A stretch of DNA of 64,000 bases from Pocillopora verrucosa (Eukaryota; Cnidaria; Anthozoa; Scleractinia; Pocilloporidae), in contig NC_089314.1 of NCBI RefSeq assembly GCF_036669915.1, positions 1,674,970 to 1,738,969 of the forward strand, read 5' to 3'. The notes under the pieces were generated by a model that saw only the letters and a program-made list of their open reading frames with translations, did not search any database and was not told the DNA's origin. This document shows, in pieces, positions 1 to 64,000 of this stretch. Both the position numbers and the translations under genes were made by a program. How positions within the stretch are numbered: the first letter of the stretch is position 1; the number at the start of each line of letters is the position of its first letter.

Positions 1-1108
1 TTTTCTGATCATGATCATTTCATTGCTTTGCGTCGCCAGATTAAGTGCCTCATGAATAAAAAAACAGGACCGACTTCGTATCCTGCTCAAGGGTATTTCA
101 GTGCATTTAAAGAGTGGGCCATTAGTTGAAGAAAAAAACGATTGACAACGTTTTTCAGGCTCCATGGGTAGGTGGAGAGAAGGCGACAGTGAGTATTATA
201 TAATTGTCCTGAAGGGACTGTCATGGTCACACAACTTTAAATCCTTAACATAATACATAACATTTTGTTGTTTAGTGGTATTGAGAATTTGCGTGCATAT
301 ATTGAAATGTAGAAGGCGCCGACGAGAGGTCATCAAGGTCTGTCCGATGAAATGTCTCAGCAAATAATTTAATCACTTGCAAAATCCAAACAGAGGGAAA
401 AAAACCGAAAAATTGAATAATCAATTATACAAAGATGACTATCTACTGTAGGCTTCGAATTCAAGTGCTAATACTAAGACTTACAGTCATTTTCAGATTT
501 AGCATATTTATTGGAACCCAAAAGGGGTGAAAGTTTGCAACTATAAAGTCTTTAGAATCTTTAATTTAAGATTTTCTTGCAGACTAACTTCCAGCTTGGT
601 CGTCTCCCCTTTGCTTTGGTTAACAAATTGTGTCATCATAAAAATTACATCAAAGATGTATTTTTCGACGAATTAGAAGCATGTATGAGTTTTGTAAAAC
701 GATGGCAGATTTTTCACCGCAGGCAACAGCTTCACGTCTCTTGGAATTCTCAAACGCGGTAAAAGGGAAATGTTTATTATAAAAAACAAATGGAGTTTTG
801 ACATACAAGTATCACTATAGTAAACTATTAAAAGTTGTGACCTGTATTTGAGTCTTAAATGAGTCCAAAACACTTCAGCGGTCCAACCGTTGGAACACTG
901 AGTATACATCCGGTAAAATTTTTTTCAAATACTTTAAATCACACATTATGAATTTCTCCATTTTTCTCACTACATTACAATCAAATTACCAATTCATTAC
1001 ATTTCTCTTGACTATCATGGACCTCCATTTTAATTCAGATCTAAGAGAGGGAGTACAATGTACAAGTAACATTATCAATGTTCAACATATAGTCTTGGTG
1101 ACTTCTCA
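1..1108. other. Gene-free repetitive DNA at the left edge
   Basis: No credible coding exon is visible. From about position 90 this stretch is similar, with small indels, to about 12190-13500, so it is the 3' flank of PAN-EGF-fibrinogen gene copy A and was duplicated together with that gene. The short open frames here occur as near-copies in both places and have no motif or exon signals, so I treat them as chance. Confidence 0.6.
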
Positions 1109-2766
1109 TTAGATAAGTCCATAACACACCAGTTTTCCAAGCGTGTGATATCCTTTTTCGTCACCATCACCAGTATCTCCAAACCTCATTTGAATCACGG
1201 GAAGCTTGGACTTGTTTGTTAGTAAACCGCTGTCCTCTCGCCAATTCCCATCGTTCTTATCGCAGTTGCAGCCGTAACTGGTGTCCGCGCACGTGTTATT
1301 CAAACCGCATGCACATTTAAAGGGAACAGAGTTGACTCCACCCCAGTACTTCATCTTCTCGTCATCACGTGATACCCACCAGCCGAACATGCTACCATTG
1401 AAAGGAGCACTGAATGATGATAGCACTCGTATTTATAAACTGCTCACAGTGAGAAGATGAAGCTGTTAAGCTTGCTAGCTGAATTAGACTGGTTTCATTA
1501 TAAGTAACATTACGCGAATAACTACCAGGTCATCATAACCCATTCCACCAGTGTTCTGTTTTCACTGTCGTGACTGACAACTGTCACTCCTATCCCGCCT
1601 TGTCAGTCATGTCACAGAAGACTTTAAATGGTTTCACTCCGCCCTCTCCATCAGGGTCGATGACATAAGAGCCATTTTTAGCCTCAGGATTGCAGTATTT
1701 GATGTCACTGCAAGTTCGATTCCCTGAAAAAAAAATAACAAAGCAACAAAGAACATAAGAAATTTAGAAGTAAAAGATTTCATTTATCTTAATATAAAGT
1801 GCCTGACATGAACACGAAATTTATTTTCTCTTACGGGAAATATACTTGGGGAATGTTTATCGGGGAAAAGAAGTACAATAGACCGATTTGAATGAATTCA
1901 TAGCCAAAAGTTGAAAAGAGGTAAACCATATACATACAAGAATAGTGGTTTATGACAGTATGTGACTCTTCCAGTTCTACCACATGCAACAGTAAAATAC
2001 TAAATTCAATACCTCCACGTTTGCAGCGTTTGCAGTGAGTTCCGCAAAATCCAGGCTTACATTCACAATGATAGGAGTTCCTTTCATATTCAGGAACACA
2101 GACACCTCCGTTCTTACAAGGAGCGCTTTCACATGGAGACTAGAAACAAAGTGAACATTCCTTGAATCATCCAGTTTGTATTTTAAGAAATACGAATAGT
2201 GTTAAGCACCAAATATATGAAGAGATCTTACCAACGGACTGCAGTGATGGAAGGTAGCATTTGCATGAACCTTTTCAGCCTCTCTGTACTTGTCTGTGGC
2301 CAATAACTCACACAGATAAAGACCTTTGGAGTCAGGATACACTGCTATGTTGAACGAATAGCACTTTGGTTCACCGACACAAAGGAAAGTGCAGTCCAAC
2401 TTATCTTCCACCATGGACGATGTAAGTTTCTCTTCCCATAAGAAATAGAAAGGGTCGCACTTGAATTTACCAAACGAAGCACGGCCTGTTGGATATCGAT
2501 AGAGAGCGCTGTTTTGCATGGCAAACATCAAGTTAAACAGTAAAGGAAAAGACACTAATGCCCCATTCACACCAAAGCTTAAACATTTTTAAAAGTTGAA
2601 CACGGTTTAATTTTTTTTTTCTTCATAGAAACTATTTAACCGAATATTTTTGACTTGAAGAGCACATTGGAAATGCAAGTTAGCAGCCTGGAAAATTTTT
2701 TCAGCATTCAATGAAAATCAAGTTAAACAGTAAAGGAAAAACACTAAAGAGAGGCAGGAGCAGCAT
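1109..2766 (-). pseudogene. PAN/apple-EGF-fibrinogen-like secreted protein, copy A, broken
   Basis: Three minus-strand exon regions are visible. A PAN/apple exon ends at 2232 with donor GTAAG. An EGF exon at 2013-2139 keeps the C-x4-C-x5-C-x8-C-x-C-x8-C layout. A terminal exon at 1109-1722 encodes a fibrinogen-like domain of the neurexin-IV/contactin-associated type, with the landmarks KPFKVFCDMTDK, WWVSRDDEKM, YWGG, CACGL and CNCDK. Products of this kind are extracellular adhesion or recognition proteins. The copy is damaged. The ATG of the signal peptide (2766) is cut off from the PAN sequence by a ~190-bp insertion and runs into a stop. The fibrinogen exon lacks one base near the DMTDK stretch (~1601) and has a further indel downstream. 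It may be a pseudogene, or the breaks may be assembly errors. Confidence 0.7.
2527..2746. repeat. ~190-bp insertion bounded by ~30-bp direct repeats in the signal-peptide exon of copy A
   Basis: The phrase atcaagttaaacagtaaagg and the ~10 bases after it occur at 2527-2557 and again at 2717-2746. Copies C and D have this phrase once, joining signal peptide to PAN sequence without interruption. Copy A therefore carries a ~190-bp gain that repeats the exon sequence at its edges, as an insertion with a long target duplication or a local duplication would leave. It destroys the reading frame. Confidence 0.7.
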
Positions 2767-5700
2767 GATAGTGGCCAGTGAACTTTTAACACCTGAATGC
2801 CTTGCGTCAGCTAACAGCAGCGATAAATAAAGAACAAAAAGAAAAAAAATATAATTATTCAGAGTGATAATTTTCTAGTATGGCATTTATTAAGGGTCAT
2901 GATATGGCAATTATCTAAGGAGGAGGAGCAGGTGAAACAGATGGGTTGAGTTGTGAAACACTGAGAGCGTTACAAAATTTAAAAGTATTATCTTGAACTG
3001 CCAAACGGTAAAAGACAAGGGACGCTGTAGCGTGGCGGAAGTTAGATATTTGTAGATAGTGATACGTGTGGTGAAATTTCCAAGTTCCGCTTTGTTTGAT
3101 CAACTGATGGAAAGTTTCCTGTCACATGACAGGTTCAGCGGTTGTGGTTCTTTACTTAATTTGTCATTTCCAAGTTTGTACGTGAGTCAGGCAAAACCTT
3201 ATATGTCAATTTGTCCGTTAACAAGAACTTTCTTGTTTCTTCTATGAATTAAATACTTAGTTAAATGTTCTGTGTACTGAAAAAATGTCACTCACTTGTG
3301 AAAAAAACCCATTTTCTCTTAACTGCCAGGCGGAAAAAGACAAAGGGGAAAAACGCAAAAGACATCGAAGAGTGGTGAACGTTTGATATCTAAAGCAGGT
3401 GATACTTTGAGCTTAAAGTATCACAGATGGAAAATTAGCGCTTTCATTCAAACTGAGATAGCCTAAAATTATGCGCCCTATTCCAGTAAAAGAATACATT
3501 TTCTTAAAACTTAATAAAGAGTGATTTGAGATATGCATTGAACAGAACGGGAGCTTATTCTCTCACGCCGCGACGCTTTACAAGATAAGTTTATAGGACG
3601 ACGCATTTTAATCAACACGTTTCTTTTATATCGGAACGTGATCTGCATATATTTTGAACTTGGAAAGGGTGTCCGGGATTTGTATTTTTACGATTCGTTA
3701 TTTTTGGATTATTATCTTTAAACTTGAAAGTAGCACTCTTGAGCAAAGTTTTCAATGTAGTCGCCATATCTCGAGAAATAAGGAAAAATCGAAAATCCGG
3801 GACACACTTTTGGGGTTCATTATAATTCTGACATTATCATCAAATTTCACGAAAATTGACTGAATACCAGCCAACAATAAACTTTCCAAAGATCAAAACT
3901 CAAGCCAAAGCACTTTGCCAGAGAAAACGACTTAAAATTTTTCGGGGCGTCGGAGTTTGTTTACATAAATGTATTTCCACTTCACGCTTGTGAAGGCTGT
4001 TATCCGATCACATTGAAGCAAGCTATTTGACGCTGTTTAGCCTGTCGGCGCGTTGATGCGTGCTGGGGGGCTGTTACAAAGCTGAGCGGGAATGGGAAAA
4101 TAACACGCGAAATTAAAAATAGGACTTTAATTTTGTTTTTTGACATTTTATGTCTATTATGCGGAATAGTAATTTTTAAGTGACGGCTGTCAATACACCC
4201 ACTTTAATCTCCCTAATCATTTTTTTTTTTTATGTTAAGTTTAAAGGAAAATTACCGTATACAATTCACTACATCGATCTAAATTCAAATCCACGAGAGC
4301 CAAGACTATCTCAGTATCGTGAAACTTGAGCTTATGTTTAAAATAATACTTCATTAACGTATATGAATGGAATAAACGTTTCACGTGAGAAACGTGTACG
4401 TCAGACAAAAGCCATCGTTCATAATAGTATTGAAATACGAAAGCCTCTTCGTAAAAAAGCTGGGTTATTTTGGTTGCTAGATTGGTCCATCTTAACTATT
4501 TGATCTCCTCACCCGTTTAGGAAAGTTTCGTTGTCTTGGAGTATGTTGATGTGTTTCACCTGTTTAACTTCCTGTCGCAATATCATCGCCCTTGCAAAAA
4601 CTATCGCACTTTATAAGTACACTTACCTCGCTTTTTAATAAAAAAAGTTGTCGCACTTTGTAATATAATCTTCGCTCTTTGAAATTACTGTCGCACCCCG
4701 GAATATTACTTTCGCTCTTATGAGTACCATTTGCAGTTTGTAATTAAAAAGCTGTCGCTTTATTCAAAGAACAGTCCAATGCATTTTGTTGTAACATAAG
4801 CTTTCGCACTTCGTATTAAAACTTGTAGAGCTTTCTAATTAAAGAGATGTTGCTCTGTGTAAGAACAGATCATGACATTTTGTTAATTATAAAATAAGCT
4901 TGAGAAGTTTCATTTTTTTCAATTTTCTTTATCGATGAAACCTTTCTGAGATTGTGGGCTCCTCCCATAAGAATTGTGTTCTGGATTTACTACAGTTTGA
5001 TACTTCCCGGAATTTCATTGATTGCATCATCGTGCCTCTTCTCGTCGATCTTGGAACGCTCACTTCTACTGGATTTACCACGGTTCTCATCTTCAATATT
5101 TGGGGGAAGGGGGAGGGGGTAGTCCAAACTTCGATGCAGAAAACAATTTTTTGTATTTGTTTTAGTTTTTACAAAGTACTGAATATCTCTACATGATAAG
5201 CTTTAGTTTCTTCAAGCTGAGTACTCATATGCGATCCTGTCGTTGAAAGAATTTTGCTTTTAGGCAAGTAGTTAAAAAATCCTGATGGTGGGGGAGCGGA
5301 ACCCCACACTCTCCCCTATATCCGACATCATAAGTGTAATGTGTACGTCATAAGTCCGTTCCACAGCTGATATCTCCAGTGAGATCATCAAAGTTTATAT
5401 GGCCCCGCTGACAGCACTGGCGTCAAGCAGTTTTACTCGTGCATGTTGATGACCAATAAATTCCTAGACCTCTATAGTCTTTCGCACCTTCGTCTCCAAA
5501 CATTCACCAGTACCTTGCCTGACGACCTTAGGAGTGAGGAAGAAACTGGTACTTAGAATTGACACTCTTATTATTAAAGGAAAAACACGAGAAGGCTGTC
5601 GAGGCAGGCGGCTATGTCGAGTATGTCGGCTGATAATGTCCACGACCGAGAAATTGTCCAAAAAATGAATCTTTGGCCAAGAAGCAAGGCTTTGAGGGTA

Positions 5701-7978
5701 AATTTGAAATTTTGAGGACAATCTCTCAGCCAAGGGCATTATCAGGCGACATGCCAGCAAGCTAGAAGGGGGGATATTTATTTTATAACCCTCTCATTAA
5801 TTTTTGTATCGTGCGTATAAAATAAAGTTTTGTTATCTTTTTTGTACTTTCTAGAGCAGCATTTGAGATCAGCCTTTAATTCCCAACACCTGTGGACTCT
5901 ACAAAATAAGTTCGTTTTTCTCCCTTTTCAAGTAATTAAGTCGAGAAAGTGAAACTGTTGGGCTTTTTACGTTGGCTTTCTTGCTTTTCGACGGAAATAA
6001 TCGGACAAATATTAACATGGGGTTATTGGCTGATAATTGTCCGTTGATTTTGTACCACGTCAAATAAAGTAGGTAACAGAGCTGCGCGAAAATGAATGGA
6101 CGGGTTTGATATTGCACATGTCGATAGAAAAGAACATTATAACCTTCTCTTACGAAAACAAGAAATGACATTCGTAATGTAGAATGTACAAATTCCCTTC
6201 GAGCATTGCAGCTCTGTGATCTGCACAGGGCGTGAGATATATACATTTTAACTACTGTGGCAGACAATAATTAACCAGAAACGGTAAAGGTTTGTTTAAA
6301 ATTCACTAGAAAATATTCATTAAAAAAGTTCACTTACTACTCTGTATTTGGGTAACATCATGCCGAGAACAAGAAGAGAAGAGAAAAGCTGGCTATTTTT
6401 GAGAAATAGCTCGCTTTTACCCTGAGACGACTGAGGCTTACGATGTTAAGTTCAGATGAATGAGCTTTTCGATATGTATAAGAAATCACGTGATCAAAAG
6501 TAGGCAAGTTTGTGACCTTCCACAATATAGAAAATATTAAAGTTCACACGGTAACCAGGTGGACAATCAGACATGGTTTGATGCTACTCTGGTTTACAGA
6601 TTGAATGAATGTAACCGAAGAAGTTACAATTCATAGACCCAACGTTTCGACACTCCTGCCTATATAGTGCCTTCAACAGGGATGATCTAAACGCTGCAAC
6701 AAGAGGTCCTTTTATATGATAACTAATAGCTTTTATGCAATACTCCTTGTGTTGGTTATTTGGAGAAGCTAGAAAACTGAGAAGTCTATGTCAAAATGAC
6801 TGATCACTGTGATCAAGATCATTAATTTGACTGCTGATAATATTTTGTCGGTACCAGCACTGTCCACTTAAACAAGTATTGTAACCTACACATTCAATAG
6901 CGCGAGGTTGCTTTATTTTGTTATCGTGCTAATGATATTTTTGCACACAATGAAGCTTAGTGGAGGACCCTGTTAAGAATGTTTAACATAAAAGTAAATT
7001 GACTCAAAAAACTCAAGAAGCTCGAGTAGCTGGAGGCACTCTCACGCATCTTTCTTGCTCCCAGCGTTAAATAATTCACTGACTTAGTTTCTATTGACTT
7101 TTACAAAAGGGGTTTTCAAACTGATTTTTAACGTCCAGCTTGACTTGCATTCTTAATCGTATAAACCAGGCCAGTCATCGATGAAAGAGGTCTTAATAGT
7201 TTTGGTTTAGAGTATAACAACTTGACCGATAAACTCTGAAGAGGAAGCTCTCGAGAGAAATCTGTCTTTACATGATAAACAATCAGGTAAGCAAATGTGG
7301 TACAACCATAACATTCCTCTTTAGGATTCTGATACGTTATTCAGGAATCATTGGAGCTTATGCGTGCAGCAGCAGTTATATATAGTAACTTATTTGTTGC
7401 GGTCTGTATTATTTCATTTCATTTTTTTGACAGTGATAGTGCCTCACCAACGGCTCAGTTAGAATGGGGCTTCGAATTATTCGTTGGCGCAGTGTACTTG
7501 AGTTGCTCACTTTAATCTAAGAGAATTTATATCAACGATGTCTAAGGCTTACGGGAAAAATCTCGAGGACCGAGTTGTTGAAAAGTACAATTGTCAGAAT
7601 GTTGGGAGACTAACAAGCAAACACACGAAGTTTTTCAATCGTCATATACTGTACAACAATTGTACAAAATCTGTAAGTGATTATCGGGTTTTTTTTTTCA
7701 ATTTCACGGTATTTGGACTACATGTTTATGTTTTCACAAATGCTCTTCATACCGTTAACAATCTCTCCGTCTCAAACTACAAGCAGCGAAAATGGCGCCT
7801 TCGGCGCCTAAAATTATGCTTAATATGCTAAAACACATGCGCCAAACATTTTAACCTTCCTACTGATATTTATCCATCCTGGAATTCCTTTCAGGCAGCG
7901 AACTATCATAACAAATAGCATGTTACTTTACAGCGCTATAACAGGCGAGTCTAAAAATAGCGGGTAGACAGTTACGAT
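2767..7978. other. Gene-free interval between copies A and B
   Basis: No exon with splice signals or a protein motif is seen over about 5.2 kb. The part up to ~5395 is duplicated at 16.8-19.5 kb and inverted at 19.7-22.1 kb. Around 5630-5765 lies a dispersed repeat related to 43676-43850. Open frames up to 122 codons exist but have no recognisable features. Confidence 0.6.
4566..4870. repeat. Degenerate minisatellite of TCGCACTTT / TTCGCTCTT units
   Basis: A unit of roughly 35-45 bp starting with variants of tgtcgcactttgtaatata or ttcgctctttgaaatta recurs about seven times with much divergence. The same array lies at about 18665-18950 and, inverted, at about 20020-20310, as part of the duplicated blocks. 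No coding role is suggested. Confidence 0.55.
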
Positions 7979-9490
7979 CTATATGAGTCCCAAACACTTC
8001 AACTTTCCAAGTGTGTGGTATCCCTGATCACTTTTTGTAGAGCCGGTATCTCCAAACCTCAGTTGCTTCACGGGAAGCCTGGACTTGTTGTTAGTAAGTA
8101 AACCACTGTCCTCTCGCCATTGTTGGTCAAGTTTGTCGCAGTTACATCCGTACTCAGGGTTTGCACATGTATGGTTCAAGCCGCATGCGCATTTGTAATC
8201 GATAGAATCCACTCCTCCCCAGTACTTCATCTCTTCTCCATCACGTGATACCACCAGCCGTAACCATCGCGAAAGAGCCTTGAGTGATAGCACTCGTACA
8301 TTATAAACTGCTCACAGTGAGAAGATGAAGCTGTTAGACTTGTCAGCTGAAGGAGACTGGTTCCCTGGTACGTGACATTGCACGAATAACTGCCGGGGTC
8401 CTGAAATCCATCCACCAGCGTTCTGTTTTCACTGTCGTGACTGACAACTGTCACTCCAACACCGTCTTTGTCAGCCATGTCACAGAAGACTTTAAAAGGT
8501 TTCTCTCCACCTTCTCCATCCTCAGGATCGATCGATGACGTAAGAGTCACTTGGAGTCCTAGGGTAGGAGTGTTTGATATCACTGCAGGTTCGATTTCCT
8601 GAAAAGTAAAAAGACACAGAGAAACGACTATTTCACAAAAGATTATCCCGTTCTTACGGGAAAAGAGAACTGATGACGCGAGAAGCCATTTAGAGATTGT
8701 ATATATTTCATCTTTCAAAAGTTTCATTTCCATGAAAAATGAAGAAAAACAAAAACGGCCGAAAGGTCGAACTTTCAATACCTTTCATATTGGAAACATG
8801 TTGCAGGACACTATAGATGTAGATGGAAGCAGTTGCACAAAGTTTTCAATGACATTTAGTTATAACTAAAGACGACAGTATGACTTCTACTTTAGAGTTT
8901 GTACCTCTCAGTTTGAAATGAATTTAATACCTCCACGTTTGCAGTGAGTTCCACTGAGTCCAGGCTGATAATCACAGTGATAGGAGTTCCTTTCATATTC
9001 AGGAACACAGACAGGCCACCGTTCTTACAAGGAGCGCTTTCACATGGAGACTAGAAACAAAGTAAACATTCCTTGAATCATCCAGTTTCTATTTTAAGAA
9101 ATACGAAGAGTGTTAAAGCACCAAATATATGAAGAGATCTTACCAACGGACTGCAGTGATGGAAGGTAGCATTTGCTTGAGCCTTTTCAGCCTCTCTGTA
9201 CTTGTCTGTGGCCAATAACTCGCACAGATAAAGACCTTTGGAGTCAGGATACACTGCTATGTTAAACGAATAGCACTTTGGTTCACCAACGCAAAGGAAA
9301 GTGCAGTCTAACTTATCTTCCACCATGGACGATGTAAGTTTCTCTCCGCCCATGACAAGTAGAAAGGGTCGCACTTGAATTTACCAAACGAAGCACGGCC
9401 TGTTGGATATCGATAGAGAGCGCTGTTTTGTGTGGCAAGCAACAATCCTAACAAAGAAGGAAAAAAACAACAAGAGTGACAAAAGCAGCA
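7979..9490 (-). pseudogene. PAN/apple-EGF-fibrinogen-like secreted protein, copy B, broken
   Basis: Exon layout is as in copy A. The signal peptide plus PAN exon is 9144-9490 (ATG at 9490, a run rich in L and F, then the motif VDKL/CTFLCVGEPKCYSF). The EGF exon is 8931-9050 and the terminal fibrinogen-like exon is 7979-8598, with KPFKVFCDMADKDG, CHSRLFRDGYGWW, YWGG and CACGLNHTC. There are several breaks. The signal peptide and the PAN region are in different frames. A second frame change lies near 9350. The EGF exon has a two-base gain, and the cysteine in its PGFCG stretch is serine. The fibrinogen exon lacks one G in the TGGTGGG run near 8258. So many changes make this the clearest pseudogene of the set. 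Confidence 0.7.
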
Positions 9491-12189
9491 TGACAGTGGC
9501 TGATGAACTCTCACCACCGGAATGAGTTGCTGTATGATACCGCAGACTTTACATTCAAATGAAAAATAGGTCCTTTATAATTGCCTGTCAGTAATTATGA
9601 ATTAAAAGCCACATCTATGAAGCAGGTGCCATGGGTGGGATAAACTTCTACTATAGGGGAAGTAAAGGTGGAACAGTAAGTTTTAAAAAGTCATCTTAAA
9701 TAAAACTCTCCTTGACAAACCTGCATATACTTTTTTAGATTTTTTTTTTTTTAACAAGAATTGCTTTCAAACTGTTGTTTTTTTTCCTATGGAGGAAACG
9801 ATGTCTATTAATACCTTCTTTACAACAGGTTTAAAAAGTTTTAAATATTCATATCAATATCTATTAACTCTGACAATGCTAATGATTTATTATATTGGTT
9901 TGAACTAATGTTTTTGTTAATTTTAAAGAGATTTTTGGTACTCTGCTCCCTACTCTACAACAAACTTGAAAATAAATTTCTAGTTACTCCTTCACATGTC
10001 CCTGTTAGCAGGTTTTCTGTAAGGAGTTATGTTTTGGCTCGCACCAGGCTAACAATATATGAAATAAATTGACACTGACTATAAATTGGCACCAACCACA
10101 AAAAGCTAAAGTTGTTTTCCCTTTTAGGGGGCGCGGTTGTTTATGTAATATTTTTATTATTTACTATGCCGAGACACTTTCCTCTTAGAAGGGTTTTTGT
10201 GAAAGAAAAAAAAGTTCTTTTCTAATTTTTAGTTTTTCTTTTTGGGCAAAATTAAAAACACCAAATATCAAACTAATTTTTCATTACCTCCAGTTAGACC
10301 GACGAATTCCTGATCATAGGCAGATACTGGGCAGATTTCCTCTTCGTGACTTAAAAGGAGCTTATCTAATTAATAAACAATAATCATTTTAAATTGGAAC
10401 AAGTTCAGCTAAAAGAAATTGAAGAAATTTATCTAAGTTATGTCTGTCTGACATCTCTTAAAAATGTTAGGAAATCCTCTACATGGATCGGAAAACGAGC
10501 GAGCCTCGATTATGTAATTTATTGCTAAAAATGTCAGTCGTTTCATCTCCGTATTAGCATTTTCAATGAAAACAATATACTGGTCTCAAATAAAACATTG
10601 CACAGTTACTCATTAAATATTTCTTGTAAAAAGTTCAGAAACAAATATCCAGTTAGAAAAACTCATATTTGCGAATATTGTTTATCGAACATGCTACAGC
10701 ATTAGCAAAGAATAACATTTGACCTAGGAGAAATGGTCAGAGTACTCGTTTAGGATTACTTTAGATGCAATTTCAACAAGGCCTGCAAAGCAGAGTTGAA
10801 TTACATTTGTTCTACATAACTAGATTGAAAAGAAAATAGTCTTCGACTTGTATCAGCCTGAGATGCAAAAAATGGTTTATTAGTGCACTATAATGACAAC
10901 AAACAACACGTTGTCGTCAGGAAATACATTATAGAGAGAACGAACGATGGGCGTTTTACCAGGGATAGTTATTTAGAACTGATGATAAACTTATCGTAAT
11001 CAACGGGAAAAAAAACTGGAATATTATCGTCACTGAAATGAACGTTTGCGGCCTGTATCCCAGAGATGCTAGTTCGCGGATAACAGGAATAAATAATCAA
11101 CGGTTATTAACCAAAGTGGAGGCGAATAATTGTTTACGTATGCCATATAGGGAACCAAAAAAAAATCATTTTATGTTTGTGAATATACCAAAAGATCGTC
11201 GGAAGATCTTTGCAGCCTCTGGTATCGTTTAATTACGTATAAACTTGTTTACGCGTCAAAATGCGGAATGCCTCCGGCTTGCAGAAGCACAATAAATTAA
11301 TTCATTCCACTGTTATACGATAAAGAAGTCATAACTTTGGCGAATATTCAGATATTTTGACACGTTATGTCTCATGTTTAGAAAAGTTGATGTAATGATG
11401 CTATATTTTTATGCGTTGCTTTTTATCTCTCATTCCGAATGCGCTTCATCTTTGAAATTAAGATGATCGAAAAGAGAAATTGCATAAACTTAAAACAAAA
11501 TATTTTTTTGTATCCGAACACCTAACTAAATATCATCGCCAAAAAATATATGGCTGGTTTAACCGAATACTTTCATAAATCAATAGTTTTAGAAATTTTG
11601 CTCAACAGTTTGTTGTAAAGTGATTTATTGAAACAAAACGTAGGCAGCTATATGCATAAATATATTTAAAATGACATATACTTTGTTGCTTCGTTATCAA
11701 TTAATATTCCAAATCCACTTTGATGGAAACTGGATAATTTTTTATATACGGAGGTAATTTAGAGTTACAAGACTTTTCAAAGAAAAGGTTTCTCAAAGTT
11801 AATGTTGAATAATAATAATAATAATAATAAATAATACGGAGATAATTTGAAAGTTACAAGACTTTTAAAGGTTAAAAGAAGGTCTCAATAAAGGGGTTAA
11901 TGTTGAAAGTTGATTTTTTTTTTCCCAATTTTGACTATTGATGGTTTATTATGTTTGCACCTATTCGGTCTTTTTCTGACAAAGTAAACTTAATTTTAAA
12001 GACCTCCAACGATTTACTAATTAAGATATGTGCAGAGAAATGCATGCAATTACGAAAATGGCGAAGACCCACATCACCCACCCACCCACCCCCACCCACC
12101 CTACTGATTCCCTAATGACCCCCCCTATTGAACCCTCCAAACTTCATCGGAAATGATCACAGAATAAACACATATCGAAGTAACTTAAA
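9491..12189. other. Gene-free AT-rich interval
   Basis: No exon, RNA gene or transposon protein is visible. It holds a short tandem duplication (about 11749-11810 repeated at 11836-11908), an (AAT)n microsatellite at 11809-11837 and an (ACCC)n tract at about 12072-12100. The 64-codon frame at 11038-11232 has no support beyond being open. Confidence 0.6.
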
Positions 12190-13526
12190 GGGTATTTCAG
12201 AGCATTCGAAGAGCGGGCCATTTAACAATTGGTTCATACGTCAGCGTGCGTTCATCGAGATATGAAGCACGCGGGAGTTTGGAGGCAAGAAAGATGCGTA
12301 AGAGTTGCTCAAGGCGCAACCGAGAGCAACTCTAGCTTCTTCAGTGCTCTCCAATCTTCCCAAGTGCTTCATATATTGATGAACGTACAGCTGACGTATG
12401 AACCAATTGTTTTATAATATTTTCAACCTGATGGAAAATTTTTTTCCTCGAGGGATTTGTTTGCTGACGTCATGAGTGTGCACAATAGGAATATGAAGCA
12501 CGCTCGCGCAATTGAATTTGAGTAGGCAAATTTACTAGCTATGTTATAATTCATATTACTCAAAAAATAAAAACAATTGAATGCATTTTCAAGCTCCATG
12601 GGTAGGGGGAGTGAAGGTGACAAAGATTATTAATTTAATTTGTCCTGAAGGTGACTGTAATGGTCACAAATATTTAAATCCCTAACACAATACATAACAT
12701 TTTATTGTTTAGTGTGGTATTGAGAATTCGCGAGCTTATATTGAAATGCCGAAAGTGCCAACGAGAGGTCATCGAGCTCGGTCTAATAAAATGTCTTAGC
12801 CAAATAATTTAATCACTTGCAAAATCAAAAACAGAGGGAAATAAAACCGAAATAAAGTTGCTTTTAAGAATAATCAGGCCATTACAACAAAGATGACTAT
12901 CTAATGTAGGCTTCGAATTCAAGTGCTAATATAAGACTTACAGTCATTTTCAAATTGAGCGTATTTATTGGATTCAAATAGGGGTGAAAGTTTGCAACTT
13001 GACGTCCTTAGAATCTTTTGTTTAAGATTTCCTTGGCAGATTAACTTCCAACTTGGTCGTCTCCCTTTTGCCTTGGTTAACAAATTGTGTCATCATCAAA
13101 TTACATCAAAGATATATTCCAACGAATTAGAAGCATGTATGAGTTTTGTAAAATGATGGCAGATTTTTCACCACAGGCAACAGCTTTCACGTCTCTTGGA
13201 ATTCTCAAACGCGCTTAAAGGGAAATGTTAATTAAAAAAATTAGTTTTGACACACAAGTATCACTATAGCAACTACTTAAAGTTAATGACCTGTATTTGA
13301 GTCTTAAATGAGTCCAAAACACTTGAGCAGTCTAACACTGAGTATGACATTCGGTAACAAGTTTTTGAAAATACTTTTAACTACACATTATGAATTTCTC
13401 CATTTTTCTACTACATTACAATCAAATTACCAATTCACTACATTTCTCTAAACTATCATGGACCTCCGTTTTATTCAGGTCTGATTAAGGGAATACAATG
13501 TTCAAGTTGTCTTTTAAATGTGAATT

Positions 13527-16500
13527 CTAGATGAGTCCATAACACTCCAGTTTTCCAAGCGTGTGATATCCTGTTTCATTAACACCAGTATCTCCAAACC
13601 TCAATTGAATCACGGGAAGCTTGGACTTGTCTGTTAGTAAACCGCTGTCCTCTCGCCAATTCCAATCATTCTTATCACAGTTGCAGCCGTAACTGGTATC
13701 CACGCACGTGTTATTCAAACCGCATGCACATTTGAATGGAACAGAGTTGACTCCACCCCAGTACTCCATCTTCTCGTCATCACGTGATACCCACCAGCCA
13801 AACATGTCACCATTGGAAAGGAGCACTGAATCATAGCACTCGTATTTGATAAACTCTCACAGTGAGAAGATGAAGCTGTTAAGCTTGCTAGCTGAATTAG
13901 ACTGGTTTCATTATAAGTAACACTGCGCGAATAACTACCACGGTCATTAAACCCATCCACCAAAGTTCTGCTTTCACTGTCGTGACTGATAACTGTCACT
14001 CCTATCCCGTCCTTGTCAGTCATGTCACAGAAGACTTTAAATGGTTTCACTCCGCCCTCTCCATCAGGGTCGATGACAAGAGCCACTTTTAGCCTCAGGA
14101 TTGCAGTACTTGATGTCACTGCAAGTTCGATTTCCTAAAAAAAAATAAATAACAAAGAACATTAGAAATTTAGAAGTAAAAGATTAAGATAGAGTGCCTA
14201 CGACATGTACAAGAAATTTTATTTTTTGCATTTTCTGATAGCTGTGTTTAAAAGTATAAATAATCGACCTTTGCGCCTAGCAAGTTCTCCTTGACCATTT
14301 TTCTGCGCTTTGAAATTACGATTTGTCGGCCAAAAAAGTGTTTCATCAAGCGCGCGGCCAAAACGATCACGTTACATAGTTGTGACGTAGAAAACTGTGA
14401 AGACACGTCAGTAACTATGGTAAAGAAAGGAGAAATCTAGAAGAAAGGACGAACGCATTTCGTGGCTGGAGCGCTAAAAGATGTTTGCTACAAAATAATA
14501 CATATATACCGGGTATTTCTATACACTAATTTCCAAAGGATGTAGCTGTATGGCCAAAATGGACGCTCCTCGATCGTCGACATCGAGGAGATTTTACTCT
14601 TCAATGTCGTCGGCCTTATGCTCCGTACCGGCTTCGAAAACGGCTGTTACGAACACATACCACTTGTTAAATCAGGGGAAGATAACCATAATTCAGCTAA
14701 AAAGAATGCCTGTTCCCACACCGCACACGATTGTTCAACATTCTTTTCGGCTGCAAGCAAGGAATGGTAAGTTCCTTATTGTTTTTTTATTTCACGTGCT
14801 TGAGATGTACTCATACTCCTTGTCTTTCCACATGAACTACATTAACGCTTTTCTAATCGTTTGAAAATCCTAATAATTGTAGTTTCCATCGTATTACAAT
14901 AACAGGAATACATAATTTGTAATCAAGTTCAAGCCCTTTCCTGAGCTGACCGATACTCTATTGCCTGAGCAATGAGAAACCTCTGGCGGATACTGGCATA
15001 AACACAAGCTCGAAGGGGTTGTGTATTCTCCTGACCTGGGTTTCCGACGAGATAAATAAATAAACACAAATATTATTGAATTAGATGGTAGCGAATCCAA
15101 GTGCTGTTCGAAAGTCGATGCATACGAAATATTAATTTACAATACTGATGTCAGTTATTTGCCATTGAGCGAAATGGGTCATATGGCAATGCTGCACTTA
15201 AACTAAAGGAGTTTTTGTCTATTAAAATCCCTACTTGAGATTGACTTGAATCTCTATAAACTAACTCTTTTTCCTTTTGATCGGCTCGGCGACGATATCC
15301 TCTGCCTTTTCAATCTCTAAGGAAAGAGCGACTTGCAGTGAAACTGCCCGATGACTTCTTGGCGAAAAGTCATCGTTGCTCATGATACAGCTGGTTCTTT
15401 CGTTAAAAGTAGCTTTGGATTGCTGAGGGAATTACTCTACAGCGACGAAACACTAGAGCACTGAGCAAGGAAAACCTTTGCCCCACTTAGTGCGAAGGAA
15501 TAAAATTTTATGGCAACAGAAACGAACACAGCTACACATTTTTTTCAACATGGATTTCGCCATAGAAAACAGAACGCCAAACGCCATAACTAAACATTTA
15601 GTAACGGGAGTTTTTTGTTCTTATCTTGACCTAAACACTGCAGGCGAGAAACCTTTGTCAGTCTGTGTCTAAATTTTCGTTTCATGCACGTGGTTCTCTT
15701 TCGTAAGGCTGAACCGTACTCGCAACCTCCAATTTTTTCTTTACTAATTGGGTACGATGTATCAACTCTCGGTAGAGTTTGGTGAAGGTAGGTATACATC
15801 GCTATCGGAAATTATTTCAAGAGTATTTCAACGCTGACTGATACAAAATTACAGGAGAAGTGAGAGATTTGTGCAATAGAGAGTTTTTACAGTTTTCTAC
15901 GTCATAACCCGCTCATTCGTTACCAGTCCATGGAACACTTTTAAAACAAAACAAGAGCACTTTAAGGCCGAAAAACCGAGTTTGAAGTCATTTGAAATTT
16001 TTTCTTCTATCGGAATTGGTTTGAACATATGATAAGCTAAATTTTTACACCAAAAAAATCTCTTCATAGGCACTTTAAAGGAAAAAAAAACTAAGGTATG
16101 TTTATCGGGAAAGCAGTAAAATAGACTAATTCGAATGCATTTAATTTTATAGCACAAGGTTGAACATAGGTAAACCATCAATTTATAACAGATGATTGAA
16201 AATAACAGTATGAGTTTTTTTTTTTCAGTTCTTCATGCAACAGAAAGTAGGATAGATTCCATACCTCCCCTTTCGCAGTGAGTTCCGCAGAATCCTGGTC
16301 TACAGTCACAATGAAAGGAGCTCCATTTATATTCAGGAACACAGACACCACCGTTCTTACAAGGAGCGCTTACACACGGAGGCTAGAAACAAAGTAAACA
16401 TTCCTTGAATCATTCAGTTTGTATTCAAAGAACTACAAAGAGTGTTTATCACCAAACATATAGAGAAATCTTACCAACGGACCGTAGTGATGGAAGGAAG

Positions 16501-16819
16501 CATTTGCATGGAACTTGTCAGTTTCTGTGTACTTGTGTGTGGCCAACAACTCACACAGATAAAGACCTTTAGAGTCAGGATACGCTGCCATGTTGAACGA
16601 ATAACAATTTGGTTCACCAACACAAAGAAAACCGCAGTCCACCTGATCTCTCACCATGGATGATGAAAGTTTCTCTGCCCACAAGTAATAGAAGGGGTCG
16701 CGCTTAAAGTTACCGAAAGAAAGATCGCTTGTTGGAGATCGATAGAGAGTGCTGTTTTGCATGGCACACATCAGGTTAAGCAGTAAAGGAAAAAACACTA
16801 AAAGAGGCAGGAGCAGCAT
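13527..16819 (-). CDS. PAN/apple-EGF-fibrinogen-like secreted protein, copy C (best preserved)
   Basis: Three exons join in phase. Exon 1, 16475-16819, starts at an ATG followed by a hydrophobic signal peptide (MLLLPLLVFFPLLLNLMCA), then a PAN/apple-like region with paired cysteines in VDCGFLCVGEPNCYSF. Exon 2, 16265-16382, is a six-cysteine EGF domain. Exon 3, 13527-14134, is a fibrinogen-like domain of contactin-associated-protein type (WWVSRDDEKM, YWGG, CACGL, CNCDK, GDTG near the end). The EGF exon ends in phase 1, which fits the start of exon 3. The inferred product is a secreted adhesion or recognition protein of ~355 residues. Exon 3 has an apparent two-base loss near 14077 and a one-base loss near 13857, which together restore the frame and scramble about 70 residues. 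This could be sequencing error or slow decay. Between exons 2 and 3 lies a 2.1-kb intron with about 1.8 kb not found in copy A. Confidence 0.7.
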
Positions 16820-19269
16820 GATAGTGGCCAATGAACTTTTAACACCTGAATGCGTTGCGTCAGCTAACAGCAGCGATAAATAAAGAACAAAAAGAAAAAA
16901 AAAGTATAATTATTCAGAGTGATAATTTTCTAGTTTGGCATTGTCAAGGGTCATGATATGGCAATTATTTAAGGAGGCGGAGCAAGTGAGACACATGGGT
17001 TGAGTTGTGAAACACTGAGAGCGTTTCAAAATTGAAGTGTCCTCTCGTCTCTTTATATTAAAGTTATGCCTTTTCATTATAAAAGTATTATCTTGAACTG
17101 CCAAACGGTAAAAAACAAGGGACGCTGTAGCGTGGCGGAAGTTAGATATTTGTAAATAGTAATACGTGTGGTGAAATTTCCAAGTTCGGCTTTGTTTGAT
17201 CAACTGATGGAAAGTTTCCTGTCAGATGACAGGTTCAGCAGTTGTGATTCCTTACATAATTTGTCATTTCCAAGTTTGTACGTAAGTCAGGCAAAACCTT
17301 ATATGTCAATTTGTCCGTTAACAAGAACTTTCTTGTTTCTTCTATGAATTAAATACTTAGTTAAGTGTTCTGTGTACTGAAAAAATGTCACTGACTTGTG
17401 AAAACACCCATTTCCTCTTACTGCCAGGTGGAAAAAGACAAAAGAGAAAAACGCAAGACATCGAAGAGTGGTAAACGTTTGATATCTAAAGTTTAAAGTT
17501 TAAGTTTAAAGTATCACAGATGGAAAATTAGCGCTTTCATTCAAACTGAGATAGCCTAAAATTATGCGCCCTATTCCAGTAAAAGAATACATTTTCTTAA
17601 AACTTAATAAACAGTGATTTCAGATATGCATTGAACAGAACGGGAGCTTATTATTTCACGCCGCGACGTTTTACAAGATAAGTTTATACGACGACGCATT
17701 TTCATCAACACCCTTCTTTTATACTGAGAACGTGATCTGCCCATATTTTGAACTAAGGAAGGGTGTCCGGGATTTGTATTTAAACGATTCGTTATTTTTG
17801 GATTATTATTTTTTTAACTTGAAAGTAGCACTCTTGAGCAAAGTTTTCAATGTAATCGCTATATCTCGAGAAATAAGGAAAAATCGAAAATCCGGGGACA
17901 CACTTTTGGGGTTCATTATAATTCTGACATTATCATCAAATTTCACGAAAATTGACTGAATACCAACCGAGAATAAGCTTTCAAAAGATCAAAACTCAAG
18001 CCAAAGCACTTTGCCAGAGAAAACGACTTAAAATTTTTCGGGGCGTCGGAGTTTGTTTACATAAATGTATTTCCATTTCACGCTTGCGAAGGCTGTTATC
18101 TAATCGCATCGAAGCAAGCTATTTGACACTGTTTTGCCTGCCGGAGTTGATGCGTGCAAGGGGGTGTTACAAAGCTGAGCGGGGATGGGAAAATAACACG
18201 CGAAATTAAAAATAGGACTTTAATTTTTTTTTTGACATTTTATGTTTATTATGCGGAATAGTAATTTTTAAGTGGCGATTTTCAATATACACACTTTAAT
18301 CTCCCTAATCATTATTTTTTTATGTTAAGTTCAAAGGAAAATTACCGTATACAATTCACTACATCGATCTAAATTCAAATCCACGAGAGCCAAGACTATC
18401 TCAGTATCGTGAAACTTGAGCTTATGTTTAAAATAATACTTCATTAACGTATATCAATGGAATAAACGTTTCACGTGATAAACGTGTACGTCAGACAAAA
18501 GCCATCGTTCATAATCGTATTGAAATACAAAAGCCTCCTTCGTAAAAAAAGCTGAGTATTTTGGTTGCTAGATTGGTCCATCTTAACTATTTGATCTCCT
18601 CACCCGTTTAGGAAAGTTTCTTTGTCTTTGAGTATGTTGATGTGTTTTCACTTATTTAACTTCCTGTCGCAATAATCGTCGCTCTTGCAATAACTATCGC
18701 ACTTTATAGGAACACTTGCCGCGCTTTTTAATAAAAAAGTTGTCGCACTTTGTAATATAATCTTCGCTCTTTAAAATTACAGTCGCACCTCGGAATATTA
18801 CTTTCGCTCTTTTTAGTACCAGTTGCAGTTTGTAATTAAAAAGCTGTCGCTTTATTCAAAGAACAGTCCATTGCATTTTGTTTCAACATAAGCTTTCGCA
18901 CTCCGTATTAAACTTGTAGAGCTTTCTAATTAAAGAGATGTTGCTCTGTGTAAGAACAGACCATGATATTTTGTTAATTATAAAATAAGCTTGAGAAGTT
19001 TTGTTTTTCAATTTTCTTTATCGATGAAACCTTTCTGAGATTGTGGGCTCCTCCCATAAGAATTGTGTTCTCGATTTACTACAGTTTGGTACTTCCCGGA
19101 TTTCATTGATTCGCCTCGTGGTGCCTTTTCTCGTCGATCTTGGAACGCTCACTTCTACCGGATTTACCACGGTTCTCATCTTCAATATTTGGGGGAAGGG
19201 GGAGGGGTAGTCCAAACTTCGATGCAGAAAACAATTTTTTTGTATTTGTTTTTTGTTTTTGCAAAGTAC
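14462..19269 (+). repeat. Left arm of a ~4.8-kb inverted duplication
   Basis: Reading 14462-19269 forward gives nearly the same sequence as reading 19705-24509 on the other strand. Matched positions sum to about 38971. Differences are few substitutions and small indels, many in homopolymers. It contains the PAN and EGF exons of copy C and the long non-coding tract. Confidence 0.9.
14550..14766 (+). other. Possible first exon of an unrecognised gene inside the copy C intron
   Basis: A TATA-like string (atatatacc, ~14501) precedes an ATG at 14550. The frame stays open for 72 codons and meets a strong donor, AATG|GTAAGTT, after 14766. The encoded stretch is rich in Ser and Thr and I do not recognise it. 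The inverted copy at 24199-24420 has a one-base difference after the motif GKITI that changes the frame. No downstream exon was identified. It may belong to a transposable element: the 15-bp string gacgtagaaaactgt occurs near 14383 and inverted near 15890. Confidence 0.25.
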
Positions 19270-22154
19270 TAAGAAATATCTCTATATGATAAGTTTCAGT
19301 TTCTTCAATCTGAGTATTCATATGCGATCCTGTCGAAAGAATTTTGCTTTTAGGCAAGTAGTTAAAAAATCCTGATGGTGGGAGCGGAACCCCGCACCCT
19401 TCCCGATATCCGACATCATAATTGTAAAATGTACATCACAAGTCCGTTCCACAGCTGATGTCTCCAGTGAGATCATCAAAGTTGACCAAACTGTTTTTTG
19501 AGCAGCTTTTACTTACAGTTTTAGTAAGGGGGGCTTTTCGGTTGAAGGGTGCTCTAAGGAAATCTCAGTTTAGAAACTGCATTGTCTTATTTGTTTATTT
19601 GTAGAGTCATTTTTAGAATCAATTAAATATTTTTGCTCAAGTGTAACATCCGGTGATATACCTCAAGTGTTTTTTACTTACTTTCAAACCTAAAGTCCGT
19701 TGCGGTACTTTGCAAAAACAAAAACAAATACAAAAAATTGTTTTCTGCATCGAAGTTTGGACTACCCTCCCCCTTCCCCCAAATATTGAAGATGAGAACC
19801 GTGGTAAATCCGGTAGAAGTGAGCGTTCCAAGATCGACGAGAAAAGGCACCACGAGGCGAATCAATGAAATTCCGGGAAGTACCAAACTGTAGTAAATCG
19901 AGAACACAATTCTTATGGGAGGAGCCCACAATCTCAGAAAGGTTTCATCGATAAAGAAAATTGAAAAACAAAACTTCTCAAGCTTATTTTATAATTAACA
20001 AAATATCATGGTCTGTTCTTACACAGAGCAACATCTCTTTAATTAGAAAGCTCTACAAGTTTTATACGGAGTGCGAAAGCTTATGTTATAAACAAAATGC
20101 AATGGACTGTTCTTTGAATAAAGCGACAGCTTTTTAATTACAAACTGCAACTGGTACTAAAAAGAGCGAAAGTAATATTCCGAGGTGCGACTGTAATTTT
20201 AAAGAGCGAAGATTATATTACAAAGTGCGACAACTTTTTTATTAAAAAGGGCGGCAAGTGTTCTATAAAGTGCGATAGTTATTGCAAGAGCGACGATTAT
20301 TGCGACAGGAAGTTAAATAAGTGAAAACACATCAACATACTCAAAGACAAAGAAACTTTCCTAAACGGATGAGGAGATCAAATAGTTAAGATGGACCAAT
20401 CTAGCAACCAAAATAACCCAGCTTTTTTACGAAAGAGGCTTTTGTATTTCAATACGATTATGAACGATGGCTTTTGTCTGACGTACACGTTTATCACGTG
20501 AAACGTTTATTCCATTGATATATGTTAATGAAGTATTATTTTAAACATAAGCTCAAGTTTCACGATACTGAGATAGTCTTGGCTCTCGTGGATTTGAATT
20601 TAGATCGATGTAGTGAATTGTATACGGTAATTTCCTTTGAACTTAACATAAAAAAAATAATGATTAGGGAGATTAAAGTGGGTGTATTGACAGCGTCACT
20701 TAAAAATTACTATTCCGCATAATAAACATAAAATGTCAAAAAAAAAAATTAAAGTCCTATTTTTAATTTCGCGTGTTATTTTCCATCCCCGCTCAGCTTT
20801 GTAACAACCCCTTGCACGCATCAACTCCGGCAGGCAAAACAGTGTCAAATAGCTTGCTTCGATGCGATTAGATAACAGCCTTCGCAAGCGTGAAATGGGA
20901 AATACATTTATGTAAACAAACTCCGACGCCCCGAAAAATTTTAAGTCGTTTTCTCTGGCAAAGTGCTTTGGCTTGAGTTTTGATCTTTTGAAAGTTATTC
21001 TCGGTTGGTATTCAGTCAATTTTCGTGAAATTTGATGATAATGTCCGAATTATAATGAACCCCAAAAGTGTGTCCCGGATTTTCGATTTTTCCTTATTTC
21101 TCGAGATAAAGCGACAACATTGAAAACTTTGCTCAAGAGTGCTACTTTCAAGTTAAAAAATAATAATCCAAAAATAACGAATCGTTTAAATACAAATCCC
21201 GGACACCCTTCCTTAGTTCAAAATATGGGCAGATCACGTTCTCAGTATAAAAGAAGGGTGTTGATGAAAATGCGTCGTCCTATAAACTATCTTGTAAAAC
21301 GTCGCGGCGTGAAATAATAAGCTCCCGTTCTGTTCAATGCATATCTCAAATCACTGTTTATTAAGTTTTAAGAAAATGTATTCTTTTACTGGAATAGGGC
21401 GCATAATTTTAGGCTATTCAGTTTGAATGAAAGCGCTAATTTTCCATCTGTGATACTTTAAACTCAAAGTTTAACCTGCTTTAGATATCAAACGTTCACC
21501 ACTCTTCGATGTCTTTTGCGTTTTTCTCTTTTGTCTTTTTCCTACCTGGCAGTTAAGAGGAAATGGGTTTTTTCACAAGTGAGTGACATTTTTTCAGTAC
21601 ACAGAACACTTAACTAAGTATTTAATTCATAGAAGAAACAAGAAAGTTCTTGTTAACGGACAAATTGACATATAAGGTTTTGCCTGACTCACGTACAAAC
21701 TTGGAAATGACAAATTATGTAAGGAATCACAACTGCTGAACCTGTCATCTGACAGGAAACTTTCCATCAGTTGATCAAACAAAGCGGAACTTGGAAATTT
21801 CACCACACGTATTACTATTTACAAATATCTAACTTCCGCGCACGCTACAGCGTCCCTTGTTTTTTACCGTTTGGCAGTTCAAGATAATACTTTTATAATG
21901 AAAAGGCATAACTTTAATCTAAAGAGACGAGGACACTTCAATTTTGAAACGCTCTCAGTGTTTCACAACTCAACCCATGTGTCTCACTGCTCCGCCTCCT
22001 TAAATAATTGCCATATCATGACCCTTGACCAATGCCAAACTAGAAAATTATCACTCTGAATAATTATACTTTTTTTTTCTTTTTGTTCTTTATTTATCGC
22101 TGCTGTTAGCTGACGCAACGCATTCAGATGTTAAAAGTTCACTTGGCCACTATC
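16820..22154. other. Gene-free tract spanning the palindrome centre
   Basis: This is non-coding sequence of the duplicated block (to ~19483), a short unique piece (~19484-19704), then the same block inverted. The palindrome spacer is 19270-19704. Several open frames of 60-110 codons occur in mirrored pairs, but they have no motifs and shift between arms, so I do not call them. Confidence 0.65.
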
Positions 22155-22706
22155 ATGCTGCTCCTGCCTCTTTTAGTGTTTTTTTCCTTTACTGCTTAAC
22201 CTGATGTGCCATGCAAAACAGCACTCTCTATCGATCTCCAACAATCGATCTTTCTTTCGGTAACTTTAAGCGCGACCCCTTCTATTACTTGTGGGCAGAG
22301 AAACTTTCATCATCCATGGTGAGAGATCAGGTGGACTGCGGTTTTCTTTGTGTTGGTGAACCAAATTGTTATTCGTTCAACATGGCAGCGTATCCTGACT
22401 CTAAAGGTCTTTATCTGTGTGAGTTGTTGGCCACACACAAGTACACAGAATGACAAGTTCCATGCAAATGCTTCCTTCCATCACTACGGTCCGTTGGTAA
22501 GATTTCTCTATATGTTTGGTGATAAACACTCTTTGTAGTTCTTTGAATACAAACTGAATGATTCAAGGAATGTTTACTTTGTTTCTAGCCTCCGTGTGTA
22601 AGCGCTCCTTGTAAGAACGGTGGTGTCTGTGTTCCTGAATATAAATGGAGCTCCTTTCATTGTGACTGTAGACCAGGATTCTGCGGAACTCACTGCGAAA
22701 GGGGAG
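22155..22706 (+). pseudogene. PAN/apple-EGF-fibrinogen-like gene, copy D, truncated
   Basis: This is the inverted-arm version of copy C. The signal-peptide plus PAN exon is 22155-22496 (donor TTG|GTAAG) and the EGF exon is 22589-22706 (donor GAG|GTATT), which keeps all six cysteines. Compared with copy C it has one extra T in a T run inside the signal peptide, loses GT before the CAMQN stretch, and loses two bases after the motif KYTE. The terminal fibrinogen exon is absent because the arm ends at the Polinton before reaching it. It cannot make the full protein. The small indels against a nearly identical twin are either recent decay or assembly error. Confidence 0.75.
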
Positions 22707-24509
22707 GTATTGAATCTATCCTACTTTCTGTTGCATGAAGAACTGAAAAAAAAAAACTCATACTGTTATTTTCAATCATCTGTTATAAATTGATGGTTTA
22801 CCTATGTTCAACCTTGTGCTATAAAATTAAATGCATTCGAATTAGTCTATTTTACTGCTTTCCCGATAAACATACCTTAGTTTGTTTTTCCTTTAAAGTG
22901 CCTATGAAGAGAATTTTTTTGGTGTAAAAATTTAGCTTATCATATGTTCAAACCAATTCCGATAGAAGAAAAAATTTCAAATGACTTCAAACTCGGTTTT
23001 TCGGCCTTAAAGTGCTCTTGTTTTGTTTTAAAAGTGTTCCATGGACTGGTAACGAATGAGCGGGTTATGACGTAGAAAACTGTAAAAACTCTCTATTGCA
23101 CAAATCTCTCACTTCTCCTGTAATTTTGTATCAGTCAGCGTTGAAATACTCTTGAAATAATTTCCGATAGCGATGTTATACCTACCTTCACCAAACTCTA
23201 CCAGAGTTGATACATCGTACCCAATTAGTAAAGAAAAAATTGAGGTTGCGAGTACGGTTCAGCCTTACGAAAGAGAACCACGTGCATGAAACGAAGATTT
23301 AGACGCAGACTGACAAAGGTTTCTCGCCTGCAGTGTTTTAGGTCAAGATAAGAACAAAAAACTCCCGTTACTAAATGTTTAGTTGTTGCGTTTGGCGTTC
23401 TGTTTTCTATGGCGAAATCCATGTTGAAAAAAATGTGTAGCTGTGTTCGTTTCTGTTGCCATAAAATTTTATTCCTTCGCACTAAGTGGGGCAAAGGTTC
23501 TTCCTTGCTCAGTGCTCTAGTGTTTCGTCGCTGTAGAGTAATTCCCTTAGCAAACCAGAAGCTACTTTTGACGAAAGAACCAGCTGTATCATGAGGCACG
23601 ATGACTTTTCGCCAAGAAGTCATCGGGCAGTTTCACTGCAAGTTGCTCCTTTCTCAGAGATTGCAAAGGCAGAGGATATCGTCGCGACCGATCAAAAGGA
23701 AAAAGAGTTAGTTTATAGAGATTCAAGTCAATCTCAAGTAGGGATTTTAATAGACAAAAACTCCTTTAGTTTAAGTGCAGCATTGCCATATGACCCATTT
23801 CGCTCAATGGCAAATAACTGACATCAGTGTTGTAAATTAATATTTCGTATGCATCGACTTTCGAACAGCACTTGATTCGCTACCATCTAATTCAATAATA
23901 TTTGTGTTTATTTATTTATCTCGTCGGAAACCTAGGTTAGGAGAATACACAACCCCTTCGAGCTTGTTTATGCCAGTATCCGCCAGAGGTTTCTCATTGC
24001 TCAGGCAACAGAGTATCGGTCAGCTCAGGAAAGGGCTTGAACTTGATTACAAATGATGTATTCCTGTTATTGTAATACGATGGAAACTACAATTATTAGG
24101 ATTTTCATACGATTAGAAAAGCGTAAATGTAGTTCATGTGGAAAGACAAGGAGTATGAGTACATCTCAAGCACGTGAAATAAAAAAACAATAAGGAACTT
24201 ACCATTCTTTGCTTGCAGCCGAAAAGAATGTTGAACAATCGTGTGCGGTGTGGGAACAGGCATTCTTTTTAGCTGAATTTATGGTTATCTTCCCCTGATT
24301 TAACAAGTGGTATGTGTTCGTAACAGCCGTTTTCGAAGCCGGTACGGAGCATAAGGCCGACGACATTGAAGAGTAAAATCTCCTCGATGTCGACGATCGA
24401 GGAGCGTCCATTTTGGCCATACAGCTACATCCTTTGGAAATTAGTGTATAGAAATACCCGGTATATATGTATTATTCTTGTAGCAAACATCTTTTAGCGC
24501 TCCAGCCAC
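22707..24509. other. Intron-equivalent DNA of copy D up to the Polinton junction
   Basis: This is the mirror of 14462-16264. It holds the inverted version of the possible exon at 14550 and short open frames without motifs. Nothing else was recognised. Confidence 0.55.
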
Positions 24510-25120
24510 AGTAGTATAGCGCGTCTGACTAGCAATCCCGCGCGGCCTGGTCCGAGTTTGAGTAATAATTTATTCATGCCATGTAGGTACACGTGTTAGG
24601 GTTATTAGATAATTATATTCATGACGTGTAGTACACGAGGGTAAAAATTGATTATTTTAATGAGCGAGTGTCCATGTCGGCCATCTTTGTTAAGAGAGAT
24701 AGGGTCGGTTTTTGATTTATATAGGGAACGGTAGCGTAAAATTCATCCATGTGGGATACCTATTTGTGTGATGCGCATGTGCACTTCTGATTAAAAATTA
24801 CATGCGCATGCTTTAAGCCAGTCCCTATGTGGTATGATGTCACGAAATGTCCTATGGCTGGTACTTATGTGGTGTAAGACGTCACAAACTGTTACGTGTG
24901 ACGTCATCTGCCCAGACTTGCCCACCCAAGCTAAATCCCAAGAGAACATACGGTCTAAACTTAGGACTTGCTCAAGAGTTTGTCTAGTATTGCTTAAGAC
25001 TGTCCGAATCTCTAGGGGTTAGGATTTATTATTTAAAGTGAAGTCGTAAGTAGATGGAGGTCATATAAACATGCCTGTTTTTCAATATCCCTACGATTTT
25101 ACGTGTGCATGCAAAACATG
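24510..25120 (+). repeat. Left terminal inverted repeat of the Polinton
   Basis: Matches the reverse complement of 42708-43329 with scattered differences, over about 610 bp. The match ends within an ORF (25071-25187) just after its third cysteine codon. The outer ~55 bases look like a decayed tRNA or SINE (TAGCGCGTCTGACTAGCAAT, then a B-box-like GGTCCGAGTTTG). Confidence 0.95.
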
Positions 25121-25187
25121 TAAATCGTGTATCAAATATAAAGAATTATGGAAGAAGCGGCATGGAATGTCAAGATTAGGAACATAA
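25071..25187 (+). CDS. Left-end cysteine-rich small protein whose start lies in the TIR
   Basis: A 38-residue frame starts at an ATG inside the left inverted repeat, with a TATA-like catataaac just before it. It has the motif YPYDFTC-x-C-x2-C-x2-C, a possible zinc-binding knuckle. The right inverted repeat encodes the same start (M-x-V-F-x-YPYDFTC-x-C-x2-C) at 42757 on the minus strand, so the two ends of the element share a promoter and N-terminus and then differ. An overlapping 56-codon frame (25148-25318, starting MEEAAW) could be its continuation after a frame change near 25185. Function unknown. Confidence 0.5.
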   Translation: MPVFQYPYDFTCACKTCKSCIKYKELWKKRHGMSRLGT

Positions 25188-25313
25188 GAAAAGCGTATGT
25201 AGAGAAACGTATGGAAGAATACAAAAAGATTACGAAATGTAAGTCTAAAAGATTCAGCCCAAACTTGCCCAATCTCCCAAGAGGGACCTGTCAATCAAGA
25301 TCATATATTGCCT

Positions 25314-25321
25314 TATAAAAG
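25314..25321 (+). promoter_or_regulatory. TATA box ahead of the plus-strand gene cluster
   Basis: TATAAAAG lies about 75 bases upstream of the ATG at 25391, in the non-coding gap right after the left TIR region. This is where an RNA polymerase II promoter for the plus-strand virion gene half would be expected. Confidence 0.5.
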
Positions 25322-25390
25322 TGGAGTCGTTGTAGCAGTCAAATCACATTTCTTACTCCCAGAGTGTAAAGCAAGCATCAAGAAAGCAAG

Positions 25391-26135
25391 ATGGAAGATA
25401 ACAAGACTAAGAAGACATCAAAGAGGGTTCACCCTTATGCCAAGAAAGAGACTTTGAAGAATAAGAAGAATGGGCTAAGAACAAGTTGAAAGGTAGTCTC
25501 GTTATAGATGCACTGCCTATGAAGAACCCAGACTTTGTTGCTAAAGATGTGAAACTACCCAAGTTCGAGGTGGATTATATGAAACCAGAAGTCAAGTCAT
25601 CTAAGCAAACATCTCCCCTGAAAGAGTTGAACCAGCTGGTGGAAAGTGTTCAGAATGACCCATCAACCCTGGAGAAGACTGAAGTAATGGAAGACGGAGA
25701 AATCGTACCTGGCGTAGAAGGTACAGGTACGTTTCATTATTCTTCTCTGCAAGAATGTTGGACAGTGTGGAAGTCAGTTATCCCATGTCCGATTCACCAG
25801 ACCATGATGGACGTATTGAAATCTAAAAAAGAAGATTGTGACGATGTATTCTACGTTGCTCGTCCGCCCGTTGCCCAGTATTTGGTAATCTCAGTGATTA
25901 CAACCGTTATTACTATGAATGTCAAAGACAGGGTCACCCCTGGTTCACCCTGGACAGAATCGACAAGATGGTGTGCGAATGTGGAATGACTCCCACATTG
26001 TCTTTGACTCAATCAGAAACAAATTATGGCAAAATGTATTTGCGATGCAGTCGACATAACTGTGATCTTTTTACCTGGTGGCGATTTAAACCCAACAAGA
26101 GGTCAGTGCAAATTCTTACGGATGGATGTGAATGA
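25391..26135 (+). pseudogene. GRF zinc-finger protein, split by frame breaks
   Basis: The likely coding path uses three frames. A lysine-rich start (ATG 25391, stop at 25487) gives way to a frame open from 25486 to 25989, and then to a frame ending at 26135. The last part holds a GRF-type zinc finger: C-x-C-G followed by about 23 residues, then C-x4-C-x3-W-W. GRF fingers bind single-stranded DNA and occur on DNA repair and replication proteins. Both frame changes look like the loss of one base (near 25470-25487 and near 25880). The role in this element is unknown. It is the first gene behind the TATA box. Confidence 0.55.
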
Positions 26136-26245
26136 TTCATTTCAGGACTAGATGTCAAGATGACATTTGCTGATTTATTAGAAGCCCTTTTTCCTTTACC
26201 TCAAAGAAAGTAATAAGAGTCAAATGTATTAATTTTTTAGGCATA

Positions 26246-26542
26246 GTGTTCATTCAAACTTTTCTTTCACCAGATGTAAAATACACATGTTTTTTAGTTG
26301 TAATTCCAAGTTTTGTTAATTTTTTTGTAGATGGGATAAGTACAGACCATCTTGAAATCGCACGGTTGATGGGTAGAAACACAAAGCTAGATACATTGTC
26401 TATGGACGATCATGTTGAAATCGCTTGGTTGATCGGTATGCCTAAGTTTAGAAAATTAGCTAGACGCTTAGGATTGTCGGATAAAGACTTAGAATGTATT
26501 AATCATCATGTACAGTTTTTAGAAGATAATATGGATAAATAA
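26246..26542 (+). CDS. Death-domain-like fragment
   Basis: The last ~70 residues (from about 26327) resemble the first half of a death-fold domain: DHVEIAWLIG as helix 1, then KFRKLARRLGLSDKDLECI as helices 2 and 3, the conserved LAR-x-LG-(L)S-x-x-x-(L/I)-x-x-I pattern of FADD-like death domains. The usual tryptophan is phenylalanine and helices 4-6 are missing, the protein ending with a short acidic tail. There is no ATG near the start of the frame, and ttttttgtag|atggg at 26330 looks like a splice acceptor, so the real start may be in an upstream exon. If real it could act on host cell-death signalling. The assignment rests on motif similarity only. Confidence 0.4.
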   Translation: MFIQTFLSPDVKYTCFLVVIPSFVNFFVDGISTDHLEIARLMGRNTKLDTLSMDDHVEIAWLIGMPKFRKLARRLGLSDKDLECINHHVQFLEDNMDK

Positions 26543-26547
26543 ATAAA
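26538..26547 (+). terminator. Polyadenylation signal pair after the death-domain-like ORF
   Basis: Two overlapping AATAAA hexamers overlap or follow the stop codon directly. AATAAA also occurs right after the protease (30672-30696) and the ATPase (31387), as expected for compact viral-type transcripts. Confidence 0.5.
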
Positions 26548-26590
26548 AGTTGTATCACCGAAAACACTGTGTCATTTGTCTGTGTCAATC

Positions 26591-26835
26591 ATGAGGCGTG
26601 TAAGACGGTCACTGATTAAAAGAAGAAAACGCAATCAACGTGGGGGTGCTTCTGTGAGTAGGTTAAGAAAATTCTTCGTAGAGGTCCCTCTCTTACCGAT
26701 AAATTAGCTTACGCAGCAAGTATGTTGTTATCGGGTCCTGCACCAGGTTTTGGAACACTTGGTAAACTTCTGGGAAAACAGGCTTTAACAGGCATTATGG
26801 ATAATGTCAAGCATTATAAAAAGGGTCGGCGATGA
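26591..26835 (+). pseudogene. Basic GG-motif small virion-type protein, one frame break
   Basis: ATG 26591 opens an arginine-rich start (RRVRRS, KRRKR) with an RGG site. That frame stops early, but the frame one base back continues with GPSLTDKLAYAASM and a glycine-rich hydrophobic stretch and stops at 26835. A one-base loss near 26660 explains this. Size, charge and the GG site fit the small virion proteins common in Polintons, comparable in style to adenovirus core and mu-type proteins (inference). The stop overlaps the next ATG as ATGA. Confidence 0.5.
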
Positions 26836-27317
26836 AAAAAAATCACCAGTTCATCATGCTTACCTCGTGGAGTCAATGGCTATGCTACTTGCATTATCGA
26901 GTGGTGTCGTGGCTTTGTGATCGCATCCCACATATCGTCTTCGAAGAGGATGAGCCGCATAAAATCCCTTACCATTGGGTTCCCGAAGACATGGAAGTTG
27001 AGGTGTTTAAATTTGTCGTGAAACCACACCTACATCCACTACACGACCGTATCTTTCATTTGATGACGTTTATGAGATACTATGATGGGAAGTATACATA
27101 TAAGACGTGGAATCAATTGTATACGCAGTACCTTCATAAGTATTGGGTCACCTATCATTGTTTCAAACTTTGGTGTCATTTATCATGGTTAAGAACATTA
27201 AGAAAGATGTCAAGGACGACTTGTATGACGAACCCGGTGTCGTCGGTAGTTTGGGTGGTGTGGCACCGTATGCCAAAGCTCAAAAGATCTCTATTGCTCA
27301 AGGTAAAAAAGAATTAG
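26832..27317 (+). CDS. Unrecognised aromatic-rich protein upstream of the integrase
   Basis: The ATG overlaps the stop of the preceding gene (ATGA). The first ~115 residues are rich in Trp, Tyr and His (for example HKIPYHWVPEDMEVEVF) and look like real coding sequence. The last ~50 residues overlap the integrase start in another frame and may be read-through of a shifted end. I do not recognise a family. Its place between a small virion protein and the integrase suggests a structural or membrane-associated part, but nothing proves this. Confidence 0.45.
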   Translation: MKKNHQFIMLTSWSQWLCYLHYRVVSWLCDRIPHIVFEEDEPHKIPYHWVPEDMEVEVFKFVVKPHLHPLHDRIFHLMTFMRYYDGKYTYKTWNQLYTQYLHKYWVTYHCFKLWCHLSWLRTLRKMSRTTCMTNPVSSVVWVVWHRMPKLKRSLLLKVKKN

Positions 27318-28246
27318 AGAAAAAATTGGCGTACACGCTTCACAAACCCAGACGTCGACGAGGAGAATTTTTACCTGTGGTGGTGTTCGACATTGATCAA
27401 CAATGGGTAGCAGATTTGATCGAAGTACAGACCCTATCCAAACAGAACAAGGGATACCGATACGTATTGGTCGTGATCGATGCCTTTTCCAAATACGCGT
27501 GGGCCCGGCCGATTAAAAAGAAAACAGGAAAAGATGTGACGGATGCGTTTGCAAAAATACTCAAGGAAGCCAAAGGAAGGAAACCTCAGACGTTACAGAC
27601 AGATGCAGGCAAAGAATTTTACAATCAGACCTTTCAATCATTGATGAAAACACAGGAGATTCATCACTTTTCTACTCATGGAGATGCCAAAGCCAGTATC
27701 GTCGAACGATTTAATAGAACCCTTAAATCGAAATTGTATCGCTATTTCACGGCTGCCAACACACTCAAATATGTAGACATATTGCCCAAACTTGTCAATC
27801 AATACAATCGCACCTATCACAGGAGTATTAAAACCACACCAGCTAAAGTCACCACATTCAATGCCAAAGAAGTGTGGAACAATTTGTATGGGAAATATCA
27901 GACTAAGAAAGAAAAAAAGCCTGCATTTAAAGTAGGCGATAAAGTCCGATTGAATAAAAAATTTAGACCGTTTAAGAAAGGGTATCTACCAGGATGGACG
28001 GAAGAAGTGTTTCAAGTTCGTAAAGTCGTACCCGGAATGGTAACGACCTATAAAGTGCAAGAATTGGATGACACGCCCTTACAAGGCACATTTTATGTGT
28101 GGGATTTGCAAAAAGTACATGTAGATGAAGCGACTTATTTTCGAGTGGAAAAAGTATTAAAGAGACAAAAGGATAAATTGTTTGTCAAGTGGAAAGGGTA
28201 CCCTAGCAAATATAACAGTTGGATTAATAAAAAAGATTTAAAGTGA
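27185..28246 (+). CDS. INT: Polinton integrase (DDE, with C-terminal chromodomain)
   Basis: Catalyses insertion of element DNA into the host chromosome. The ORF is intact, 353 residues from the ATG at 27185, chosen because the frame upstream overlaps another gene. The catalytic triad is D77 (VADLIEV), D140 (LQTDAGKEF) and E174 (IVERFNR), with the retroviral spacing of about 34 residues between the last two. The N-terminus has the Polinton-style LYDEPG-x-x-GSLGG motif. The final ~36 residues (YFRVEKVLKR to KWKGYPSKYNSW) form a chromodomain, known to bind methylated histone tails and guide integration in chromoviruses and Polintons. No break is visible. Confidence 0.95.
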   Translation: MVKNIKKDVKDDLYDEPGVVGSLGGVAPYAKAQKISIAQGKKELEKKLAYTLHKPRRRRGEFLPVVVFDIDQQWVADLIEVQTLSKQNKGYRYVLVVIDAFSKYAWARPIKKKTGKDVTDAFAKILKEAKGRKPQTLQTDAGKEFYNQTFQSLMKTQEIHHFSTHGDAKASIVERFNRTLKSKLYRYFTAANTLKYVDILPKLVNQYNRTYHRSIKTTPAKVTTFNAKEVWNNLYGKYQTKKEKKPAFKVGDKVRLNKKFRPFKKGYLPGWTEEVFQVRKVVPGMVTTYKVQELDDTPLQGTFYVWDLQKVHVDEATYFRVEKVLKRQKDKLFVKWKGYPSKYNSWINKKDLK

Positions 28247-28270
28247 ATTGTGTGTTGTGGTGATCGCATC

Positions 28271-28591
28271 ATGAGAGGAGGAAGTTTGAGACGCTTTAAA
28301 GTGTATGTGCCAAATGAACAAGGAGGTGGTGGTCTCATGCGCTGGCAGACCCCCTCACCTTATGCCCCACCACCTTTTATCGGATCCTGGGGTGATCCTC
28401 AAATAGGTGCCGGAGTCAAAGACATGGCTAAAGATTTTTTGAAAGGTGTAACAGGAGGCCTTAAAAGCAGTGTCAAAAAGCGTTCGTTATCAGAAGTGCC
28501 GCGAGGTATAAAGAGAGGGGCTTCCCAAGCGCTCAAGAACGAATTGAAGAGAAAAGTTGCCAAGAGGTTGAACGATATTTTTGGAGAATAA
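28271..28591 (+). CDS. Small basic virion-type protein with GG motif
   Basis: 106 residues from ATG 28271. The N-terminus is basic (MRGGSLRRFKVYV), followed by EQGGGGLMRW, a proline-rich stretch and a lysine/arginine-rich helical C-terminus. GG sites followed by a hydrophobic residue recur in the neighbouring small proteins and resemble adenain-type cleavage sites. It lies between the integrase and the capsid gene. Likely an internal capsid component by position and composition; no family was recognised for certain. Confidence 0.6.
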   Translation: MRGGSLRRFKVYVPNEQGGGGLMRWQTPSPYAPPPFIGSWGDPQIGAGVKDMAKDFLKGVTGGLKSSVKKRSLSEVPRGIKRGASQALKNELKRKVAKRLNDIFGE

Positions 28592-28594
28592 AAC

Positions 28595-28792
28595 ATGGTC
28601 CGCATCAGCACCGTACGTCAAAGTGATCCTATCATTGGTGTAGGCACAACATCACCGACAGATCCTGTGTCTTCCATCTTAAAAAGGTATAAAGGGAGAA
28701 GAAGAAAACAACAGCAACGAGGAGGATTTCTCACAAGTCGTATAAAGAAAATAGGAACACGACAACGTGTGCATAAACGCAGAAGACGTTGA
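28595..28792 (+). CDS. Small arginine-rich virion-type protein
   Basis: 65 residues starting three bases after the preceding stop. It has an acidic/polar front (GVGTTSPTDPVSSIL), then KGRRRK, QRGGF and a very basic tail ending HKRRRR. The GG followed by Phe could be a maturation site. It precedes the major capsid gene by 15 bases. Probably DNA-binding by charge; the role is inferred. Confidence 0.6.
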   Translation: MVRISTVRQSDPIIGVGTTSPTDPVSSILKRYKGRRRKQQQRGGFLTSRIKKIGTRQRVHKRRRR

Positions 28793-28807
28793 AACAGACA
28801 CATCACC

Positions 28808-30187
28808 ATGTCTATCAAAGGGGCAGAGCAGAATTCAAGTCTAGATCTCTTTAGAATACCACCTACAGATCTTTCTACGGTAAAGTACCGATATGTCAAA
28901 ATACCACCTCAGACATCTAGTATTACTCCTATCCAAGTGTACGTGGAACGACAATCAGATCTCATCGATCTTTCGAGAAGTTTTGTCCAACTGGATTTGG
29001 GTTTCAAAACCACAGAAAATGCCAGTCTCACAGCACGCGCAAACAATGTGGGTGTGATGACTTCACCAGCCAACAATATTGCACACACCCTCTTCAAGCA
29101 AATCAATTTCAGAGCCAATGGTACCTTACTCACCGAACAAGTAGACATGTACCATCTTAAAGCTTTCATACAGACCATCCTTAATTATGACAGGAATGAT
29201 GGAGAGACGATACTCGAACCAGCTGGATGGCGGAACGAAATTGATTCTCCTGTAACCTACACCGCTGCAAATGTCAAGATGGATGATGACGCGTATACAG
29301 CTCTTTCCATAAATCATCAAGAAAGCATTAAGAGACAGAGAGCAGATGCAACAGATTACTATGCAGGAGGAAAGAGGAGAATCTTGAGAATGAAACCGTT
29401 TATAGACGCGTTTCACCAAGGAAAATGGATCGTCCCCAAAACTCTTTTGGAATTGGAATTTTATCTGAATCCAGCAGCTTTATTCATGAATGGAGAAGCC
29501 AATCCACCCAGTGAGGAAGTCCGAGTCAACCCGGAGGATATTAAACTTACCTTCTTTCTATGTCTGGTGTCCCTAAACCCAGCCGTCTACATGAGCATGA
29601 TGAGTATGATGACCAAAACCCCAACCAAGTATCCCATGATCCGTACCGAGATGAGACAGTTTCCCTTAGACAATGGGGCCACTTCTAAAGAAATCAACAA
29701 CCCATTCAATGGAAAGGTGCCCCAAAGAGTCATCATTGGTATTCTGAAAACTACTGCATTCAATGGTCAATACAACGAAGACCCCTTGGCCTTTGGAAAA
29801 TTTGGGGTGGAATACATCAAACAAATTGTGAATGGAGAAGAATACCCATACGAGACTTTGGAACTCAACACGGCTAATGGTCAAAAAGACTTGGTGGGTT
29901 ATCACCGATTTCTGGATGCTACTGGCTGTCTGTACAGAAATGCAGGAAACATGGTGCGATTCAAAGACTGGGGTCATGGAAAAAATTGCACGCTGTTTGC
30001 GTTTTCCAATGTGGCCAATGGAAGTCACGATGACCCGGTTCTTCTACCTAAAAATGAAGGCTTCATCAACATTCACATTAAATGTGCAGGGCAAGCAAGT
30101 CAGAAAACGGTGATCGTTTATGCTGAATATGAAGGCATTATGGAAATTGATGGCATTAAAGGAGCTACCACGATGGAAGTGCATTAG
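28808..30187 (+). CDS. MCP: Major capsid protein (double jelly-roll, hexon-like)
   Basis: Intact ORF of 459 residues. The N-terminal pattern SLDLFRIPPTDLST, then IPPQTSSITPI and DLSRSFVQLDL, is the usual opening of Polinton/adintovirus capsid proteins, and the length is typical of them. In known relatives it builds the icosahedral shell as pseudo-hexameric trimers. It is followed directly by the protease gene, the two reading frames being separated by only two bases (TAG TG ATG). The uninterrupted frame beside broken neighbours argues that the element was intact recently. Confidence 0.9.
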   Translation: MSIKGAEQNSSLDLFRIPPTDLSTVKYRYVKIPPQTSSITPIQVYVERQSDLIDLSRSFVQLDLGFKTTENASLTARANNVGVMTSPANNIAHTLFKQINFRANGTLLTEQVDMYHLKAFIQTILNYDRNDGETILEPAGWRNEIDSPVTYTAANVKMDDDAYTALSINHQESIKRQRADATDYYAGGKRRILRMKPFIDAFHQGKWIVPKTLLELEFYLNPAALFMNGEANPPSEEVRVNPEDIKLTFFLCLVSLNPAVYMSMMSMMTKTPTKYPMIRTEMRQFPLDNGATSKEINNPFNGKVPQRVIIGILKTTAFNGQYNEDPLAFGKFGVEYIKQIVNGEEYPYETLELNTANGQKDLVGYHRFLDATGCLYRNAGNMVRFKDWGHGKNCTLFAFSNVANGSHDDPVLLPKNEGFINIHIKCAGQASQKTVIVYAEYEGIMEIDGIKGATTMEVH

Positions 30188-30189
30188 TG

Positions 30190-30681
30190 ATGGAGTTTGT
30201 GTGGCTTACTACGAATCAACTCAACGCTTTAGCGGAAAGCGATCCAGAACTCCGCAAGTACTTTGTGAGTGCTTTAGCCTGTGACGAACTACCCGAGTCG
30301 CCTGAACGTGTGAAACCGAGAGCTTACATTGTCAATACCCACCCTGCAGACAAACCTGGGGAACACTGGATAGCTGTGTGGACCGAACACGATAGCTGTG
30401 AAATTTTAGATAGTTATGGTTTAGATTTAACCACCTATGAATTTCTGGCACCATTCATTGTATGGTTAAACCGATGGCCTTACGTGCGTAAAAATACTCG
30501 AGCATTACAATCTGTAAAAACCGCAAGTTGTGGAAACTATGCCATCATTTATTTAATGTGTAAAGCAAGACGCAAGAGTATGGATGAGTTTTTTTCCATG
30601 TTTTCTAAAAAGGATTATGTAGGCAACGATGATAAAGTAGGCGACATGTTAGAAGACATCATTCAATCGTTAATAAAATAA
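30190..30681 (+). CDS. PRO: Adenain-like cysteine protease
   Basis: 163 residues. The catalytic residues of the adenovirus-type (C5/Ulp1-like) maturation protease are visible: H59 in GEHWIAVW, D74 in LDSYG, Q107 (ALQSVK) for the oxyanion hole and C114 in SCGNYAI. It would cut virion proteins, probably at the GG sites seen in the small proteins around it. The ATG at 30190 is preferred over the GTG one codon upstream. Three AATAAA motifs overlap or follow the stop (30672-30696). Confidence 0.92.
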   Translation: MEFVWLTTNQLNALAESDPELRKYFVSALACDELPESPERVKPRAYIVNTHPADKPGEHWIAVWTEHDSCEILDSYGLDLTTYEFLAPFIVWLNRWPYVRKNTRALQSVKTASCGNYAIIYLMCKARRKSMDEFFSMFSKKDYVGNDDKVGDMLEDIIQSLIK

Positions 30682-30732
30682 AAGGAATGAAATAAAATCG
30701 TGTCACTTTTGTGTAACTCGCTTTTAGCAATC

Positions 30733-31391
30733 ATGTTCAAGTGTGTGGAACCAGGATTTTCGTTCAAATCCCCTTCCAATATTTTGATTGTGGGCCCTAC
30801 AAGTTGTGGAAAAACCACCTTTCTCCATCACCTACTTTTGGAAAATTTAGACCTCTTTGACCAAAGACCGACCCGCGTGCATTACTGTTATGGATCCTGG
30901 CAAAATAAGTTTGACGACATGCAACGCCATGGCATAGAATTTTTTAAAGGAGTGCCTACCCACGACGATTTAACAACATGGTTTGGAGATAAACGAGGGG
31001 TATTCTTGTCTTGGATGATCTCATGTCGGAGGGAGGAGATGACAGAGAAATACTAAATCTTTTCACACAATATTCTCACCACATGAATGTCACCGTGTGT
31101 TATCTCTGCCAAGACATGTTCCCTCAAGGAAAATATGCCAAAACCATCTCTAGGAATGCGCAATACATTATTGCCTTTAAAAATCCTAGAGATAAAGTGG
31201 CGTTGCGCACCTTACTGCTACAGATATACCCGACCAAGTGGCTACCTGTTATGGATATATATAATGCATGTACGGACAGACCCTATGGTTATTTGTTATT
31301 TGACGTACACCCTGCAAGTAGAGATTCTACGAGACTTTTAAGTCACTTGTTACGACACGAAGGGTGTGTACGCTGTTACAGAGAGAAATAA
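30733..31391 (+). pseudogene. ATP: A32/FtsK-like packaging ATPase, split by one frame break
   Basis: The front part, from ATG 30733, has the Walker A motif GPTSCGKTTF (residues 21-30) and ends at 31056 in its own frame. The back part, open 31011-31391 one base back, begins with the Walker B region (VLDDLMSEGGD) and continues with the sensor-like NVTVCYLCQDMF and RNAQYIIAFKNPRD stretches typical of these DNA-packaging ATPases. A single missing base near 31000, inside the Walker B strand, explains the split. The known role is pumping DNA into the capsid. The gene could be inactive or merely mis-sequenced. No convincing slippery site was found for programmed shifting. Confidence 0.85.
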
Positions 31392-31400
31392 ATAAGAAAG

Positions 31401-31619
31401 ATGCCTGGTTATAAGCGCAGTATGCCCACAACCCGAAGGAGAAGAAGAGTGAAAAGAAGACTAACCAAAAGAAGACAAAAAGGAGGTATCCTACCATTAG
31501 CGGCACTCATTCCAGCCCTCATTGCTGGAGGTAAAGCATTGGGTTTAAGTGCCCTTGGAGGAGCTGCATCGTTTGGGGCTAAAAAAGGCCTAGAAGCTCT
31601 TACAAAGAAAAAGCGATGA
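31401..31619 (+). CDS. Small basic-hydrophobic virion-type protein (mu/pVI-like composition)
   Basis: 72 residues: an arginine/lysine-rich front (TTRRRRRVKRR), a KGGIL site, a hydrophobic glycine/alanine-rich middle (LPLAALIPALIAGGKALGL) and a basic tail. The plan resembles adenovirus core and membrane-active capsid proteins, with GG as a plausible protease site. That is inference from composition. The stop overlaps the next ATG (ATGA). Confidence 0.65.
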   Translation: MPGYKRSMPTTRRRRRVKRRLTKRRQKGGILPLAALIPALIAGGKALGLSALGGAASFGAKKGLEALTKKKR

Positions 31620-31942
31620 TTAATAGTTTCAAGAGAAATGTGGATTTTTTAAAATCTATTTTACAAGAGAAAAATAGAAAGCGTCGTATGGAAAAATTAC
31701 TTCACGCTAGTAAAGATCAAATCAATGCCGTCAGTGAATTCACGTTGAACATGTTGAAGAAAAAGATACCTTTATCACCGCCCACCGTTGCCAAACTCAA
31801 GAAATATAGAGTGATGTTGAGAGAGTTGGGTAAACGGAGGAACTCTTTAAGAAAGCGGCGTCAATTACTTGTGAATCAAACAGGCGGTAGCTTTTGGAGT
31901 GGTATGAACGACGCGTTCTGTCAGTGTTTCAAGAGATCATGA
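31616..31942 (+). CDS. Helical basic protein with C-terminal TGGSFW motif
   Basis: 108 residues, mostly helical and lysine/arginine-rich (KNRKRRMEKLL, MLRELGKRRNSLRKRR), ending with NQTGGSFWSGM and a short cysteine-containing tail. The [K/R]-rich helix followed by a GG-aromatic site looks like a conserved Polinton accessory virion protein, but I cannot name it. Four-base overlaps with both the previous and the next gene (ATGA at each end) mark a tightly packed cluster. Confidence 0.6.
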   Translation: MINSFKRNVDFLKSILQEKNRKRRMEKLLHASKDQINAVSEFTLNMLKKKIPLSPPTVAKLKKYRVMLRELGKRRNSLRKRRQLLVNQTGGSFWSGMNDAFCQCFKRS

Positions 31943-32130
31943 CTGTCACCGTGCAAGAGGGTATAAACGAAGTGGACACGGGTATAAAGTTTGATTTGCA
32001 ATTCAACTACGACGACGACGACAGTGACTATAAGGATTCAACCGAGTGTAGACTCACAATAACTCAACTGTTTCGGTGGTTGCGTATGCGTGTGGTGGAA
32101 CCCTTGTGGCGATTATGGAGACGTTCTTAA
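31939..32130 (+). CDS. Short acidic/basic ORF in the overlapping cluster
   Basis: 63 residues from ATG 31939: an N-terminus predicted as beta-rich (TVTVQEGINEVDTGIKF), an acidic run (DDDDSDYKDS), then a helix with Trp and Arg (FRWLRMRVVEPLWRLW). It overlaps the previous gene by ATGA and the next by TAATG. Not recognised. Confidence 0.5.
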   Translation: MTVTVQEGINEVDTGIKFDLQFNYDDDDSDYKDSTECRLTITQLFRWLRMRVVEPLWRLWRRS

Positions 32131-32768
32131 TGGTGAAACCCGATGAGTTTCGAGCTTTGGTAGATTATTACAAGGGAAAAATTACTGAAAGTACTCTTCT
32201 GGACAAAGCCGCACGCGTGGCCGCCGAAGCAAAACTGTTATTAGAAGATACATCTACTCCTGCTGCTTTAAAAGAACCTGTGGTAAAAGAATTGTTAATG
32301 CAAGAACGCAAGCTTACTGACAAATTGAGACAGATTCCTATCGCCGGTGGTGTAGAACCTCCACCTCGAGACGATGATGGTAATCTCATGGAGGGGTTGC
32401 AAGAGGGATTGTTAAAAGAACTCATTAAATCCATAAATATGAGGGGACAAGCCGCCGTACCTCAGATGACACTCAAGAGGGAACCTGTCACACCTGTGGG
32501 GATCAAGAACGAACACGTCACCCCTGCGAAACCGGGAACGTCCAAGATTCCTTTTCTCACAGCTCCATCCCAAAAGATACAAAAAACGAAACGAAAACTT
32601 CCTGTTCCCACACCGCAAAAGCATCGCACGGAGTTGGAACGACTCAAAGAATTTGGTAACTGGGAACCTTGGGAAAAGAGAGGTTACGACCCGTATCAAG
32701 TGTTTGAAGATGACGAAACGCCAAAGTCGAAGAAAGGCAAAGGGAGGGGCAAGAACCGTCCTAGTTAA
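32130..32768 (+). CDS. Unrecognised 212-residue virion-cluster protein
   Basis: ATG 32130 overlaps the previous stop (TAATG). The first third is alpha-helical (DKAARVAAEAKLLL). Then comes an IAGGVEPPP site, a second helix (LQEGLLKELIKSI), and a low-complexity Pro/Lys/Thr-rich C-terminus (KLPVPTPQKHR) ending basic. It overlaps the phospholipase ORF by 59 bases. Position and layout suggest a minor virion protein; no family recognised. Confidence 0.55.
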   Translation: MVKPDEFRALVDYYKGKITESTLLDKAARVAAEAKLLLEDTSTPAALKEPVVKELLMQERKLTDKLRQIPIAGGVEPPPRDDDGNLMEGLQEGLLKELIKSINMRGQAAVPQMTLKREPVTPVGIKNEHVTPAKPGTSKIPFLTAPSQKIQKTKRKLPVPTPQKHRTELERLKEFGNWEPWEKRGYDPYQVFEDDETPKSKKGKGRGKNRPS

Positions 32769-33099
32769 GGCTAAAAGGAAACGACAGAGAGGAGGAAAAT
32801 TTGATATTCAGAAATGGATTTCAAAGTTAGGTGTCGAGTTTCATTGGCCCGGATACCAGTATATGGGTCCAGGTACAAAATTAGCCAAGCGATTAAAACG
32901 TGGTGATCCAGGAATTAATCGTCTTGATAGATTAGCCAAACAGCACGATATTGATTACAGTAAAGCTAAATCACTCGCTGACAAACATATTGCAGATCGT
33001 AAGATGGTAGCCGGAATCGATAAGTTTCCAGGCAAGAAGAGTTTAACCGAGCAAATTGTGAAGCGAATCATGCAAGCTAAACTTAAAACAAAATTGTAA
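32710..33099 (+). CDS. Parvovirus-VP1-type phospholipase A2 domain protein
   Basis: 129 residues from ATG 32710. After a basic leader with two GG sites (KAKGGAR, QRGGKF) comes a secreted-type PLA2 core: calcium loop YMGPGT at 51-56 and the catalytic HD-x-x-Y (H79, D80, Y83 in QHDIDY). In parvoviruses this domain breaches endosomal membranes during entry; the same use here is inference. The GG sites would let the protease free the PLA2 from its basic leader. An AATAAA signal sits 18 bases after the stop (33117-33122). Confidence 0.85.
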   Translation: MTKRQSRRKAKGGARTVLVKAKRKRQRGGKFDIQKWISKLGVEFHWPGYQYMGPGTKLAKRLKRGDPGINRLDRLAKQHDIDYSKAKSLADKHIADRKMVAGIDKFPGKKSLTEQIVKRIMQAKLKTKL

Positions 33100-33116
33100 C
33101 GCCTCTACAATGATGA

Positions 33117-33122
33117 AATAAA
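33117..33122 (+). terminator. Polyadenylation signal after the PLA2 gene
   Basis: AATAAA between the PLA2 stop and the minor capsid start, marking a likely 3' end of the upstream transcript. Confidence 0.5.
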
Positions 33123-33191
33123 ACTTGTGAAAATGCAACACAGTGTGTGTCTCCGGTTCATTTGTAGTTTTGTCGTTATCGAGAGCACATC

Positions 33192-34282
33192 ATGTCAGGT
33201 GATACTTTTACTTGACGTTACCCAGTAACGATGGGAGTCTGAAATATTTTCCAGACAACAAAAACAATTCTTGGAAAAATCGATTAGACAAACGCATCGA
33301 TTTAGAAGGAGAGTGGGAAGTGGGATTGAGTAGTATTTCGCTTCCACACGATTCTAAGGTGTCCAGTTACCTCAAAGGATTAAAAGACGATGATGTCTTG
33401 CTAACCACAGGACGAATTAAAGTAGCCACTGGGGATATACAACATAAAGTGACTTACAATGTCACGTATGGAGACATCAAACAACATCGTATCGAGACAG
33501 TTCACGATTTACTCAAATCCTTGTTTGATGAAGAACGTTTAAAATGTATTATGAATATGGGCTCGGCGTTTGGGAGTCATTTTTCTTCAGGACACAGCGC
33601 ACAATTTGAAGTGATTGCGGATGAGGATAAAGAAACGATTACTGTAACAGCAGACAAGGTAAAATCGACTGATATAACTCATCAAGAAGTTCGTGACGGT
33701 CTCTATTTTGAGTTACCTCGAGACATGTGTGAGTTGTTTGGTTGGACGAAAAAAACAACAGTTCCTTATCGTCGTATTGTTAGTGGTCCTATTGAAGAGA
33801 ATTGTAATGTATCACGACCGGCGCATAATCTCACAGTGACCAAACGTGGTACGGTGTGGAGTTATGATAGGAGGCTTACTACATCCAGTTTGGCGTATTA
33901 CAGATATGAGATCCCATGGAAAGACCGATTTGCGGAGAAATATCATAGATTTCTTCTTAGCGATCTGAACTGGACCTTTATCAATACTAAGAGAAGTACC
34001 TACTTAAATTTACCTTACCCACGAACCTTGTATATGTATTCCTCGCTTTGTGCTCCAGTACGCGTGGGAGATCAGACGACTGATCTTATACGTCAAATAC
34101 ACTACCAACCAATCTTGGAAGGAAATTATTATTACGAACCCAAGCAGATTCATTACATCAAGTTACGTAAGAATCACATCGATGTGGTGGAAACACAGAT
34201 GAGTGAGTCGGAAAATAATAATTTGGCTCAGTTTACAGACGGCGCTTCTATAGTCACCATGCATTTTAGACGAGTGAGATAA
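33192..34282 (+). pseudogene. mCP: Minor capsid protein (penton-like), one frame break near its start
   Basis: A single jelly-roll minor capsid (penton) protein of Polintons is expected here. The body (33212-34282, ~356 codons) shows the family opening LPSNDGSLKYFPDN followed by IDLEGEWEVGLSSI. The best start, ATG 33192, encodes seven residues and then hits TGA; the body continues one base back, so one base seems missing near 33210. Without the repair the body has no ATG before the conserved opening. The known role is capping the five-fold vertices. Sequence error and true mutation are equally possible. Confidence 0.85.
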
Positions 34283-34283
34283 C

Positions 34284-34509
34284 ATGTTTAACCAAAAAGA
34301 GGCAGCCAGAGGCTGTCTGTCTGAAGCCGCCGCCGCCAAAAACCGAAGCCCAGGAAAAGAAGAAGAGAAAGAAACGCAAACGGATCATACATGGGAAGAA
34401 AAAAAAAGAACTCCAATTAAAAGAAATGATACGTAACGTGGAGGAAAGAACTTATTTTTCAAAGAAATGGCTTGATAATATTGAACAACATAGAAAACGT
34501 TCAGTGTAG
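34284..34509 (+). CDS. Small polar protein after the minor capsid gene, probably split
   Basis: ATG 34284 lies directly after the minor capsid stop. Fifty residues include ARGCLSEAAAAKNRS and a charged tract, ending at 34436. The frame one base ahead runs on from ATG 34426 with ERTYFSKKWLDNIEQHRKR to 34509, which reads like the natural continuation. A small protein with similar AARGCLS and TYFSKKWLDNIE phrases seems common after this gene in Polintons (from memory, unverified). Function unknown. Confidence 0.4.
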
Positions 34510-34538
34510 TGTTTTTTGTTAAGTTGTAGACACTAAAG

Positions 34539-34718
34539 ATGCCGCGAGTGTATTCATGTCGATGCCGCAAATATAAATTATGCATGATTTCTCAAGAAAA
34601 ACAAATCGAAGAAACATGAAGGGATTATTATGAAAATTTACGAAAAGTAGTACGCCTCACCGAAATGGAAGTGGTCACCCAAGGGATTCAAGAATTAACC
34701 GTTTACTTAAAGAATTAA
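34539..34718 (+). pseudogene. Short cysteine-containing ORF with an in-frame stop
   Basis: ATG 34539 opens a frame with YSCRCRKYKLC, interrupted by TGA after 26 codons and then continuing in the same frame to 34718 (RDYYENLRKVVRLTEMEV). A C-to-T change of CGA would give this TGA. It is the last plus-strand ORF before the polymerase gene approaches from the other side. Confidence 0.35.
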
Positions 34719-34752
34719 CAAACACGTCATGAAAACTTTTTTAAAACTTTGT

Positions 34753-34758
34753 TTTATT
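34753..34758 (-). terminator. Polyadenylation signal for the polymerase gene
   Basis: TTTATT on the plus strand is AATAAA on the minus strand, about 60 bases past the polymerase stop. Confidence 0.5.
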
Positions 34759-34818
34759 AAAAAAATAATTTAAAAAATGTTCGCTTTGAGTGTCAATGTT
34801 TTTTGTTTTGTTTTGTTT

Positions 34819-37800
34819 TTATAAAAGCAACAAGTCCATGTTCTCCAAATCTTGTGCATCCAGTCGCGAATATCCGTAAGGATAAGACTTAAAACCGTGC
34901 GAATGATCTAAAACTCGCTTGTCGAACACGAGTTGATACGACTTAGTCTGAGTCTCAGTCTTGATTTTTTTCAAAGTGGGGTTTCTGACAAAGTGGGTCG
35001 GGTTGACTACCAGCGTTTTTCTTTGTTCATCTAACGGGTGAAGAACCTCATCCAAAATATTTTGGCGGATGATGTCGTAATTTAGCTGTTTGGCACCACG
35101 TACATTCAGCGAGAATCCCTTTACTTTGCACACCACTTTACCATTCTTTGTTTGATACCCATAGTTCTTCGCACCTGCGGAGATGAATTCTACAATAAAG
35201 TCGCCATTGTCAAGCTCGTTGGTCATGTCGCCGAGGTAGTCGCCAAGCTCGATTTCTGTCTGCCCCGGTTTCCATGTATATATGACCGAGTCTGTATCGT
35301 AATATAAGACTCGGTCACCCAACTTCTCCAACGATTCGTACAATTTAAGGCGGGCCAAACAGGTGGTAAATGCTGCGATGAAAATATTAGTATTGCTCCC
35401 TTTGTAAGGATCTTCTTCATCGCGTTTGTATGATACTTCTATTACTTCGGAATTAAGAATACGGATGTCTGTCACGGTGAAGAGAGGGTCGTCAAGCAGA
35501 TCTAGGAGTTCGTAGGGTTGCGTGCATTGTTTGGTCTTCGATTTATTGTTTTGTTGGCCAAATTTCCCCCAGAAGGAGTTAAGCATGAGTTTAGCCGTGG
35601 CTTTTCTTCCGGGGTTCTTGACGATCTTGGTAGGGTCGAGTCGGATACCTTCTTTTTCTTCATAGCAATGAATGTATTTTTCTTTTTGAGTATCGGTCCG
35701 CACCCAGTTTGGGTAGCCACCGCTCTCTTGCTTAATTTTTAACCAGGTGTCCACGTACGGCTGGAACAGACCTTTTCGACGCTGCGGGAAGTCCCATACT
35801 TCATGAATTCGGACGAGTCGGTATCCTTTTTCGATCGCTTTATTTATCTCTGGGGTACACCAGGTGCCTCGTAACATTCGTTCTTCATCACTGTGTGGGC
35901 AGTGATAGTCGCGTTCCAGCATGTGTTCTTTCTGTGTCTCTATTTCTACACACTTACGGCATAACGGGAAGGTCAGCTTGTAGGAGTTTCCAATTTTATG
36001 ACGGTAAGGTAAGACTGGGTTATACATGTCAGCGGGTGGTGTGATGTCCACAGTCATCAAGCCAAAGTAACTTCTAGGGTCTTGATTCTCTGGTTCCAAA
36101 TAGATGTCCGGGTGGCCTACAGGGTACGTACCATACTTGTTTACGTAGGGGTACTCAGACGTTACGTCGATGTAGCGGATTTCTTCTCTTTCTTCTTCAT
36201 TTACTTTATGGTACAGGCAGGCGGCGCCCGTTCTACCACCGTAAAAACCTTCTCTTGGGTTCAAAGGAGGGACGATATCCAAATCTTTTAGAAATTCGGT
36301 AATGGCTGGTGTTTCTTTCTTCTCTTTCTCCCATTCACACCCCCAGATTTCCACCACTCGATACCCTTTACCGCGGAGTTTTTGAATTTTCTGACTGGTC
36401 TGTTGGCGTAAGGCTTCTACGGTCAACCCATTGGAACAGAACGGAATTTGTTTGCGATTGGTGTAACAGGTACGACAACCATGATAGAGGCATCCGTAAA
36501 ATTCGTAGACTGTGCGGGTCTGTGCATCGTAACCATCCACGAAGTACGAGGTAGGGCCAACAGGGATACGATACTCTCCACCGTTACGTGCGTGCTGAAT
36601 TCGACTTCCGGTATTGTATTCTTGCCACATCAACCATTCCAAAGATGCTTTGGAGTGATTCATACGGGCACCTCGCCACCCCGATGAAGGTTCTACTGCT
36701 ATGAGATCTAAGGGTAAATGTTTCCTCCTCCAATAACGGTTACACGCTGCGGCGATCGTAACGCATTTTTCCATAGGATTGAAACCGGCGATGCTTTTAA
36801 ATTCTTGGATGAATTTGTGACATCCAGCTTTCAGTAACGCAACATCTGAGTGACAGTATGCAAGCAGTTCTTCTTTGAGATCAAATGGGTGTTGTTTGGC
36901 TGCTTCTTCTCTATACCACACTTCGAATTCTTCTTTTTTCTTACTCGACATTCCCTCCGGATCATAGTAAGAAACTTCAGGTAACGGACCCACATAACTT
37001 CGATTTTCTTGCGTATGAAACTTGTGTGGGAAGAAGCCTTTTTTCAACTCGGTGAGACCAAAGGTGTCGGTAAATGCAGACAGAGCCATGGGAAGAAAAG
37101 CCATGGAATCTTTAAATGTGATTTTACCAGCTTCCAGAGAAATCATCTTTGTGCCGTTAGGAATCATCAAATCGAATTTTCTTCCTTCTATCACAAGCTG
37201 ATGCTGTATGAAAATGGAATCATACCCTTTTAAATTATGGAATATGCAGATGACTTCACGCGGTTCTTTGTACTGATCTTCGGTAAGGTTCGTCAAGAAT
37301 TCCAGAAACTGTTTACTGCAATCGTCGCCATAAAACGTGTAGGAGGTGTTGTTTTCGGAAGTTTGAGCGCAGACGCAAATGGGTAGGTGTGTTCCGTCCT
37401 CGCTGATCATGGCTTCATAGTCCGCGTAGACGAAGATGGATGGTTCTTCGTACACGGATGCCTCGGGGTTTATTTTTAAATGCTTCTTGATTTTGGCTTT
37501 CGTTTTCCGTTTGGGTGAATCTTCTTGTTCAGGGATGGGTTGAATGTAGCATTTGTGTTCTCTAAGGTCCACGTACTCCTTACAGTTAGAGCATTTTCCA
37601 AAGTAACAACGGTGCAGCTGTTGGGGGTCTGGCTGAAATTGTTTGCAACAGTTACCGCATCGTACTAGGGTCATGCAGATGTTTTTTGCGCGGTGTAAGG
37701 CGAGGCAGTTCTGACTGTAAAAATGGCGGTTGCAGGCTGAGCAGTGGAGAGAGGGTTCGTGAGGTTTTGTACCACATTCGGTCTGCTTGCATGCTTTACA

Positions 37801-39179
37801 GCGACGGCCCTCGCATGGGTGGTTGCGGAAGTCGTCATGGTCAAAGCCTTTGTTGCACGTGTCACAAAAATACGATCTTTCCAGGAATCCGAGGTAAGAC
37901 GTACATCCATGGTAATGACCCATATCGCTTTCGTACTCTGGTTGATACAGGAGGCGGATGATGTACTTTGGCGATTCCACGTTTCCTTGAAACGTAATGC
38001 AATATGGATAGCATGTGGTCATCACTTTCAACTGGTAGTCGGGCGCCAGGTACTGTTGAAACTTTTCTAATTCGGCACGCCCACAAGAGCCTTCGGGCAC
38101 ACCAGCTTGCTTGTGAATGAATTTGGCGCATCGGGTGAGCACATTCGGATTATTTCCAAGATTCTTATAGTAACGCTTTCCCTCTACACCATCGTCTTTA
38201 TGCAAGTGGGCTTTTGTTAGACAAATGGCTCTTGCAAGGCAAAGGTTGTCTTCTGAATTTTTAATCGGTAACACACATTGTTTGTTGTGGAGAACATCTT
38301 CAATATTATGTCTTCCCTTTGTTAATTTAGATTTACCACCTTCCTTTGGTTTTGGCACGATGGTGAGGTCGACGGCGAACTTATCCTCAGGGCTAAAAGA
38401 TTCATTCGAGTTAAGTTGATTGGCCAGTTGGTTCATATATGCACCAAATCGCTCTTCGCCATTTCCATTCATGATTTCACTGACAGTAAAGCGTTGTGTT
38501 TGTACATGGTGGTCAAATTTCTCGGCTTTAAAGTTTAAAAACACTTCATCTGTATCTTTCAATGTTTTGTTTTGCCACTGGTCGGTAACTTTTTTGCGAT
38601 GGAGTGTTTCTTTCATCGATCTAAGAAATAAAAAAGGTCCTTAAGGATCTAGCAGTTTTTTCTCTTTCATTTTTGATTTCTAAGACAAGTTTTGATATTG
38701 CTAGGTCAGCTTCTCCGTATATCGAAGACACATGATGATTTTTATCTATGTCTGTTTCATAGTGCTCGTAGCAATTACTTAACGACAGAAACTAAATCAT
38801 GATCATCTTACCTGACTAAAGCCTCCGTGACTTCTTTTCCCACATTATCGTTCTTTGTTGGGTTACGCCTCTGTTTTAATGTGGCGCGATATCTTTGTTG
38901 ACTCGCCGCTGATTTCTTCCACCGCTTGGGGAGACCAAATTTTTGAAAATCAAATTCAAACAAGGGCATACCACCACCAATTTGCTCAGGGTGTTCATCC
39001 AAACCAATGTCGAGGGCATCTAATTGTTGTTGATCCAATTCACGACCAAATTGAACCATTTGCGAGTCTGTCACATCGTTGCCATATTGATTTTCAAAGA
39101 CTTCTCCAATTTCGTTTAATAAGTCATCAGAAATACCATCATCCCCATATTCCACTTCGTCAAACTTTCGTTTCGCCAT
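34819..39179 (-). CDS. POLB: Protein-primed family B DNA polymerase, two exons
   Basis: Replicates the element. The large exon (34819-38620) is open for 1267 codons. In the numbering from its first ATG it has a cysteine-rich zinc cluster (about 250-356), exonuclease motifs DYEA (399-402), HNLKGYD (460-466) and YCHSDVALL, then palm motif A DVTSEYP, motif B KLMLNSFWGKFG and motif C YYDTDS (about 1107). A first exon (38812-39179) starts MAKRKFDEV and ends at the donor CAG|GTAAGA. The acceptor TTTCTTAG|ATCG at 38620 matches it in phase (two bases plus one), removing a 191-bp intron and giving about 1389 residues. The first exon contains QIGGGMPLF, a GG site like those of the virion proteins, and ends in a helix-like stretch that continues naturally into exon 2. 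The large exon alone also starts with ATG, so an unspliced form is possible. Confidence 0.92.
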
Positions 39180-39283
39180 CGCTCGATCCCTCAATTCAAT
39201 CTACAACTTCACACTTTACTACTTCTTCATCTACATCTGCAGCCTTTGAGATGATGGCGCAAGCTTTGTAGTAGTTTTTTATG

Positions 39284-39667
39284 GAATTTGAATTTCAAAA
39301 TTTTCAGGCTGTATACAACGACTCTGATTGGCGACGATTTCCTTAGGGGGTTGGGCAGCCTCAGGCAGCTTCAAATTTGTTTAATTGTTCTCCCTAAGGG
39401 GCTCTGTTTTATTCGAAAACGTAGTTGAAACGCTTTCCACTTTTCAACTTGCGTTTAAAGCAGAAGCGTCAACTGAAATTTCAATTTCAAATTTTTCAGG
39501 CTGTATACAACGACTCTGATTGGCGACGATTTCCTTAGGGGATTGGGCAGCCTCAGGCAGCTTCAAATTTGTTTAATTGTTTTCCCTAAGGGGCTCTGTT
39601 TTATTCGAAAACGTAGTTGAAACGCTTTCCACTTTTCAACTTGCGTTTAAAGCAGAAGCGTCAACTG
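39284..39667. repeat. Two tandem ~192-bp repeats between divergent genes
   Basis: The unit (containing ggctgtatacaacgactctg, then an inverted pair CCTTAGGG / CCCTAAGG around ggcagcctcaggcagc, then GTTGAAA...TTTTCAAC) occurs twice with only a few differences. It sits between the 5' end of POLB (minus) and the RING gene (plus), where a shared promoter or enhancer, or a replication element, would be expected. Function not shown by sequence alone. Confidence 0.85.
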
Positions 39668-39767
39668 TTGGTTCAAGGTTTTGACTACGATTTGACTACT
39701 TTATCAGTAAGAAGAAGTTTTGACGTGTGTGTGTGATCTTCTACGTGAACTACAAGTGTGACACAAG

Positions 39768-39844
39768 GTAAGTTTGTGATTGCGATTCGTTTTTTATTTG
39801 CTAGATTTGCTTTTTTAACATTTTACTTCGCTTTTCTCTTTTAG
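39768..39844 (+). other. Intron in the 5' untranslated region of the RING gene
   Basis: A strong donor ACAAG|GTAAGT at 39767/39768 and a pyrimidine-rich acceptor TTCTCTTTTAG ending at 39844 place the ATG exactly at the start of the next exon. Confidence 0.65.
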
Positions 39845-40195
39845 ATGCCTCCTGTTAGAAGATCACGACGATTAAGACGTCAGGATGTCGAAGAAGACGG
39901 AGCGCCCTACGATTGCTTCATCTGTTTGACTTCAATTACTGTAAACATGTATAATGCTACAGCGACACCATGCTGTACAAGACGAGTTCACCGTGCATGT
40001 TACCAGCAACATGTCCATACATCGGCTGCATGTGGACACTGCCGACGACCATTTGCTGCCCAAGCCGCCATCGATCCAATAAGAAATCCACCGATAAACG
40101 AGGATTTGGCAAGGAGAGAAGCACAAAGACAACAGGCCATCCAAGATTTGGAAGCATTGCTTCAACCTGGAGCGCTCGAAGCCAGGATTCAACAG
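39845..40195 (+). CDS. RING-finger protein, shared N-terminal exon
   Basis: 117 codons from the ATG at the splice acceptor, ending in phase 0 at CAACAG|GTGTGT. After an arginine-rich leader it has a RING-type zinc finger: C24-x2-C27, C43/C44, H49-x2-C52, then H56/H58 and C63-x2-C66. It is followed by a glutamine/arginine-rich helix (ARREAQRQQAIQDLEALLQ). RING fingers usually recruit ubiquitin-conjugating enzymes, so this is probably an E3 ligase or a ligase-like regulator. It lacks a stop of its own shortly after the exon except by read-through into intron sequence. Five downstream segments can each be joined in phase, which suggests a set of proteins sharing the RING part. Confidence 0.8.
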
Positions 40196-40294
40196 GTGTG
40201 TGTGTTTTTTATTTTACGAATCGTTGTTTGCGTGAACATTTCAAAAAAAAAAATTTTAAAAAACTAAGACAACCTTTTTTCTATTCATCTTTAG

Positions 40295-40672
40295 ATGCAT
40301 GACGTATTTGAAGCATCGTATTTTATCGTCGATCATGAGTTTATGAGCAATTATTTACTTCGTCTGATCACCGATATGCGGAATATTCTTACTAGACTGG
40401 ATGTGGAACATGATTTGATTCGAATTGAAATTTATAAACCTCCAGATTTTAACACGTATTTTGAACGCTATATCGATGAAATCGTTCCAGCTCATATACG
40501 CAGATTGTTTTTGACTCAACACTTTCCTTTCGCTGAGTTTTTAGTAGCTTTTTTTCATCGCATTAGAAGAGTACTATACCAATTTTTTAGGTTTCAATTG
40601 CGTTTCCCTGCGCATTCAAATCGTGATTCTATTCGTTATTGCCACTATATGTTTCGTGAACGTTTTAGATAA
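40295..40672 (+). CDS. Alternative terminal exon a of the RING gene
   Basis: Acceptor CTATTCATCTTTAG ends at 40294. The exon opens MHDVFEASYF and runs 125 codons in phase 0 to TAA. It is helical and very rich in Phe, Arg and Ile (FFHRIRRVLYQFFRFQLRF). This is the nearest and default partner of the RING exon. No family recognised. Confidence 0.6.
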   Translation: MHDVFEASYFIVDHEFMSNYLLRLITDMRNILTRLDVEHDLIRIEIYKPPDFNTYFERYIDEIVPAHIRRLFLTQHFPFAEFLVAFFHRIRRVLYQFFRFQLRFPAHSNRDSIRYCHYMFRERFR

Positions 40673-40804
40673 CCTTTTTTTTTTTGCTCTTTAAATTTTA
40701 TTGACATGTAGGAGAGTCTGAATTTTATATGAGAGCTCATTTTTCTTTTTATTACGACATTTTACACAATAGCAATTCAATTAGACTTTTTTTAATGATT
40801 TCAG

Positions 40805-41164
40805 ATTCCTCCACATGATTACCTGTCAACTTTATGTTTGCTCTATGTGACTGATCAAGAAACCAATTTCATTCGAAATTCTTTAAGAGCTCTTTTTCAA
40901 GCTCTAAGAATTATAATAAATAGACTGGAATATTATGTGATTCATGTGCAATTTTGTATGGAATTTCAAAATAGTTTTTTTCAAGCGCATCAGTTATTTC
41001 CCGATACATTTTATTATCAATTACTTTTTGATGTTCTTTTAGAAAATACTGTAATAAGTGATATGTTAGGAATACATGCGGGTATCTACGAAACAAGAAG
41101 ATTAAACCGATCTTATTGTCATAGCAATTTATTTATGCGAGTACGTTTATTTTCTATTTTATAG
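40805..41164 (+). CDS. Alternative terminal exon b of the RING gene
   Basis: Acceptor TTTTTAATGATTTCAG ends at 40804. The exon opens IPPHDYLST and is open for 119 codons in phase 0 with the RING exon. It has the same character: helical, aromatic, with LRALFQALRIIINRLEYY. Its stop TAG (41162-41164) is also the AG of the next acceptor. Confidence 0.55.
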   Translation: MPPHDYLSTLCLLYVTDQETNFIRNSLRALFQALRIIINRLEYYVIHVQFCMEFQNSFFQAHQLFPDTFYYQLLFDVLLENTVISDMLGIHAGIYETRRLNRSYCHSNLFMRVRLFSIL

Positions 41165-41530
41165 ATACCTCAAGAATCAATCTGTAGACTTTTAGTTAGA
41201 TTTCCGATTATAAAGACTACCACATACTATTTAATTCGTTCTTTACGAAGACATTTTCAACGATCTCTTCCCAGATTTTATTTTTCAATACAAGCATGTT
41301 TTATGAGAAATTTTTACCTCAGGTTACAATTAGTTGCTGAAGAACGACACGGTTTTTATACGCCAAGACAATTATGGAATCATTATTTACATTTGTATAT
41401 CTTACCTAATTCCGTGTTACCGTTTGTTGAAATAATACCTTGTAGTAATCGCATATCCATGGAATTACTGCAAAATTACTTTTATGGTCAACTTTTTCAT
41501 ATTCGTTTATATGGGGTTTCTCTTTCGTAG
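41165..41530 (+). CDS. Alternative terminal exon c of the RING gene
   Basis: Acceptor TTTTCTATTTTATAG ends at 41164. The exon opens IPQESICRLL, with 121 codons in phase 0. It is aromatic and arginine-rich (YYLIRSLRRHFQRSLPRFYF). Its TAG stop again forms the AG of the next acceptor. Confidence 0.55.
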   Translation: MPQESICRLLVRFPIIKTTTYYLIRSLRRHFQRSLPRFYFSIQACFMRNFYLRLQLVAEERHGFYTPRQLWNHYLHLYILPNSVLPFVEIIPCSNRISMELLQNYFYGQLFHIRLYGVSLS

Positions 41531-41797
41531 ATACATCAAAACTATGTGGATACAGATGCCCTCTATTGGTTTTTCAGCAATTTAAAATTTGAATTATCAG
41601 TCATGGAAAACTTTAATTTAGCTGTTTATTTTCAAGATGTTGATTTTTTAAATTGTGTTCTTTCACTGTATAACATAAACCAATTCATACATTGTTTTTA
41701 TGATATCCAAGAAAGAGAGCTCCATAGGTACGAGTGGTTGGCTACGACGTGGTCAAGTAATGACTATGAAATTAAATTTTTTACATTTTTAGAATGA
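41531..41797 (+). CDS. Alternative terminal exon d of the RING gene
   Basis: Acceptor GGTTTCTCTTTCGTAG ends at 41530. The exon opens IHQNYVDTD, with 88 codons in phase 0. It contains WFFSNLKFELSVMENFNLAV. Its end overlaps the acceptor of exon e by a few bases. Weak donor-like GT sites exist near its 3' part but are out of phase. Confidence 0.5.
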   Translation: MHQNYVDTDALYWFFSNLKFELSVMENFNLAVYFQDVDFLNCVLSLYNINQFIHCFYDIQERELHRYEWLATTWSSNDYEIKFFTFLE

Positions 41798-42092
41798 ATT
41801 CCCTTTGGATGATTTCCCTCTGGAGGATCTCGACGAGTTTTTTTTCACACTATGGTGTCTTTTAGATATGGAAGATGATGAAATTGTTGTACTTTTTAAC
41901 CAATTTCACTTTTTTATGGTTGTGAATCAGATTTGTAATGTCACACCAGTCATAAGTTGGGGTTTTGTAGATTATGAGGAAGATGTAGCAGCACCCCTTA
42001 TAGAAGATTATCTTTGGTTAACTACTAATTACAATTCAAACAATTATAATATTACACATTTTTATTCAACACCCGTAGCGTACTTTTTGTAA
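41793..42092 (+). CDS. Alternative terminal exon e of the RING gene
   Basis: Acceptor TTTACATTTTTAG ends at 41792. The exon opens NEFPLDDFPL, with 99 codons in phase 0, although it lies in a different genomic frame from exons a-d. It is acidic and aromatic (DEFFFTLWCLLDMEDDEIVVLF). It ends next to the only clear polyadenylation signal of the array. Confidence 0.5.
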   Translation, partial: NEFPLDDFPLEDLDEFFFTLWCLLDMEDDEIVVLFNQFHFFMVVNQICNVTPVISWGFVDYEEDVAAPLIEDYLWLTTNYNSNNYNITHFYSTPVAYFL

Positions 42093-42094
42093 TT

Positions 42095-42100
42095 AATAAA
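42095..42100 (+). terminator. Polyadenylation signal of the RING array
   Basis: AATAAA three bases after the last stop. No other plus-strand AATAAA was found between exons a and e, so all forms probably share this 3' end. Confidence 0.6.
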
Positions 42101-42128
42101 CTTTTACATGGTTTTACATTTTGTCTCT

Positions 42129-42398
42129 CTATCTGTAATCTATTTCGTGGTAGGCAGAATGGAAACCATCTGCGACTTCTTTATCCCAGTTGGTATAGTA
42201 GATACATCTCTGGTTTCCATAGGGGTGGTAAATGTATCGTAAGGCATCGCGAAATATAATGTCACGATGTCTTTCCCTTAGTTTTAATTCCTGTATTTCC
42301 AGATCTTTTTCCTTACAAGAATGAACATGTTTCGATGCTTGCTGACGAATCTTGCGTTTTAGATTGGAAATTTTCTTTTGAGCCTTGGATCCTCCCAT
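42129..42398 (-). CDS. Charged coiled-coil-like protein at the right end of the element
   Basis: 89 residues from ATG 42398. The first half is basic and helical (KKISNLKRKIRQQASKH), followed by heptad-like KEKDLEIQELKLRERHRD, then an aromatic tail (YIYHPYGNQRCIYYTNW). It is tail-to-tail with the RING array. I do not recognise it. Upstream on the same strand a short frame starting MDCDRALES (from about 42543) could be part of the same gene, but it meets a stop. Confidence 0.5.
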   Translation of the reverse strand: MGGSKAQKKISNLKRKIRQQASKHVHSCKEKDLEIQELKLRERHRDIIFRDALRYIYHPYGNQRCIYYTNWDKEVADGFHSAYHEIDYR

Positions 42399-42528
42399 CC
42401 CGAAATTGGATGTAACAACACACTTGCGCGGCCTTTTTTCTTGCTCTGGTCAATATCGAAGTTGTACTCGAGATGGGGAGCAGAGATAACTACGATAGAT
42501 AATTTCTCTAGGACTCTCGAGAGCTCTG

Positions 42529-42757
42529 TCACAATCCATGGTAATGGAGACTGGCTGAATCTCTAAGAATACCTCGGTTTTTCTGGCGTAAGCGATACCA
42601 TTTTAAAGAGTGCTTAAATTCTGTCATAGCCTCGATGTCAGTAACCAACCAAGTAATACATTGGATGTAAGATGATCCACCCACGTGAAACGCGTTGTAA
42701 GCAGACACATGTTTTGCATGTACACGTAAAATCGTAGGGATAATGAAAAACAGACAT
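42529..42757 (-). CDS. Right-end counterpart of the TIR-embedded cysteine-rich protein
   Basis: ATG 42757 inside the right TIR opens the same YPYDFTC-x-C-x2-C start as the left-end gene at 25071. The first frame ends after 39 residues (42638). A second frame one base away stays open to 42529 and looks more protein-like (AFHVGGSSYIQCITWLV, KHSLKWYRLRQKNRG), so an indel near 42705 probably split the gene. A shared N-terminus with unrelated C-termini at the two ends follows from the start codon lying within the inverted repeat. Confidence 0.45.
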
Positions 42758-43329
42758 GTTTATGACTCCTTCTACTTACAACGACGTCACTTTAAATAAT
42801 AAATCCTAACCTCCAGAGATTCGGACAGCCTTAAGCAATACTAGACAACTCTTGAGCAAGTCCTAGACAAGTTTAGACAACATCTCTCTTGGGATTTAGC
42901 TTGGGTGGGCAAGTCTGGGCAGATGACGTCACACGTAACATTTTGTGACGTCTTACACCACATAAGTACCAGCCATAGGACATTTCGTGACATTCATACC
43001 ACATAGGGACTGGCTCTAAAGCATTGCGCATGCGTACATTTCTAATTAGAAGATTGCACATGCACATCACACAAATAGGTATCCCACATGGATGAATTTT
43101 ACGCTACCGTTCCATATATAAATCAAACCGACCCTTATCTCTATTAACAAAGATGACCGACATGGACACTCGCTCATTAAATAATCAATTTTTACCCTCG
43201 TGTACCTACACGTCATGAATATAATTATCTAATAACCCTAACACGTGTACCTACATGGCATGAATAAATTATTACTCAAACTCGGACCCAGGCCGCGCGG
43301 GAATTGCTAGTCAGACGCGCTATACTACT
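42708..43329 (-). repeat. Right terminal inverted repeat of the Polinton
   Basis: Reverse complement of 24510-25120 with scattered substitutions and small indels. It ends gcgctatactact. The next bases (cgcgtccgattgg) do not repeat the 6 bp left of the element. Confidence 0.95.
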
Positions 43330-44315
43330 CGCGTCCGATTGGTCTAAACGTGACTCGTGACCGAAAATATCCCAGCTACAAGTGGGAAATATCCCAGGTA
43401 ATAACCCACCTATTGATGTTCGCGACTCAAAATCACCGGACAATAGTCACGCAATAACCCTCCTATAAGTCGATATTTGTCCTCCGTTAATTTCCGTCTA
43501 AAAGAAACAAAGCCATAGTGTTTGTCACCTAACAACTAGTTTGGTAGAGTCCAGTGGTAATGATGTTTAAAAGCTGACCTCAAATGCTACTCCAAAAATT
43601 ACAACAAAGTCAAAAAAATTTGCTGTCAACGCGCGTTACGATAATTAATGAGAGGGTTAGAAAATACATACAGCCTCTTTTGGCTTGCTGATACGTTGGC
43701 TGCAAGCTGATAATGTTCACGGTCAAGAGATTCTCCCCAGAATTTCACATTTTCCCTCGAAGCTTCGCTTCTCGGCCTCATATTCGTCCATTAGACAATT
43801 TTTTTCAGCCGCAAACCTTACTAGCCTACATACCAGCCGCCTGGAGGGGTTTATTTACCAAATATACCCCGAGTGATGTTCTCCAAATTTCAAACCTCAC
43901 ATCCACAACGATAAAACCATTGGTTCAAAATTTAATTCAAGATGAGAGGGGGTTTTTCTTGTTACAGAGGAATGAACATGTTTACTTTTTTTTATAAAGT
44001 TGTCCCAGAGGACAATGAAAAGTAACTATCCCACGCAGGAAACAATTAGCTGTTCGTAAATATTTTTCTTGGGCGTTGCTCCATTTGACGCAAAATTATG
44101 CTCTTCACAACAACAAACAAACAACAAACAATCTGTTCCTCGTAGTTCACCATTTTCCTCGAGCTTCGCTATCGGTAAACTGTTCACATTTCGGGACAGA
44201 TAATATGTGCGGACAAATATCCGTGCATATTTTTGTGCCAAATGGAGGCTATTGTTTATTTACTCGTTACCACAAAATTGAAAGTTAAACTGAGTAGCTA
44301 ATTTTATTCACTTAA
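43330..44315. other. Gene-free interval right of the Polinton with a dispersed repeat
   Basis: About 43676-43850 is related to the reverse complement of 5630-5765 (shared phrases gagagattgtcc-like, gcttctcggcc-like, gacaatttttt), so it is a dispersed repeat of this genome. The short open frames follow the repeat and are not supported as genes. Confidence 0.55.
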
Positions 44316-46127
44316 TTACGGTATTGAGCTTAGACTTTCATTTTCTTCTTCAAGTTCCTGCCAAGTAAAAAGAAAGACAGAATAGACAAGTCACATCAAA
44401 GGGAAAGAAGTTCATACCAAGTCCTGAAAACTTTTTATTACTGACAGAAGTGGTTAAGGCTTGCCACAGGAATTTTCAGGTGCTTTAAATTTAAAGGAAT
44501 GTTATAAAACTTTTTCATTGAATTAAGTGATAAAAAGTTCAAACTCCTTGTTTGGAAACTTTTTTTCTGTTGTTGTGAAAAAAAGCTTCAGGAATGCTAG
44601 ACTCTGGATTGACTCTGAAACTACTCGTCCTCAAAAAGACCCTTTGCTTGACAAATCAGACATATCATTATCTTTGTTTCATAAATGGAGCAAATTCCAG
44701 TTCCTCAATTTGCCTTGGGGAAGTTCATCCTTATTCATTACCACCTAATGGGGGGAAGGGGTGAAGGGGGTGAAGGGGGTGGAGGGGGTGGAGGGGTGGA
44801 GGGGGGGTAAAGGGGTTGGAAGATTTTGGAATCACATGCTTCTCGGGGGGGGGGTGGGAGGGAGGGGGATCAGTTGTCACTGACAGAGAAAGTCCTCTAA
44901 CAGTCATATTTTCTGATAGCTCAAGAATTTTTCTTGTTTTTACTTCAAGTGTTCATTAGCTTATTCTGATCATCTATTTCCATTTTATAATACTCAATCA
45001 AAATGCCCTCTATATATAGTCAGAGTAACTAACCTTCAGTTGTTTCCGCAACTTCAAAACTTCTATTTCTTGCTTGCAAGTGGCAATCTAATGGCACCAT
45101 ACAAACAGAAGAAAAAATACAATTAACCATCTCTTGCAACAGAGAAAAAAATTAATATGGAATTTTAACAATTAAATGATAAATTACTTGAGCATGGAGA
45201 CCACAAGTGTATCAAGGAGGGGGGAGGGGGGAGGGGAAGGGGACACAGAAAAATGACCATTCATACAAGCATAACTTACAGTACCAGTACCACTCAATAC
45301 TAACTCAAGCTAATTGATTAAAATTAGGTACATCTTTTTACCTTGGATTTCACACCATCAACTTCTTTTTCAAGTTCCTTTTCCTTTAAAAAGTTACAAA
45401 TATAAGGTCATGTAAATGTTTGTACTGAAGAGTTAAAACAACTAATCTATTTTAAAGCAAACTGCAACAGGGAGAAGACATGACTGAGAAAATCAATCAA
45501 ACCATCTCAATGAAACCCACCATCTTTACAAATAATACAAATGACATAAAAAGATCTAACAGCTAAATGTATATGCATTTTTTTTACCCTCAAAATTAGT
45601 CGTTCATCTTCTATCATGGTGGGAAGGAACCTCTGCAAAAATAACAAGATTTTACATTCACCTCAATGACCAGTTAATAGCCAATACGCAATTTAGGGAA
45701 ATTATACGTTCTTTGTTTTTGCTTTACAACAGTCTTTGATTGGTCCAGGGAACTTGCACACCATCAAATTGGATCCAAAACTAAAAACAATCACAACTTG
45801 GTTACTCATGTTTTTCTGCCCTTCACACAGTTTGCTTTTTTTTTTTCTTTATGCTCATGTTGGCTCCTATTGAAATTTCTTCCACTCAAATTTGCTGCTG
45901 TGATTTCTATGGTTTTGGTTTAATGTATATTGGTTCTTAATTTTTTTCCCTTGTTCACGAATTACCAAATGTCCTCTTGCACATTAGCTTATTGTGTGTT
46001 TTGCTGTCACTTACTGTTTTTTTTTGCCTCTAACCTTCTCAAAGTCTTTTAACCTTTCCTCCTTTTCTTTAATACTTCTTAGCAAGACCTGCTTCTCTTT
46101 AGGCCAGTCCTCCATTTTGACTGACAT
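44316..46127 (-). CDS. Small coiled-coil protein, five short exons
   Basis: Exons 46035-46127, 45588-45632, 45342-45383, 45034-45087 and 44316-44357, all in phase 0 with GT-AG borders, give about 91 residues ending at TAA. The product is nearly all charged coiled coil: MSVKMEDWPKEKQVLLRSIK at the start, then KEKELEKEVDGV, CKQEIEVLKLRKQLK and ELEEENESL. Every exon is a whole number of codons, so exon skipping would keep the frame. I do not recognise the family; proteins like this often scaffold centrosome or cilium parts, but that is only a guess. It is head-to-head with the gene at 47602. Confidence 0.65.
44750..44875 (+). repeat. G-rich minisatellite in an intron
   Basis: Tandem variants of gaagggggtg / gagggggtg followed by runs of 7-9 G. 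Many closely spaced G runs could form G-quadruplexes. A shorter G-rich tract of similar kind is at 45210-45240. Confidence 0.8.
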
Positions 46128-47601
46128 CTTCTAGGAAATGGGTTGCGTGGTATCGCAACTCAGGATTACAGCTTCATACCTATGAAGCAAAGACTGAACA
46201 ACCACCTAAACCATCACCAGCCTGCATGAATATTGCTACCAGCTAAAAGACTGGTACTAACAATGTGGTTGAAACAGGGCACAGGAGACCAGGTGATAGT
46301 CCAGGCTTCTCAACACCCAGCCAGGTCATTGTGTTGTGTTCTTATGCAAGTTAACAATCTAATTTGTGATCATGTTTAACAGTTATAAGCCATTGCATGG
46401 GGTTGGGTGCATTTCCCACAAAACGGGTCAAGTCATGGCTTCCTATTACACTTCCAAGGGGAAAAAAAAGCAAAGTTTAACAGTAATTAGCACAGTCACG
46501 TCTAAGGAGACGTGATAGAAATGTGGCAACTTTTATACATGAGCAACATAAATCTGACTGCCCTTAAGAGACCTTAAGAGACAGTGATGTCCATGGATTT
46601 TGTCAACATTCCCAAGGATGTAAAAACCACGTAGATATGTGGCGCAGTCGTTGCAAAAATTCGAACGAAAATGCCAGTTTGCTTCGAAATATCGCTTCAG
46701 CATATAAATCATGAATCCTTGTGAAGTTTCTTTGTATTGACTCTACACACTGCGTTAGTTTTAATTTGAGGAAATGCCTGGAAAAGTCAAGCCGTCTTTA
46801 AAAACGTACATGATTGAATTTCATTAGTTGATCCTCATAATCAAACTAATCCTTTCATGAGCGCTTATCAGCAACTGTAGTATACCTTACCTCACGAAAT
46901 ATTTTTTCAATTCCTGCCCTTTGAGTGGTCAGAGGTAATTCTTTATAATATCAGCGCTGGCGAGATTGTATTTATAACAACTGTCTCAAGATCCAAAGCC
47001 TTCCGATTAAGGGTTCCAAAGATTTATGGTTCAATATATGACCATCAACTGGTGATAACTGCTTACCTCTGACTTGCCTTATTGTGGGCGCCCCATTTTA
47101 CTTGTATAATTGACATATTTGTTCTTGATCATTGACATTGTAATCATCATTATTATCAGTATTATTGACTTGTTTGAAATTTTAAATGTATTTCATCAAA
47201 ATACCAAAAAGCAAGGAAAAAAGGAGCTGATAGAAATTACAAGCTTAGGGTCAATATCGAGCCCAGGGTTATTTCGGTTCAGCGGTATGGTCGCCAAATA
47301 ATAAATGAACAAATGCAAAGCAAATCCTTCTATGGTGGGGAGAGGAGAGGATTAACAGTCCCCTCGCCCAGTTCCCTGGTGATAATTTATGATTACTACG
47401 ATTTGACACATTTGCTAAATGCGGACTCTTGCTGTGTGTTTGTCTTTATGACATGAAGCGTAAAGACAGCTAATCAACACACAAGAATCCTTACAGTAGC
47501 TCTGCATTTGTTGGATATTTTTTTATATGTCCGAAATAATCGAAGATTTTACCACCAATTTACATCCGTTTGCTGGTGTGGTTTTTCTTCAGAGAACAAT
47601 C
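46128..47601. other. Intergenic region between head-to-head genes
   Basis: About 1.5 kb between the ATG of the coiled-coil gene and the ATG at 47602. Probably holds both promoters and the 5' untranslated exons. No clear TATA box or other element stands out. Confidence 0.5.
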
Positions 47602-49820
47602 ATGGCGGATAGCGAAATTTCCAGCGCCTTTCAATTGGCGGATCCCACAGATAAGGAACGTTTCTTTACACGGCTAAGGAAATTAAATGTCAACGACACA
47701 AGAGAATTGGACTCTTTTCTCGAAGACTACAAATATCGTAAGCTTATTGTAAATGGTTTCAATCGAGATCTAGTGATTGTCGGCCGTGGCGAGTCGACCG
47801 TGTTCGAGGATTTCACTTTACAAGTCTGGAAAAAATACTATATCGAAGAGGAAGTTGCACAGATCGGTATGTTGCAAGGAAGCTTATCATTCCCGGTAGA
47901 GGTAAGGTAGTTAATTTGAGAAGTGCAAGGAAATATTCTGAACTTGTAGTGGATAACTCCTTCACTAGCACCCATTGTCAAATATTTAAATAAATCAGCT
48001 ATATTTATGTATTCGAGTTGATTTGTGCTATCAAGGAGCTATTCTTACACAGTTTGTTGATGTCGAACGTCAACTAAAGAGTTCTCGATCGATTAAATTT
48101 TTTTAAGACAATAAACGGCGTTGAAGAGTTGACACGAGCGGTTTAAAATGGATACCGAAAGACTAAGCTTTTCAGATTTTATAAGCTTTAGTGTACAATT
48201 CAAACGTCGCGATTCCAAAAGTAACTTTTGCAAGATAGATTCATAGAATTTCTGTTTATATTCCTCTATGCGCGAGTGATCTTGCCTAGTTGTGCCTTTT
48301 AAAAAATGCCGTTCATATTTTTCGCACCCTCCTCACGCTTGTCATTGTTCAAGCTCCACATGTGTGAACAGTATGACTTTCATGATTACGAGGACCTGTA
48401 TGTTGTCAGTGAGAAAACAGTTTGAGTTTTATTTTCCATTGTTTCAAAGTGTGGTAAAATTGAATAAAAGACAAAGGAAAATACAAAACAAATTGATTTG
48501 AAAAATTTGCAACTAGGAACAAAACAACTGGGGTTGATTTGCATATTGATGTGCTGGTAATCGAATTTTTGTGAGAGATGATGAAGTGAGAGATGCATTT
48601 GGTTTCTCTTTATTACCTGTGTATTTTTTACTGGAACATGCTTAATAGTGTAAATGGAAAAGATTATCCTCCAATTCTAATATTCTGAGTATCACAATTT
48701 TCATCCATTACTAATTGTCGAGTTAGTGAATTATTAAGACCCTTATTAATATATGACCTGTGATAAATCAATATAAATAAAAGTCTAAATTTGGGTTAAT
48801 TTCAGCGGCACAGGGTATATGATATAGAATACAATTCATTTGTCAATGGTATTATCCAATTCTAAGTTTCCCTCTTTTTGCAAAGTGAATTATTATATAT
48901 AATTAGTATATTTTGCCAGTTTTTTCATAAATTGCAATATTGGAGTTAGCTTTTTTTGAAGTCACATTGTTAAGTTGCACACCTGTCTCATATTTAGAAT
49001 TTTCAAACATGTTTGAAAGTTGTGAGCTGTCAACTAAACCTGAGTGCAGAATAAATGAATAGGAGAGAAGCACTGTTGTTCCTAAAATAGTTGATGAAAT
49101 CATCATTTTTCCAAATTGATAGGTTCACGGAATACATGTTAATGAAGTCAGGTCCAAATGTAAAATTTAAGATGAGATTGCTGAGGGCATTTACAACTTA
49201 AGCTGTATGCTCAGTGAATCTTTTATGGAACAGAAAAACCACGGTGCTGAATTTTATATTTTGATCCTTTAACTCCTTTGATTGACCAAAACAGAATTTC
49301 TCCATACAATTTCAATACATTATAAGCAGAAAAGCGAGGAGAATCAAGGAAAACTTGAATCACATGTTGGAGAATTCTTTAAACCATTTACATCATAAAA
49401 ATTGTGGGCAGGCAGTAAGGAGAATTACTAAAGAGATCTGTGAGTAAAAGGGTTAAGTTATTCTTTGTAGGATTCTTTTGAAATATTTTAGAATATTTGG
49501 TTTAATTTATTTTCATTATTATGTTAGCATATAGCACATTCCAGTTGTTTTTAGACGATTTTGCTGATAAGCAAACATCAATCTCTTTTGCTTAGGGTGT
49601 GTTTGTTGGAAAGTCTTCAGGTCGTGTCTATGTCTGTCAGGAGTGTGATGATTACCAAGAACAGTGCATTGTCTGCATTGCCTACAGCTTGGAGCATTTC
49701 CTTGTCCGTGGTCCCCAGAAGCTGCTGGAATACAATAAACCTCAGTGTTTGTTTGAGAACTGTTATGGATGCTTTGATCCTCTGATTAAAGACAGAGTTC
49801 TAAACTCAATTGGACTGTAG
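47602..49820 (+). CDS. Conserved-looking cysteine-containing protein, two exons
   Basis: Exon 1 is 47602-47901 (donor GAG|GTAAGG) and exon 2 is 49596-49820 (acceptor TTTTGCTTAG); both are phase 0, giving about 174 residues. The start at MADSEISS is preferred; an in-frame ATG at 47527 would add 25 residues. The first exon is a mixed helix/strand region (DKERFFTRLRKLNVNDTREL, YKYRKLIVNGF). The second has VCQECDDYQEQCIVC and later CLFENCYGC, which could bind zinc. No signal peptide or membrane segment. I do not recognise the family. The intron is 1.7 kb with no gene inside. Confidence 0.65.
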
Positions 49821-52800
49821 GTCATCAGCTAATATTTAAAGAGGGAGGGTAAAGGCTACATCTTAAGTGGAAACCACGGACACAAAAAAAACATCAACTA
49901 TTACTTTGGTTATTTTTGAAAGTATTTTAAAGTGGCTGAATTTTTGCAAGTGACTTTTGTTGTGGTTGCTGAATGTGGTTCTGTACTCATTTTTACTCTC
50001 AAATACTTCATTTGAAGAAGTAAGGTGGGTTCAAAAAAGATCCACTTTCCTGACAACTCTCAGTGAAATGATTTTCAAACAATAACAGTTAATGTCCAAG
50101 GGCATAAATAAATTTTTGGGCCAGCTCAGAGCAACCTTAACCTGAGCCAATGTGCACATTTCTGCCCAAGAAAATAAACTGTATTACTATTATTATCACT
50201 TTGGATGGACTTGAGTATTCAAATTTAAAAAACTGAAAAAATTGACATCAAAACAGTAAAAACAATAAGCTGAGCTTGCTAGTAGGCTAAAGTATATTTC
50301 AGAATGCCGAAATGTAATTTTTTAGCCAACACATTGCACCACAATGCTCGACAAAGTGATACTGTAATAATGGTTGTTGAAGAAACATTTTCTTCTTATC
50401 CAGTAATACTACAACCAACAAAGTGATGTATATTTGCTAGAAAAACACAAGTTCTGTATTTCCTAAAACGACTTACAAGACAATCAGGCTTTTTTCCCCT
50501 TATTTTCACTTAAATTTTTAAACAACTGGAGTTACTTTAATTTAGGTTCTTGTCTTCATAGATCAAGCCAGTTTAGTAATTGTTAGGTCTCTGGTATGTT
50601 TTTTGTGCTAAAATTACAAGACATTTGGAAAAAAGAACCAGTCTGTAAACGCTGCTTAGTTGAGTACAACAGAACTTAATTAGAACAGTTACTGCAACTT
50701 GCATCCAAAAAAACTGCTAAGATATTGCTACAATGATAAAGAATTTCTCAAACTTGATGTCACTGCTCTCATTTGGTCCGGTTCCCAGAACATTCAAGAT
50801 TTGTGAACCTTTGGAACTGTATAATAATCATAAATTCCTTCTGTAAAGTGCTTTGATTCCTGCATGGCCCGTGCAATCTAGTGGCTTTCAAATAGCATTA
50901 AATTAATGTTTACAGTATGCAGTACCTTTTTTATAGTAAATAAGAAGTCATCATGATCTTTTTTCCACAAATGTGAAACTTTGTGGTGCAAATTATTTGT
51001 TTAAAACATTGTTTCTTTCGGCTGAATAGTTTTGTTAATTAGCTTTATAATTTTGGGTTGATGTTTTGAATACTTAACAGTTATTCACTATAGTGGAGGT
51101 GAGTGGAGGTGGATATTTACTTGGCCGCTTTGTGGCTTTGTAAATATCCACCACTTTAACTTACACTGAGGTGAAGATTTGTTTTGGTTTATACCACACA
51201 GATGCTAAAAAAGTAGTTAATATGTTTATTTCAAATGGGCAGAAATTAATTTCTTGATGTACTCAGAAGTGAATAATACTTGCTATTTACTTTCAAACTA
51301 GCCAATCAGCATGCATGAAAAGCACTATTCACCTGTGTGGTATATACTAATCATAGTTAGCCTTGAAATAGTCACTGTCAGATGTATTGATGTACTTGTA
51401 GGCAAGGTAAAGATCATATTTTTGTCCAGATCTTACCTGATAGTTCAATTTATGGTTTTATGATTAACCAGTAACTATTGAAGAAAATCAGGAAATTAAC
51501 ATCTATTATAATAAGTAATACTAACAATTTGAGTTATCCGACATAGGATCTTGTCATTAAATATTGGTGATGATGCAAAAGCCAGTCCCTGTTTAGATAC
51601 CAGAGTAAAGACAGTCGGAGAAATTAATCCTGTATTGGTGTTACTACTCAACCTCTTACTACGTAGTGACTAAGGAAGAATTTGTCCTTACAACGTTAAC
51701 ACAGAATTAAACTGACTAGTGATGAAAAGAAAAAGGGAAAAATTAATTAAGGTATAATTAGTTGATCCAGTAGCAAATTCTCCAAACTTTCATCTTACTG
51801 ATTGTATGGAAGACAGTAGGGAGAGTTAGTTATAAAGTAATGGGAGTTTAAGGATTTATTACTTTGAAAATGATGTAATATTTTAAATTATAAATGAATA
51901 AATGTACTTGACCTAGAGATCTTTTAATTAGGTCTCATCAAGTTTTAAGAATTTAATTACTATGAAATAAGTCTTTGAAGCATAGTTTGTAAATTTATGC
52001 TGTCAGTTGCCAATCACCAAAAATAAAAGTTATTATATGAACCATCTAACCTTGTTATGTGCAGTCAGTGAGTTCACATTAGGTGGTATGTTTTACCACA
52101 AAGAGTTACGAGTTACAATTTATAGACTCAATTGAAAATTAATTGCCAATTTCAGCTCTTGTAAACATTCTGTATCCCTGAAACAATTACTTGTGATTTT
52201 ATGCATTCTCTTAGATTTTGAAAATATTTCATTTCCATCACAGAAATAGTCTTCATAGAGAGTTAGTTTCTTTTTAGCTATTCGGTTTCACCTTTCCTTG
52301 TTGCCAGGAAATATAATTTTATTTCCTGAGCAACCTGCATGAATGGTGGTCTGAATTTCTTGCCTACAGAACAAGGCAGTAGGGGCAGAGTGCAAGAGGC
52401 AAGGCAGGAAAGCAGGAATCAACTTCCCCTTTCAAAGGTGACTAGCTGCTTGTATTTCCCTTCAACTTCAAGCTGGTGCATGCCTGAAAAATGCAATATT
52501 CGATACCAGTTTAGGGGCAGGGCTAGTAATTCTCAGAATGCCAACTTTTCAACAAATCTGGCATTGGACTAGATACAATCTAGTTGGTCTTAAAGTGGCA
52601 CAATTTTTTTTCTGGATCACTTCCTTTTATGCTGTTTGTGTTTAAGACCCACACAAAGGTATGAAAACATGAACAAACTTTCACTCAAGGTGATAAAGTC
52701 AGAAGGTTGATGTGACCCAAACAAGAGCAGGCCTTAAAATCAAAATTCTGTGTGGAGCTGAGTTGTAGATTTAAGGGCAAGCAAATTCCCAAAAGTCCAG

Positions 52801-54171
52801 CTAAAGTAAGTTGGTTATTAATAGTGGAACAATTAAAATGATAATGGCAACAAACAAACCTGCAGTCTGTAAAATGTTGAACATAGGTTTTATTAAAAAA
52901 AAAAAAAAAAATCTGTATAAAGGCATTCACCTGGTAATTGTTATACCATAAATTCATTAAAATTGACACAGTTTGAGCAAATATTTGGCTTTACAACACT
53001 GTGTGCATAAAATTATTGATTCTTATTTTTTTTTAAATGAACATATGTAATTCTAACTTTTCTATAATGGACCATCTACAAGCAATGCATTATTTCTTTC
53101 CTCAAAAACTGTTAAGCAAAAAAAAACCCCTCTTTTGTCACGTTTCTTAAAAAATTTCAAAATAATCTATCTACGAGTATGGCTTGATTTGCCCAAGGAC
53201 AAAAAAAGCGTTGACTATCTACAACAAAATTTAACATGCAAGGAAAGCTGTTGGAATCTTCCACTGGAAAATTAATACACATACCTTTGCTCAGAACTGT
53301 GGTAATTGTGGTAATTGTGCAAACGTAACATTTCATATCTGTATGAGACTTTCCAGCATATAAATCAAATGACTTCACATTTGAAATTAATAATTTGGAG
53401 TAGTACTCCCCTATAACGTTAGCAGATTGAGTAAAAACTATACGTTACGGCAGAAAAAGCCACAATATTGTTCATTGAAGAACGTCAGGCAAAACGAACA
53501 GCTATTGCATCAAACTAGTAACAAACTAATCGGCATACTGACAAATGGCTGTCAACTGCCCACAGTTCACTAGCTCTGACTAAGGGCTAAAGCTCAAGAC
53601 TTTAGCTTTAGACACTCTTTACAGTGACCAATTTATATTTATATTTACAAAATTAACCCCTTATTTATCAGCCCACAATTGGAAAGCAATGCCATATAAA
53701 CGGGTAGTTGCAAGATAAGTCTTTGAACTTTCGCTCTCTGGGTTGAAAAAAAAAACCCGATATGAGTAGACTTCCAATTCATTGGCATTCACATTATATC
53801 ATTTTGGCCGATGTCACTGGCTAGCAAGACTTCATTCACCGTCTTGAAATATCGCCCTTGAGCCTCACGACTCTGAGTATTTAGTAAATGCCTCAAACAG
53901 TCTTACTTAATGATGGATTGTTTCCAAGGAATTTTTCTCACTCCTAACGATTTCCTTCTCAACGAATCAGAAGCATAATTTATCCTTCAGCTGATGCAGC
54001 TTTTACCGCACCTGGTACCGGTTCTAACCCTTGTACAATTATGATCTCTAATGAACTAGTACGCGCGAAAAATGAATCAGTTCACACGAATAAATCAGAG
54101 CATTCAGTTCAATAAAATTTTCCAGTGATTCGCTCTTTTGAAGAAATATCAGAAACTTGCAATAAGCAAGT
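49821..54171. other. Gene-free interval
   Basis: About 4.3 kb of AT-rich DNA, starting with the 3' untranslated region of the preceding gene (AATAAA near 50106 and 50173). An A run lies at about 52893-52909. Open frames such as 52339-52572 have no exon signals or motifs. Nothing else was recognised. Confidence 0.6.
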
Positions 54172-57100
54172 TCAATGATCCACTTGTGTTAAATAACTCG
54201 AAGGAACGTATCCTTTTTGTCCTTGTGCCTCAACAAGCCACCATTCGTCATTCCCTGTCAAATCTTGCTTTTGTAAAACGGCAACTAATTGCCCCTCGTT
54301 TACACTAAGCTCTGCTGTACTGCTGGCCTCAAACGCGAAATCAGCACAGTAGTATAATGAAGCTGAAGTTTCCACTGCGCTTGTATCTTGATCCTTCTTC
54401 TCTGTCGTCAAATTGCTAGGGGAAGAACTTTCATCATCCTCAGCATCGTCTTGACCATCTCCTCCGCTGACACCGTCATCCACCGGAGATAAATAGCTCT
54501 CCGGTACAAAACCCGTAGAACCAGCATTTGAGCGAATCAGCCACCATTCTGGGTTACCACTACTGTCCGAGTGTCGAAGGACGGACACGATATCTCCCTC
54601 GGATACCGACAACTCCCCTGCACTTTGGGCTACGAAGTTGTATTCGACAACGTAGAGCTTGCTATCTACGGGAAGTTTTCCTTCAAAAAGTGAGCTGTCA
54701 TTTTCGTTGGGCCCCTAGGAATAGGAGAAAAAAAGATTTCCATTCTTTCGCTCTAGCTCAGTATTTACGCCCGTCTCTAAAGAGAGTCTCGTAATCACTT
54801 TCACGTACACATGAGGTGCTAGGTTTCTTCAAATTTGTGCGTCTTTCAAATAAATTATAAAAAAATAAAAATATTTTTAATACCCATTTAGATCATCACA
54901 GCTTTCGCTATTATTTTGACACCTAAAAGATACGAGGTAAACTACGTACTATATGGTTGTCACGCCTGCAAATTCACCCCACTGAGAGTCGATGAAAGAT
55001 TCAAATGCTGCATGTGAAGATGATCGATGATAATGAACAATCAAACAGCTGATCACAAAAATTCATGTAGCTTTCAACAGCGTAAACAGCCCAACTTATC
55101 TCCTGATGAAGAAATGATCAATGGAGGTTTCGCCACACCGCAAGTTTCCCCCTACCACCCTTGTGAGTTCGCCCCAGAAGTAAAGTGAGTTCGCCCCCAG
55201 TTCTTTCAACTCATTTTCTTTTGATTTTAACAGAATAAGTTCTTTGATTTCAACAGAATACCTTTTTCTGTGAAGAAACGATTTGAATGATTTTGTGAGC
55301 AAACTTGCAAAAAGCAATAGGAGTCGAACTTGCAATGGGGCGAAACCTCCAGATTCCTAAAAAAAATCATGAAATCGTCAAACAAACTACGGCAACGCAC
55401 TTAACTGTTATTTTCCAATTCAACGAAGTGGTCGGTTTATTCATCAACTAAAATGTGCTCATTTAGTGACTTACAGGTTGTGTTACGCTACTACGTTTTC
55501 GAGGTGCTGGTCGTGGTTGATGAATCCTGGGAGAAGGGGATGTTGGATCCTCTCTCTTGGCCACCCCAGCCTCTTCACCCTCTTCGTTGGGCGTGGAATC
55601 TAATAAACTGGTCTTGTTTCCGTTATCATCTTCTACCGTATCCTAGATAGATAGAATACAAAGAAATAAGTCAAAACGCTTAGTAATTTCGATAACCTGC
55701 GTTCATTGTGACCTTCAAATTCTCTAGTAGTGGAATAATAACATTTAAATTTCAAAATAATTACTGAACAAGAGAATATAAATCTGAACAGTATAAAAAT
55801 GAAACATTCACACAAATCAGAATCAAGATAAAGATAAAAATATCAAACCTACTGGTTTTGAGGTTACGCTGTACATATACAAGTAACACTGTCGTACATG
55901 AGAGAACCTTTAAAAATCTCCGTCGGAACTACACACAAATCGAGATCAGTTTATCAGCACTTAGGGAGCAGTCATCAATCATATCCGGGGTGGTGGTGAG
56001 GGGGGGGGGAAGAAAGGGGGCTTGGAGGATTTTAGAGGATCACCAAGTTTTCAGGGGAGACAGAGGGGAATCAGTCGTCTCCAACAGAGTATAAAGTGGG
56101 GACTATTGAAAATTGTCAGCCAGTCAACTTCCAATGAGGGGTGAAGGGTGGGGGAGGTAATGAAAACATTACAGAACCTAATGGTTGGGGATCAGGTAAA
56201 CTTTATCGTGACACAACTAAAATCCTCCAAACTTTCCCCCCGTCTCCCCCTCGTCAGGCAGTAATACAATGACCGATCCCTTAAAATGCGTGGAATGGTG
56301 TGACGACAAGGCTCGAAGCTACACGATGGGTTTTACACAACAAACTTACAAGATGGTTGGATAGTAAATTTGGGCTTTTTATCACAGATCTCCTCTTCTT
56401 CCTAGAACTGTCTTTTGCCACAAAACTACAAGGTATAAAGCTGAGCTCTGAGAACTGTTCCATAACTTGCATCGATCTCTTGCTGTGATGCTCGATAATG
56501 TCTTCGTCGATTTCCTGCACAACTGGAAGCTGTAAAAGCAAAACGTTCATCAACAAAATGTCAGACCTAAACGTTCACAGTTAACTTAACACTTTGAAAC
56601 TGTCTTAGAATCGACCAACGTTGCTTAATTCGCCATCAAAAATGAAAGCTGACTTTGAATTAAGTTTTGTAACCTCCGGCCACAGATGTGCATTTTTTTC
56701 TGTTTATCAAACGCGTTTCTATTCCATGTGTTTCCGTCATAAACGATTTTTTTTGGAAGACAACACAGTCAACACTAAATCAAGAATTTTTTAACCGTCT
56801 ACAAACTGACATCAGTGTACATATTCTCCAAACTGTTCTCTATACATTTCTTAAAGTGCTGACAAAGAGAATTTGTTAAACAATCAAGACCTTCTTTAGT
56901 TGGTGATCATTTCCTTTATTCTTGTGTGATGTGTGATTAAGGGGTGATGTTGTTAGGAGAAATTGGATGTTAGTCACTCTCAGGAGTCAAAGGGTTAAGG
57001 GAAATGGTTTTTGGGTGGAATAGATCCTTCGATCCTGATCAAATGCTCTAAACTACTTCTGAGAAACACCCAGAGTAGGCCGCAAAAAACTGCCATATAC

Positions 57101-60100
57101 GGCTGCAAAATCTTCGCCTGGCTCATTTACGATGTTTGCATGCACGTGGAAATCACAGTACCTCTAAAAGTTGGTCGTAGTCTTCGTGAACTTCATTGTA
57201 CAGTTTCTTTTGTGCTATAGCAAAGTTTTCCAGACAGTCAAGAACTAAAGCTATACACTTCTCAGTAAACCCAGGGATCTCTTCCAGCAGTTGAGTGTTC
57301 AAAGCCTCGTAGTTTTTCTTCGCAAGTTCCAGCTCTTCTTTAGCCTGGAAAAGATTTCAGTCCGGCGGAAATCACACAGCATCCTTTACTGAAACATAAA
57401 ACTTAACCATTCTGATCCAAAGATTCTGAGTCATAATTGTTCTCAGAGAATTATTCCCTTCTCAAAAGGAGCCGGTATCCCGCGGCCAAAACCGCCGGCT
57501 AGTCTACCATTTTTTCCCACCTGCTTTCACCTTATTTTACAACTCACCGCTTTCAACTTTTCTCGGTCTTTAATCTTGTCAATCTTGTTTGACCTGTGGT
57601 CGTAGTCCAAGCATTTATCGTTTCGTTTTTGGATTAAACGCTGGGGGCCTTGAAACAAGTTGAGTAAGGAGTTGAGCGGGGATAAAACCTGCGTTTGAAC
57701 ACTGTCCATCTGTCGAGGGATAAATTTCATAAAGACCAAACGTTTGAAAGACTTCTTTCATGATAAAGTTACCGCAAACGTCTTTAAAAATAAGGAATTT
57801 TATAAACAAATACAGTCCAAGTGTTAGCGAGACATCTTTCCTGATACGGCTGTTGCAAACGTCCTCGAAAAGATATGAAACAAACGCCTTCAAATCCTCG
57901 TTCTAAAATTCAGACAGTCAATAAATACTCATCGCGCTAAAAAAAGGTCAGTCCGCATGTCTTATTTATGCGAACAAGAATTTCGAGGTAAAATTTCTTA
58001 AGCATGAGTTTTACCGATTAAGAAAGGTTGATAAATTTCCAAAAGCAGAATATATGTGATTAAAGAAGACCATTTCGACAAGTGTGCTAATCGTGCAACT
58101 TCCTCTTGAGGGGCAATGTAATTTTGTTTTATCAAGTTTCATGGCAGAGGAGGACTGTCCTTTTAATTTTTGTTTACCAGCTAATAATATAACTATTTTG
58201 GAGCAAACGGTTAAACTTTGTCCCATGATCTCGATCGCGAATCCGCACGAACAAAAATACACTTACGAATCTGGTTAGAACAGTTTCACCAATCTTCATT
58301 TGTATTCTCTGAAAAGTGGAAACTTCAGAGCACGTTGAAGCTTCTTGATAAAAGTCGCTGACATTCTGCCCTGACCACTTGTGGCATTCCATAGCTTCCT
58401 AAACATGGATGAAGCATTTCAATGTGAGGTTCAACCTTGCTGAAAATTGTTTATTTCAGTCAACGCAAACTGTAGGTAGAAACAAACGACAGTGGAAATT
58501 TTGGCGGGAAATTTGGGCCGTGACACCAGTTTGGCAGGAAAAAAGAGCGTGCACTGCACTTAGCCTCTTTGAGCGTCGGCTTTCCTAAGATTTACATTGT
58601 ATCTTTGAGTTTTAAAGTTATAAAGATATCAAATCCGCTAAGCATTGGTTCCGAATGACCTTCCCTAACCAAACAACCGCTCTTCTCAAAGCTGAAAGTT
58701 TTTAACCACTATAATAACAGCTTGCAGCATTAGATGACCTTAAAGTCCTCCAGATAAGCAGAAATGTTCTTCAACATCGTTTTTACTGTTTTCTCTATTG
58801 TGCGGAATCTTTTCTCTTCTTCAATGAACTTTTCGTCGACAGTCTTCAAAGGAAACAATAAAAAAAGAAGATAAGCAAAAGTCAGTCTATATGGATAAAA
58901 AAGGTGTGTATTGAGACCAACCGATGCGATTGAATGAAAAAAAGAGGTCGGTTTGAGGCAGTTCAGAAAGGTAATTTACAAAAACCCAGACCGTGTAGGT
59001 ATAATTTGTCTAGTTGTTGTTTGGGTGAGGTTTGTTTTGCGGCAACAATAAAAATATCCACTATACAGAGAAAAACGTTACAAAAATTTTGCCTGAAAAC
59101 CTTCATAAATCATCAACCAGCCTATCATCGACCAATCAGATTATCTCTTCTATCAAATACCTGTGACACGAGTCCTGTGAGCTGTGTCAGCCTCTGATTA
59201 AATCTGGATCCTTTCTTCACAACTGAATGCCAATTTAGTTTTTGTATCATGTTTGTTAAACCACTGTCTTCTACTTTCTTGTACTTGACAACTATTCAAA
59301 AATGGAAAGAAAAACCTTAAGTGTTTTTGCTACTGGACCAAAATGAAGACTTTCACAACCAGAAATTCAAACAAATGAAAAAAAAAGTTACACTGCGCAA
59401 ACTTACCAAGATCTTTTCTCCTTTTAAATTCATTGATGGCGTTTGCCACATCAGCCATGACTGATATAGCCTTTATCAAGTTGTACTTATCTCGGTGGAT
59501 TTCAGCCGTGTACTGTTAGAAAAAAGAAATAAATATAACAGAATTCGGCAGCGCAGTTGCACTACATTGAAGAAACATCATACCCATTGTTCCTTCATAA
59601 CCTCACTTTAGTGCAGTACTTCTTTAGATACAGTAAATTATTGTAGGTGGCAAGGTATTTTGCAACTGGGGAGGGGACGGGGACTCATTACACACACACC
59701 AGGCGCATATACCCTCTGAAAGTTCGCAAAATGTCCCCTCTGCAGATCTTTGGATTCCACTTTGCATTCTTAACAATATCTAGTGCTGGAGAGCTTGAAA
59801 TTCAGCAGTTTAGAGAAGGGCGGTTACAGTACCTTGAGCAGTTCATTCAATAAGAGCGGATACTTGAGAACTCGTTGGACCGGCTTGATAAGAAACGATG
59901 GCAAGTCCCAACACCTTGTGTGTTCCCTAACAACAACGAGAATACAAAAGATTTGACGAGGATAACAACGCAGCCGACATGAAGTAAAACGTTCTATGAT
60001 CATTTTAAAGTGCAATTAAACCAACGCTGGTTGAGATGTCCTTGTCGCCATCATCAAGAAGCATTATTTATCAACTGAGCTCAGTTGTCGGGCCTGCGCT

Positions 60101-61569
60101 TAATTCGCTGCCGACACAAATCAGCCACTAAGTAAGAGTTGGTAACCAACGGTTTTTGTGTTCTTCAAATACCCTTTTAATTACCTAATTTTGTCCAGAC
60201 ACTTTGTAAAGGCATCTTGTATATCTGGTATTTCTTCATACTGCAAATGCAATTATAAACAGTATCAGTCTCTCATATAATAATAAGCTATCATGCTTTA
60301 CGCCAAGGACTCCCACAGTATGCTGTCTAGTTTTCACTGAATTATATACATCAATCATACAAGGACTCGGAAGAAATTAAACCTGTTCTAATTCGTCTGA
60401 CCTAGATTCTCTTAAGTTTGTGGCTCGGCTTTTGTCCCTGATTTTGCATTTTCACTAGGTAGAAAGCGCTCTTACAACTAAGACTAAAAGTCCTTTGCAG
60501 GTGAAAACCTGCTTTATGTGGAGAGGATGTACAGTTGATGTACAGTTTTACCTTTTCCATGAGCGAGATAGCATCATCGTGATTTCTACAATAAACAGCG
60601 TAAACTTCCTTCATTTCATCAGCTATGTCCACAAAGCACTTTCCTGTAGAGATGGAGAAGTAACTCTTAGCTACCTGATCGTCACATTTAAAGCGACTCT
60701 AGTTCCTTCAATGGATAAATAAACGCCCAAACCCAGACCTCCCTCGCTCCACCGATACCATGGCGCCGTTTGCGATTTCGCTGTGTTTTACTAAGTGAAC
60801 ACATGTAACAGGCTAAACCATAGCAAAATTTAGCATCCACAAGCACGCAATAAGCACGTTACCAAGTTCTTGATCATTTCCTTTCGTATCATCGACAGCA
60901 TTTTCTAAGCTGGTTAGAAGTTTCTGTGAGGTTTTCAGGACACTCTCGATATTACCAAACAATCCTTCACAGTCGAGGTCCTTCACCTGAGGGAAAAAAA
61001 AATCACAGCATACCAAATTAATTCGAAATTTACTAGAAACCTTTTTCCTTCGCTACTTTCGGATGATCGGGTGAGAAAGTATGAGGCCTGGAGCGACGCA
61101 AGTCTGCGAGAGGTCTAGGGGTCTAACGCAGATAATGATCGCCGGTAAACCTCTCCCCACTCCCCGACTCGTCTCAAATCATCCCGCGGGCGGAGAAACG
61201 CACGACATCTCACTTGTATGTGCACCCGAAACTAACCTGAGAAATTTGTAGCTCACGAAGAAAATAAGTTACACAAAGCTCAAGATCATTGCAGTAATCC
61301 TTCTCTGTATTGATAAGTTCAGTTACTACTCGTTGTCTCTGTTCTGCCATATGCTTTTGGCTTGATGCAGCTGGCTTTTCTGTTAGACTGTGCAAGGAAG
61401 CTGTCGAGGAACAACAAACTTCATTATTTCCTCCTTTCAAAAAACGCCACTTTGAATCTTTGAATAAGTATTCGAGTCGAGTACCAAATAGTTTTCTCGA
61501 ATTAGCATCGTTCCCAGTAATTCTCTCAAAGTTTTCGTCACTGACCCAACAGAGACTTCTAAAATTCAT
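54172..61569 (-). CDS. Rho guanine nucleotide exchange factor, DH-BAR-SH3-SH3 (ARHGEF37/38 or DNMBP-like)
   Basis: Fourteen exons with GT-AG borders: 61237-61569, 60863-60986, 60552-60643, 60185-60240, 59833-59926, 59407-59512, 59161-59291, 58739-58843, 58267-58398, 57548-57709, 57162-57344, 56350-56529, 55475-55642 and 54172-54714. The DH domain starts at RVVTELINTEKDYCNDLEL and includes the signature LPSFLIKPVQRVLKYPLLLNELLK. A BAR domain follows (GPQRLIQKRNDKCLDYD, then LEEIPGFTEKCIALVL), next a proline/serine linker, and two C-terminal SH3 domains ending GFVPESYLSPV and GYVPSSYLTQV. Order and length fit ARHGEF37/38; DNMBP has extra N-terminal SH3 domains not seen here. Known relatives activate Rho-family GTPases (Cdc42 for DNMBP) and bend or bind membranes. 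The start is uncertain: the open frame begins at 61569, but MAEQRQR at 61350 lies just before the DH domain and is a better guess. Confidence 0.9.
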
Positions 61570-64000
61570 TTAAAGTCAGCCAGAGTAAAAGTTCTCCAAG
61601 ATTTTTCCAGTTTTCATCTGTAATGCCAAAAAGGAATATGCAACGAATTTCTCCATGCGAGTTTTTCTCCATCACAAATCGACCTGTTTGCTTGGCATTG
61701 TATTCAGATTGCTAAGGAAAGTTGCATGTAACTTATTAAATTACGCACCTTTTCTTAAGGTCATTGTGAATCAGCAGAAATTGGGGACGTTACAGTAGTA
61801 ATCCAAATGAAAGCCTCGCTCAGCTTCGCTAGTTTTATGGTTTGAAGAATTAACCCAAACAATACCTTCTAATTCAGTGATTTTTGTTCTAATCTTATCC
61901 ACAAGCTCTGCACAAACTTCAAGATTTTCCATAACCTCCTTCTTTCTGTTCTCCTCTACCACACCAAGTAACATTTCAAGACTTCTCTGACTCCTGACTT
62001 GTTTCTGAAAATTTCAGAATATAAAATATAAAAAAAAAAAATTGCAAAGTAAAAAGAAAGGCGTTGAGAATTTGTCGCCGCGCGCTGACGTCAATTTTTT
62101 CGCTGATTCTTTTTTTTTAAAATGAGCGACGGTCGAAAAGCAGGGACTACTCACAGTAGTCTAGTTGACTCACTGCTATCAACGCACAACTGATATAAAA
62201 CCAACTGTTTCACTTTCCCAGAGACGCAACACAACAGTCTTTTTTCAATAATATTAATCTCACTCAGTTACTACATGCAAGTTTGTATGTGACAAGCCTG
62301 CTTCATACAGCTATGATCAATAAAGTGTACATCAGAGTGTCCCGTTGAGAGTAAAGAAATAAAAAAATCGCAAGTTTGAGCTTGGTCATCGAATGTAGAC
62401 AGATGGAAGATGGAAGATCTTTTTGTAAAGACAGTCTGTGCATAGAGAACCAAAAATTGAAACACCAATCCAGCTTTTCATATAAAGGGCAAAAGCCTGA
62501 TGTTACTGGATTACAATTCCAAAATACTACGCACATCTAGGTCTGCTTCCAAGTCTCCTATTTTAACCTTCAGCATTTTCTTCCGGTGTGACTCTATCAA
62601 AAACACTTGCTCATCTGAAAGAGAGCATCACACGAATGAAGACCTTGTAAACTGGTACACGAGCTAACAGTTACTTGACATTAATTTTCATATACGTCTT
62701 TCAAAGATGCATATAATGTGAATCTTGTTGACTAATTCAATTTCACAGTTCTTAAAATCGTGCCATTTAATCATCTCATCTTTTTATTCTTACACTCCCC
62801 ATATTCCCATAAAGGTGACACTTGTGCTTACCGAATACAAAAAATACACAAAATTCAGAAAAATTAGTCTTCTTATTGTATTCTATGAAATCTGAAAAGG
62901 CTATTTCAAAAAAATGTTCAAACCTTTGAGATTTTTTAATTCTTCCTCCCATTCTGTTATCTTTTGTTGGCTCTGTGAAATCTTTGCCTCCATTTCCCTC
63001 TGCTTTACAGGGTCAGTCATGACAAGCTACAGACACAATGCAAAAATGTAACATTACACATGTTCATACAGGTATCCATACAATACAGGTCTTAATATAT
63101 CATTAATACAGGCTCACTGGCCAACAAACTAAACCAGGTAGAGTTTTACAGGCCATAATTGCAAATGTCACCTCATAAGGTTCCTGTCCAGTCAGGAAAG
63201 AATATCTCTGAAACTAGATCATGAGCTTAAAAAGATTGAAACCCATGACACATGGTACTTACATGCTTGCTTTAAGACTTAGGCATTGCCAATGATTATG
63301 TCGTACTTAAATAAAGTAGACATTTAGTGTCCTCACTAAACCAAGGACTGTTTCAGGAATCAAATTAATTTACTATGGGTGGGACAAGAACTGTTAGAAA
63401 AAGAAAACACTTGCTTTTCTTCAAGCTAATCTGTGACTCTTAGCAGTGCTTCATGTAATTAACTGAATGCTTGGAACAGGTTATCAAAATCAAAGCATGC
63501 AAAAAGAAAGGATCTGTACCTGAGAAATGGTTTTAAAACCAGAGTAAACTTTCATTTCTTTCTGTTGACAAACAAAAAACAATTGAGTTCAACAAAAGGA
63601 TTTAATTCACCAAAGGAATTAAATTTAACAAGTGCATATGTGACCAACTGAATTTACATTAGTTTAGAGCTCATTTGACATGTTTCCAAAAACAACAACT
63701 AAACCATAGCTGTAACACCTCCATTAACTATGACCTGAATGAGCACTTATAGTCATTATGTACTCTTCAAATCTATGGTTTCTTCCTTACATGAGAAATT
63801 TCTAAACCTGCCATTGCAAACAGAAGTCTAATGTTGTTGTTGCTGTCAGTTTATCCAATTAATAAGCTTAATCAGTGCCTTTTTAGATAACTCAATTCGA
63901 ATCATTTTAATGTCTCTATTTCACCTTCAGATTCTCTTCTGCCTCTGCAATTCTTTCCTGCAGTGTTGTTAGGCCTGGAACATCCATTTCATCTGTTGGA
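61559..64000 (-). CDS. Coiled-coil protein, 3' part of a gene running off the window
   Basis: Exons 63925-64000 (incomplete), 63520-63561, 62924-63026, 62535-62614, 61855-62004 and 61559-61711, with matching phases, give about 200 C-terminal residues. The first five are charged coiled coil (TTLQERIAEAEENLK, MEAKISQSQQKITEWEEELK, NRKKEVMENLEVCAELV). The last exon is different: a compact 50-residue end (GEIRCIFLFGITDENWKNLGELLLWLTL) that looks globular. I do not recognise the protein; coiled coil plus a small terminal domain occurs in kinetochore and centrosome proteins, but I cannot support that here. Its stop overlaps the ATG at the head of the DH-gene frame (ATGAATTTTAG). Confidence 0.65.

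What the first reader, a model, noticed from the sequence alone, without database searches (positions are those of the whole stretch)
39845..42092. RING-finger exon followed by a tandem array of five candidate alternative terminal exons in a Polinton
After the RING exon (ending in phase 0) there are five consecutive open segments. Each is directly preceded by a pyrimidine-rich stretch and AG, each is in phase 0 with the RING exon, and each has its own stop. Four begin with related residues (M-H-D, I-P-P, I-P-Q, I-H-Q). For b/c and c/d the TAG stop of one segment is itself the AG acceptor of the next, and d/e overlap. All segments are helical and aromatic/arginine-rich, as if copied from one ancestor. 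One polyadenylation signal follows the whole array. The simplest reading is one RING module joined by alternative 3' splice choice to one of five variable C-termini, for example a ligase with switchable target recognition. Because a-d share one genomic frame, UAG read-through is a second possibility. I know of no described Polinton system like this.
Basis: partly seen in the sequence, partly recalled or inferred. Interest (0 to 1): 0.88.

Follow-up and report, generated by a model that had tools for sequence, protein, structure and literature searches.

The report
Viral RING exon with swappable tails
A virus-like element in what looks like a coral genome seems to encode one RING (ubiquitin-ligase-type) head that RNA splicing could attach to any one of five different tails, and related elements keep the head but gain, lose, duplicate and replace tails.

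Summary
A RING exon (39845-40195) is followed by five open phase-0 segments, each directly behind a pyrimidine tract and AG, and a poly(A) signal at 42095. In 1000 shuffles no more than one such segment appeared; four of the five pass the same filter in the real sequence. The element is an integrase-bearing Polinton/adintovirus-like provirus.

Comparison within the same genome adds most. Of 25 loci read, window included, 21 carry two or more segments, in the window's order. Arrays vary: L014 has e duplicated and no d; L019 and L020 have d-like duplicates. Acceptor AGs are conserved above background (44/53 against 426/777), and each segment shows purifying selection against a divergent relative.

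A second family has a homologous RING exon, also with a phase-0 donor, followed by other phase-0 segments with no detectable similarity to a-e. So the RING hub is kept and the tails turn over.

Only d and e are clearly homologous, so "all copied from one ancestor" is not supported. UAG read-through does not fit the frames. No transcript was available: splicing, E3 activity and target choice are inferred.

The parts
24510..43329 (.). Whole Polinton/adintovirus-like element, terminal inverted repeats about 24510-25121 and 42707-43329
   Evidence: inverted repeats 87-100% complementary; integrase with chromodomain, polymerase B, adenain-type protease
39282..39665 (.). Two tandem 192-nt units upstream of the array, 97% alike; probable promoter region (inference)
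39755..39767 (+). 3' end of the inferred non-coding exon 1, donor AAG|GTAAGT with GT at 39768; its 5' end is unknown and the start given here is arbitrary
   Evidence: donor-like AAG|GTAAGT, GTACGT or GTATGT in 8 of 9 loci printed
39845..40195 (+). RING exon, 117 codons, begins with ATG behind its own acceptor, ends in phase 0 at CAG|GTGTGT
40295..40672 (+). Segment a, alternative terminal exon, begins with ATG
40805..41164 (+). Segment b; its TAG stop is the acceptor of c
41165..41530 (+). Segment c; its TAG stop is the acceptor of d
41531..41797 (+). Segment d; homologous to e
41793..42092 (+). Segment e, overlaps d by 5 nt in another frame
42095..42100 (+). Poly(A) signal AATAAA behind the whole array; one also follows the last segment in L014, L029, L031, L042, L043, L046

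Best explanation
It is one gene of a Polinton/adintovirus-like provirus. A non-coding first exon and a RING exon with one phase-0 donor are followed by a tandem array of alternative terminal exons. Each mature mRNA joins the RING exon to one acceptor; the joined segment supplies the C-terminus and the stop, and the later segments ride along as 3' untranslated sequence to the poly(A) site. The products would share an N-terminal RING and differ in their tails. Shown by sequence: phases, open frames, conservation of donor and acceptors above background, selection on every tail, gain, loss and duplication of tails, and the same plan in a second family. Inferred: that this splicing really occurs (about 0.8), that the RING is an active E3, and that the tails choose different host targets (both together about 0.45).
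For: Chance: 4 segments against 0-1 in 1000 shuffles. 21 of 25 family-I loci read hold two or more segments in the window's order. RING donor GT in all 11 loci printed; relatives in protein databases run past the same Q|V boundary into diverging sequence. Acceptor AGs kept in 44 of 53 alignable cases against 426 of 777 other AGs, p=2.6e-5 (related loci are not independent, so p is approximate). pN/pS: RING 0.23, a 0.43, b 0.49, e 0.39 (with L014), d 0.31 (with L015), c 0.56 (with L020), every upper 95% bound at or below 0.72; eight wrong-frame controls 0.82-1.56. In the window b, c, d, e have their first Met at residue 52, 47, 25, 26 and no in-frame ATG before the acceptor, so they need an upstream coding exon in phase 0. 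The exon-1 and RING donors are the two best donors in the window, L013 and L014. Family II repeats the plan with a homologous RING, a phase-0 donor and phase-0 segments under selection.
Against: No RNA evidence was available; a RING search that admitted products up to 308 aa found no RING-tail fusion at the splice site (sequences of 6 of the 24 new hits, all 125 aa or shorter, were not read), and a probe for processed copies found none. 9 of 53 acceptors and 2 of 8 RING donors failed the alignment count. Not every tail lacks a start: a, s1, s3 begin with ATG, L014 b and e' have Met at residues 7 and 6, and L042 sX and s7 have an in-frame ATG upstream. c shows no constraint between close copies (1.55 [0.70-6.67] with L013; 0.77 [0.47-1.54] with L030), and s7 is not distinct from neutral (0.55 [0.27-1.34]). 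Donor-like sites also occur inside some tails (W 41728; L042 3661; L043 3427, which outscores that locus's RING donor). In L036 an a-like segment lies upstream of a RING. The RING match is below Pfam's cut-off.
Confidence: 0.78

Rival explanations
1. The tails are serial, not alternative: internal donors inside segments join two or more tails into one protein (for example RING-b-d).
For: Donor-like sites inside d at 41728 (TAG|GTACGA, also in L013) and in b at 41141; strong ones inside s7 of L042 and L043.
Against: The d site of the window and L013 is not among the nine best donors of L014, which has no d; the b site GTACGT of the window reads GTTGGT in L014. The 24-nt stretch it would splice out before c is too short for an animal intron (recalled). 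Each tail ends in its own stop in several diverged copies.
Confidence: 0.08
2. Trans-splicing or an operon: each segment's acceptor receives a spliced leader, as in some hydrozoans, and the segments are separate proteins.
For: Acceptors sit directly behind the previous stop, as in trans-spliced operons; a, s1 and s3 begin with ATG.
Against: In the window b, c, d, e start without ATG and their similarity to relatives begins at the acceptor. There is no poly(A) signal between the segments of L014, though internal AATAAA occur in the window (inside b), L042 and L043. Spliced leaders in anthozoans are not known to me (recalled; the one paper looked at, PMC3273482, was seen only in two passages that do not settle it).
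Confidence: 0.05
3. Internal initiation or re-initiation makes the tails as separate proteins from an unspliced or partly spliced mRNA, with no fusion to the RING.
For: a, s1 and s3 start with ATG; L014 b and e' have an early Met. Exon 1 joined straight to a would give a alone.
Against: Conserved phase-0 acceptors are then unexplained; in the window b-e have no early start.
Confidence: 0.06
4. UAG read-through joins the segments in one frame.
For: In the window a-d share one frame and b/c and c/d are separated by single TAG codons.
Against: a ends in TAA and d in TGA. a and b are in different frames in L009 and L013; in L014 b is mod 0, e mod 1, e' mod 0. Family II segments also change frame (L042 s5, s6, s7).
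Confidence: 0.02
5. A decayed single gene: one long frame broken by chance stops.
For: Many copies in the genome are visibly decayed (stops and frameshifts).
Against: Stops lie at the same segment ends in diverged clades, next to conserved acceptors, and each segment shows purifying selection against a divergent relative.
Confidence: 0.01

Closest known systems
Polyomavirus T-antigen gene (recalled)
   Same: A DNA tumour virus early gene in which a shared N-terminal effector exon (DnaJ domain) is spliced to different C-termini that bind host proteins.
   Different: There 2-3 products, overlapping frames and a J domain; here a RING and a tandem array of separate terminal exons whose number and kind change between elements.
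Insect lola, mod(mdg4) and tramtrack (recalled)
   Same: One shared N-terminal domain exon (BTB) joined to one of many alternative 3' exons.
   Different: Cellular genes with large introns, each tail exon with its own poly(A) site; here a compact viral unit where a stop codon can double as the next acceptor and one poly(A) signal follows the array.
Adenovirus early regions E3 and E4 (recalled)
   Same: A compact accessory region near an inverted repeat, spliced by the host, with several products from one promoter.
   Different: Most products there do not share one N-terminal domain plus interchangeable tails.
Stylophora coral adintovirus (named in PMC11071308, passages only)
   Same: A Polinton/adintovirus of a related stony coral, so the nearest named element.
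   Different: I could not see its gene map; whether it carries this array is unknown. The founding adintovirus paper is not held.

Membership tests
Polinton/adintovirus-like element | Terminal inverted repeats | tested here: met
   24510-25121 against 42707-43329
Polinton/adintovirus-like element | Retrovirus-type integrase, protein-primed-type polymerase B, adenain-type protease | tested here: met
   rve E=3.1e-15, DNA_pol_B_2 E=5.3e-41, Peptidase_C5 E=1.2e-5; the priming type itself was not tested
Polinton/adintovirus-like element | Double jelly-roll major capsid protein and penton | tested here: inconclusive
   Named by recall and position only; no convincing Pfam match for 28808-30184 or 33203-34279
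RING-type E3 ligase | RING zinc ligands | tested here: met
   zf-RING_2 E=2.2e-4 but below the curated cut-off; best solved relative ZNRF3 E=0.062; Cys and His positions nearly invariant in relatives
RING-type E3 ligase | Ubiquitin-ligase activity with an E2 | not testable with these tools
   needs an assay
Shared exon with alternative terminal exons | One conserved donor and several in-phase acceptors, each followed by an open frame with its own stop | tested here: met
Shared exon with alternative terminal exons | Transcripts with the alternative junctions | not testable with these tools
   no transcript data held; search for processed copies negative
Tandem array of homologous tails | All tails detectably related | tested here: not met
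   hhalign: d-e clear; c-e only just above its 30 shuffles (17.1 against 15.7, probability 1.8%); the other eight pairs of a-e within shuffles

The most novel reading that the evidence does not exclude
A plug-in effector system of animal Polinton-like viruses: one conserved RING hub exon with a fixed phase-0 donor, and a tandem array of terminal exons that evolves by duplication, loss, replacement and recombination between elements, so that one small transcription unit supplies several ligases against different host factors. It is old enough to be shared by two families whose tails are no longer recognisably related.
Probability: 0.45. Interest if true: 0.86.

Novelty: new variant of a known kind. 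Interest (0 to 1): 0.76.

Why it matters
Viruses often carry single adaptors that turn the ubiquitin system on host defences. A gene that keeps the RING and swaps the recognition part would show how a small virus can hold a library of such adaptors in about 2 kb, in a layout (a stop codon that doubles as the next acceptor) that makes adding or replacing a tail easy. The tails would then point to host proteins worth finding in corals. The prediction can be tested directly with RNA-seq of the host.

Tried and rejected
Tail homology: phmmer, MAFFT and hhalign among a-e gave only d-e clearly above shuffles; c-e exceeded its 30 shuffles narrowly with 1.8% probability. Family I against family II tails gave nothing convincing either way (best E about 0.01 in searches of 364 and 584 open frames). 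Pfam gave no convincing match for any tail scanned, and profiles of a and of d/e gave none in solved structures.

Environmental relatives: six scans of IMG/VR with the presumed capsid protein, both RINGs, b, e and s7 found none. The stretches read near C13:9858590 and C13:9597541 (presumed capsid 65-66%) showed no array, and hold retroelement-like frames. L049 matches the window only up to 38805 and L050 only over the neighbour gene at 38806-39180.

Product search: a RING query that admits lengths up to 308 aa (P0011, region 1-125; 41 hits, 24 of them new, 18 of these read) gave no RING-tail fusion at the predicted site. P0014 joins a RING to a b-like stretch, but inside the RING exon, as a deletion would. 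The probe for processed copies hit one unrelated place.

Read-through, trans-splicing, serial splicing, separate initiation and decay were weighed and are given under rivals.
Full report
OBSERVATION. The RING exon 39845-40195 ends CAG|GTGTGT in phase 0. Segments a (40295), b (40805), c (41165), d (41531) and e (41793) each begin directly behind a pyrimidine-rich tract and AG, read on in phase 0 and end in their own stop. The TAG stops of b and c are the acceptors of c and d; d and e overlap by 5 nt. AATAAA at 42095 follows; another lies inside b at 40915. In 1000 dinucleotide shuffles of 40196-42100 the number of such segments was 0 (961 times) or 1 (39 times); the real sequence gives 4 under the same filter, d failing narrowly.

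ELEMENT AND HOST. The array lies at the right end of an 18.8-kb element with inverted repeats 24510-25121 / 42707-43329. It encodes an integrase with chromodomain, a polymerase B, an adenain-type protease and a phospholipase-A2-like domain. The 459-aa protein at 28808-30184, here called the presumed capsid protein, and the presumed penton are named by recall and position only; Pfam gave no convincing match. The host is inferred to be a stony coral of the Pocillopora kind: the named species among RING relatives are Pocillopora meandrina and Stylophora pistillata, and the genome has 353,415,432 bases in 52 contigs. No tool named the host.

SAME ARRAY ELSEWHERE IN THE GENOME. Searches of the own genome gave 30 places for the RING (many belong to other RING families), 25 for b, 26 for e, 18 for a and 12 for c; several places can be one locus. 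I read 24 further family-I loci (L009-L022, L028-L037; L018 and L036 overlap). With the window, 21 of 25 carry two or more segments, in the window's order; L017, L018, L035 and L036 do not, and in L036 an a-like segment lies upstream of a RING. L009, L010 and L011 are near copies with all five segments open; L012 has e in two frames. L013 (79-92% in protein) and L021 (DNA 90.6%, 184 gap positions) keep all five but broken in places. The L014 clade (46-75% in protein) has RING, a, b, e and a second e', and no d; a 22-codon open remnant of c behind a conserved TAG acceptor was read in L031. L015, L032 and L033 also keep d. L020 has c, d, a d-like copy and e behind a segment that starts like a and continues like b. 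L019 has two d-like pieces. L018, L019, L035 and L036 show a further open segment that is not in the window.

SELECTION. Nei-Gojobori pN/pS with bootstrap 95% intervals against divergent relatives: RING 0.23 [0.15-0.33], a 0.43 [0.31-0.61], b 0.49 [0.33-0.72], e 0.39 [0.29-0.58] (with L014) and d 0.31 [0.19-0.45] (with L015); c 0.56 [0.42-0.72] (with L020, whose three stop codons were skipped). Eight wrong-frame controls, two each for a, b, c and e, gave 0.82-1.56; none was run for d or the RING. Close copies are uninformative or near 1, notably c (1.55 [0.70-6.67] with L013; 0.77 [0.47-1.54] with L030); the first 70 residues of b against L015 gave 0.62 [0.39-1.00].

SPLICE SITES. All 11 loci printed have GT at the RING donor: CAG|GT in L009-L012, L014, L015, AAG|GT in L013, CGG|GT in L017, CAA|GT in L018 and L019, GAC|GT in L020. 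Database relatives run past the same boundary into diverging sequence. The exon-1 donor reads AAG|GTAAGT, GTACGT or GTATGT in 8 of 9 loci printed; L018 has CGA|GTAAGT. A simple donor matrix (frequencies recalled) ranks the exon-1 and RING donors first and second in the window, L013 and L014; the RING donor is first in L027 and, narrowly, in L042; in L043 a site inside s7 outscores it, and L046 does not include the RING. In alignments to 14 loci, acceptors kept AG in 44 of 53 alignable cases against 426 of 777 other AGs, p=2.6e-5; in the ten more divergent loci 24 of 33 against 174 of 491, p=2.8e-5. Loci are related, so these p values are approximate. The nine misses are RING in L015, b in L016, d in L014, L029 and L031 (a clade without d), and e in L015, L016, L020 and L033; direct reading shows AG at e in L015, L016 and L020, so some are alignment slips. 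RING donors kept GT in 6 of 8 and exon-1 donors in 4 of 5, against 493 of 861 other GTs.

WHY JOINED TO THE RING. In the window b, c, d and e have their first Met at residue 52, 47, 25 and 26, and no ATG in the 0-2 open in-frame codons before the acceptor. They need a start codon from an upstream exon in phase 0, and the RING exon is the one found. This is less strict elsewhere: L014 b and e' have Met at residues 7 and 6, and L042 sX and s7 have an in-frame ATG upstream. a begins with ATG, as do s1 and s3, so exon 1 joined straight to a could make a without the RING.

FRAMES AND STOPS. a and b share a frame in the window but not in L009, L011 or L013; in L014 a and b are mod 0, e mod 1, e' mod 0. 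UAG read-through therefore cannot be the conserved device.

SECOND FAMILY. More distant RING hits (28-32% identity) lead to loci L042, L043, L044, L045 and L027/L046 (one element). Three of these five lie near a presumed capsid gene 33-39% identical to the window's (C5 and C4 within 3 kb, C3 within 10 kb on the other strand); none was listed near the two C14 loci. Their RING is homologous to the window's (phmmer E 1.2e-10 for L027, 3.6e-8 for L044, 5.6e-8 for L043, 8e-7 for L045, 0.004 for L042, among 364 open frames). The donor is GG|GTAAGA in phase 0 in L042, L043, L044 and L027. Behind it come segments s1, s2, s3, sX, s5, s6, s7, each at a pyrimidine tract and AG and in phase 0 where intact; L042 shows six of them with a clear acceptor (s1, s2, sX, s5, s6, s7). 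Some copies are broken or out of phase (L043 s2 and its second s3, the second s3-type segment of L046, two s2 copies of L044). L051-L054 carry parts of the same set; a RING was found in L051 but not in the stretches read of L052-L054. pN/pS: s1 0.43 [0.28-0.65], s2 0.43 [0.25-0.70], s3 0.49 [0.35-0.69], s5 0.39 [0.26-0.59], s6 0.59 [0.40-0.86], s7 0.55 [0.27-1.34]. s2 occurs three times in L044 and twice in L045 and L052; s3 twice in L043 and L046. A poly(A) signal follows the last segment in L042, L043 and L046; internal AATAAA also occur in L042 and L043.

HOMOLOGY OF TAILS. d and e match (hhalign 87%, E=3.8e-6, score 35.8 against a maximum of 20.2 in 30 shuffles; 33%, E=4.5e-4 with a stricter set). 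c-e exceeded its 30 shuffles narrowly (17.1 against 15.7) at 1.8% probability; the other eight pairs of a-e did not. s3 and sX match weakly (22%). Family I and II tails show no convincing match. So the RING hub is kept and the tails turn over.

MOSAIC ELEMENTS. The element at C10:15192816 has a presumed capsid protein listed as 100% identical to the window's, but its polymerase DNA is 65% and its array DNA 69-72% identical. Recombination between elements, which would move whole arrays, is my reading; nested insertion was not excluded.

HOW IT PROBABLY WORKS. Host RNA polymerase II would transcribe rightward from the region with the duplicated 192-nt unit. Exon 1 is spliced to the RING exon, whose donor then takes one of several acceptors. 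The first stop ends translation and the rest of the array is 3' UTR. The RING would recruit an E2 and each tail a different target. Only the sequence steps are shown; splicing, activity and targets are inferred.

KNOWN OR NEW. A shared effector exon with alternative tails is known from polyomavirus T antigens and insect lola/mod(mdg4) (recalled). I saw no report of a RING exon with a tail array in Polintons or adintoviruses in eight paper searches (listings only; one search was about trans-splicing). PMC11071296, PMC11071308 and PMC3273482 were seen only as passages. The founding adintovirus paper is not held, so an earlier mention of such a gene cannot be excluded.

Noticed in passing
39282-39665: Tandem duplication of a 192-nt unit (97% alike) just upstream of the RING gene, also seen in L021/L038; it looks like a duplicated promoter or enhancer.
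   Followed up: partly
L018:1054-1302, L019:1029-1331, L035:1413-1667, L036:1961-2248: A further similar open segment (YSLITSMKHIL...) upstream of a in one clade of arrays; possibly another tail type. Its splice sites and selection were not tested.
   Followed up: no
C10:15192816-15210500 (L014, L040, L041): Element whose presumed capsid protein is listed as 100% identical to the window's while polymerase and array DNA are only 65-72% identical: a mosaic or nested element.
   Followed up: partly
C6:3123183-3138300 (L021, L038): Presumed capsid listed as 100% identical, but polymerase and array regions are 95% and 91% identical with many small gaps; decay, assembly error or mosaic.
   Followed up: no
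36900-38640, minus strand: The N-terminal part of the polymerase ORF has a motif (DNLCLARA) that recalls OTU deubiquitinases; PMC11071308 (passage) reports an OTU domain fused to polymerase in a Stylophora polinton. A ligase-like and a deubiquitinase-like domain may thus occur together.
   Followed up: no
26174-26542: Open frame near the left repeat whose sequence recalls a death-fold domain; Pfam found nothing.
   Followed up: partly
C6:1811500-1846000 (L023-L025): Cluster of other RING open frames, some with two RING copies in tandem, sharing the basic RRSRRL start.
   Followed up: no
39845, 40295, 40805, 41165, 41531: The exon starts behind the acceptors resemble each other (ATGCCTCCT, ATGCATGAC, ATTCCTCCA, ATACCTCAA, ATACATCAA), as if the acceptor region itself had been copied or is a splicing signal.
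   Followed up: no
42129-42398, minus strand: Small gene convergent with the array; the same DNA region is 71-78% identical in the L014 element.
   Followed up: no
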